The position numbers were made by a program, and so were the translations under genes. Below are positions 1 to 34,310 of a stretch of 34,310 bases of DNA, in pieces (the first letter of the stretch is position 1; the number at the start of each line of letters is the position of its first letter). Origin of the DNA: a virus; IMG/VR virus record IMGVR_UViG_3300003321_000238, positions 1-34,310 of that record; one strand, given 5' to 3'. The notes beneath the pieces are model-generated. The model saw nothing but the letters and a program-made list of their open reading frames with translations. It had not been told where the DNA came from and did not search any database.

Positions 1-45
1 CACCATGGTAAGGCCTAAAACGGCCGCCACAATGTATTTTTTCAT
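1..45 (-). CDS. Secreted or membrane protein, N-terminal fragment
   Basis: The only - strand gene. Reading leftward from the ATG at 45-43 gives MKKYIVAAVLGLTMV and then the window ends. A basic start followed by a hydrophobic run is a typical signal peptide or lipoprotein leader, so the protein is probably exported. No Shine-Dalgarno is visible upstream. It is divergent from the tail-fibre gene at 319, so control elements for both must lie between 46 and 318. Nothing can be said about the mature protein. Confidence 0.5.
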   Translation of the reverse strand, partial: MKKYIVAAVLGLTMV

Positions 46-126
46 AAAATTAGTTACGCACAGATAATAGTAAGCGTGACAGTAATGGACTATTACCCAA
101 GTACTACCATTTGAATAATCAAATGT

Positions 127-239
127 CAATACACAATAAAGCCCAATACTAAAAATCCTGGAAGACCTTGCAAGTGAACCAAGACCCTAGTATCGGGCTG
201 TATTGTTGCAAGGTCTGGTATTTATTTGTCCTTTTATTG
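127..239 (+). ncRNA. Interleaved inverted repeats (possible pseudoknot) in the divergent intergenic region
   Basis: Positions 140-150 pair with 189-199 (AGCCCAATACT with AGTATCGGGCT, one mismatch) and 163-173 pair with 206-216 (AGACCTTGCAA with TTGCAAGGTCT, perfect). The two pairs interlock, giving an H-type pseudoknot if transcribed. CAATACA 127-133 extends the first stem with TGTATTG 199-205, and ACAATAAA 133-140 can alternatively pair with TTTATTGT 232-239. It could be a 5' leader of the tail-fibre gene, or overlapping operators in DNA. The rest of 46-318 shows no gene. Confidence 0.5.
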
Positions 240-274
240 TACTTTTTATTTCATCCAATACGCTAGTGGATAAC

Positions 275-286
275 TTCACTCCCACT
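275..286 (+). repeat. TTCACTCCCA motif, copy 1
   Basis: TTCACTCCCACT lies shortly upstream of the tail-fibre start. TTCACTCCCATTTT recurs upstream of the portal gene (23070) and upstream of the adaptor gene (32941). It may be a shared control site for structural operons. Confidence 0.4.
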
Positions 287-318
287 GGCCTATTTTCCAT
301 ACTTTATCAGTGGATATA

Positions 319-1311
319 ATGCACATACCATCTCGTCAGCAGGCTGTGCAAGGTTTTCCTGTTAATCGTTTTTACACGAAAGCGGAGTCTGATGCAAAAT
401 TCGCCCTTAAAGGTTCTGGTGGGGGAGGCATCACGTCTATTAACGGGGACACTACTGCCGATCAAGTTCTTTCTACCGGATCATCAGGTACGGATTTTAA
501 TATAGATAGTTCTTCAACTCCCGGGACGAGCGTATTTAACATTCCAGATGCATCCGCAACTGCTCGGGGTCTTATTACGACAGCAGCACAGACTATCGCT
601 GGGCTTAAAACACTTGCTCCAACTGGTTCAGCAGGCGCAGGAGGTCAGGATTATGGTCTTAAGCTTACCCCTGTCTACTCTCAGACATCAACCGCCGCAG
701 CGACAGATTTTCTCCTTGATCGTACGGGTACTGTCGGTAGTGGTAATCAATTCTTTGCAGATTGGAAGGATCATGGAACATCAAAGTTTCAAGTATCTTC
801 CGCAGGTAGTATTTCAATCACCGGAGGCTTGTTCACAGGCCTCAATGGAGCAAGCGATGGCCGCATAACCTTTGGCTCAACAGGAGGCGGATTCATGCGA
901 ATCATAGCGCCGACTGGTGGTTTCTCACCAAGCTATGACTGGACATTACCTTCTGCTCAAGGAGGGTCAGGTAAGTTCCTTAAAAATGACGGATCGGGAG
1001 GCCTATCGTGGGACACACCAAGCGGCGGTGGAGGCATGAATCGAAGTATCAATAGTATTTCTGCAGATACGACAGCCGGGGCTACGGCAGCTACCGATTA
1101 TATATATCTGGTAACTGGTACTCATACGCTCACACTTCCTACAGCAGTAGGGAATACGAATTTGTATACGGTAAAGAACGTGGGTACTGGCACAGTAACT
1201 ATCGCTACGACATCGGCACAGACAATAGACGGAAGTTCGTCCGCTTCCTTAGCAGTTCAATACACGTCGCTTGATCTTATTTCAGACGGTAGTAATTGGA
1301 ACGTAATTTAA
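319..1311 (+). CDS. Tail-fibre-like protein
   Basis: About 330 residues, rich in Gly, Ser and Thr, low in Cys. Near the N-terminus it has FYTKAESDAKFA, resembling the YTK-SDA-F repeats of phage tail fibres, followed by a GSGGGG linker. A second Gly-rich linker precedes a C-terminal region (MNRSINSISADTT onward) with the alternating Thr/Val/Ile pattern of beta-rich fibre tips. It should be a virion appendage that contacts the host surface. ATG 319 is preferred; an in-frame GTG at 310 is possible. Neither has a Shine-Dalgarno. It is followed after 10 bases by a second appendage gene. The fibre call is secure in kind; the receptor is unknown. Confidence 0.7.
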   Translation: MHIPSRQQAVQGFPVNRFYTKAESDAKFALKGSGGGGITSINGDTTADQVLSTGSSGTDFNIDSSSTPGTSVFNIPDASATARGLITTAAQTIAGLKTLAPTGSAGAGGQDYGLKLTPVYSQTSTAAATDFLLDRTGTVGSGNQFFADWKDHGTSKFQVSSAGSISITGGLFTGLNGASDGRITFGSTGGGFMRIIAPTGGFSPSYDWTLPSAQGGSGKFLKNDGSGGLSWDTPSGGGGMNRSINSISADTTAGATAATDYIYLVTGTHTLTLPTAVGNTNLYTVKNVGTGTVTIATTSAQTIDGSSSASLAVQYTSLDLISDGSNWNVI

Positions 1312-1321
1312 TCAATAATCT

Positions 1322-2896
1322 ATGGCATATTACCCAAACAATCCAAACGGTCAGGCAGCGATGGCAGACAGCGCACCAGTTGTCATTGCTTCTGACCAAG
1401 CTTCGTTCCCTGTGACCATTGCCGCAGGTTCTGCGGTTATAGGTCATGTAATAACTGATTCAGGTTCTGTTGCTGCAGTCACAGGAACCGTCACCGCAAA
1501 TGCAGGAACGAACCTCAATACATCGCTTCTCGCACTCGAATCGGGCGGGAATCTTGCTTCTGTTGCGACAAACACCACAAATATCCCGAACGTAATTGGC
1601 ACAGCAGCTTCTGCGATCCCTTCAAAACTTCTCCAAATAGGCGGTAGTGACGGAACGAATGCACGAGCAATCAAAACGAATACTTCCGGTCAGATGGATA
1701 TTCGTCCACTAACATCTTCGGATAATGTAACGATTGCAAACTCGACTCTCGCAGTTACTCAATCAGGAAACTGGAGTGTGAGAAATCAAGACGGTGCTGG
1801 TAATGCTCTGACAACGAACAGTACTACATATACTGCAAAATTTGCTCTTGATACGAACCTACTCGGAACACTCGGAACAGCATTTTCCACCGCAGGAAAA
1901 GTTGACGTGAAAGGTGCAGATGGAGATGTTTTTGTCCGTCAGGCAACCGCATCAAACTTGAACGCTACAGTCGTCGGTACGGGTACATTCGCTGTGCAGG
2001 CAACTCTCTCTGCTGAAACCACAAAGGTTATTGGTACGGTGCGAAATCTGGGTAATGCAGGTGCAGTCTTTGACGGAGTGAACACGGCCGCTACAGCCCC
2101 CGCAAACGGCATACTCGGCCTTGGACTCTATAACTCAACTGAACCTTCTCCGACGACAGGACAATCTGTAGGCATTCAGCTCGATTCAAAGGGCAGACAG
2201 CGCATGGTTCTTATGGACGCTGCGGGCAACACAAGAGGATTAAACATTGATTCCAACAATAACGCAGGTGTGGTGCTCCAAACTCAAACCGATACCGTGA
2301 TGGTCGGTGGCGTGAACATCAAGGAAATCAATGCTGTTACTCCTCTCATGGGAAATGGCGCGACTGGTACAGGTTCACAGCGTGTGACTATCGCAAACGA
2401 CAACACGGGTATTGCTAACTGGGGCCAGGGGGCGACAGGTTCAGCCGTACCTTCAGGTGCTGAATATCAAGGTCTTATCGCAAAAACTGCGAACCCCTCT
2501 GCTGCAACTGATGGAAATATGGTTGGTGCAATGGGAGATAAAATCGGCCGTCAGGTGTCAGTAATTGGCCAGGTGCGTCAGCTTATTACGACTCAGACTA
2601 CAACTATTACTGCTTCTACTTCTGAAACAACGGTATTCACGGCAGTGGCGTCTACCTTCCTTGATCTCACGGCCATTGCAGTAGCGAATACATCTGCAAC
2701 AGCGACCCGTGTGGACTTCCGAGACACGACGGCAGGTTCTGTGCTGTTCTCGATCTACGTACCTGCAGGTGACACGCGCGGTATCGTGTTTACGCGTCCA
2801 TTCCCGCAGACGACAGTTAATACCAACTGGACTGCGCAGTCGAGCGCATCCGTAACAGACCTGCGTATCTTTATGCAGGCCGAAAAGAATATCTAA
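1322..2896 (+). CDS. Virion appendage protein, beta-rich
   Basis: 524 residues with almost no Cys and long stretches of Ala, Thr, Asn and Gly. The N-terminus has SAPVVIASDQASFPVTI, a pattern seen in many uncharacterised phage structural proteins, and DG-NARAIKTNTSGQMDIR follows about residue 115. Repeated segments such as VTIANSTLAVTQSGNWSVRN suggest stacked beta elements. The C-terminal 100 residues look like a compact beta-sandwich (TVFTAVASTFLDLTAIAVANTS). It sits between a fibre-like protein and a small protein whose start is 2 bases from its stop. A tail or baseplate appendage is inferred from composition and position. Confidence 0.6.
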   Translation: MAYYPNNPNGQAAMADSAPVVIASDQASFPVTIAAGSAVIGHVITDSGSVAAVTGTVTANAGTNLNTSLLALESGGNLASVATNTTNIPNVIGTAASAIPSKLLQIGGSDGTNARAIKTNTSGQMDIRPLTSSDNVTIANSTLAVTQSGNWSVRNQDGAGNALTTNSTTYTAKFALDTNLLGTLGTAFSTAGKVDVKGADGDVFVRQATASNLNATVVGTGTFAVQATLSAETTKVIGTVRNLGNAGAVFDGVNTAATAPANGILGLGLYNSTEPSPTTGQSVGIQLDSKGRQRMVLMDAAGNTRGLNIDSNNNAGVVLQTQTDTVMVGGVNIKEINAVTPLMGNGATGTGSQRVTIANDNTGIANWGQGATGSAVPSGAEYQGLIAKTANPSAATDGNMVGAMGDKIGRQVSVIGQVRQLITTQTTTITASTSETTVFTAVASTFLDLTAIAVANTSATATRVDFRDTTAGSVLFSIYVPAGDTRGIVFTRPFPQTTVNTNWTAQSSASVTDLRIFMQAEKNI

Positions 2897-2897
2897 C

Positions 2898-3146
2898 ATG
2901 ACTACAGACTTAACAACAGGTTCAGACGTGAGTATTGGTGTCGATTACGCAGAGACGGCAGAGGATTCGATTGTGACAATTCCGAAGGCTACGATTCCGA
3001 CACAGACAACGGAAACCGAAATTATCCCGCTTCGGGAGGTGATTGCGCGCAAAGATGCGGCATCTGCCCAGAAAGCTTACTGGACTTCCGTAGAAGCCTA
3101 TTACGCAGACATTGAGACCACGATTACAGATAACACACCAGAATAA
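2898..3146 (+). CDS. Small acidic protein of the tail operon
   Basis: 82 residues, Thr-rich at the N-terminus, then a predicted helix (REVIARKDAASAQKAYWTSVEAYYADIE). No known family recognised. It starts 2 bases after the appendage gene, and its stop overlaps the start of the methyltransferase-glycosyltransferase gene (TAATGG), so the three are probably translated together. It could be a fibre chaperone or connector; this is a guess from position only. Confidence 0.6.
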   Translation: MTTDLTTGSDVSIGVDYAETAEDSIVTIPKATIPTQTTETEIIPLREVIARKDAASAQKAYWTSVEAYYADIETTITDNTPE

Positions 3147-4177
3147 TGGAGAAGTTTGACCAGAAGTATTTTGAAGACATATGGGGCACAGTACATCGTC
3201 ACGATTACTGTGCAGATCGTGCGCGTATGCTCATCGAAAAATATGGACGGGTCAGATTTCTCGACATTGGTACTGGTTGCGGGTATCTCGTGAAGTGTTT
3301 GCGTGATATGGGCGCAGAAGCCTATGGCATGGATATATCACTATATGCGGTTGAAAACTCACATGGCAACGTAGTGCTCGGTGATGTGTGCAATATCCCG
3401 TTTAAAGACGATTCATTCGATGTCGTTCATTCATCGGGCCTTTTGGAATATGTGAAAGAAGACATGGTAGATACAGCAATCAATGAATGCTATCGAGTGG
3501 GCAAAATCCAAGACCATAATATCGACCACGACAAAACAGACTGGCAACCCGAATATAAATACGAAACATGGAAGCCGATTGAGTGGTGGAACGACAAACT
3601 AAAAAAACCAAAAAAAGTATTGGTCACTTGTCCAACCTATGAAGGTAAGGAGTATTGCTTCCAGGAATGGATAGACAATGTGAAAAATCTCACCTATCCA
3701 AACTACGACATTCTCGTAGTGGATAATTCGCCGACTGACGCCTATGTAAAAAAATATGGCGATCAAGTGCCGATGGTGCATATTGATTTCACTGGACAAA
3801 AAGACCACCCGACATACCGCATGTGCAAAAGCATGGCATATGCACGCGGTGTCTTTTTGAAAGGGGAGTACACCCACTGGATGAACATTGAGGCGGATAA
3901 TATCCCGCCTAAAGATGTCATTGAAACAATGATGAAATATGGGGTTGATGCCGACTGGGTTGCCCACGCTTACTTTATTGATGGTAAGGGCGGCAATCTC
4001 GAACAGGGAATCGGATGCAGTCTACTCTCACGAAAACTCATTGAGGATTTTGATATGAACGATGACACGATTTTTGATGACAGTCCCGATGCCGAAATGT
4101 GGAATTGGGTACAGCAGAAAGGGATTTATAAGACGGTTGAGCTTTGGTACATCATGGACGTGAAGCATAAAAAATAA
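3146..4177 (+). CDS. SAM-dependent methyltransferase fused to a glycosyltransferase
   Basis: Residues about 1-120 form a class I methyltransferase: FLDIGTGCGYL (38-48) is the SAM-binding motif I, GMDIS (61-65) the acidic motif II, and GDVCNIPFKDDSFDVV (79-94) motifs III-IV. From residue 157 a second domain starts with KVLVTCPTYEGKEY, then VVDNSP (191-196) and NIEADN (247-252), the layout of a GT-A fold glycosyltransferase with a DxD-like metal site. The methyltransferase part is short and its C-terminal strands seem missing, so the two halves may have fused with loss of sequence. It lies inside the tail operon with one-base overlaps on both sides. Likely role: modifying a sugar or virion protein. 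Confidence 0.7.
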   Translation: MEKFDQKYFEDIWGTVHRHDYCADRARMLIEKYGRVRFLDIGTGCGYLVKCLRDMGAEAYGMDISLYAVENSHGNVVLGDVCNIPFKDDSFDVVHSSGLLEYVKEDMVDTAINECYRVGKIQDHNIDHDKTDWQPEYKYETWKPIEWWNDKLKKPKKVLVTCPTYEGKEYCFQEWIDNVKNLTYPNYDILVVDNSPTDAYVKKYGDQVPMVHIDFTGQKDHPTYRMCKSMAYARGVFLKGEYTHWMNIEADNIPPKDVIETMMKYGVDADWVAHAYFIDGKGGNLEQGIGCSLLSRKLIEDFDMNDDTIFDDSPDAEMWNWVQQKGIYKTVELWYIMDVKHKK

Positions 4178-5856
4178 TGGCTCTTTCAATACGACAAGAA
4201 ATAAATATCCTTGATCGCGTCCTCTCTGCGGCCGGAGGTTCTTCTGCTACTTCGAGTGAAGCCGTGCTCCTTGATCTCACAAAGTTTGTGAATCCGACTT
4301 GTTATTTTGAGGTAGTGGCAGATTCTACTGTAAGCATTTCATTCAATGTTACTTTGCGTCGTTCCGGCACATCAACAGACGACGCAACCTGTAACGTACC
4401 ACTTCTAACTACGGCATATACCTTGATACGTTCTTCATCGTTTGTTCCGCCAATTGGAAACCAAGAATACGTTGTTTTTATTGATAACACCGCAGGTGCA
4501 ACAAAGAATGTGAAAGCGGCTCGCATAGTCGTCATTGACGCTCCGGCAACAAGCGGAGCTTTTGCTTCGACTGAAACACAGATCGAACTGTGTGGCACAG
4601 GAGCAAGCACTACGACAGGTACTACATCAACTCCGGTAACCAATCCGAAATACTGGAAATATACATCGGCTAACTGGCCTACAAATCTTCTGGTTCAATT
4701 TGAAGCTACCCTTGCAGCAGGTAACACAAAATCTGGTACCACGGCACGCCTCCAAGTGGCTGACGGAACGGGTGATGGATTCACTGGATGGACTGACGTA
4801 TCTGGCTCTGATGTTACAACTACCTCGACAACACCTGGTCGTGTTAGAAGCTCGGGAACAATAGCTCTCACTGCTGGTAGAAATTACCGTGTAGCATTTT
4901 TGACTGGAACATCGAAAAGTGCGGCAACTATTTACAATGCAAAAATCATCATTCAACCGAGTAATATTTCCAATCCAAATGCAAACACAGGTAGCAACTT
5001 TATTGTTGGAGTTGGTTCAAGCACTGACCCTGAAAAATTGGCGACTAATTTTCAACCGCAAGCTACAACAACTGTATATGGAGTATACGCATATGTGAAA
5101 AATATCGGTTCTCCGACAGACAATATACAGTGTGATATTTTTGCTACGAACGTTTCTGGTCTTCCAACTGGCTCTACTCTAGGAACATCTAATCTTATAG
5201 CAGCGAGTGTACTTACTACATCGTATGTATGGACATTTTTCCAATTTGCAAGTCCTGTTTCAGTCACCTCGGGAACAATATATTCATTTGTTTTATCTCG
5301 TACGGGCACGGTAGACCATACTAACTGCTTCTCGGTTTCAATCGCGTCTTCACCACTTCAATATGGAGCAGGAGGAGGTTCACAAAGTTTGAGTAGTGTA
5401 TGGTCTGCTCTTTCAGGTAGTAACGCGATTACTTCAACAGTGGTTTTTGCGGCCATTTCAAATCTCGAACCTCAATATCTTCTTTTGAATACTATCGCTG
5501 GAGCTGGTACTGGCCTTCAAACATATCTCACCAAATGGGATTCAAGTGAATGGTCTGGTGTGACTAACACTTATAAACATGCGGCTGATGCGGCCAACAA
5601 CTCAACGTCGGTCATCGAACTTGACACGGCTGGCGGAACGCAAGTCACTGGCTCGGTAGTGACCTCACCGGACAATGAGGGTATTTCATCTGCTCTCACC
5701 ATGCCGTCAAACGGCAACCTCGATCTCAAGGTCACGACGAATAACGGTGACGTGTACTCCTCCAAGATTCTTGTTGCGATGGTTGTAAACACAATCGCTC
5801 AAATAGGAGGTATCGGAGGGTATGGAATGTCGATGATGGGGTGTGGAGCATTATAA
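4177..5856 (+). CDS. Tail or capsid decoration protein, beta-sandwich repeats
   Basis: 559 residues, no obvious catalytic motif. Residues 1-130 form one beta-rich unit (SIRQEINILDRVLSAAGG, then LTKFVNPTCYFEVVADSTVS). About 150-265 repeats a similar pattern. About 270-400 (FIVGVGSSTDPEKLATNFQP) resembles the jelly-roll domains in surface-anchored and phage appendage proteins, with the usual motif of a time- or aggregate-dependent 'choice-of-anchor' type domain. The C-terminus (GGIGGYGMSMMGCGAL) is Gly-rich. The start overlaps the previous stop by one base. A carbohydrate-binding decoration or fibre role fits but is inferred. Confidence 0.6.
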   Translation: MALSIRQEINILDRVLSAAGGSSATSSEAVLLDLTKFVNPTCYFEVVADSTVSISFNVTLRRSGTSTDDATCNVPLLTTAYTLIRSSSFVPPIGNQEYVVFIDNTAGATKNVKAARIVVIDAPATSGAFASTETQIELCGTGASTTTGTTSTPVTNPKYWKYTSANWPTNLLVQFEATLAAGNTKSGTTARLQVADGTGDGFTGWTDVSGSDVTTTSTTPGRVRSSGTIALTAGRNYRVAFLTGTSKSAATIYNAKIIIQPSNISNPNANTGSNFIVGVGSSTDPEKLATNFQPQATTTVYGVYAYVKNIGSPTDNIQCDIFATNVSGLPTGSTLGTSNLIAASVLTTSYVWTFFQFASPVSVTSGTIYSFVLSRTGTVDHTNCFSVSIASSPLQYGAGGGSQSLSSVWSALSGSNAITSTVVFAAISNLEPQYLLLNTIAGAGTGLQTYLTKWDSSEWSGVTNTYKHAADAANNSTSVIELDTAGGTQVTGSVVTSPDNEGISSALTMPSNGNLDLKVTTNNGDVYSSKILVAMVVNTIAQIGGIGGYGMSMMGCGAL

Positions 5857-5870
5857 ATAACGAAAAATAT

Positions 5871-6137
5871 ATGAACGGAAAAAATATACAACCGGTGAAG
5901 GCAAAGTTCAGCGATCCGACAAATAGCAATCTTCTTGTCGTGCAAATTGCGTTCGACAATCTTATCGACCATTGCTCACTCTACTGGGAAATGGCGACAG
6001 CAGACGAAGAAAATTCTTATGTGAATGCGAATGGAAACGTCGTCATTAAAGGCTCTGATTACACCAACTGGGATGGCAATAACGAATTTCCGTATACCTT
6101 CACTGCAGACCAACTCGGATTAACAATCATTACGTAA
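5871..6137 (+). CDS. Conserved-looking small phage protein
   Basis: 88 residues starting MNGKNIQPVKAKF. The in-frame upstream start at 5841 overlaps the previous gene, so ATG 5871 is chosen; it follows an A-rich stretch and no Shine-Dalgarno. The content (NLIDHCSLYWEMATADEENSYVNANG, then DYTNWDGNNEFPYTF) resembles small proteins found between fibre and lysis genes in many phages, but I do not know a function. It is probably the last gene of the tail block. Confidence 0.6.
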   Translation: MNGKNIQPVKAKFSDPTNSNLLVVQIAFDNLIDHCSLYWEMATADEENSYVNANGNVVIKGSDYTNWDGNNEFPYTFTADQLGLTIIT

Positions 6138-6161
6138 ACACAAGTATTGAAAGATCTTGCC

Positions 6162-6530
6162 ATGAACCCCGAAGAATCAAAACAACCAATATCAAACGAA
6201 CTTTTTTACACAGCCATGAAAAACATGCATGACCGATCAAACGACTTGCACGATTCTTTGGTGCGCGTGGAAGAGAAGATAGACAAGGTGTTAGTCCAGG
6301 CAACAAAAACAAACGGCCGGGTAACAAACCTAGAGGACTGGAGCGCAAACGTAAAAAAGATAGTCGAGACAAATAGCGACAGTATCAGTGGACTGAAAGG
6401 GGATAGGAAATGGATGATCGGGGCCGCCGCAGCACTCACCCTCACTGGCTGGTTTGCTCTTAAAAGCATCGTCGCGGATTCAATACAGTCGGCAAATAAT
6501 CAGTTAGTAACCACCACCCCACTACGATGA
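6162..6530 (+). CDS. Coiled-coil protein with one C-terminal membrane segment
   Basis: 122 residues. After a polar N-terminus, RVEEKIDKVLVQATKTNG begins a heptad-like coiled coil running through NLEDWSANVKKIVETNSDSI, then one membrane helix (WMIGAAAALTLTGWFAL) and a short outside tail. This order matches XhlA/haemolysin-type phage proteins that work with holins. It lies directly before the endolysin and holin-like genes, which supports a lysis role. ATG 6162 is used in place of the TTG at 6147. The stop overlaps the next start. Confidence 0.65.
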   Translation: MNPEESKQPISNELFYTAMKNMHDRSNDLHDSLVRVEEKIDKVLVQATKTNGRVTNLEDWSANVKKIVETNSDSISGLKGDRKWMIGAAAALTLTGWFALKSIVADSIQSANNQLVTTTPLR

Positions 6531-6739
6531 CCCACGACGAACGACTAGAACAACGAGCATTCTACATGGCCAGGGTGACCGCACACTACGACACTCCGAG
6601 ATTACGCAGAGAAGCCCGCAGAAAGTTCAATAAGGAATTTCCCTGCACCTGTCCTGAATGCTCAAAGCCCTTTATAGAAAAACTCTTTGAATGGCCCGCA
6701 AAATTACTAGGTAATTTTTTAGAAAAGATATGCAAATAA
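6527..6739 (+). CDS. Small basic protein with a Cys cluster
   Basis: 70 residues, Arg-rich (RLRREARRKFNKEF), followed by CTCPEC, a close Cys cluster that could bind a metal, and an amphipathic C-terminus (LLGNFLEKICK). It overlaps the coiled-coil gene upstream by 4 bases and the amidase downstream by 10, so it belongs to the lysis operon. Function unknown; DNA or membrane binding would both fit. Confidence 0.5.
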   Translation: MTHDERLEQRAFYMARVTAHYDTPRLRREARRKFNKEFPCTCPECSKPFIEKLFEWPAKLLGNFLEKICK

Positions 6740-7470
6740 AAGAACAATTCCTACCAGTTCCCAGTCTTAGGCGCTCAGGCGAAAAGCTTGACCCCGTTCA
6801 GTTCATAGTCGCCCATGACACGGGCGGCATAGACGGTACGGCCGCAAATAACGTGAATTGGTACACAAAGACCGCCCAAACAGAAGAGAGCCACGCTGGC
6901 GTTCATTTCTTCGTAGATGACCAGGAGGTGATTGCATGCATCCCCGAGGACGAGAAAGCATTCAGCGTCCGCTATAACGCAGGCATCGCTCCGAACGTCG
7001 CTCCGCACTTCATGAATGACTGCGCTATCTCTATAGAACTCTGCTATTTCATGGACACGTCCCGCACACAGAAGTCCTACGACAACTACACCGAACTCAT
7101 GGCAGAACTCTGTAAAAAGTACTCCCTCGATCCCCACACAGCCCTTGTGGCGCACTCCCATCTCGACCCCTCGCGCCGCACAGACCCCGAAAATGCTTTC
7201 TCCACTATTGGGAAAGATTGGGAACAATTCTTAGTCGATGTTTCCAATAAATTAACAGCATTAAAAAATAATATGGATAACACAGAGACAGCAAAGACAA
7301 TTCTTGTTAAGAGCATCTCGGTCACTTTTGACGTCGTATCGAACGGCGAAACGCTCCAGTCGGGCGCAACCGTTCCGGTAACCGTCACCCCGGAGCTTTG
7401 CGCAGCCCTCAAGCTTGAGGACGCAGGACTCATCGAGGGAGGCTATAACGTAGACGTAGAGGCAGCATAA
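6730..7470 (+). CDS. N-acetylmuramoyl-L-alanine amidase (endolysin)
   Basis: Cuts the amide bond between muramic acid and the peptide stem of peptidoglycan to release virions. Residues about 20-165 form an Amidase_2 domain: FIVAHDTGG (His29, zinc), VHFFVDD (57-63), CAISIEL (98-104), and HSHLDPSRRTDP (142-153) with the second zinc His and Asp152, while Arg150 takes the place of the usual catalytic Lys of the GH-D-P-G-R-K-DPG motif. Residues 175-246 form a separate beta-rich tail, perhaps for wall binding or multimerisation. No signal peptide, so export depends on the holin-like protein that follows after one base. Confidence 0.85.
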   Translation: MQIKEQFLPVPSLRRSGEKLDPVQFIVAHDTGGIDGTAANNVNWYTKTAQTEESHAGVHFFVDDQEVIACIPEDEKAFSVRYNAGIAPNVAPHFMNDCAISIELCYFMDTSRTQKSYDNYTELMAELCKKYSLDPHTALVAHSHLDPSRRTDPENAFSTIGKDWEQFLVDVSNKLTALKNNMDNTETAKTILVKSISVTFDVVSNGETLQSGATVPVTVTPELCAALKLEDAGLIEGGYNVDVEAA

Positions 7471-7471
7471 T

Positions 7472-7759
7472 ATGTCCACTACTCTCGTCGTAGTCTCGGG
7501 CTTCTTCCTCGCAATCCTCACGCAGTTCATTAAAGGGACTGTGTACCCAAAGTGGGGAGCGACCGGCGTGCATGTGATGATGTTCATTCTCGCAGCACTC
7601 TACGCCTCAATCCTTGCATCATTTTCCGCAGTTCCGCATCTCAAAATCATCTTTGACCACGCAGTCGGTATCCTCGCTACGGCGATCACCGCATACGAAA
7701 CGTTGCTTTCAAAGATTGGTTTTTCTGGTTCCACTGGCCCGGCACCGATCGCCGGATAG
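7472..7759 (+). CDS. Holin-like membrane protein
   Basis: 95 residues. Three hydrophobic segments are visible: VVVSGFFLAILTQFI (about 5-19), VHVMMFILAALYASILASF (about 34-52), and IIFDHAVGILATAITAYETLL (about 59-80). The short tail is Gly/Pro-rich. Size, segment number and position one base after the endolysin match phage holins, which open the inner membrane to release the amidase. Sequence family is not certain. A hairpin of weak terminator type follows at 7767. Confidence 0.7.
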   Translation: MSTTLVVVSGFFLAILTQFIKGTVYPKWGATGVHVMMFILAALYASILASFSAVPHLKIIFDHAVGILATAITAYETLLSKIGFSGSTGPAPIAG

Positions 7760-7766
7760 CTTGATA

Positions 7767-7790
7767 GAACCGCTCAGTAATGGGCGGTTC
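7767..7790 (+). terminator. Hairpin after the holin-like gene
   Basis: GAACCGC (7767-7773) pairs with GCGGTTC (7784-7790) around a 10-base loop. No T run follows, so it may be a processing or partial-termination site and not a strong terminator. Confidence 0.4.
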
Positions 7791-7836
7791 CATTCAGGTT
7801 ACGCCTGGCATTCATTCACAATTTAAAATCTAGCCT

Positions 7837-7953
7837 ATGCTGACGCTCATTGTCATATTCGTACTCATCAAGATGGGTATAGACCAACGAAAAGAAGAAA
7901 AACCCGCCGAAGTCGCAGACTACGACGACTGGCACAACGAACAAACTCATTAA
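7837..7953 (+). CDS. Small single-pass membrane protein
   Basis: 38 residues: MLTLIVIFVLIKMGIDQR, a short hydrophobic helix, then a charged tail rich in Glu and Asp ending NEQTH. It sits between the holin-like gene and a zinc-ribbon gene. It could be a lysis accessory (antiholin or spanin-like), but there is no family match. Start at ATG 7837; no Shine-Dalgarno. Confidence 0.45.
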   Translation: MLTLIVIFVLIKMGIDQRKEEKPAEVADYDDWHNEQTH

Positions 7954-7964
7954 AAACTAAAAAC

Positions 7965-8156
7965 ATGGCACGGAAACAGAATCAATTTTGCACTAATTGC
8001 CTTCAAGAAGCCCCAGGAATGGGCGTACTTGAATCACAGACGGACAGCACCCAGACATGGCACTGGACATGCGGGAACTGCAATGTAGTTTCGGATGTCG
8101 TAACAGTCAAAAGAAAGCCAGTACTGGTAAAGCGACGTTCGACACGGAAAAGATAG
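7965..8156 (+). CDS. Zinc-ribbon mini-protein
   Basis: 63 residues. Two Cys pairs, CTNC (9-12) and CGNC (about 36-39), suit a zinc ribbon, and the C-terminus is strongly basic (KRKPVLVKRRSTRKR), suggesting nucleic-acid binding. It is the last gene before the RNA-rich island and is followed by a strong terminator at 8222. One of about eleven such Cys-pair mini-proteins in this window. Confidence 0.6.
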   Translation: MARKQNQFCTNCLQEAPGMGVLESQTDSTQTWHWTCGNCNVVSDVVTVKRKPVLVKRRSTRKR

Positions 8157-8221
8157 TGGCTCGGGCAACGCTACCTTAGGCCAACGCTGGAAAAATATGA
8201 TTGTGTACAATCTTTCAGCAC

Positions 8222-8252
8222 AAGCCCCCAGGGTGAACTGGGGGCTTTTTGT
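8222..8252 (+). terminator. Strong intrinsic terminator
   Basis: AAGCCCCCAG (8222-8231) pairs perfectly with CTGGGGGCTT (8238-8247) around GGTGAA, and a T-rich tail follows. It ends the tail and lysis transcription unit. Confidence 0.85.
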
Positions 8253-8284
8253 TACGCTTGCATATATGTAAAGTTTAGTGTAGG

Positions 8285-8293
8285 TTATCCACA
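8285..8293 (+). promoter_or_regulatory. Perfect DnaA box, copy 1
   Basis: TTATCCACA is identical to the high-affinity E. coli DnaA box. It is preceded by GG, as is the second copy at 9614, and followed by a very AT-rich stretch at 8294-8335 that could unwind. Role in replication start or in control of the -10 box at 8315 is inferred. Confidence 0.5.
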
Positions 8294-8314
8294 CCTATTT
8301 AATATAAAAAAAGG

Positions 8315-8320
8315 TATACT
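8315..8320 (+). promoter_or_regulatory. -10 box TATACT of the leader-peptide RNA
   Basis: GGTATACT lies about 40 bases upstream of a short reading frame and 22 bases after the DnaA box. No good -35 is seen, so an activator or DnaA may be needed. Confidence 0.4.
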
Positions 8321-8356
8321 TTAAACAGAAAAAACACCCCTAGGAGGAGGTATTAA

Positions 8357-8428
8357 ATGAGATTCAGGATTTTCGCGAATGAGACTGTACATGTCTCTGA
8401 GCGTGCGGGCCGCTATAGATGCTCATAA
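8357..8428 (+). CDS. Leader peptide of 23 residues
   Basis: Encodes MRFRIFANETVHVSERAGRY and three more residues. The start follows AGGAGGAGG at 8342-8350, by far the strongest Shine-Dalgarno in the window, where most genes lack one. The RNA can form GAGAC-GTCTC within the coding part and GAGCGT (8399-8404) with ACGCTC (8434-8439) around the stop, and a terminator follows at 8472. This layout suggests translation-dependent control or a toxic or signalling mini-peptide. No family match. Confidence 0.45.
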   Translation: MRFRIFANETVHVSERAGRYRCS

Positions 8429-8471
8429 CATCTAACGCTCGTATTAGATACAACCCCTGACTTTCACCTAA

Positions 8472-8500
8472 CGCCCCCATCATAGGGGTGTTTTCTTTTT
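8472..8500 (+). terminator. Terminator of the leader-peptide RNA
   Basis: CGCCCC pairs with GGGGTG (one G-U pair) around CATCATA, followed by TTTTCTTTTT. With the -10 box at 8315 it would define a transcript of about 170 bases. Confidence 0.75.
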
Positions 8501-8514
8501 CCAAAAAATAAAAC

Positions 8515-8648
8515 CCGTACCGAATCTGGCATAGGCGCTCTCCCTTTCAGGAATGCACCGAATGGCGCATGGTTTTTTATTCCTACGCCAGATTCGAAAC
8601 AGGTTGCTGTTTCGGAAGAGCTTTATGAGGGAACCACCCCTGTTTTTT
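8515..8648 (+). ncRNA. Candidate small RNA with its own terminator
   Basis: CGAATCTGGCATAGG (8521-8535) pairs with CCTACGCCAGATTCG (8582-8596) with one mismatch. The interior can fold further (TGC-CC with GG-GCA around 8555-8570). A second perfect hairpin follows, GAAACAG-GTTG-CTGTTTC (8596-8613). The end is a short hairpin, AGGG (8628-8631) with CCCT (8638-8641), before a run of six T. No open reading frame. No promoter is obvious, so it may be cut from a longer transcript. Confidence 0.5.
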
Positions 8649-8657
8649 AAACTATGG

Positions 8658-8663
8658 TATAAT
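8658..8663 (+). promoter_or_regulatory. Extended -10 promoter TGGTATAAT
   Basis: A consensus TATAAT with the TGn extension lies 40 bases before the structured RNA at 8698, and directly after the T run of the previous terminator. No clear -35 box. It probably starts that RNA. Confidence 0.5.
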
Positions 8664-8697
8664 CATAAGCGAGACATTAAAATAATGCAAGTGTTTT

Positions 8698-8975
8698 GAG
8701 TGCAGGCATGCCGAATAGTCGTTAGACCGTATGTCTTGAGGGGAATATCGGGGAGTTCAAGCACCTATTGCAGCCCGAGGCAAACCTTTCAAGAATCATA
8801 AGTGATGGTGACAAGCAGCGCGGTCTTAAAAGTAACGGTCTTGTCTGGAATCTTATTAATCTCTTTAATGGGACGGTGGCCTACAGCCGAAAGTAAGTAG
8901 AGGGAAAAGTGGAGAGGGAAGTTCCATATGGCTCTCCTTGCAAGGTGGAAACGGGAATCCTTGTTGCCTGCACTC
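8698..8975 (+). ncRNA. Structured RNA of about 278 bases closed by an 11-bp stem
   Basis: GAGTGCAGGCA (8698-8708) is perfectly complementary to TGCCTGCACTC (8965-8975). Inside, CTTGA (8735-8739) pairs with TCAAG (8757-8761), while TCGGG (8748-8752) pairs with CCCGA (8774-8778); these interlock as a pseudoknot. Other elements are hairpin AGAC-GTCT near 8724, two CGGTCTT repeats near 8821 and 8838, and GGAGAG pairing with CTCTCC near 8910-8936. No long reading frame on the + strand. It is not RNase P, tmRNA or 6S as far as I can tell from motifs. Family unknown. Confidence 0.55.
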
Positions 8976-8988
8976 AGAACGCAATCGC

Positions 8989-9017
8989 TTGACAGGTTTG
9001 GCAAATAAGCATAGATT
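8989..9017 (+). promoter_or_regulatory. Sigma70-type promoter TTGACA-N17-TAGATT
   Basis: A perfect -35 (8989-8994), 17-base spacer and a 4-of-6 -10 (9012-9017). It lies right after the 278-base RNA and would drive the attenuator leader and the regulator gene at 9132. Its -10 overlaps a hairpin (GGCAA with TTGCC) and the repeated motif at 9015. Confidence 0.55.
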
Positions 9018-9031
9018 GCCCGTCTACAAGT
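9015..9031 (+). repeat. ATTGCCCGTCTACAAGT motif, copy 1
   Basis: Matches 16 of 17 bases with 25285-25301, upstream of the scaffold-like gene. Both copies are the 3' arm of a GGCAA...TTGCC hairpin, followed by CGTYTACAAGT. Confidence 0.45.
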
Positions 9032-9061
9032 TAATACCCATCACTGTGGTCTTACCAGTGG

Positions 9062-9131
9062 TATACTCTATAAGCACAGAGCAGGAGCCTGTGTACGAGC
9101 CTGCCGCGTAAGACCCGGCGGGTTTTCGTTT
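9062..9131 (+). promoter_or_regulatory. Leader with terminator/antiterminator choice before the regulator gene
   Basis: An extended -10 (TGGTATACT, box at 9062-9067) starts a leader of about 55 bases. CCTGCCG (9100-9106) pairs with CGGCGGG (9116-9122) and is followed by TTTTCGTTT, which ends exactly at the ATG of the next gene. Upstream, GCAGG (9081-9085) can pair either with CCTG (9088-9091) or with CCTGC (9100-9104); the latter breaks the terminator. So the gene at 9132 should be expressed only on readthrough. The signal is unknown. Confidence 0.55.
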
Positions 9132-9611
9132 ATGTGGTTTCAAAAATCAGACCTAAAAAAGAAGATAATCAAATACGACCGAGACAAGGATATCCTCCTA
9201 GAATTCGCCAGAAGCGTCCACAAGCCCCGTATAGAGGAGATAACCCTAGAAGACGTGAAAAGCTACTATACGGCCCTTATAGCCCCTAAAAACGCCCTCC
9301 ATGAGCGCAATAGGCACATGCACGCCGTCCGTCAGTTCTTTAAATACTACCGTGGTGAAAATGTTTTAAAATGGCAGTCTGTCACAAATGACCCCTTGAA
9401 ATTCGTTGAGGATATTGATATGATAGAGGACATGCCAAAAGTAATAGAAGAGAAGCGAGGCGTCGGCCGCCCAAGGGATTTAGCCAATATTAGAAAGGTC
9501 GTAGCACTGAGAAAGGAGGGACTGACATTCAGGCAGATCGCCCAAGTGCTCAAAAAAGACCCATCGCAGATATTCGTTTGGTGGACAAATCACAAGAAAT
9601 GGCTAAGTTGA
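9132..9611 (+). CDS. DNA-binding regulator: recombinase-type core-binding domain plus helix-turn-helix
   Basis: 159 residues. Residues about 15-75 (DILLEFARSVHKPRIEEITLEDVKSYYTAL, described here in part) look like the SAM-like core-binding domain of tyrosine recombinases, including the later RHMHAVRQFFKYY helix. The catalytic domain with its Arg-His-Arg-Tyr set is absent. From residue 109, RGVGRPRD is an AT-hook-like arm and 121-152 is a resolvase/Hin-type helix-turn-helix (KEGLTFRQIAQVLKKDPSQI). So it binds DNA but should not cut it. It is the only protein gene in the RNA island, sits between two DnaA boxes, and follows an attenuator. It may be an early switch or origin-binding protein. Confidence 0.65.
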   Translation: MWFQKSDLKKKIIKYDRDKDILLEFARSVHKPRIEEITLEDVKSYYTALIAPKNALHERNRHMHAVRQFFKYYRGENVLKWQSVTNDPLKFVEDIDMIEDMPKVIEEKRGVGRPRDLANIRKVVALRKEGLTFRQIAQVLKKDPSQIFVWWTNHKKWLS

Positions 9612-9613
9612 GG

Positions 9614-9622
9614 TTATCCACA
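9614..9622 (+). promoter_or_regulatory. Perfect DnaA box, copy 2
   Basis: TTATCCACA, again preceded by GG and followed by a GGTATACT-type -10 box (9656), like copy 1 at 8285. It begins 2 bases after the stop of the regulator gene. Confidence 0.5.
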
Positions 9623-9631
9623 GGTACAGAC

Positions 9632-9661
9632 TTGTGTTGAGGAAATTAGAAAGGGTATACT
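9632..9661 (+). promoter_or_regulatory. Promoter of the tRNA-like transcript
   Basis: TATACT at 9656-9661 with a weak -35 (TTGTGT, 9632-9637) at 18 bases. Predicted start near 9668. The leader can fold as CGCGC...GCGCG around CTCC-ACA-GGAG before the tRNA-like part begins at 9757. Confidence 0.45.
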
Positions 9662-9756
9662 AGGTGAGGAGAAGAAGTACGGCTAGTTTTCTGATAACTG
9701 AATACATCGCGCACAACACACTCCACAGGAGACAGGGCGCGAGAGAGTAGCAAGAT

Positions 9757-9928
9757 TCAGGTGTGGCGGAATAGGTAGACGCTTAGCGGTGGTAAGAACA
9801 GTAGGGGCTCACCTCCATCTCTTCAAAATCTGTTCATGCAAGGTGACTATACGAGTAAAAACACGCTGACCAGCAGGGAGTACGAGCTGGTTTTGATACT
9901 CCCACTCGTCAAATCCTTGCCACCTGAA
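9757..9928 (+). tRNA. Interrupted tRNA-Leu-like gene
   Basis: The acceptor arms TCAGGTG (9757-9763) and CACCTGA (9921-9927) pair perfectly, with A9928 as discriminator and no encoded CCA. T-GGCGGAATAGGTAGACGC (9764-9782) is a textbook leucine-tRNA D arm. GCAAGG (9838-9843) pairs with CCTTGC (9915-9920), and T9844 joined to TCAAAT (9909-9914) would give a perfect T loop, TTCAAAT. A 64-base insert (9845-9908) therefore splits the T loop. The T stem would be 6 bp, one more than usual. The 55 bases between the D and T arms are also too long: they hold GAACAG/CTGTTC (9796-9801/9830-9835) and a TTCAAAA like a CAA anticodon loop (9822-9828), but I cannot draw a normal anticodon arm. Anticodon unassigned. 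Confidence 0.45.
9845..9908 (+). other. 64-base pseudoknotted insert in the T loop
   Basis: ACGAG (9851-9855) pairs with CTCGT (9905-9909). Inside, CCAGC (9870-9874) pairs with GCTGG (9886-9890) and GGGAGTA (9876-9882) with TACTCCC (9897-9903), interlocked with loop lengths of 1, 3 and 6, a fully feasible H-type pseudoknot. No group I core is convincing, although GACTAT (9845-9850) is complementary to ATAGTC (9968-9973). It could be a very small intron or a ribozyme. Confidence 0.45.
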
Positions 9929-9932
9929 ATTT

Positions 9933-9987
9933 GCTACTCTCAAACTGCTTCATCAAAAAGTAGCCGATAGTCGGAAAGGACAGTTTG
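9933..9987 (+). ncRNA. Pseudoknotted RNA just 3' of the tRNA-like gene
   Basis: GCTACT (9933-9938) pairs with AGTAGC (9959-9964), and CAAACTG (9941-9947) with CAGTTTG (9981-9987), interlocked. Between them are CTT...AAG and the hairpin CCGA-TAG-TCGG (9964-9974). The strand order stem 1, stem 2, hairpin, stem 1', hairpin, stem 2' is that of HDV-like ribozymes, and its place four bases after a tRNA end would suit 3' trailer cutting. However I do not see the usual catalytic C in the joining strand AAAGGA, so the ribozyme idea is tentative. Confidence 0.45.
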
Positions 9988-10130
9988 TATGGTGTTCAAT
10001 TACGGGGATAGGCCCCGCTTTAGAAAAAAATGGAACGTCGCACAATATACCTTGACAGTATTAAAAAAATATTGCCAACTGACACCTCTCCCATTATAGA
10101 TTAGTTTATCAATTTATAAATTTATCGACT

Positions 10131-10152
10131 ACTCCCATTCGGGAGTTTTTTT
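10131..10152 (+). terminator. Strong intrinsic terminator
   Basis: ACTCCC-ATTC-GGGAGT followed by seven T. It ends the transcript that starts near 9668 and carries the tRNA-like and pseudoknot RNAs. The stretch 9988-10130 also holds hairpin CGGGG-ATAGG-CCCCG (10003-10017) and a 24-codon frame at 10030 that I do not trust. Confidence 0.85.
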
Positions 10153-10350
10153 GATGGCAGTCGCGAGAGAAAGTTTAAACCCTGCATCGAACAATCAAGC
10201 AGGGCTATCTATGGGGGAATACAGAAACCGAGGATATGGAGTCATTCTCCAAGGATTCGGGGAGAACAATGGTGCACCAGACGTTCTTCATTCCCCACAG
10301 GTAGCTCTATCACTCGATGTCCCGACAGTAGGCAAACGGACTTTCTTTCA

Positions 10351-10498
10351 CGACTGCGTCATGCAGTGGATTGGTGGAGGGGGAAGAAGCTACGAATTAT
10401 TTGTATTACCGCCAAAGGTATCGGTAGCTACTCCTGGTAACAGGAAGCGGATAGACAAATAAATCTTCCTCCACAAGTCCATTGCAGAGCAGTGGTCG
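10351..10498 (+). ncRNA. Pseudoknotted RNA within a long outer stem
   Basis: TGCAGTGGATTGGTGGAGG (10362-10380) pairs with CCTCCACAAGTCCATTGCA (10468-10486) at 18 of 19 positions including two G-U pairs, and CGACTGC (10351-10357) extends it with GCAG-TCG across a 3-base bulge. Inside, AGCTAC (10388-10393) pairs with GTAGCT (10424-10429), and TTATTTGT (10397-10404) with ACAAATAA (10455-10462), interlocked. Small hairpins TACC...GGTA and TCCTG-GTAA-CAGGA (10432-10445, GNRA loop) fill the gaps. The plan, and the segments GCTAC, GTAGC and GGAA, match the RNA at 9933. Upstream 10154-10350 also has GGGGAAT/ATTCCCC and TTCTCC/GGAGAA stems. Confidence 0.5.
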
Positions 10499-10529
10499 AA
10501 TTACTAACTAAGAGGACTACTAAATAAAT

Positions 10530-10649
10530 ATGAAAGAATTGCTATGTAAAATTTGCGGTGATTATTTTCGATTACGTTTCGGCGATGATACTAGTCGAAA
10601 AATTTGTCATATGTGCGAGTTAGAACTCGAAGAAAATAAACAATTATGA
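10530..10649 (+). CDS. Zinc-finger mini-protein
   Basis: 39 residues: MKELLCKICGDYFRLRFG and on to CHMCELELEENKQL. CKIC and CHMC form one likely zinc site. First gene of the early block. Its stop overlaps the next start (ATGA at 10646), so the two are translated together. An AGAGGA lies 15 bases upstream, rather far for ribosome binding. Confidence 0.6.
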   Translation: MKELLCKICGDYFRLRFGDDTSRKICHMCELELEENKQL

Positions 10650-10774
10650 ATTACACACAAACCTGGGGTCAAAGAAAAAGAGAAGAATGGCGCGAAGCAA
10701 GAAAGCAGAACTTCAAAGAAGGACTTGCTTTGGCCGCTCTCATAGCAGTGTGCTTGGTCGCGTTCGCAAATTAA
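10646..10774 (+). CDS. Small membrane protein with a basic N-terminus
   Basis: 42 residues. A charged, Arg-rich first half (WGQRKREEWREARKQ) is followed by one hydrophobic helix (GLALAALIAVCLVAFAN), which is long enough to cross a membrane. The start overlaps the previous stop by 4 bases. Function unknown. Confidence 0.5.
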   Translation: MNYTQTWGQRKREEWREARKQNFKEGLALAALIAVCLVAFAN

Positions 10775-10818
10775 CCTTAGCGATTTTCAAAGGCGGCTTC
10801 TTTTAGCTAAGGGCCGCC
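10775..10818 (+). promoter_or_regulatory. Mutually exclusive hairpins before the gene at 10837
   Basis: CCTTAGC (10775-10781) pairs with GCTAAGG (10806-10812); GGCGGC (10792-10797) pairs with GCCGCC (10813-10818). The pairs interlock, but no base separates the two 3' strands, so both cannot form fully at once. That is the signature of a two-state RNA switch or attenuator. It fills nearly the whole gap between two genes. No T run follows, so control of translation is more likely than of termination. Confidence 0.5.
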
Positions 10819-10836
10819 CCTGAAAGAAAGAATTAT

Positions 10837-11085
10837 ATGGAAATACCAGCAACGTCTTCGGACGAAATGGAGGAGATAACATCTCATACCATACCCGAAG
10901 ACCCGTATGCTCTAACAAAATGTTCCTCTTGCAGGCGTCCGCTCCACAGAACGGACAGCAAGAAAATCGGTACCTGTTGTGCGTGCCGCGGCGAATCGTT
11001 CACTGACAATAACAAGAATTACCGCTTCGGTGACGACTTTCGAGAAGACGAATACAACCTTAAAAGGAATAATCCTCGCTACTAG
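10837..11085 (+). CDS. Zinc-finger mini-protein
   Basis: 82 residues, acidic N-terminus (SSDEMEEITS), then CSSC and CCAC pairs about 18 residues apart that would bind zinc, and a charged tail. The spacer RPLHRTDSKKIGT resembles treble-clef or ribbon folds. Probably a nucleic-acid or protein-binding early protein. The RNA switch at 10775 lies directly upstream. Confidence 0.6.
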   Translation: MEIPATSSDEMEEITSHTIPEDPYALTKCSSCRRPLHRTDSKKIGTCCACRGESFTDNNKNYRFGDDFREDEYNLKRNNPRY

Positions 11086-11086
11086 C

Positions 11087-11281
11087 ATGAAAGAAATAAA
11101 TTACTTCGACACTCCGTATTCCCGCAGAAAGGGTGGCGCAGGGATGGCCGACTTCATGAAAGGTGTTCTCAATGATCGTGCTAAAGATCGAGAACACATC
11201 GTACAGACACTGAAAAACACAAAAAATAAGTTTATACCGTTACAAGAATTAACTATAAAAACAAATGAAAAACATAGCTAA
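11087..11281 (+). CDS. Small charged protein upstream of the annealing protein
   Basis: 64 residues starting MKEINYFDTPYSRRKGG. Rich in Lys and Arg, one likely helix (DFMKGVLNDRAKDREHIVQTLKN). The longer frame starting at 10979 overlaps the previous gene, so ATG 11087, one base after that gene's stop, is used. It overlaps the ERF-type gene by 17 bases. Function unknown. Confidence 0.5.
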   Translation: MKEINYFDTPYSRRKGGAGMADFMKGVLNDRAKDREHIVQTLKNTKNKFIPLQELTIKTNEKHS

Positions 11282-11705
11282 ATCACTCGCAAAATTCCAT
11301 GAACTCATGGGAAACGTTGCAAAAGACGCAGACAACCCGTTCTTCAAAAGCAAGTATGCTCCGCTTGAGAATATCTTGCCTGCTATTAAAGGCCCGCTTA
11401 AAGAAGCAGGACTTGTGTTTTTTCAAGCTCCGACATTTCTAAGTGAAGATAAGCCTGCCCTTGGCACTATACTCATTGACATCGAAAGCGGAGAAGAAAT
11501 CAAAACAGTTGCCCCGCTCATTCTCGCCAAGCAAGACCCCCAAGGTGTAGGTTCGGCAATCACTTACATGCGCCGCTACGCTCTTGTATCTATCCTCGGC
11601 CTGAATTGTGACGAAGACGACGATGGTAATGCCGCAAAGAAACACGACGAACCCTCTGTACAGATCGGCGAAACCACTACCAAACCATCTAACCGCAGAA
11701 TCTAA
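11265..11705 (+). CDS. erf: ERF-family single-strand annealing protein
   Basis: 146 residues. The N-terminal pattern KFHELMGNVAKDADNPFF, then KSKYAPLENILPAIKGPL, KEAGLVFFQ, and DPQGVGSAITYMRRYALVSI with LGLNCDEDDDG is the hallmark of the ERF superfamily (Pfam ERF), which anneals complementary single strands for phage recombination and circularisation. It is at the short end of the family, and its Ser/Thr-rich tail is brief. The next gene starts at its last base and looks like a single-strand binding protein, a natural partner. No nuclease partner is recognised in the window. Confidence 0.85.
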   Translation: MKNIAKSLAKFHELMGNVAKDADNPFFKSKYAPLENILPAIKGPLKEAGLVFFQAPTFLSEDKPALGTILIDIESGEEIKTVAPLILAKQDPQGVGSAITYMRRYALVSILGLNCDEDDDGNAAKKHDEPSVQIGETTTKPSNRRI

Positions 11706-12004
11706 TGGAAAAAATATTTGCAGACGGATTGATTTGGCAAGACCCTCACGAGAAAGCACCTGACTTCATTAAAGGATCGCTTGTAATCAATGCCGAACGT
11801 TTTAACGACTTCCTGAAGAACAACATGCAGTACGCATCTGCAAAAGGCTGGCTCAAAGTGACCATGAAAGAATCCAAAGGAAAGACTATCTACTTTGAAC
11901 TGGACACCTACAAGCCCGCCCCGAAAGAAACACCCCAGACCACTACGACAAGCGTGCAGCCTGACGGAAGCGACCCGATAGACGTAAACAATATCCCTTT
12001 CTAA
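11705..12004 (+). CDS. Single-stranded-DNA-binding-like protein
   Basis: 99 residues. A compact beta-rich region (KGSLVINAERFNDFL, then GWLKVTMKESKGKTIYFEL) is followed by a flexible Pro/Thr-rich linker and ends DPIDVNNIPF. That tip resembles the acidic SSB C-terminal peptide (DDDIPF), which docks repair and replication proteins, though it is less acidic than usual. I see no clear OB-fold signature, so this rests on the tail, the linker and the position after the annealing protein. It overlaps that gene by one base. Confidence 0.55.
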   Translation: MEKIFADGLIWQDPHEKAPDFIKGSLVINAERFNDFLKNNMQYASAKGWLKVTMKESKGKTIYFELDTYKPAPKETPQTTTTSVQPDGSDPIDVNNIPF

Positions 12005-12014
12005 CAACGTATGT

Positions 12015-12635
12015 ATGAAATGGTTTAAACATGAGTCCGACGCTCATATGAACCTAAAGCTCCAGGCCGTGATCGAAAGATACGGCCTGGAAGCGTATGG
12101 GTACTACTGGGCGCTCGTCGAATTGGTCGCAAAGGAGGGCAAAAACTACATGATCTCATCAGACAAGGAATGGCACATATATTTCTCAAAATTCTTAAAT
12201 ATCGAAACATCGAAGCAAAAAAAGTATCTTGCATACCTTGCAGAAAAATCCTTGATAAACAAGGATGAATTGCTTAAAGGGAATCTCTATATCCCTAAAC
12301 TGGAAGAGCGTTGTGATGAATATACAGAGAAAGTCCGGAGAAGGTCGGGACATGGTACGGACAATGTCGGCCTAGAAGAGAATAGAACAGAAGAGAATAG
12401 AACAGATAACAAGAGAACATACGGCGAACTTAAAAAAGTTCGCTTGACGGACGAGGAGTTTAAAAAGCTTAACGAAAAACTAGGGGAGAAGAATACTAGT
12501 TTCCTCATAGGCGAATTGGATGAGTACGTAGCTTCAAAGGGTAAACGCTATCCAAGCCACTACGCCACAATCCTAAACTGGGCCCGTCGAAAGATACAAG
12601 AGCATAACAAGCCGAAAGGCAAAGCAATCGTATGA
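12015..12635 (+). CDS. Replication-initiation-type protein (DUF4373-like)
   Basis: 206 residues. MKWFKHESDAHMNLKL and ERYGLEAYGYYWALVELVA are typical of the DUF4373/Lin1244 N-terminal winged helix of phage replication proteins. It should bind origin DNA or load a helicase. Residues about 110-135 are a polar linker with the near-repeat EENRTEENRT, which is encoded by a short tandem repeat (AGAGAATAGAACAGA near 12377-12403). The C-terminal part (DEFKKL onward, ASKGKRYPSHYATILNWARRK) resembles the tail of such proteins that contact the helicase. No helicase is visible in the window. Confidence 0.7.
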   Translation: MKWFKHESDAHMNLKLQAVIERYGLEAYGYYWALVELVAKEGKNYMISSDKEWHIYFSKFLNIETSKQKKYLAYLAEKSLINKDELLKGNLYIPKLEERCDEYTEKVRRRSGHGTDNVGLEENRTEENRTDNKRTYGELKKVRLTDEEFKKLNEKLGEKNTSFLIGELDEYVASKGKRYPSHYATILNWARRKIQEHNKPKGKAIV

Positions 12636-12931
12636 GATTCTACAAAGTCTACCTTTCCGTATCAAAAGTGGACATCGAACTTGACCAAGAGGATTTTGAG
12701 AAGCTGTCCCAAAACATCCAAAGCGGTAATCTTATCAAAGTAAAACAGGCGATCATAAATCCTTCTTTTGTTGTCGCAATCGTCCCGTTCGAGAAAGAAG
12801 CTCCTAAAAAAGTCACCGGATATGTGAAAGACGGAAAATTTATTGTAACAGAAGAAAAGACCGCCACACTGCCTGACGCTTTCGCAGAGGAATCTAAACT
12901 CTTAGCAGATAAGTTCAAAGTAAAACCATGA
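12632..12931 (+). CDS. Small early protein, unknown
   Basis: 99 residues, starting MRFYKVYLSVSKVDIELDQED. Predicted beta-alpha mix with a Lys-rich tail. The hydrophobic/charged pattern VVAIVPFEKEAPKKVTGYVKD resembles no family I know. It overlaps its neighbours by 4 bases on each side (ATGA), so it is translated with the replication protein. Confidence 0.55.
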   Translation: MRFYKVYLSVSKVDIELDQEDFEKLSQNIQSGNLIKVKQAIINPSFVVAIVPFEKEAPKKVTGYVKDGKFIVTEEKTATLPDAFAEESKLLADKFKVKP

Positions 12932-13125
12932 GCGCAAATAATTTCCTTATGGTATCAAAACTGATTGACGAAGGCTTGGGCTATGCCGTTGACGAGCGCG
13001 ATATAGAGACTGGGGAAATAATCGGAATCGTCGGTCAGAGAAAGACATTAAAATCAGCGATTTATCTAGCACAGGAATACCAGAATGAAAATGAGGTCGA
13101 GTATGGTATCCAATTCGATATATGA
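12928..13125 (+). CDS. Small early protein, unknown
   Basis: 65 residues, starting MSANNFLMVSKLIDEG. Contains an acidic strand-turn-strand (YAVDERDIETGEIIGIVG) and ends GIQFDI. ATGA overlaps on both sides. No recognisable domain; small and acidic, it might bind a host protein, but that is a guess. Confidence 0.5.
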   Translation: MSANNFLMVSKLIDEGLGYAVDERDIETGEIIGIVGQRKTLKSAIYLAQEYQNENEVEYGIQFDI

Positions 13126-13316
13126 AAATATCAGCAAATTGCATATGCGACCTTGAAGGAGACTTTGATGTTGCTTGTCCTTTTCACGGTCAAGAAGCCA
13201 TGTGGAATAAAACAGGATATTATGCGCCGCCAAAATGCCAAACATGCGGAGACTCAAAATATGCTCGGCAAAATAATAAAAAGTTTCCTGTTATCAGGTG
13301 TCCATTCTGTACATAA
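13122..13316 (+). CDS. Zinc-ribbon mini-protein
   Basis: 64 residues with Cys/His ligands CICD, CPFH, CQTC and CPFCT, enough for two zinc sites. The second half (PKCQTCGDSKYARQNNKKFP) is a rubredoxin-like ribbon as found in DNA-repair and heat-shock cofactors. It overlaps the previous stop by 4 bases. Confidence 0.6.
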   Translation: MKISANCICDLEGDFDVACPFHGQEAMWNKTGYYAPPKCQTCGDSKYARQNNKKFPVIRCPFCT

Positions 13317-13317
13317 A

Positions 13318-13491
13318 ATGAATCTATTAGACGAAAACCTAAATAAAAAGATTGAAAATTTGGCAAAAAGAAAAGCCGAACAATCTTCATCGAAGAAAAA
13401 AATTACTGACGCGGAGTACCTAGAGAGAATTAAAAACAAAGACAATACTAAAAACTTTTACGCACAAGGATTTGACCCGAATGATAACTAA
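13318..13491 (+). CDS. Small Lys-rich helical protein
   Basis: 57 residues. Mostly one charged helix (ENLNKKIENLAKRKAEQ) with a flexible end (AQGFDPNDN). The longer frame from 13153 overlaps the previous gene in another phase, so ATG 13318 is used. Last gene before a 379-base gap with structured RNAs. Function unknown. Confidence 0.5.
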   Translation: MNLLDENLNKKIENLAKRKAEQSSSKKKITDAEYLERIKNKDNTKNFYAQGFDPNDN

Positions 13492-13531
13492 AAGTCGATT
13501 TAGTTTCCGAATGTGAAGAAATAGTAACTAA

Positions 13532-13710
13532 CGTGCAGAAATGTGGGGTAGTGCTTGTATGTCTCCTGCTGAAAGCCCACAGAGGACACATAAGTATCTT
13601 GTATCTTACGCCCACCAAGGAATACAAGCATTTTGTACCGCCTGTACCACGAGTACAAACAGCGACGCGGCGCAATAAAATCCCGACCGAGTACCCCACA
13701 TTCCTGCACG
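13532..13710 (+). ncRNA. Structured RNA of about 180 bases closed by a 19-bp stem
   Basis: CGTGCAGAAATGTGGGGTA (13532-13550) pairs with TACCCCACATTCCTGCACG (13692-13710) with a single mismatch. Inside, GTGCTTGTAT (13551-13560) pairs with ATACAAGCAT, which itself encloses ATGT-TCCT with AGGA-ACAT; and TTTGTAC (13632-13638) pairs with GTACAAA (13653-13659), with CGCC (13639-13642) able to reach GGCG (13669-13672) as a pseudoknot. Apparent reading frames on both strands here are a by-product of the inverted repeat. Length and rod shape recall 6S RNA, but I see no firm match. Confidence 0.6.
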
Positions 13711-13736
13711 GTAGATTCATTAATAACTAACAGGGG

Positions 13737-13855
13737 GCGAGTGCTGTGCGGAGGTTCGTCTAAAGGCGATTAATCGCTAGCAAGGACGTTGGGCGCGCGG
13801 GTAACATAGACCCATCATGAAAGAGTAATGCCTTTCACCTCCGCGCAATGCTCGC
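13737..13855 (+). ncRNA. Structured RNA of about 120 bases closed by an 18-bp stem
   Basis: GCGAGTGCTGTGCGGAGG (13737-13754) pairs with CCTCCGCGCAATGCTCGC (13838-13855): 14 Watson-Crick pairs, three G-U pairs and one mismatch. The G-U pairs mean the RNA fold is kept better than the DNA repeat. Inside, AAAGGC (13762-13767) pairs with GCCTTT (13830-13835), alternatively GCGA-TTAA-TCGC (13766-13777) forms a hairpin, and GGGT...ACCC forms another. It follows 26 bases after the RNA at 13532. It may be one transcript with it. Confidence 0.6.
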
Positions 13856-13870
13856 TCTCTAAATAACTCT

Positions 13871-14023
13871 ATGACAGAAGAAATTCATGCTGGTTGTGGT
13901 GGAGTGATTGTCTCGATTGTTAAAACATCTTATCCGCCAATTGCTTGCAAAAAGTGCTCAAAATGCGGCGCAGAAACTTGCGAGCCGCGCCAAGAAATAA
14001 AGCAAGTTGAAGTAACTCTATGA
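13871..14023 (+). CDS. Zinc-finger mini-protein
   Basis: 50 residues. CKKCSKCGAETC (residues 26-37) gives four closely spaced Cys that could hold one zinc. The N-terminus has HAGCGGVIVSIV, a beta hairpin with another Cys; the format resembles ribosomal L-protein-like ribbons. Its stop overlaps the next start (ATGA). Confidence 0.55.
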   Translation: MTEEIHAGCGGVIVSIVKTSYPPIACKKCSKCGAETCEPRQEIKQVEVTL

Positions 14024-14190
14024 AACAAAAACCAATCATATGCTGGGCGGTGATGTATAAGTCCCAAGATAGCAAAGAGCAATACTTTCCGACCTTGTTT
14101 AAATCAAGAAGTGACGCACGAAAATGGGCGACAGGTGTGTCACATAAAGGCACTGTCCACAAGGTAAAGATAGTCCCGATCAAGAAGTAG
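14020..14190 (+). CDS. Small basic early protein
   Basis: 56 residues, MKQKPIICWAVMYKSQDS onward, Lys-rich with a predicted beta-alpha-beta pattern (KSRSDARKWATG helix, then TVHKVKIVPIKK strand). Resembles small DNA-mimic-free inhibitors only in size; no family recognised. Coupled to the previous gene by a 4-base overlap. Confidence 0.5.
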   Translation: MKQKPIICWAVMYKSQDSKEQYFPTLFKSRSDARKWATGVSHKGTVHKVKIVPIKK

Positions 14191-14193
14191 GAC

Positions 14194-14337
14194 ATGAAAT
14201 ATTTAGTAAATGGTGTATTGCTAATAATTTATTGGGTCATCACTTTAATTCTTGTTGTTACATTAATAGGGTTGTTTGTTGTATCGGAAACTGAATGGCT
14301 AGATATTGGTGGTTACTTAGTAAACAACTTGAAATAG
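14194..14337 (+). CDS. Small membrane protein
   Basis: 47 residues with one long hydrophobic segment (VLLIIYWVITLILVVTLIGL) and a short polar tail. GGAC just before the ATG is a weak ribosome site. It might block superinfection or alter the membrane; unproven. Confidence 0.55.
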   Translation: MKYLVNGVLLIIYWVITLILVVTLIGLFVVSETEWLDIGGYLVNNLK

Positions 14338-14340
14338 ACA

Positions 14341-14667
14341 ATGAAAGAAATATCTCTTACCGCACGGATCAAGAGATACTTTCAAGCACACCCGAATGAC
14401 TGGATAAACGGCGGCGCAATCGAAGAAATGGCTATGAAAGTAGTCCGTGCTAACGGTGCGCATTACAAGGCATCACACGCATCAAGAAGGCTGCGCGAAG
14501 CAGAAAGCGGCATAGGTTCCAACGGAAAGCCATGCGAGAAGTTTCTTATAAACAAGATAGAAAACGGCTCCGTCTGGTACAAATATTTGCCCACTGAAAA
14601 AATCATTACTAACTATCACTTCTCCGACGGCAAGATGATTGCCAGAGAGGAGAAAGTCTATGGGTAA
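14341..14667 (+). CDS. Winged-helix-like early protein
   Basis: 108 residues. ARIKRYFQAHPNDWINGGAI, EEMAMKVVRANGAHYKAS, then HASRRLREAESG has the spacing of a winged helix as in small phage regulators, with a C-terminal beta hairpin (KIENGSVWYKYLP). It could control the following genes. No Shine-Dalgarno; the downstream membrane gene overlaps by 8 bases. Confidence 0.5.
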   Translation: MKEISLTARIKRYFQAHPNDWINGGAIEEMAMKVVRANGAHYKASHASRRLREAESGIGSNGKPCEKFLINKIENGSVWYKYLPTEKIITNYHFSDGKMIAREEKVYG

Positions 14668-14821
14668 AATCCTATTCTGGCTTTTCGTCGGAATCATTGC
14701 TTTACTCTCCGTCATTCACATCCTCCGCGAACTACTGACCAAAGATGCCCTGAAGAAGATACACTGCGAGATTAAAAACCCACCATTGAAACATAATGAG
14801 CGAAGCATTACGAAGAAGTAA
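14660..14821 (+). CDS. Small membrane-anchored protein
   Basis: 53 residues: MGKILFWLFVGIIALLSVIH is one membrane helix, followed by a basic tail with one Cys. AGAGGAGAAAG upstream (inside the previous gene) is one of the few good Shine-Dalgarno sites. It ends one base before the methyltransferase start chosen here. Confidence 0.5.
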   Translation: MGKILFWLFVGIIALLSVIHILRELLTKDALKKIHCEIKNPPLKHNERSITKK

Positions 14822-14822
14822 A

Positions 14823-15287
14823 ATGGCAAAAGCACAAGTGCAATTCTCAAAGGATAATGAATATTACACGCCTAAATCTTTTGTAGATAGGTTCGGAACA
14901 TTCGATTATGATCCTGCAACCACAAAAGAAAAGGCAGAGGAGTTTGGTATTGATGAGTATGACACGGTCGAGACGAACGGCCTCACGAAAGATTGGACTG
15001 TGTATAAACGTATATGGATAAATCCGCCATTCACTCGCAAGCATGAGTTTCTACAAAAAGCATGGGACACATACCAGAAAGCAAAAAATGAGATCTATAT
15101 CCTATTTCCGATTGAGTTTGTAACCACAGCACGGTTCCATAATTCCGTTGGAGGGGGTCGGCTCTATATCCCTAACGGCAGAATTAACTTCGAGAGCGGA
15201 CTTGGAAAAAAAGGAAAATCACCAGCGTTCGGAAGTGTCGTAATGAAATTACAAGATAAATGGGAAATTGAATTAATTGAAAAATGA
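14823..15287 (+). CDS. dam: Phage-type DNA adenine N6-methyltransferase
   Basis: 154 residues. The short phage DNA N6-adenine methyltransferase family (Dam, PF05869 type) is indicated by YYTPKSFVDRF near the N-terminus, DPATT (30-34), and the catalytic INPPF (66-70, NPPF of the DPPY class), followed by FLQKAWDTYQKAKNEIYILFP. It would methylate adenine in phage DNA, protecting it from host restriction. ATG 14823 follows the previous stop by one base; an upstream in-frame ATG at 14796 would add 9 residues and overlap that gene. No partner nuclease is seen. Confidence 0.75.
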   Translation: MAKAQVQFSKDNEYYTPKSFVDRFGTFDYDPATTKEKAEEFGIDEYDTVETNGLTKDWTVYKRIWINPPFTRKHEFLQKAWDTYQKAKNEIYILFPIEFVTTARFHNSVGGGRLYIPNGRINFESGLGKKGKSPAFGSVVMKLQDKWEIELIEK

Positions 15288-15637
15288 GCACAAAAATCAC
15301 ACTGCCAGCGATCCTCAATCCCATATCCCGACGGAAAGACAAGAGTGTAAAACTCTCTCTTGAAACCCGCGAGCTTGGACATGATGAAATCTTGACCCTC
15401 ATGTCATTAGAGGGAAGCGAGGGATGGATAGCTTTCGCCCCAAACGCCGAACAGTTGGAAATTCCCGACACGCCCGCCGAACTCGATACCAAAAGCCCTT
15501 CAGAACGCCTCAAAGCCGTTCTTTTTATTTTGTGGAAGCAACAACAGTCAAAAGGAAAGTACGCCGCCCCATTCGAGACGTTCCGACTAGAACACATGGA
15601 CAAGATAATCGAGTATGTCAAAAAGAAACTCGACTAA
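15284..15637 (+). CDS. Small phage protein after the adenine methyltransferase
   Basis: 117 residues. KSVKLSLETRELGHDEILTL, then EGWIAFAPNAEQLEIPD and DTKSPSERLKAVLFILWKQ are typical of a widespread uncharacterised phage early protein found near recombination genes, and a C-terminal helix ends in MDKIIEYVKKKLD. It overlaps the methyltransferase by 4 bases and the next gene by 23. Function unknown. Confidence 0.6.
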   Translation: MSTKITLPAILNPISRRKDKSVKLSLETRELGHDEILTLMSLEGSEGWIAFAPNAEQLEIPDTPAELDTKSPSERLKAVLFILWKQQQSKGKYAAPFETFRLEHMDKIIEYVKKKLD

Positions 15638-15782
15638 GCTCTGCCTCTACTGCGGCAACAAACTCTACGGCCAGAGATGGAGATACTGTAATTCAATCTG
15701 TATGAACGCTGATTATAAAACAACCTATTACCCTAAAAATGGCAGGAAACCAAGGCGTAGAAAAGAAATACACAAAACATGA
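15615..15782 (+). CDS. Zinc-finger mini-protein
   Basis: 55 residues: CLYC (10-13) and CNSIC (25-29) form a likely zinc finger of the kind seen in HNH-type and transposase accessory proteins, followed by a very basic tail (KNGRKPRRRKEIHKT). Starts inside the previous gene; its stop overlaps the NinG-like gene by 4 bases, so it may act with it. Confidence 0.55.
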   Translation: MSKRNSTKLCLYCGNKLYGQRWRYCNSICMNADYKTTYYPKNGRKPRRRKEIHKT

Positions 15783-16276
15783 CGAAACAAGTAAAAGATT
15801 ACATCAAAGCGAATCTTCCTTACTACGGAGCGATTGGGCCATCGAAGGGACGCTATAAGGGGGTCAAAGGCAAGGCATGGGACATCTTGAGTGACTATGT
15901 ACGCTGTCGGGACTTCTATCTCTACCACGGGGCTTGTATAAGCTCAGGGAGGCGTTTAGGACACTGGAAGGACGGTGACGCGGGGCATTACATCTCAATG
16001 GCGGGGCATGGGGCGTATCTAGGCTTCCTGCCTGAAAACATCCATCTCCAAAGCAAGAATGAGAATCAGATAGGGTCAATGGACACAGGCGCACGGTTCC
16101 GCGATACGCTTGATGCCCGTTACGGGGAAGGATTTGCCGCCGCGCTCGAACTTGGAAAACAGAAAACCGTCAAAGCGGACGACTGGTACTTTATCCAGCG
16201 CATAGAGGATGTGTACGCCCGCTTCAAAGAGCTTAAAAAGGATTATCCATTCGGAGATTTCCCGAAGTATGTATGA
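15779..16276 (+). CDS. ninG: NinG/Rap-like recombination protein
   Basis: 165 residues. The core C-ACISSGRR, DAGHYISMAGHG (about 65-76), FLPENIHLQSKNENQ and then RDTLDARYG matches the NinG/Rap family of lambda, which targets branched recombination intermediates (Holliday junctions) and carries an HNH-type metal site. The usual second Cys pair is less evident than in lambda NinG, so metal binding might rest on the preceding zinc-finger mini-protein or be lost. It sits downstream of ERF and SSB-like genes, a complete recombination set. Confidence 0.7.
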   Translation: MTKQVKDYIKANLPYYGAIGPSKGRYKGVKGKAWDILSDYVRCRDFYLYHGACISSGRRLGHWKDGDAGHYISMAGHGAYLGFLPENIHLQSKNENQIGSMDTGARFRDTLDARYGEGFAAALELGKQKTVKADDWYFIQRIEDVYARFKELKKDYPFGDFPKYV

Positions 16277-16524
16277 AGCACATCCGAGACGTAGACACTG
16301 ACGACATCGTGCAGCATCCTGGCGGCAACAAATATAAGGTACTATACGCCACCAAATACATCGTCCACCTTTCCGAAAGTTACGACTGGAACCTCGCCCA
16401 CTACCGCCCCTTCACCCGCCACGAATTGGAAAAGGACAACTGGAAAGTCCTCACAGAGAACGGAAAGACCCCGATGACCAAGAAAGAATTAGAAGAATTG
16501 ATGCCTAATGTAGAAATTATATGA
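16273..16524 (+). CDS. Small early protein, unknown
   Basis: 83 residues: MKHIRDVDTDDIVQHPGG, then YKVLYATKYIVHLSES and FTRHELEKDNWKVL. This looks like a small SH3-like beta barrel followed by a helix, common among phage early proteins. ATGA overlaps with both neighbours. Confidence 0.55.
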   Translation: MKHIRDVDTDDIVQHPGGNKYKVLYATKYIVHLSESYDWNLAHYRPFTRHELEKDNWKVLTENGKTPMTKKELEELMPNVEII

Positions 16525-16709
16525 AACCCTGGTCACTTAAAAGCGCAATACAAAAACAGGTAGACATAGAAGATCGCCACGCCTGGGCAACCTCAAAGAC
16601 AAAGGTAACTCTGCCGGAATACCAGAAGCCCCAACGCATGAACCTAACCTTATTCTTTAAGAACTCCGTGGAAATGATACGGAACGGAGTGTTAGAATTA
16701 AGACCATGA
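16521..16709 (+). CDS. Small early protein, unknown
   Basis: 62 residues, MKPWSLKSAIQKQVDIED onward, with KPQRMNLTLFFKNSVEMI and a final ELRP. Basic. Overlaps both neighbours by 4 bases. No family recognised. Confidence 0.5.
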   Translation: MKPWSLKSAIQKQVDIEDRHAWATSKTKVTLPEYQKPQRMNLTLFFKNSVEMIRNGVLELRP

Positions 16710-16885
16710 AGCCGTCACAACGTATAAAAGAAATACACCAAAAATTAGTAGAAGAAAATCCTATCGGGGAACTTCTGAATATTGGCGGTGCGTCAGATGC
16801 TGCAATAAAAGCAATCAATGTCTACCTCGACGAACAGTATGAGCAAGAGAAGAAATTAGCAGAAAATCCTTATACGCCTGAGTAA
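16706..16885 (+). CDS. Small early protein, unknown
   Basis: 59 residues, highly helical and acidic: SQRIKEIHQKLVEENPI, then GASDAAIKAINVYLDEQYE. It begins 4 bases inside the previous stop. No match. Confidence 0.5.
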   Translation: MKPSQRIKEIHQKLVEENPIGELLNIGGASDAAIKAINVYLDEQYEQEKKLAENPYTPE

Positions 16886-16889
16886 CTAT

Positions 16890-17426
16890 ATGGAAGAACA
16901 AAAGAACCAATGCGATGGATGCCAGCGAAAGCTTGAAATAAAAGACGGATTCCACTACAAAGGAAAGAATATCGTTATGGGCTGCACTGCTGATCGCTAC
17001 ACACCAGAAGAAAGACATTGGTGCTCGGACGCTTGTGATAAATGTCGCGGTACTGGCTGCAAAACTTGCAAAGGAAAGGAATGTGACCACGAACGTATAT
17101 CCTCCCCAGACTCTACGGATGTGGATGAAGTTATAAAAAACTGTATGTATTCTAAGGATATTGACTTCTCGATGTCACTTGAAGATGATTCTGTTATATA
17201 TCAAAAATCCTATCAGCTTTTCGGAAAAATAAAGAAAGCTCTCATTCGCACCGCCTCCCAAGAGTACAAGAGAGGTAAACAGGAAATGGCAGAAGCACTA
17301 ATTATAAAAGCAGATTGGGGAAACCAAGATATGATACGCGATGTATGTAATGAATATATTAAATCCAGAGCTAAAGAACTTGGTGTTTCCCTCACTGAAT
17401 CCGGTCGAAAGGAAGTAGAGCGATGA
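16890..17426 (+). CDS. Zinc-finger protein with DnaJ-like Cys repeats
   Basis: 178 residues. CDGC (8-11) and CSDAC (45-49) flank a first site; C-DKCRGTGCKTCKGKEC (49-65) contains the CxxCxGxGC type repeat of DnaJ zinc domains. The rest is helical (SYQLFGKIKKALIRTASQEYK, in part), ending SGRKEVER. It may bind unfolded protein or nucleic acid; a link to the chaperonin at 19732 is only speculation. Overlaps the cytosine methyltransferase by 4 bases. Confidence 0.55.
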   Translation: MEEQKNQCDGCQRKLEIKDGFHYKGKNIVMGCTADRYTPEERHWCSDACDKCRGTGCKTCKGKECDHERISSPDSTDVDEVIKNCMYSKDIDFSMSLEDDSVIYQKSYQLFGKIKKALIRTASQEYKRGKQEMAEALIIKADWGNQDMIRDVCNEYIKSRAKELGVSLTESGRKEVER

Positions 17427-18028
17427 AAACGATACTCCATTTATGCGCTGATACTGGCTCGGACACGAAACCGTGGCGCGATGCTGGGTACGATGTAATT
17501 CTTGTCGGCAGCAAAATTGGAGTAGAGAATTACCATCCGCCCAAAGACGTATATGGCGTGATCGCGAATCCGGTATGCTTGGAGTTCTCGACGGCCCGCT
17601 CAAGCGGAAAAGCTCGCAACCCCGAAGCTGGGATGTTTCTAGTAAAGGAATGTCAGCGAATTATTGCAGAATGTAGTCCGAAATTTTGGGTTATAGAAAA
17701 TCCAGCAAAGGGCGTACTCAAAGATTTTCTAGGCATTCCGACATACGAGTATGAGCCATGGTGGTATGGAAGTCCGTGGACTAAGCGCACGGCATTATGG
17801 GGGAAGTTCAAAATCCCGCCCCGCGCGTTTGAAAAATGGGAAGACGTGCCGAAAATACCAAAACTGTATACTCGTCCGGGCAGAGGCAAGCCATCACTCG
17901 CATTTATGCATAAAAGCGCGGCGAAACTGATACCAGAGTTCTCGTGTTTTAATCCCGACAGCGATATGGAGTTTCGGTCATTGTGTTCGCAAAAGTTCGC
18001 GGAAGCGTTTTATCAAGCTAACAAATAA
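17423..18028 (+). CDS. DNA cytosine methyltransferase-like protein, phage type
   Basis: 201 residues, shorter than full C5 methyltransferases and without a target-recognition domain. ANPVCLEFS (48-56) corresponds to motif IV, PPC-FS, with the nucleophile Cys52 kept and the Pro before it changed to Val. VIENPAKG (90-97) is the ENV motif VI, and WYGSPWTKRTALWG is typical of the phage family. It would methylate C5 of cytosine for protection. The start AAGGAAG is present upstream. Activity is likely but the Pro-to-Val change and small size leave doubt. Confidence 0.65.
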   Translation: MKTILHLCADTGSDTKPWRDAGYDVILVGSKIGVENYHPPKDVYGVIANPVCLEFSTARSSGKARNPEAGMFLVKECQRIIAECSPKFWVIENPAKGVLKDFLGIPTYEYEPWWYGSPWTKRTALWGKFKIPPRAFEKWEDVPKIPKLYTRPGRGKPSLAFMHKSAAKLIPEFSCFNPDSDMEFRSLCSQKFAEAFYQANK

Positions 18029-18034
18029 TCCCCC

Positions 18035-18388
18035 ATGCAACACCAAGAAATAAGAGAGAAGTGGAATAAATGCCGTCATTCAATGCGTGCAATGAAAGGA
18101 TTTACTGTTTGTTGTGTCTATTGCAAAAAATCTCTTGATGAAATGTTTGAAGAAATGCTTGCATATGCCGACATCTGTGTCTCTCAAGCAGTAGCCGAGG
18201 AACGGAACCGTATAGCGAAGGAGCTTCTTAATTTACCAAGACAGCAAATGGTATTTCGTCCCAAAGACGACATATCAAAAGAGATGCTTCATCCTGAAAC
18301 GGTTTTGTTTGAACATGTAAAAAGTTTAGCCGCCCAAATCGTCCGCGGCGACGGTAAATCCAGTCCACTAGAATTAGAAAGTCGCTAA
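18035..18388 (+). CDS. Small early protein with clustered Cys
   Basis: 117 residues. CCVYCKKS (residues 26-33) suggests a half zinc finger; the rest is helical, with VAEERNRIAKELLNLP. No family recognised. Its 3' end forms the left arm of the hairpin at 18368. Confidence 0.5.
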   Translation: MQHQEIREKWNKCRHSMRAMKGFTVCCVYCKKSLDEMFEEMLAYADICVSQAVAEERNRIAKELLNLPRQQMVFRPKDDISKEMLHPETVLFEHVKSLAAQIVRGDGKSSPLELESR

Positions 18389-18394
18389 TTCTAG
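18368..18394 (+). promoter_or_regulatory. Perfect 10-bp hairpin at a stop codon
   Basis: CTAGAATTAG (18368-18377) pairs with CTAATTCTAG (18385-18394) around AAAGTCG. It covers the stop codon of the preceding gene and is followed by a separate short terminator. It may stabilise the mRNA end. Confidence 0.5.
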
Positions 18395-18411
18395 TCGAAG
18401 TAAAGAATAAT

Positions 18412-18432
18412 GAGGCTTTTGCCTTTATTTTC
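18412..18432 (+). terminator. Terminator
   Basis: AGGC-TTTT-GCCT followed by TTATTTT. Short stem, so termination may be partial. It separates the early block from the membrane coiled-coil gene at 18436. Confidence 0.5.
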
Positions 18433-18435
18433 CAA

Positions 18436-18990
18436 ATGAATTATAATCAATATATGGAAATTGCTGCACGCTATGCTGATATATTCATTCCACTGGCCGT
18501 ATCGGCAATCGGTGCTCTAATATCTTTTTACGTATATAAAAGCAAGGTTGACCGCCTAGAAACCGACGTAAAAGAAGTAAAGATTGAAATCAGGGAGATA
18601 AGGGACAAGGTAATCTCTTGCGAGACATCACTGCGCGAACGTGCCCCGCTTAAAAAAGCTAAAAGCCCCGTCAGTCTCACTGAACGCGGAGACAAAGTGC
18701 TTGGAGAAAGCGGCGGCAGGTTCTTCGTGGAAACAAACTATGAAGAACTGAAAAAGAGCGTCGAAGACCAGAATCCGAATAATCCGTACGATATTCAGGA
18801 AGTCTCACACAAGGTATCTATGGAGCTTAAGACCGATCCGCGCATCAACACGATCAAAGACTACGCATTCAAAGAGGGACTTGAACTAGACGACATTCTC
18901 GACATTATGGGAATCTATCTTAGAGATAAAATCCTGAAAGATCGCAACATCTCTGTTGAAGCGATTGACGGACACACTCCAAAGGCCTAA
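18436..18990 (+). CDS. Membrane-anchored coiled-coil protein
   Basis: 184 residues. One N-terminal membrane helix (IFIPLAVSAIGALISFYVY, about 16-34), then a coiled coil of repeating hydrophobic positions (VDRLETDVKEVKIEIREIRD, about 38-57), a linker, and a helical C-terminal domain (PRINTIKDYAFKEGLELDDI). Resembles the coiled-coil lysis protein at 6162 in layout, reversed in order. It might anchor replication or assembly to the membrane; unproven. A terminator follows at 19009. Confidence 0.55.
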   Translation: MNYNQYMEIAARYADIFIPLAVSAIGALISFYVYKSKVDRLETDVKEVKIEIREIRDKVISCETSLRERAPLKKAKSPVSLTERGDKVLGESGGRFFVETNYEELKKSVEDQNPNNPYDIQEVSHKVSMELKTDPRINTIKDYAFKEGLELDDILDIMGIYLRDKILKDRNISVEAIDGHTPKA

Positions 18991-19008
18991 TCAAATAAGT
19001 TTCTCACC

Positions 19009-19037
19009 GACCGTCTCCTCCAGGCGGTCTTTCTTAT
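19009..19037 (+). terminator. Terminator
   Basis: GACCG (19009-19013) pairs with CGGTC (19025-19029), followed by TTTCTTATT. It ends the unit of the membrane coiled-coil gene. Confidence 0.65.
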
Positions 19038-19070
19038 TCTGGTGCTCATTAACAAGTAAAGAACCTTGCT

Positions 19071-19268
19071 ATGAAAACTATCTACACATACATCTGCAAA
19101 TGTGGAGAAAAGGTCGAGCGTCTTGTAAAAGTCAAGAACGCACTGTGCTTTGACTGCCGCCGAAAAGCGAATCTGAACTACTACCACATGCGCAAGCAAT
19201 TAACACCGCTAGTAACAGGTTTAGTAACAGAAAATAATGAACAATTACCAAAAAAATATTACGATTAA
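19071..19268 (+). CDS. Zinc-finger mini-protein
   Basis: 65 residues. CKCG (9-12) and CFDC (26-29) with the spacing of a zinc ribbon (VERLVKVKNAL between), then a basic segment (RRKANLNYYHMRKQL) that could bind DNA or RNA. First gene after the terminator. Confidence 0.6.
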   Translation: MKTIYTYICKCGEKVERLVKVKNALCFDCRRKANLNYYHMRKQLTPLVTGLVTENNEQLPKKYYD

Positions 19269-19275
19269 AGCATAT

Positions 19276-19452
19276 ATGGACAAACAACAGTCTTTTAATC
19301 TTATCAAAAATGCACTCATCGAAGCTCAAAAGGCAGGTGTATTTCTGCTTGGAGATGCAGCGAATATAGTATCTGCCTTAAACATTCTCGAAGGAGAGTT
19401 ATTTGAGCATATTGAGACAACTGAAACTAATGAAGAAGTTAAGGAGACTTAA
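19276..19452 (+). CDS. Small helical acidic protein
   Basis: 58 residues: MDKQQSFNLIKNALIEAQKA, then LGDAANIVSALNILEGELFE. Looks like a helical bundle of the kind seen near phage structural genes. ATG 19276 lies 7 bases after the previous stop; an ATG at 19237 in the same frame would overlap that gene. Ends with a Glu-rich tail. Confidence 0.5.
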   Translation: MDKQQSFNLIKNALIEAQKAGVFLLGDAANIVSALNILEGELFEHIETTETNEEVKET

Positions 19453-19462
19453 CTAAACTGCA

Positions 19463-19735
19463 ATGCGTTCTCTCACTGATAAACAAATTGGAGAGATACG
19501 GGAACTATACGGATCGGGACTGTATAGCAAGAAAGAATTGGCCGAAATGTATAGTTGTCACCAGACCACTATCGCCTTGTGGCTTCCTGAACAGTCAGAG
19601 TACCGAGAAATTAAAATCCACTCTCACCGTGTAAGAAAGACGATTTGTGTTAAATGTGGGACATCAATTAAAACCCATCCGCGCTGTCCACTATGCACGA
19701 TATTACTCCATAACATCGAATGTGACTGTACATGA
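19463..19735 (+). CDS. HTH protein with zinc ribbon
   Basis: 90 residues. Residues 4-40 (LTDKQIGEIRELYGSGLYSK, then KELAEMYSCHQTTIALWL) form a resolvase-type helix-turn-helix; the second half has CVKC and CPLC, a zinc ribbon, plus further Cys at the end. It likely binds DNA and controls the chaperonin gene, whose start overlaps its stop by 4 bases. Confidence 0.6.
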   Translation: MRSLTDKQIGEIRELYGSGLYSKKELAEMYSCHQTTIALWLPEQSEYREIKIHSHRVRKTICVKCGTSIKTHPRCPLCTILLHNIECDCT

Positions 19736-21234
19736 TAAAGAAAGTCTACAAAATTGGTCAAGATGCCCGTAAAGCCGTCGTAAAAGGCTTAAATTTCGCT
19801 GCAGACGCGGTTATTCTTACACAAGGCCCTTCGGGGCGTAATGCCATATTAGGCCGCCAATATCAGCTTGCAGAGCTTACTAACGACGGGAAGACAATCG
19901 CTGAGGATATATACCTTGACGATGAAATCGAGCAGCTTGGTGTAGAACGGGTCAAAGAGGTTACTAATGCGACCTTTGACGAAGGTGGTGATAACACGAC
20001 CATGGCGACCAATCTCCTTAAAGCCTTTACGAACAAAGGCATGGAAATGCTTGATTCTAAAAGCGATTTTATAGAGTCAAACACTGATCCTATTCATATT
20101 CGCAACCAGATCGTCGGGGCGGCTGCAGAAATCTGCAAGGAAATTGAGAAGGAAGCAAAACCAGTCAAAACTTTGGAAGACATGAAAAAAGTCGCCTTTG
20201 CCGCGACTGAAAACATGGATCATGCGGTAATGATTGCAAGTATGTTCAATGTCATTGGAAAGGACGGAATAGTGACTTATGACGATAGTTATGATGACAC
20301 AGTAACCTCCGAGATTGTAGAGGGATTTGAGATTGAAGCAGGTTTTACTTCTGAGGTACTTGCTAACAGAGATGACAAGACATACACTATAGATAATCCG
20401 TTGGTCTTGGTCACGAATAAAAGCATTGATTTTAAAGAAGAAATTGCACCGCTCACAACGACTCTCTACAAAGACAACATCCGTGACTTGATCGTTGTGT
20501 CAGATAACTTTTCAAAGGAAGTCTTGCACTCATTCGTAACCGCTAAAATAAACAACGTTTTCAACATCATAGCTATCAAAGCTCCGTATTTTAACCGCCC
20601 TGAGCCAATGAAAGATATAGCAGTAGCTTTGGGAGCTAAGTTCTTCGATAAGGATGCTGGATTCGATGCAAAAACGATCACAAAGGAGGATTTAGGATCG
20701 GCTGCCCGTGTCATTGTTTCAAAGGAAAAGACGACATTCATCAAGCCAAAAGGCGACACAAAGGAACGTCTAGATGAGATAACCAAGGAATTAAAAGAGA
20801 AAAAGTCTAAGTTTGACCAAGAACAGCTCAAAAAGCGTCTCGCTAAACTCTCAGGAGGAATTGGAATTATAAAGATCGGCAGCGCAACCCCGACACATAC
20901 AGGCTATATCAAAAAGAAAATCCTTAATGGTGTAAATTCTGTCAAAGCTGCGCTTAAAGGAGGATCAGTAAAAGGTGGGGGCTTCACTCTTATCGAAATA
21001 TCCGATAGGCTCAAAGAGAACATACTTAGTCAAGCAATCCGGGAACCATACAATCAGATTCAGAAAAACGCAGGCGGTCATCTTGAGATTGGCGACAACA
21101 TTCTCGACGCAGCCTTGAATATAAAAGCAGCAGTCAAGATCGCAGCAGAGAAGGCCGGTGACATCCTCACAATCGAGTTTGCAAACGCTGACAAGTACGA
21201 AAAGCCTAAAGATTATAAAGAGGTCGAAGAATAA
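19732..21234 (+). CDS. groEL: GroEL-like chaperonin
   Basis: 500 residues against about 548 for GroEL. Equatorial motifs: GPSGRN (32-37, GPKGRN), NDGKTIAED (51-59), GDNTTMAT (86-93, with the Asp87 equivalent kept; GDGTTTAT in GroEL), and KKGG-like VKGGG (413-417). Apical motifs: AGFTSEVL and IKAPYF (283-288; VKAPGF). NILDA (456-460) matches the GILDP nucleotide site, Asp459 for Asp495. By ungapped alignment of KKILNGVNSVKAALKGG to ARVEDALHATRAAVEEG, Asn399 stands for the catalytic Asp398. The C-terminal Gly-Gly-Met tail is missing, and no GroES gene is seen in the window. It may fold the capsid or tail proteins encoded nearby. Confidence 0.9.
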   Translation: MIKKVYKIGQDARKAVVKGLNFAADAVILTQGPSGRNAILGRQYQLAELTNDGKTIAEDIYLDDEIEQLGVERVKEVTNATFDEGGDNTTMATNLLKAFTNKGMEMLDSKSDFIESNTDPIHIRNQIVGAAAEICKEIEKEAKPVKTLEDMKKVAFAATENMDHAVMIASMFNVIGKDGIVTYDDSYDDTVTSEIVEGFEIEAGFTSEVLANRDDKTYTIDNPLVLVTNKSIDFKEEIAPLTTTLYKDNIRDLIVVSDNFSKEVLHSFVTAKINNVFNIIAIKAPYFNRPEPMKDIAVALGAKFFDKDAGFDAKTITKEDLGSAARVIVSKEKTTFIKPKGDTKERLDEITKELKEKKSKFDQEQLKKRLAKLSGGIGIIKIGSATPTHTGYIKKKILNGVNSVKAALKGGSVKGGGFTLIEISDRLKENILSQAIREPYNQIQKNAGGHLEIGDNILDAALNIKAAVKIAAEKAGDILTIEFANADKYEKPKDYKEVEE

Positions 21235-21247
21235 CCAATAAAATCAT

Positions 21248-21349
21248 ATGAAATCCACAAAGAATACACAGGTAAACAAGCTCTTGCATAAGGTGCAGGT
21301 CAAGTCTAAAAACGGCGTGAAGGCGGCCAAGAAAGCATACAAGAAGTAG
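21248..21349 (+). CDS. Small basic peptide
   Basis: 33 residues: MKSTKNTQVNKLLHKVQVKS and on, with 11 Lys and no acidic residue. Could be a nucleic-acid-binding peptide or a chance frame. It lies 13 bases after the chaperonin and before the RNA element at 21356. Confidence 0.4.
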   Translation: MKSTKNTQVNKLLHKVQVKSKNGVKAAKKAYKK

Positions 21350-21355
21350 TTTTTA

Positions 21356-21433
21356 AGGGGCATTGTACCCTCATCGTAAGATGGGGGACTTACATTCCTC
21401 CCTGACTCTTGGGGTCGGGGGTACAGTGCCTCT
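21356..21433 (+). ncRNA. Structured leader before the terminase genes
   Basis: AGGGGCATTGTACCC (21356-21370) pairs with GGGTACAGTGCCTCT (21419-21433) through 13 Watson-Crick and two G-U pairs. Inside, CCCTCATC-GTAA-GATGGGGG (21368-21387) is an 8-bp hairpin with a GNRA loop that competes for the three C at 21368-21370, and GTAAG can pair with CTTAC (21389-21393). Probably a leader of the packaging operon or a DNA site such as pac; terminase binding sites often lie next to the small-subunit gene. Confidence 0.5.
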
Positions 21434-21445
21434 CATAAAGCAACT

Positions 21446-21946
21446 ATGGAAGAACAGAACACAACTGAACAGAAACATCCAGGCGGCCGCCCTACTTCCT
21501 ACAGTGAGGAAATGTTACAGAAGACCAAGGAATACATCGAAGCCTGTAACGAAGAACACGAAGTAAGATATAAGCCTAAACTCGTAGAAGATAAGGTAGT
21601 TGAAGAACCGTATATTCATTACAATCCAAAGATCCCAACAATCGAAGGACTGGCTTATGAATTAAAGGTAAATAAGACAACAATCTACGAATGGGAAAAC
21701 AAACACGAAGAGTTTTCCAACGTTATTGACGAATTGCGAAATAAGCAGGCTAGTCAGCTTGTAAATAAAGGACTTTCTGGCCAATACAATTCAACGATAG
21801 CAAAAGTTCTTCTCACAAAGCATGGTTATCGTGAAGGTGCAGACCTGACAACGAACGATCGTGACTTGCCGACTCCAATTCTCGGAGGAATATTGAATGC
21901 CATTTCAGATAACGACAGCAACAAAGAAAGTAGCACGCCTCAATAA
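21446..21946 (+). CDS. terS: Terminase small subunit
   Basis: 166 residues. GGRPTSYSEEMLQKTKEYI and IPTIEGLAYELKVNKTTIYEW form the helix-turn-helix that binds the packaging site, followed by the central helices (DELRNKQASQLVNKGLSG) for ring formation and LLTKHGYREGADLTT before the tail. Typical of the phage terminase small subunit. Overlaps the large subunit by 50 bases in another frame. The leader at 21356 may contain its binding site. Confidence 0.8.
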   Translation: MEEQNTTEQKHPGGRPTSYSEEMLQKTKEYIEACNEEHEVRYKPKLVEDKVVEEPYIHYNPKIPTIEGLAYELKVNKTTIYEWENKHEEFSNVIDELRNKQASQLVNKGLSGQYNSTIAKVLLTKHGYREGADLTTNDRDLPTPILGGILNAISDNDSNKESSTPQ

Positions 21947-23069
21947 GAAGATTCGTGCAATACAGGGAGGCACTTCCGCTTCTAAGACAATAAGCATTTT
22001 GCTGTATCTCATCGACCGCGCGCAGAGCGATGCAAAAAAGACCCTTACATCTATAGTTTCAGAGTCAACGCCTCACCTTAAACGCGGAGCAATCCGTGAC
22101 TTCAAGACCATAATGGTCGAGCACAAATACTGGAAAGACGACCGGTGGAATGCTACTGATAGCGTGTATACATTTGAGACAGGCTCGCAAATAGAATTCT
22201 TTAGCGCAGATCAGCCTGACAAACTGCGTGGCGCACGACGCGACAGATGCTTCATCAATGAGGCAAATAATATCCCTTTAGATGCTTTCGATCAGCTCGA
22301 AGTTCGTACGAAAGAGTTTATATTCATAGACTGGAACCCAACTAACGAATTTTGGTTTTATACTGACGTTCTTGGAAAACGTGACGACGTAGAACATATA
22401 ACGCTTACATACAAGGACAACGAAGCTCTTTCAAAGGAAATAGTTGATTCTATCGAACAGCGCAAAACACGTAAAAGCTGGTGGCAAGTTTACGGCTTGG
22501 GACAGTTAGGCGAAGTTGAAGGCAAAATATATAAGGACTGGCAGATTATTGACGACATACCGCACGAGGCGCGTCTTGAGCGTTATGGCCTAGACTTTGG
22601 ATATACGAACGATCCTAGTGCTATAGTAGCCGTATATTACTACCAAGGAGGGTATATCTTGGACGAGATAACCTATCAGAAAAGCCTTTCAAACAAACAG
22701 CTAGCGGATATTCTGTTAGGTTTGCCGCTTTCCTTAGTTATTGCTGATAGCGCGGAGCCTAAATCAATAGACGAACTTAAGCTTTATGGGGTTAATATCC
22801 TGCCGACAACAAAAGGCCCAGGATCAATCAATCAAGGTGTTCAGTATGTCCAAGGACAACGCATATCAGTCACCAAGCGTTCGGTAAACATAATCAAAGA
22901 ATATAGGAACTATCTGTGGAAAACTGACAAGGACGGCAAAATCATAAATGTACCGGATGGTGGATTCGATCATACGATGGATGCTGTGCGCTATGCGATC
23001 GCTTCTATCGTCACTCCTGAAGAAGAAATATACGAGGAATTTAACCTGTACGGACATACTTTTAAATAA
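21897..23069 (+). CDS. terL: Terminase large subunit
   Basis: 390 residues, the DNA packaging ATPase and nuclease. Walker A is GGTSASKT (24-31), Walker B CFINEA (118-123) with catalytic Glu122, and SESTPHLKRG is the following conserved segment. The RNase H-like nuclease part has LDFGYTNDP (232-240, Asp233), IADSAEP (282-288, Asp284) and DHTMDAVRY (358-366). Acts at the portal with the product of the preceding gene. ATG 21897 lies inside the small-subunit gene. Size and motifs are those of a full terminase. Confidence 0.9.
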   Translation: MPFQITTATKKVARLNKKIRAIQGGTSASKTISILLYLIDRAQSDAKKTLTSIVSESTPHLKRGAIRDFKTIMVEHKYWKDDRWNATDSVYTFETGSQIEFFSADQPDKLRGARRDRCFINEANNIPLDAFDQLEVRTKEFIFIDWNPTNEFWFYTDVLGKRDDVEHITLTYKDNEALSKEIVDSIEQRKTRKSWWQVYGLGQLGEVEGKIYKDWQIIDDIPHEARLERYGLDFGYTNDPSAIVAVYYYQGGYILDEITYQKSLSNKQLADILLGLPLSLVIADSAEPKSIDELKLYGVNILPTTKGPGSINQGVQYVQGQRISVTKRSVNIIKEYRNYLWKTDKDGKIINVPDGGFDHTMDAVRYAIASIVTPEEEIYEEFNLYGHTFK

Positions 23070-23083
23070 TTCACTCCCATTTT
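23070..23083 (+). repeat. TTCACTCCCATTTT motif, copy 2
   Basis: Identical over 14 bases to 32941-32954 and partly to 275-286. It lies between the terminase stop and the portal start, 23 bases before the latter. Confidence 0.45.
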
Positions 23084-23105
23084 GCTCGTTGCCATAATTG
23101 ACACG

Positions 23106-24935
23106 ATGGCAAAGACTAGCAAGAAGAAGATTCAGTCTGATGTTGAGGCAGAGGCGATAAATATAGTTGATCGGGAACGTGTCAATTGGGAAGACGCAGT
23201 TTGCTACGTGACCGAAAAAGTTGGTTTCCGCATGCGTGAACTAATCCGTACTGTCCGTAAGAACTATTGGGGCGTGTTTGATACGCCGACCGATCCCACT
23301 ACAAGCCGGGAAAAGTTCTGGGTGCCGCTCATCCGCACTCTCACGGAAGATGTGGTTAAAAACATTGACCTTGACCAGAAAGACCTGCAATTCAGGGCTT
23401 CTAACCCTGATGGCTATGCAATTACAGACGTAGCCCGTGCGTATACTCAAGACTACCTTTCCAAGATGTTCTTTGGGGAGGAGCTAGATACCTTGGAGCG
23501 CCAGCTCGCTATTGATGGAACTGTAGTTTGGAAGGCCTGGGAAGAAAACGGCCAGCTTATGCGTCGCACGGTAGACCTGCTCCACATCTACATTGACCCT
23601 GCAGAAAAAAACATTCAATCCGCATTCCGCTTTACCGAGCGCGGACTTATGACCCCTGATGAAATTGCATCAATGTCTGGTTGGATAAATACCAAAGATA
23701 TTTACGGGTCTCAGACTCTCTCAAAGAACGATATTCGCGTTGGTGCTTCGGCTACCATGGGTATCCCTACGACCGGACGCTTTGTGGATGTATGGGAATG
23801 CTGGGGAAAAATCCCTAAGCGTCTTATCACTGCTGATTTTAAGGCTAAGGACGCAGATGATTATATAGATGGCCATATCATTGTTTCAGGCCTTGAAGCA
23901 GGGGATAAGCGCGTTCACTTGATTGAGGTAAACGATCGTAAGGATAAGTTTGGCACTGTCATCAAACCATACGAGGAATGCCGCATGGCAGTCATTTCTG
24001 GACGTTGGTATGGTCTTGGAACTGCAGAGCGTGCTCTTGCACTACAGGAATGGCTGAACACGGTTGTGAATATCCGCATCAATAAGTCCTATATTTCACA
24101 GTTGGGTCTTTTCAAGATTCGCCGAGGATCAAACATAACTCCTCAGATGCTATCTAAGCTTCCGTCTAACGGAGCTATTACTGTTGCACAGATGGACGAC
24201 ATCGAACAGTTTGAAGTTGAACCTGTGGACGAGACTTCTTACAAGGACGAGGAAGTGATAACGGATTGGGCACAGAAAGTCACCCAGGCGTATCCTGTGG
24301 CCTCTGGCGAGCAGCTACCGGCATCTCAGACGGCTACATCTGTGGCTACGCAGTCAAACGGTGCCAAGTCTTCCTACTCACTCATGAAGGACAGCATCGC
24401 GTTCTTTCTTGAGCGTTGGATGGATAGGCATGCGCTGCCGGTGATCTCCAAGACTATCCAAGTAGGAGACTTGGTGCGCTTTACATCAGACGATGAACAC
24501 TATCGGCAGCTCGTCGAGCGTATCGTTTCTAACCTCGCTAAAGAGAAGCTGGATGAACTCTATGAAAGCGGAATAATCCCTGACCCAATGAAGGTGCAGG
24601 ATGAGATTCAGACCCAGATTGAACTTCTTTCCAAGAAGAAAGACTTGTTCATAAAACTGACACAGAAAATCATTGCTGAACAGCTCGATAGTCGTTTCTA
24701 TGTGACCAATGAAGACCTGGATACTACGGTTACTGTCCAAAATCTTATTTCTATGCTTAATCTCGCACCTGAGTATAAAGACGCTACTGTGAAGCAGATA
24801 TATGACCTTATGGGTCTTCCGCAGCCTCGCCAGAATCAGCAGATCAATCCCCAGCAGCCGCAGGAACAGCCAGGACAGGAGCCTGCAACACTACAGGGCA
24901 TCACAACGAACGCTATGACACCTCAGCTTGGCTAA
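23106..24935 (+). CDS. Portal protein
   Basis: 609 residues. Forms the ring through which DNA enters the head. REKFWVPLIRTLTEDVV, LDLDQKDL-like and ASNPDG near the start, GRWYGLGTAERALALQEW in the clip and stem region, then GEQLPASQTATSVATQSNG with the following helices are typical of podovirus-type head-tail connectors. The C-terminus has a Gln/Pro-rich tail. An in-frame TTG at 23082 would add 8 residues; ATG 23106 is preferred. It follows the terminase and precedes a small gene and the scaffold, the usual order. Confidence 0.8.
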   Translation: MAKTSKKKIQSDVEAEAINIVDRERVNWEDAVCYVTEKVGFRMRELIRTVRKNYWGVFDTPTDPTTSREKFWVPLIRTLTEDVVKNIDLDQKDLQFRASNPDGYAITDVARAYTQDYLSKMFFGEELDTLERQLAIDGTVVWKAWEENGQLMRRTVDLLHIYIDPAEKNIQSAFRFTERGLMTPDEIASMSGWINTKDIYGSQTLSKNDIRVGASATMGIPTTGRFVDVWECWGKIPKRLITADFKAKDADDYIDGHIIVSGLEAGDKRVHLIEVNDRKDKFGTVIKPYEECRMAVISGRWYGLGTAERALALQEWLNTVVNIRINKSYISQLGLFKIRRGSNITPQMLSKLPSNGAITVAQMDDIEQFEVEPVDETSYKDEEVITDWAQKVTQAYPVASGEQLPASQTATSVATQSNGAKSSYSLMKDSIAFFLERWMDRHALPVISKTIQVGDLVRFTSDDEHYRQLVERIVSNLAKEKLDELYESGIIPDPMKVQDEIQTQIELLSKKKDLFIKLTQKIIAEQLDSRFYVTNEDLDTTVTVQNLISMLNLAPEYKDATVKQIYDLMGLPQPRQNQQINPQQPQEQPGQEPATLQGITTNAMTPQLG

Positions 24936-24936
24936 T

Positions 24937-25239
24937 ATGCTTGATCCTGAAACTCAAAAGATAGCTACTTCCAGTGAAAAACTCAAACTTATGCTCGAGC
25001 ATGATGGTTGGGGTGTTGCCCGTTCACTCCTATCGGAAAAGATTTTAGATTTGCAGATGATAGGCGATGTGGTCGATCTTACTCCTGAAGCTATGGCTGT
25101 TCAGGTTAAGGCAAAGAAGCTCGCTGCAGAAATCCTTTTTAGTTGGCTTACGAATGACATTGAAGGAACGGTCGCCCAGCACATAAACAACAATATACCA
25201 ACCAAACCGAAACAGTCTTACTTGGTGAACGAGAAATAA
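24937..25239 (+). CDS. Small protein between portal and scaffold
   Basis: 100 residues, helical: MLDPETQKIATSSEKLKLML, then GWGVARSLLSEKILDLQMIG and LAAEILFSWLTNDIEGTV. ATG 24937 follows the portal stop by one base. Proteins of this size and place occur in SU10-like and other podovirus modules without a known role; it may assist portal or scaffold assembly. Confidence 0.55.
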   Translation: MLDPETQKIATSSEKLKLMLEHDGWGVARSLLSEKILDLQMIGDVVDLTPEAMAVQVKAKKLAAEILFSWLTNDIEGTVAQHINNNIPTKPKQSYLVNEK

Positions 25240-25266
25240 TGATTTGGTTGTCCGCCAACCTCACGC

Positions 25267-25293
25267 GGGCAACTTAGTCGAATAATTGCCCGT
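25267..25293 (+). terminator. Hairpin with the ATTGCCCGT motif
   Basis: CGGGCAA pairs with TTGCCCG across CTTAGTCGAATAA, then TTTAC. Weak terminator, or part of the repeated motif at 25285. Confidence 0.4.
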
Positions 25294-25301
25294 TTACAAG
25301 T
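25285..25301 (+). repeat. ATTGCCCGTTTACAAGT motif, copy 2
   Basis: Differs from 9015-9031 by one base. Lies 15 bases before the scaffold-like gene. Confidence 0.45.
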
Positions 25302-25315
25302 AGTATCGTTTAAAT

Positions 25316-25876
25316 ATGGAACCAGAAGACATCATTACTCAAGATGGACAAGCTGATGCGTCTCAATTGAACGCGCCAGCCCCAGAGGGAGCTGATTCTA
25401 ACGTCCCTGATAACTCGCCAGATACATTGACGCTCGCAGAGCTTAATGAAAGTCTTGGCAAGAATTTCAAAGACAAAGCTACAGCTCTCAAGTCCTTCAA
25501 GGACACGTTCAGCTACGTCGGTAAGCGCAAGGAAGATATTGCAAAAGAACTCGGAGGCAACACAGAAGCTCTCGCTAACGAGATTCGGCAGATCAAGGAG
25601 AATGCTTTTTTTGAAAAGAACCCTGATTACGCACCGTATCGTTCCGCGATTATCAAAATGGGCCAGAACCCAGAAGAAGTAGTTAATACGCCGGAGTTTA
25701 AGGCCATCTTTGAAAAGACTATCGGGTACGACAAGAGCCAGAGTTTAAAATCGGTACTTGTTTCTAATCCGCGGCTTGCACAATCTAAGGACAATCTTGC
25801 CAAAGCGCGTGAATCCGGTAATCAGGAGGAACGCGAACGTCTTGCGACATTGGCAGTGCTTGAAACCCTAGAGTAA
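25316..25876 (+). CDS. Probable scaffolding protein
   Basis: 186 residues, acidic, no Cys. The N-terminus is disordered (MEPEDIITQDGQADASQL), then helical (TLAELNESLGKNFKDKATA), and AKARESGNQEERERLATLAV ends it. Composition, size and the place directly before the major capsid gene are those of scaffolding proteins, which guide shell assembly and leave later. Alternatively a protease fused to scaffold, but no catalytic triad is seen. Confidence 0.65.
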   Translation: MEPEDIITQDGQADASQLNAPAPEGADSNVPDNSPDTLTLAELNESLGKNFKDKATALKSFKDTFSYVGKRKEDIAKELGGNTEALANEIRQIKENAFFEKNPDYAPYRSAIIKMGQNPEEVVNTPEFKAIFEKTIGYDKSQSLKSVLVSNPRLAQSKDNLAKARESGNQEERERLATLAVLETLE

Positions 25877-25893
25877 GCAATCCGCAATAGCAT

Positions 25894-26823
25894 ATGGCTA
25901 TTGCATCTGGTCTTTTGACCTACGGAGACTCTTCCGCAAAAGAGGACGTTGTCCTCAATGCGGTCGAAATCCTCACGGCTCAGGAAAACCAGGTCATGAA
26001 CATGCTCGGTAAGACGAAAGCCATCAACATGGTTCACTCGTTCCTCACCGACACGCTCTTGACTCCTGGTTCCCTCGCAGTCGAACAGGGCGCAGACTTC
26101 ACGCTCTCGACACTTACCACTCCTTCGCGCCTCACGAACATCGTTCAGGAAGTCGCAAAGGCTATCCAGGTGGCTCGTCCGCAGGAAGTCATCCAGCACT
26201 ACACCGGCATCAATGAGACCGAACGTCAGACGACGAAAGGCCTCAAGGACTGGGGTAATGCTGTTGAGTTTGACCTTATCCGTTCCACGCTCGCTTCGGG
26301 CGTTTCGGGTACGGTCGCAAAGATGTCTGGTATCATCCAGGCAATCTCGAAGTCCACGAACACGTCCGTTCAGACTTCCGGTACTGTCTACTCCGCAACC
26401 ATCCTTGATGGTCAGATGGTGGACTGCTGGACGAACTCGAACGGCGATGTCGCTACTGACATCTTTGTTGGCGGCGTGATGAAGCGCATCATGGATGGAT
26501 TCACCCAGAAGACGAACTCGCTCGTCAACATTCCGGGTGGCCCGACCACGATCGTTCGCACGGTCACGACTTACGAGACCTCGATGGGCACGGTTACGAT
26601 CCATAAGCACCGTTACGTCTTCCAGGCTGGTACTGACGCTACAAACCGCGTCCTCGGTATCCGTCCTGAGAAGCTGAAGGTTGCTTACCTTGATATGCCG
26701 TACATCAAGCCGCTCTCGGAGAATGGTGCGTACAGCAAGAAAGCTGTGTATGGCTCGATGACGCTTGAGACCCGCAACCAGGACTCAAACTTCTTCCAGT
26801 CCGGCTTCCTTCTGACTGCCTAG
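25894..26823 (+). CDS. Major capsid protein, SU10/DUF5309 type
   Basis: 309 residues, building the shell with the HK97 fold. ASGLLTYGDSSAKEDV, NMLGKTKAINMVHSFLTDTL and the C-terminal ENGAYSKKAVYGSMTLETRN with AYLDMPYIKPL are characteristic of the SU10-type family (DUF5309). Base composition differs from its neighbours: third positions are strongly C/G here, as expected for a very highly expressed gene. Preceded by the scaffold-like gene, followed by interleaved inverted repeats at 26841. Confidence 0.85.
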   Translation: MAIASGLLTYGDSSAKEDVVLNAVEILTAQENQVMNMLGKTKAINMVHSFLTDTLLTPGSLAVEQGADFTLSTLTTPSRLTNIVQEVAKAIQVARPQEVIQHYTGINETERQTTKGLKDWGNAVEFDLIRSTLASGVSGTVAKMSGIIQAISKSTNTSVQTSGTVYSATILDGQMVDCWTNSNGDVATDIFVGGVMKRIMDGFTQKTNSLVNIPGGPTTIVRTVTTYETSMGTVTIHKHRYVFQAGTDATNRVLGIRPEKLKVAYLDMPYIKPLSENGAYSKKAVYGSMTLETRNQDSNFFQSGFLLTA

Positions 26824-26840
26824 TACAATTACTACTTAAT

Positions 26841-26897
26841 TGTTGTGCTTGCCCCTTCTATCGAAATTGGTTGGGGCAAGACAATTTCGACACAACA
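26841..26897 (+). promoter_or_regulatory. Interlocked inverted repeats after the capsid gene
   Basis: CTTGCCCC (26848-26855) pairs with GGGGCAAG (26873-26880) and CGAAATTG (26862-26869) with CAATTTCG (26882-26889), both perfect and interlocked. They sit inside an outer stem, TGTTGTG (26841-26847) with CACAACA (26891-26897). Only one base separates the 3' strands, so both 8-bp stems cannot form fully; a two-state switch is likely. The outer stem includes the A of the next gene's ATG, which has no Shine-Dalgarno. Confidence 0.6.
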
Positions 26898-27202
26898 TGA
26901 CCGACAAATCCCATACGCAAACGCGTATCAAGAATCTTGTAGAAGGCTACAAAAAGCTATTTCCTGAAGAGTACGAAAAGGTGTGTGATGCAGTGATAAT
27001 GCTTCGCCAAGTGCAGCGTGACGAATTTGCCGCTTTAAAAGGCGAGCATGTCGCGCAGCGTATCTTGCATGAAATACCTGAAAAGCTCTACCAGTCACTC
27101 GTCAAGGAACTCGATGGGGAAGAACTGCTTTATTGGAAATCTAACGAAGGCGGTCGGTGGTTTGCTAAGACATTCCCACAGTTTTCACTCACAAAAGTAT
27201 AA
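26897..27202 (+). CDS. Small protein after the capsid gene
   Basis: 101 residues, helical and charged: LVEGYKKLFPEEYEKVCDAV, then ALKGEHVAQRILHEIPEKLY and LLYWKSNEGGRWFAKTFP. A TTG at 26840 would extend it by 19 residues through the inverted repeats; the ATG is preferred. Function unknown. The start codon is embedded in the RNA structure at 26841. Confidence 0.55.
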   Translation: MTDKSHTQTRIKNLVEGYKKLFPEEYEKVCDAVIMLRQVQRDEFAALKGEHVAQRILHEIPEKLYQSLVKELDGEELLYWKSNEGGRWFAKTFPQFSLTKV

Positions 27203-27204
27203 GT

Positions 27205-27333
27205 ATGAAAGAAATATATTGGATTTTTGCAGTAGTTTATACGTTTATTGTTTGGGGATTTTGGTGGGGTTTATTATCTATATTGCTTCCTATTTTCCCG
27301 ATCATTGATTTAGTTAAATATTTGTTTAAGTAG
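27205..27333 (+). CDS. Small membrane protein
   Basis: 42 residues with two hydrophobic segments: IYWIFAVVYTFIVWGFWWGL and LLPIFPIIDLVKYLF. It lies 2 bases from both neighbours, in the glycosyltransferase operon. It might anchor sugar enzymes or block superinfection; neither is shown. Confidence 0.55.
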   Translation: MKEIYWIFAVVYTFIVWGFWWGLLSILLPIFPIIDLVKYLFK

Positions 27334-27335
27334 AT

Positions 27336-29663
27336 ATGAAAATCGCACTAGCATTGATCGTGAAAGGCTCGGATGACGAAGCAGTATTGCTTGATCGCTG
27401 TCTGGATAATATCGCGTCTCATGTAGATGGAATTTTTGTTACGTCTACCTATAAAAAAGGCGAGCAGCCGAACAAGCAGATTGAAAAGATAGCTAAAGTA
27501 CATGAGGCACATCTATCCACGTTTGAATGGGTTAATGATTTCTCGAAAGCACGTAACTATAACTTTTCTACGGTTCCAAAAGATTATGACTATATCCTCT
27601 GGTGCGATGCAGACGATATGTATCGTGGACTGGAGAAGCTAAAACCTACCTTGGAGGAGAATCCTATGGTAGATGCTTTCTCGTTCTGGTATCTCTACGA
27701 ATTTGACGATGAGAAGCAGCCGACGGTTGTTCATAAAAAGACCATGGTTGTCCGTAATGACGGCTGTGCAGAATGGAAAGGCGCGTTGCACGAAGACCTA
27801 TGCCCAACACGTCATATCGAGACTAAGTTTGTGGAAGGCATCGACCGTATGCACTTTACGAACGAGGAGCGCATTGAGACAGCTCGACAACGTAACGTTG
27901 ATGTTGCTAAAAGCCAGGTAACAGGAGATAAGAACGACCCGCGCGGGTACTTTAATTTGGGTAACTCATTCATCGGCGTTGGAAACTACGAGGAAGCAAA
28001 GCAGGCGTTAAATACATTCTTGATGTTGTCTAGTTCAGACGATGAGAAGTACATTGCCATGCTTCGTCTTGGATTGATTGAGGACAAACTAGGCAACAAA
28101 GATGAATGCATCAAGTGTTTTCAGACAGCTATCGGTATGCAGCCGACGTATTCCGATGCATACCTGCAGCTTGGGTTCATGTTCTTTGCCTACGACCAGC
28201 TAGACAACGCCGAGCACTATCTTTTGCAGGGACTTGTCCGCAAGCCGCCGTACCACAACATCATTGTGTTCAATCCTAGAGACTACGACTACAACCCAAT
28301 GAGCACTCTTGCCAAGGTGTATTTCAAGAAGTCGCGCCCTGATCTTGCGTTGCCTCTATTGGAAGGCTGCCTTGCTATATATCCGAATAACAAACGCCTG
28401 AAGACTGTCGTAAAGGACATTCAGGTGGAAAACAAGCGTCTTGAAAAGGTGGTAAAGCTCGTGCAAAAGCTCGAAGGTATAACTGATGAGAAAAAGCTTA
28501 AAGCCGCACTCTCGAAAGTTCCGAAAGACCTACGCTCACATCCGGCCGTCTGCTCGATCCGCAATAAGCATTTCATAAAGACCGAATCCAGCGGAAAGGA
28601 CATTACATACTACTGCGGTGTCACAACCCACGTATGGAACCCTATTATGGCCCGCACAAAGGGCATAGGAGGATCTGAGGAGGCTGTAATCAATCTATCT
28701 AAAGAATGGGCTAAACAAGGCTACAACGTCATCGTATACGCGAATATAGGGCATGAGGAGATCATTGACGATGGTGTAACCTACAAGCCTTTCTGGGAGT
28801 TCAATATGAAGGACAAAACCGACATTCTGATCTTATGGAGGCATCCGAAGCTCCTAGATTATGAACTGAATGCCGGGAAGGTGTTCGTGGACATGCACGA
28901 TGTCGTCGGAAAGGGTGAGTTCAATGAGAAGCGCATCGTCAAGCTTGATAAGGTGTTCGTAAAAACAAACTTTCACCGTTCGCTATTCCCTAATATCCCT
29001 GACGAAAAAATAGCCATCATCCCGAATGGAATGGATTTTGAACTGTTCAATCAGGATGTTAAAAAAGACCCGTATTTGCTTGTGAATACCTCGTCCCCGG
29101 ATCGCTCGATGGACGTGCTGCCGGAGTTGTTCAAGCGCGTGAAGGAACAGGTGCCACAGGCGCGCCTCAAATGGGCATATGGGTGGGAAATCTTTGATAA
29201 CACCTACTCAGACGACAAGCAGATGATGGCTTGGAAGAAGAAAATCGTCTCTGATATGAAAGATGCCGGTATTGAAGACATGGGAAGGCTTTCTCAGAAA
29301 GAATGCGCCAAGCTATACCTCGAAGGCTCGATCCTTGCATACCCGACTGAATTTGCAGAGATTGATTGTATCACGGTCAAAAAAGCACAAGCATGTGGCT
29401 GTACTCCTGTAACTACTGATTTCGCTGCATTGGCTGAAAGCGTCAAAATGGGATATATCGTCCATTCGCCAAAAACAAAAGACGACTGGTCGCGCGACCA
29501 CAAATGGTCATATGGTATTGAAGGCGAAAAAGAAAAAGCCGAGTGGGTCAAAGGATGTGTTAATGTTCTAAAAAATCCATTTGATACTTCCGTGATGAAA
29601 AAATTTACTGAGCAATTTGCGTGGCCATTAATAGCTAAACGTTGGAGTGACACATGGATATAG
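27336..29663 (+). CDS. Three-module glycosyltransferase (GT-A, TPR, GT-B)
   Basis: 775 residues. Module 1 (about 1-195) is a family 2 GT-A enzyme with WCDADDMY (DxD at 91-94) and WKGALHEDL. Module 2 (about 200-335) is a TPR array with NLGNSFIGVGNYEEAKQAL and LQLGFMFFAYDQLDNAEHYL, which suggests binding of a partner or peptide substrate. Module 3 (about 415-775) is a GT-B enzyme with KGIGGSEEAVINLSKEWA, IIPNGMDFELF, and PTEFAEIDCIT with KKAQACGCTPV, the nucleotide-sugar end. One protein could thus add two sugars in turn. The stop overlaps the next gene by 10 bases. Likely substrates are virion proteins or wall glycans; unknown. Confidence 0.8.
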   Translation: MKIALALIVKGSDDEAVLLDRCLDNIASHVDGIFVTSTYKKGEQPNKQIEKIAKVHEAHLSTFEWVNDFSKARNYNFSTVPKDYDYILWCDADDMYRGLEKLKPTLEENPMVDAFSFWYLYEFDDEKQPTVVHKKTMVVRNDGCAEWKGALHEDLCPTRHIETKFVEGIDRMHFTNEERIETARQRNVDVAKSQVTGDKNDPRGYFNLGNSFIGVGNYEEAKQALNTFLMLSSSDDEKYIAMLRLGLIEDKLGNKDECIKCFQTAIGMQPTYSDAYLQLGFMFFAYDQLDNAEHYLLQGLVRKPPYHNIIVFNPRDYDYNPMSTLAKVYFKKSRPDLALPLLEGCLAIYPNNKRLKTVVKDIQVENKRLEKVVKLVQKLEGITDEKKLKAALSKVPKDLRSHPAVCSIRNKHFIKTESSGKDITYYCGVTTHVWNPIMARTKGIGGSEEAVINLSKEWAKQGYNVIVYANIGHEEIIDDGVTYKPFWEFNMKDKTDILILWRHPKLLDYELNAGKVFVDMHDVVGKGEFNEKRIVKLDKVFVKTNFHRSLFPNIPDEKIAIIPNGMDFELFNQDVKKDPYLLVNTSSPDRSMDVLPELFKRVKEQVPQARLKWAYGWEIFDNTYSDDKQMMAWKKKIVSDMKDAGIEDMGRLSQKECAKLYLEGSILAYPTEFAEIDCITVKKAQACGCTPVTTDFAALAESVKMGYIVHSPKTKDDWSRDHKWSYGIEGEKEKAEWVKGCVNVLKNPFDTSVMKKFTEQFAWPLIAKRWSDTWI

Positions 29664-30067
29664 AATCAAAGTTTGGTGATCTTGGTGTTGATGCTGTTAC
29701 TGGTATAAAACTCATGAGACTTTTGAATGTCTCTACCGAGGATTTTGTCGATGAGATGCGCTTTATGCGCTTTAAAGATGTTATTGATTATTTTAAGGAT
29801 ATTCCTGACACAAACTATATAATCAATAAAGTTACAGTAGGAAAGCCGGTGGATAAACTCGATCACGTATGGGGGTATGTCGAACTGACAAAACAGAAAG
29901 CCCGCATCAGGTCAGACATCGAAGGAACCATGTCAAAGATTGATACGCTCTCTAGCCTTGGAGATGAGATGCAGAAAGATATGGTGAAAAGTTTGACAGA
30001 ATCACTTGCGTATAAAAAGGTTGAAGCACAGAAGGTGGAGAAGCAGATGGAGGCATATGAAAGGTAA
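29654..30067 (+). CDS. Coiled-coil protein in the glycosyltransferase operon
   Basis: 137 residues. First half globular (GVDAVTGIKLMRLLNVSTED, then DVIDYFKDIPDTNYI), second half a long helix (LAYKKVEAQKVEKQMEAYER). Overlaps both neighbouring glycosyltransferase genes by about 10 bases. May be an assembly partner; no known domain. Confidence 0.5.
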   Translation: MDIESKFGDLGVDAVTGIKLMRLLNVSTEDFVDEMRFMRFKDVIDYFKDIPDTNYIINKVTVGKPVDKLDHVWGYVELTKQKARIRSDIEGTMSKIDTLSSLGDEMQKDMVKSLTESLAYKKVEAQKVEKQMEAYER

Positions 30068-30959
30068 GATACATTTTATTTGGCAAGGAATCTCAAACCC
30101 CAAAATCCGAGAACATTGGAAGGATGGTCTTTATGCTGCGATGCAGTTGCTGGAGAAAGAATATGATGTCACTTATGGAGAACCGTGGGATGATGTGCCG
30201 AGTGACGCAACAATCATGTACTGGGAAGCTCCTTGCACTATCCGTGGCGAGAATGCACATCATTACATGAACGTCATGAACAAGCTGAACAAAAAAATAC
30301 TATTGTTCGCTGGGGGGCCTATAAAAACTGAATGGGTAAAGGGATTCGATATGATATGCGTTGAGAGCAAGGTAAATCTTGAGGAATTTCAGCATATTGG
30401 TATGCCTGTCATGACCGCGTTTGGCATCAATGACGAGATATTCAAGCAAAAGCCGTTTAGTAAGGTGTATGATGGAGTCCATCATGGCACATGTGCATCA
30501 TGGAAGCGGCAACATCTTGTAGGAGAAGCTTTAGGGGATAGAGGGCTGCTTGTCGGACGTTACCAAGAGACCGACCCGATGCCTTTTGAGGTTGCGAAGC
30601 GTTTTGGAGCTATTGTTCTAGACCAGCAACCATACGAGAAAGTATGCGACCTGTTGAATCAATCGCACTGTCTTGTGCAGACATCCGATGAATGGGGAGG
30701 CGGTCAGCGTGCTACACTTGAGGCAATGGCGTGTGGATTGCCCGTTGTGTGCATGAGCGACAGCCCGAAGAATCGTGAATATGTCGAAGAAAGCGGATGG
30801 GGAATCGTAGTAGAGCCTGACAAACACCAGATCGCAAAAGCAGTAGATCAAATGAAAACACTTACAGGTAAAAACCTCGGTATTGAATACATAGCCTCAA
30901 AATGGACTGCAAAACACTATGCAAACGCCCTTAAAGAAGCTATATGCGCTATTCAATAG
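30057..30959 (+). CDS. GT-B glycosyltransferase (family 4-like)
   Basis: 300 residues. MKGKIHFIWQGISNPKIREHWK begins a short first lobe, and GVHHGTCASWKRQHLVGEA begins the second. TSDEWGGGQRATLEAMACG-LPVV is the GT4 signature with the E-x7-E-like pair that holds the donor sugar. A longer frame upstream begins at 30006 but is an Arg-rich extension in the previous gene; ATG 30057 fits. Transfers a sugar from a nucleotide donor to an unknown acceptor. Confidence 0.75.
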   Translation: MKGKIHFIWQGISNPKIREHWKDGLYAAMQLLEKEYDVTYGEPWDDVPSDATIMYWEAPCTIRGENAHHYMNVMNKLNKKILLFAGGPIKTEWVKGFDMICVESKVNLEEFQHIGMPVMTAFGINDEIFKQKPFSKVYDGVHHGTCASWKRQHLVGEALGDRGLLVGRYQETDPMPFEVAKRFGAIVLDQQPYEKVCDLLNQSHCLVQTSDEWGGGQRATLEAMACGLPVVCMSDSPKNREYVEESGWGIVVEPDKHQIAKAVDQMKTLTGKNLGIEYIASKWTAKHYANALKEAICAIQ

Positions 30960-31510
30960 TCATTCCCATATACGACCCAGAAGGAAAGAATGAAGCGATG
31001 ACAGCATCGTGTATTTCTAACGTGCTAAAGAACAGTTCAGACTACGAATATGAACTTCTCCCGATCTATCACAAAAATCTTAACTATTCGACGGCTGTAA
31101 ATCTAGGTTTGAGGCGTACGACGGGAGATTACATTGTAATCCTAAGTAATGATGTAGAAGTACATGATCCAAAATGGCTTGAAAAATATAGCCAAAATGA
31201 CGGTATTACATCGTTTAATCACTATCCCTTCTATCTTACGGGAGAAATTGTCCCCGATGCATCATGTTTTGGTATGGACCGCGTGACATTCAACAAACTT
31301 GGCTACCTAGACGAGATTTTTAAGGACGGATACGGCTATGAGGATACGGATTATTGGTTTCGGTGCAAAGAACTCGGTATACCGTTTAGTACTGTGCGTA
31401 TGGATATAGTTCATAAGGAAAATCAGACATTCAAGACCTATTTTTCTTCAGAAAAGGAAGCTATGACCGAAAAAAACAAACAATTGTTCGTCAAAAAATG
31501 GAATCTATGA
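30944..31510 (+). CDS. GT-A glycosyltransferase (family 2-like)
   Basis: 188 residues, short for the family. MRYSIVIPIYDPEGKN is the donor-binding start, YIVILSNDVEVHDPKW carries the DxD-type NDVEV motif, and DGYGYEDTDYWFRCKELG is the ED acceptor/catalytic segment. Overlaps its neighbours. A catalytic core only; may act in a complex with the other transferases. Confidence 0.75.
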   Translation: MRYSIVIPIYDPEGKNEAMTASCISNVLKNSSDYEYELLPIYHKNLNYSTAVNLGLRRTTGDYIVILSNDVEVHDPKWLEKYSQNDGITSFNHYPFYLTGEIVPDASCFGMDRVTFNKLGYLDEIFKDGYGYEDTDYWFRCKELGIPFSTVRMDIVHKENQTFKTYFSSEKEAMTEKNKQLFVKKWNL

Positions 31511-32073
31511 TGACTGTTTCGGTGATAATTCCTACCCAAAACACTCGCCCTGGCATGCTTGCTGAAGCTATCGAATCTGTGGAAAAACAGACAGTAAAAC
31601 CAATAGAGATTCTAATAGAAAGTATAGGGAAAAACGGTTGGGAGAAGATGAATGTTGGCGTTGGTAAATCAAAAGGGGATTGTTTTATAATCTTGAGCGA
31701 CGACGACAAACTTGACCCAACATACATTGAGAAAACGGTCGCTCTTATGACAAAAACCAGTGCTGACATCATCGCAACTCCGCTTGAATGCTTCGGAGAT
31801 GAAATTGGAGTGCATGGAGTTGGCCAATTTCCTTTTTTTACAGCACTATGTAGAAAGAGTATATGGACAAAAGCCGGTGGATGGGACGATATAGGCCCGT
31901 CATCAGATGCAGATTTTTGGTATAAGTGCTTTGAGTTAGGCGGTAGGATGGAAATACTAGGAGAACCTTTATTTAAATATAGAAAACATGCAGGGCAGGA
32001 ATCAAAAAAAATTACAGACCAAGAGTGGGCAGATACCAATAAGTTAGTATATGAACGGCACGGGAGGAATTAA
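31507..32073 (+). CDS. GT-A glycosyltransferase (family 2-like)
   Basis: 188 residues from ATG 31507, which overlaps the previous stop by 4 bases. MTVSVIIPTQNTRPGMLAEA, then CFIILSDDDKLDP (DDD metal site) and SSDADFWYKCFELG (catalytic Asp). The ending KYRKHAGQESKKITDQEW is typical of family 2. Same operon and probably same pathway as the flanking enzymes. Confidence 0.8.
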   Translation: MMTVSVIIPTQNTRPGMLAEAIESVEKQTVKPIEILIESIGKNGWEKMNVGVGKSKGDCFIILSDDDKLDPTYIEKTVALMTKTSADIIATPLECFGDEIGVHGVGQFPFFTALCRKSIWTKAGGWDDIGPSSDADFWYKCFELGGRMEILGEPLFKYRKHAGQESKKITDQEWADTNKLVYERHGRN

Positions 32074-32701
32074 AATATCGGTACTTACACCGACCATACG
32101 ACCAGAGGGACTAAAAATCATTAAGGACTGCTTATGTGAGCAGACTTTTACCGATTTTGAATGGCTTGTAGATATTGGACTCGGTAAAAAGCACGATTTG
32201 AATCAGGCATGGAATCGTATGCTACGTCGCGCCAAAGGTGAACTGGTAGTTTTTTATGAGGACTACACAAAAATTGATCCTGAAGGCCTGCAACGTTTTT
32301 GGGACGCCTATACAAACAGTCCAAAGACCTTTTTCACTGCAGCGGTAGGAAAGTCAAAAAACCTTGATTTTATAAGCCCCAAATGGGACTGGCGATACTT
32401 AAAATATGGCGAAATTGGCTACGATCACTGTGAGATGGATTGGGGGGCTGCCCCGCTGGCTGCTCTAAAGGAAATAGGTGGCTTTGACGAAGAACTAGAC
32501 AATTTTTGGAGCATGGATAACGTTTCTGTCTGTAAGCGTGCAGACATGCTTGGTTATTCGTTCATGAATATAGACAATCCGGCAGTTGCATACGATCACG
32601 ATGAGCATATGCCACATCCTTTCAGAAAGGATTACAAGCCTGTCATGTCCAATCTGATAATGGAACGGTATAAAGAAAACCCTAATTTGGGCTACATCTA
32701 A
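32051..32701 (+). CDS. GT-A glycosyltransferase, degenerate metal site
   Basis: 216 residues. ISVLTPTIRPEGLKIIKDCL begins a family 2 fold, and LVVFYEDYTKIDPEG stands where a DxD is expected (EDY in place of DxD), so metal binding is doubtful. GGFDEELDNFWSMDN keeps the GGFDE acceptor segment and YDHDEHMPHP follows. Could be inactive or have another metal. It overlaps the previous gene by 23 bases and is last in the operon. Confidence 0.7.
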   Translation: MNGTGGIKISVLTPTIRPEGLKIIKDCLCEQTFTDFEWLVDIGLGKKHDLNQAWNRMLRRAKGELVVFYEDYTKIDPEGLQRFWDAYTNSPKTFFTAAVGKSKNLDFISPKWDWRYLKYGEIGYDHCEMDWGAAPLAALKEIGGFDEELDNFWSMDNVSVCKRADMLGYSFMNIDNPAVAYDHDEHMPHPFRKDYKPVMSNLIMERYKENPNLGYI

Positions 32702-32747
32702 TTCACTTTGAACGTAAAAAGTGCCATAGTTTCAAAAATTTGCAACT

Positions 32748-32927
32748 ATGGAAAAACCAAATAAGGAGCGAATGAGATGCCAGACCTGCAAAAAACTAGA
32801 GAATGGCGTAAAAACTATTCATTTTGATACTCCCACAGAAGAAAAGGGAATTTTTAAATGCAGTATATGTGGCGCGCATACTCCATACGTAATTACAAGG
32901 ATCAGAGAAACTAAAAGCACCGCATAG
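32748..32927 (+). CDS. Zinc-ribbon mini-protein
   Basis: 59 residues: CQTC (11-14) and CSIC (38-41) with a basic tail, a small zinc ribbon as in other mini-proteins here. Between the glycosyltransferases and the adaptor gene, with a strong terminator overlapping its stop. Confidence 0.6.
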   Translation: MEKPNKERMRCQTCKKLENGVKTIHFDTPTEEKGIFKCSICGAHTPYVITRIRETKSTA

Positions 32928-32938
32928 GGTGCTTTTTA
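32913..32938 (+). terminator. Strong intrinsic terminator
   Basis: AAAAGCACC pairs with GGTGCTTTT around GCATAG, with a T run. The stop codon of the previous gene is in its loop. It ends the sugar operon. Confidence 0.8.
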
Positions 32939-32940
32939 AT

Positions 32941-32954
32941 TTCACTCCCATTTT
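32941..32954 (+). repeat. TTCACTCCCATTTT motif, copy 3
   Basis: Identical to 23070-23083. It begins directly after the terminator and lies upstream of the adaptor gene, as would suit a new promoter or control site. Confidence 0.45.
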
Positions 32955-32975
32955 TTTATGTATTAGCCTTTAAAT

Positions 32976-32992
32976 GACAAGGCGGTTTCCAA
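32976..32992 (+). repeat. 17-bp exact repeat of a tail-gene segment
   Basis: GACAAGGCGGTTTCCAA also occurs at 34114-34130 inside the tail protein gene. This copy is intergenic. It may be a scar of recombination. Confidence 0.5.
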
Positions 32993-33006
32993 CCTTACCT
33001 TTGCTC

Positions 33007-33028
33007 GGATTCGTAGAGGTGCGAATCC
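33007..33028 (+). promoter_or_regulatory. Hairpin before the adaptor gene
   Basis: GGATTCG-TAGAGGTG-CGAATCC, a perfect 7-bp stem ending 9 bases before the ATG at 33038. The loop contains GAGG, which could expose or hide ribosome access. Confidence 0.45.
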
Positions 33029-33037
33029 ATCAAAAGT

Positions 33038-33775
33038 ATGACTATTGGAGACATCTTAAACAAGATAACCGCCATCACGAACGTCGATACGACTGTGTAT
33101 ACCAATGCACAGCGTCTTATCGACATAAATATCTGGCAGCACAAAGTCCAGTCCATGATCTTCACCTCAATGGATGAGGTGGATTTTGATGACTATAACT
33201 TTTCTGATTATCCAGAACTCACGACCCCGCTTGTCGCAGGACAGCGTGACTACACCATCCCGTCGTCTGAAAAAGTAGTTTCTATCAAGCGTGTCGATAT
33301 TTCCTACGATGGCGTGAATTACTACCGTGCCTACCCGATGGATACGGGTGAGATTTACGAGGGTCTTGGCCCCGCATCGGCAACCACGCAGCAAGCGAAA
33401 GTAGACCAACTTTATCCTAAAACTTCACCTCGCTACGATGTCGCGTACAACTCTGTGCGGATTTTTCCTGCACCAGTTACAGCAGATGTGACCAATGGGG
33501 GAAAAATCTTTATCGAATGGAACCGTGAATTGCAGGAATTTACAGCATCTGACCTCACGAATGGAACGAAAGTACCTGGTTTTGATACTGAATTTCATCC
33601 AATCCTCGCATACGGAGCTTCCTTTGATTTTTTCATGGGAACTGGACAGCTCAAAGACGCCGAATATGCTCGCTCAATTTTAAACGATTTGGAAGCACGT
33701 CTGATTGCTACTTACGGCAAGAAACAACTCGACCGAACCAACACATTAGTGCCATTACAAAATAGTTATAAGTAA
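33038..33775 (+). CDS. Head-tail adaptor or tail-tube-type protein
   Basis: 245 residues. MTIGDILNKITAITNVDTTV, DYPELTTPLVAGQRDYTIPS (YTIP motif), KVVSIKRVDISYDGVNY and the terminal helix DAEYARSILNDLEARLIATYG match the adaptor-type proteins that follow the capsid genes in podovirus-like phages. It should link portal and tail. An upstream hairpin at 33007 may control it. Family assigned by pattern, not by search. Confidence 0.65.
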   Translation: MTIGDILNKITAITNVDTTVYTNAQRLIDINIWQHKVQSMIFTSMDEVDFDDYNFSDYPELTTPLVAGQRDYTIPSSEKVVSIKRVDISYDGVNYYRAYPMDTGEIYEGLGPASATTQQAKVDQLYPKTSPRYDVAYNSVRIFPAPVTADVTNGGKIFIEWNRELQEFTASDLTNGTKVPGFDTEFHPILAYGASFDFFMGTGQLKDAEYARSILNDLEARLIATYGKKQLDRTNTLVPLQNSYK

Positions 33776-33919
33776 ATGTCTAATTGGACAAATGATTATC
33801 CATATGAGAACGGGGCGCAGATTTCATACGACGAATCTGGGACTAATTACGATGATACCCGATACACATATGATGGCAAATTGATAACCATTTGGACGAA
33901 TGACACAAAATCTTCATGA
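33776..33919 (+). CDS. Small acidic protein, unknown
   Basis: 47 residues: MSNWTNDYPYENGAQISYDE onward, rich in Tyr, Asn, Asp and Thr, no hydrophobic core. Resembles short structural connectors. Directly after the adaptor stop, and its stop overlaps the next start. Confidence 0.5.
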   Translation: MSNWTNDYPYENGAQISYDESGTNYDDTRYTYDGKLITIWTNDTKSS

Positions 33920-34310
33920 GTAATACGACTTATCCAACTTCAATAGACACACCAACAAATCCACTAGCGACAGATGGTCTGAGTAGTGTTCCGCATGCTT
34001 CCCAGCATAGTTTTGAGAACGACGCGATTGTTGCTCTTGAGACAAAAGTCGGTGCAGATGGTTCAGCAGTTACTTCAACCCACGACTATAAACTCTCAGG
34101 TGTTACAGGAAGCGACAAGGCGGTTTCCAAGACAGGTATTGAAACTCTTACCCAAAAAACCCTCACTTCTCCAAAAATAAATGTTGGATCAGATGCAACA
34201 GGAGATATGTACTACCGAGATAGCGGTGGTGCATTTGTACGTCTTCCAGCTGGTACTGATGGTCAGATTATTTCATACCTCAGTGGCCTTCCTACGACTA
34301 TTGCCAATCC
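33916..34310 (+). CDS. Tail or baseplate protein, N-terminal part
   Basis: 131 codons visible, cut off by the window end. MSNTTYPTSIDTPTNPLATD, then PHASQHSFENDAIVALETKVG, a pattern common at the start of tail-fibre and baseplate-hub proteins, then TLTSPKINVGSDATGDMYYR. Contains the 17-bp segment at 34114 that is repeated at 32976. Expected to be a virion protein; the missing part could hold the receptor-binding end. Confidence 0.65.
   Translation, partial: MSNTTYPTSIDTPTNPLATDGLSSVPHASQHSFENDAIVALETKVGADGSAVTSTHDYKLSGVTGSDKAVSKTGIETLTQKTLTSPKINVGSDATGDMYYRDSGGAFVRLPAGTDGQIISYLSGLPTTIAN
34114..34130 (+). repeat. 17-bp exact repeat, coding copy
   Basis: GACAAGGCGGTTTCCAA, encoding part of SDKAVSKTG in the tail protein. 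Same as 32976-32992. Confidence 0.5.

What the first reader, a model, noticed from the sequence alone, without database searches (positions are those of the whole stretch)
9757..9928. Leucine-tRNA-like gene with a pseudoknotted 64-base insert in its T loop
Seen: a perfect acceptor stem, a textbook Leu D arm, and T-stem arms that give a perfect TTCAAAT T loop only if 9845-9908 is removed. The insert folds as a sterically sensible H-type pseudoknot inside ACGAG/CTCGT. The anticodon region is also about 20 bases too long. Known tRNA introns in bacteria and phages are mostly group I introns in the anticodon loop; this one is far smaller and elsewhere. Inference: a miniature intron or a tRNA-derived RNA with a new role.
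Basis: partly seen in the sequence, partly recalled or inferred. Interest (0 to 1): 0.85.

Follow-up and report, generated by a model that had tools for sequence, protein, structure and literature searches.

The report
Anticodon-less leucine-tRNA mimics in phages
The stretch encodes one member of an apparently undescribed family of about 40 phage RNAs that keep the elbow of a leucine tRNA but have no anticodon, and whose T loop is opened by an extra hairpin; they look like non-decoding tRNA mimics rather than tRNAs with an intron.

Summary
Window 9757-9927 (stem extended to 9743-9941) has a Leu-tRNA-type acceptor, D arm and T arm, with a 64-nt insert between T54 (9844) and T55 (9909). Pattern scans of IMG/VR found about 40 phage relatives with the same split T loop (GGT|GACTATACGAGT...CTCG|TCAAATCC). 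They share a near-invariant Leu D arm and a hypervariable 36-104 nt domain in place of the anticodon and variable arms. Covariation is strong: 99.3% of cells paired versus 80.6% shuffled, 0/500 for the score. The acceptor extension also covaries (0/4000 permutations). Five relatives have the same plan with a plain TTCAAAT loop, so the insert is an optional elaboration. Deleting it gives no decodable tRNA: ARAGORN, and with introns allowed 5/27 versus 3-7/27 for shuffled controls. Rfam has no matching family; none was found in annotated phages or Patescibacteria genomes. This phage's host is probably Patescibacteria: half of a Patescibacteria dif site lies about 100 nt downstream. Best explanation: a trans-acting, non-decoding tRNA-elbow mimic, analogous to T4 rnaC. 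Function is inferred, not shown.

The parts
9743..9756 (+). 5' arm of the helix that extends the acceptor stem (pairs with 9928-9941)
   Evidence: (I4: 21-nt arms, 90% complementary); flank pairing in the family 7.15/10 versus 4.92/10 permuted, 0/4000
9757..9763 (+). acceptor-like stem, 5' strand TCAGGTG
   Evidence: 6 of 7 pairs show compensatory changes across 26 members
9764..9782 (+). U8-G9 plus Leu-type D arm TG-GCG-GAATAGGTAGA-CGC
   Evidence: exact match to annotated phage tRNA-Leu; near invariant in 26 members
9783..9795 (+). joining segment J; GGTGG (9788-9792) can pair with TCACC (9809-9813) as a pseudoknot
   Evidence: pairing plausible, not proven by covariation
9796..9835 (+). helix P3 GAACAG/CTGTTC (9796-9801/9830-9835) with 28-nt loop, replacing the anticodon and variable arms
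   Evidence: P3 ending 2 nt before the T stem: mean score 12.4 versus 8.0 shuffled, 0/500
9836..9837 (+). linker AT between P3 and T stem, conserved in most members
9838..9844 (+). T stem 5' strand GCAAGG and T54
   Evidence: 3 of 6 pairs compensatory
9845..9908 (+). 64-nt insert between T54 and T55: conserved neck GACTATACGAG (9845-9855) / CTCG (9905-9908), variable pseudoknot-capable tip 9856-9904
   Evidence: neck changes to ACAGT/ACTGT in L320
9909..9920 (+). rest of the T loop TCAAAT and T stem 3' strand CCTTGC
9921..9927 (+). acceptor-like stem, 3' strand CACCTGA
9928..9941 (+). 3' arm of the extension helix; no CCA encoded

Best explanation
The sequence encodes a non-decoding, tRNA-Leu-derived RNA of a phage family that I could not match to any described one. 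Shown by comparative evidence: it keeps the acceptor/T-stem stack and the D arm and T arm that form the tRNA elbow. The anticodon and variable arms are replaced by a hypervariable domain closed by helix P3, often able to form a pseudoknot. The T loop is opened between positions 54 and 55 by a conserved neck carrying a variable tip. The acceptor stem is continued by a covarying flanking helix. Inferred: the RNA is cut out of a longer phage transcript, with the extended helix as a likely RNase III-type processing stalk. It then works in trans. Its conserved elbow plus insert neck occupies a host or phage factor that normally recognises tRNA elbows (for example RNase P, a T-arm or D-arm modification enzyme, LeuRS or a tRNA-targeting defence protein), as a decoy or scaffold. 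The hypervariable domains would be the parts exposed to host-specific partners or to selection for escape.
For: About 40 relatives share the D arm, split T loop and neck. Covariation: 99.3% of cells paired, 14/21 pairs with double changes, 0/500 shuffles for the score; slid registers give 37-46% paired. P3: 0/500. Extension helix: 0/4000. No anticodon arm. Five members have a plain T loop and the same P3, four of them with an AT linker. No conserved partner gene within 6 kb in 49 loci, which favours a stand-alone trans-acting RNA. T4 rnaC, a stable RNA from the T4 tRNA cluster with a canonical T arm and no anticodon, is a precedent of unknown function (PMC9697503).
Against: No transcript, processing or binding data exist. 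The identity of the bound factor is a guess. Acceptor sequence is not conserved and CCA is not encoded, so LeuRS is doubtful as partner. The nearest relative with the same gene order (G002) has a different structured RNA in this place, so the tRNA shape is not essential at this locus. The insert tip pseudoknot is not conserved.
Confidence: 0.66

Rival explanations
1. A leucine tRNA with miniature introns in the T loop and in the anticodon region, spliced to a decoding tRNA.
For: Deleting 9845-9908 restores a perfect T loop TTCAAAT, and relatives with an uninterrupted T loop exist.
Against: After deleting the T insert ARAGORN, 27 members; with introns allowed 5/27 versus 3-7/27 for shuffled domains and no consistent anticodon. 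J is 13 nt instead of 1, and there is no class II variable arm. The neck is conserved in sequence. No Rfam intron matches.
Confidence: 0.06
2. An aminoacylated non-translational tRNA mimic: LeuRS charges it through the Leu D arm, and leucine is delivered to an enzyme that does not read codons.
For: Leu D arm near invariant; A is the commonest base at position 73 (16/27).
Against: No CCA encoded (0/27). The acceptor is continued by a covarying helix past position 73, which would have to be removed first. No conserved neighbour that could use it.
Confidence: 0.12
3. A cis-acting mRNA element (tRNA-like operator or ribosome-binding structure) that controls the gene downstream, as the ThrRS operator does.
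For: Most copies lie between genes on the same strand, some 13-50 nt upstream of an open frame.
Against: Downstream frames are not related to each other. In the window the next convincing gene is about 0.9-1.3 kb away, past an Xer half-site and other structured RNAs.
Confidence: 0.14
4. A reduced tmRNA-like RNA that enters the ribosome with its tRNA-like half.
For: tRNA-like ends with pseudoknot-capable middle, as in tmRNA.
Against: No tmRNA match in Rfam or ARAGORN. D stem present, unlike tmRNA. No conserved reading frame or tag: the middle is hypervariable. No encoded CCA.
Confidence: 0.04

Closest known systems
Bacteriophage T4 rnaC (species 1 RNA) and rnaD
   Same: Phage-encoded small stable RNA; rnaC has a canonical T arm (CCGGG-TTCGAAT-CCCGG) and an anticodon-less long middle, and lies in the T4 tRNA cluster; function unknown (PMC9697503).
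   Different: T loop not interrupted; no Leu D arm of this type seen; not detectably related by sequence; T4 copy is inside a tRNA cluster.
Bacterial Y RNAs (YrlA, RF02553)
   Same: From general knowledge: a tRNA-mimicking module joined to a long terminal stem.
   Different: No match of the window RNA to the Rfam model; the Leu D arm, P3 domain and T-loop insert are not YrlA features; no Ro-binding test possible.
tmRNA (RF00023)
   Same: tRNA-like ends, central pseudoknot-capable region.
   Different: Has a D stem, lacks a tag frame, no model match.
Bacterial tRNA-Leu
   Same: Acceptor/D-arm/T-arm core; the single-sequence model finds host tRNA-Leu as its best cellular matches.
   Different: No anticodon arm, no class II variable arm, split T loop, extended acceptor, no CCA.
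Group I introns of bacterial and phage tRNA genes
   Same: Insertion in a tRNA-type gene.
   Different: Wrong site, far too small, no group I model match.

Membership tests
Functional tRNA-Leu | Leu D arm and T arm | tested here: met
Functional tRNA-Leu | Anticodon arm of 5 bp with 7-nt loop and class II variable arm | tested here: not met
   no more calls than shuffled domains, with or without introns
Functional tRNA-Leu | Contiguous T loop | tested here: not met
   64-nt insert
Functional tRNA-Leu | Detected by tRNA models | tested here: not met
   ARAGORN none; Rfam tRNA none at E<=1 in the window
Intron-bearing tRNA | Removal of the insert gives a complete tRNA | tested here: not met
Intron-bearing tRNA | Spliced product in RNA | not testable with these tools
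   no transcript data
Group I intron | Match to group I covariance model | tested here: not met
   E<=1
tmRNA | Match to tmRNA models; tag reading frame | tested here: not met
   middle hypervariable
YrlA Y RNA | Match to RF02553 | tested here: not met
   E<=1
YrlA Y RNA | Binding to a Ro60 homologue | not testable with these tools
   needs a binding experiment
T4 rnaC-type tRNA-like RNA | Phage-encoded, canonical T arm and acceptor-like ends, no anticodon arm | tested here: inconclusive
   architecture similar on inspection, no sequence homology established
Split-T-loop tRNA-Leu-like family (this report) | Leu D arm; GGT|GACTATACGAG...CTCG|TCAAATCC; P3 2 nt before the T stem; covarying acceptor | tested here: met
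   R2 score of the window 119.3 bits (it is one of the 26 sequences in the model), versus at most 44.5 bits for the best matches in 380 Patescibacteria genomes

The most novel reading that the evidence does not exclude
A new class of phage-borne tRNA-elbow mimics: RNAs that keep only the elbow of tRNA-Leu, carry two hypervariable domains (one replacing the anticodon arm, one opening the T loop), and act in trans as decoys or scaffolds against a tRNA-handling host factor, possibly a tRNA-targeting defence system.
Probability: 0.4. Interest if true: 0.9.

Novelty: new variant of a known kind. Interest (0 to 1): 0.8.

Why it matters
A conserved family of about 40 tRNA-like phage RNAs, missed by ARAGORN and Rfam, shows that the T loop of a tRNA fold can be opened between positions 54 and 55 and carry a domain, with strong covariation as support for the fold. 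It makes an old question testable: why phages such as T4 encode stable tRNA-like RNAs without anticodons. It also gives a model (A5/R2) to find them in any phage genome.

Tried and rejected
Scans for direct relatives through neighbouring genes gave one relative with the same gene order (G002), which has a different RNA in that slot, and a near-identical fragment starting after the RNA (G001). blastn of the whole RNA or of the split T arm against annotated phages and plasmids found only tRNA-Leu D arms or chance matches; three other members searched likewise found nothing related, one giving only the tRNA gene next to it. The single-sequence model R1 found only ordinary tRNA-Leu in Patescibacteria. 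The exact split-T-loop pattern was absent from 777 genomes of two Patescibacteria classes. The MFE fold of the whole RNA pairs D-loop bases with the P3 region; I rejected it in favour of the conserved D arm. A TTAGCG:CGCTGA helix joining J to the insert is possible in the window but overlaps the GGTGG:TCACC pairing and is not supported by relatives. Self-splicing or other tRNA introns: rejected on structure. A conserved partner gene: none.

Full report
Observation. The window is a 34.3-kb linear IMG/VR phage record with terminase, gp3-like packaging protein, amidase, ERF and NinG genes. At 9743-9941 a helix of 21 positions with one mismatch (9743-9763/9921-9941) encloses a tRNA-like core: acceptor TCAGGTG/CACCTGA, U8-G9, a D arm identical over 22 nt to annotated phage tRNA-Leu, a 6-bp T stem GCAAGG/CCTTGC, and a T loop split T54 | 9845-9908 | TCAAAT. 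In 200,000 shuffles of 9783-9920 a comparable T arm arose 13 times. The whole RNA folds better than dinucleotide shuffles (z about -4), mostly through the long outer helix and the T arm with its insert. ARAGORN and Rfam (E<=1) report nothing here.

Relatives. Neighbouring genes led to few relatives. The nearest with the same gene order (G002) has a different long-stemmed RNA in the same slot. I therefore searched for the architecture itself. The pattern D arm + 97-127 nt + TCAAATCC gave 68 IMG/VR stretches. Forty-eight were not called as tRNAs by ARAGORN, and in most the 7 nt before the D arm pair perfectly with the 7 nt after the T stem. Many share GCARGG-T-GACTATACGAGT...CTCG-TCAAATCC. A second pattern on that split T loop gave 34 stretches, 27 of them new. 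In all, about 40 distinct members carry the split T loop. Five others (L276, L277, L278, L288, L300) have a plain GGTTCAAATCC loop but the same P3, four of them with the linker AT. A looser group (for example L274, L310, L336) has a normal T loop and about 100 nt between the D and T arms; some of these sit in phage tRNA arrays.

Proof of structure. On 26 members (A5) the D arm, T-loop bases and insert neck are nearly invariant, while acceptor, middle and tip vary. For 21 pairs, 99.3% of cells are standard pairs (80.6% after shuffling; 37-46% when slid), 14 pairs have double changes, and the covariation score is 0.527 against 0.139 (0/500). Acceptor: 6/7 pairs compensatory. T stem: 3/6. Neck: 3/5, all through L320, where ACGAG/CTCGT becomes ACAGT/ACTGT. 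Members were gathered by sequence patterns, so the invariance of the D arm and T loop is partly built in by the search. The list was filtered on acceptor pairing; the set was not, although the register was chosen as the best within 8 nt. The bases flanking the acceptor pair too: 7.15 of 10 on average against 4.92 when flanks are exchanged between members (0/4000). P3 ends 2 nt before the T stem, mean score 12.4 against 8.0 in shuffles (maximum 9.7 of 500), typically followed by AT. A pseudoknot between the J segment and the P3 loop is possible in many members but not proven.

Not an intron. Deleting the insert in silico from 27 members lets ARAGORN call one of them. With introns of up to 60 or 120 nt allowed it, against 7 and 3 for members with a shuffled middle, and the anticodons disagree (Cys, Pro, Leu, Met). 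There is no class II variable arm in the window, J is 13 nt instead of one, no CCA is encoded in any of the 27, and the insert neck is among the most conserved parts. The RNA does not become a decoding tRNA by removing the insert.

Distribution and host. The model R2 scores split-T-loop members at 46-119 bits. The exact split-loop pattern is absent from 777 genomes drawn from two Patescibacteria classes, so I have seen the family only in viral contigs. No relative was found in annotated phages or plasmids by blastn, a weak test because the conserved pieces are short. For this phage the host is probably Patescibacteria. About 100 nt after the RNA lies ACGTCGCACAATATA, half of a dif-like Xer site whose full form occurs almost only in records named as Patescibacteria, Saccharibacteria, Paceibacterota and similar, or in unnamed bacterial bins. 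G002 has it in the same place. One other family contig has the exact site and one a single-mismatch copy. Hosts of the other members are unknown.

How it probably works. Shown: an RNA fold with a tRNA elbow, a non-anticodon middle, an opened T loop and an extended acceptor. Inferred: excision from an operon transcript with the extended helix as processing stalk, then action in trans on a factor that reads tRNA elbows. No gene is shared by more than four of 49 neighbourhoods, so a cis element or a fixed partner gene is unlikely. Which factor is bound is open. Decoy for a tRNA-handling or tRNA-targeting host protein is my preferred guess; charging by LeuRS is possible but disfavoured by the missing CCA and the extended acceptor.

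Known relatives of the idea. T4 rnaC (70908-71046 of NC_000866) also joins a canonical T arm to an anticodon-less middle; its function is still listed as unknown (PMC9697503). tmRNA and YrlA are tRNA mimics, but neither model matches. I know of no described RNA with the T loop opened at 54/55; the paper searches found none, in a library that lacks most subscription journals.

Noticed in passing
window 8315-8510, 8512-8605, 8691-8982, 10155-10490, 13528-13714, 13732-13860: Several further gene-free stretches fold as RNAs closed by long helices with complex interiors; the near relative G002 has different long-stemmed RNAs in some of the same slots. Unusually many structured RNAs for one small phage.
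   Followed up: partly
window about 10036-10051 and G002 about 8353-8370: Half of a Patescibacteria dif-like Xer site (ACGTCGCACAATATA), probably the attP of a phage that integrates at dif, about 100 nt after the tRNA-like RNA; the other arm is degenerate.
   Followed up: partly
window 8285-8325 and 9614-9665; G002 6900 and 8024: A DnaA-box-like sequence (TTATCCACA in three places, TTTTCCACA at G002 6900) lies just upstream of TATACT-type promoter-like sequences that precede the structured RNAs at equivalent positions in both phages.
   Followed up: no
window about 10003-10018 and the same place in G002: A hairpin with the loop ATAGG and covarying stems (CGGGG/CCCCG versus CCGCTGG/CCAGCGG) just upstream of the Xer half-site.
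   Followed up: no
L083 (G001) 1-8341 versus window 10725-19065: 99.98% identical block, then complete divergence before the window's GroEL-like gene: recent recombination, integration boundary or assembly chimera.
   Followed up: no
L331 255-409 and 5528-5703: Two copies of the split-T-loop RNA in one phage contig.
   Followed up: no
L336 2333-2709: A phage contig with a tRNA array, an anticodon-less Leu-like RNA and a full tmRNA gene.
   Followed up: no
L102 8921-9075 (minus strand): Another long-stemmed RNA in a viral contig that has the dif-like sequence, weakly matched by the single-sequence model.
   Followed up: no
window 19732-21234: A 500-aa frame that reads like a GroEL-type chaperonin in a 34-kb phage record (by eye).
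   Followed up: no
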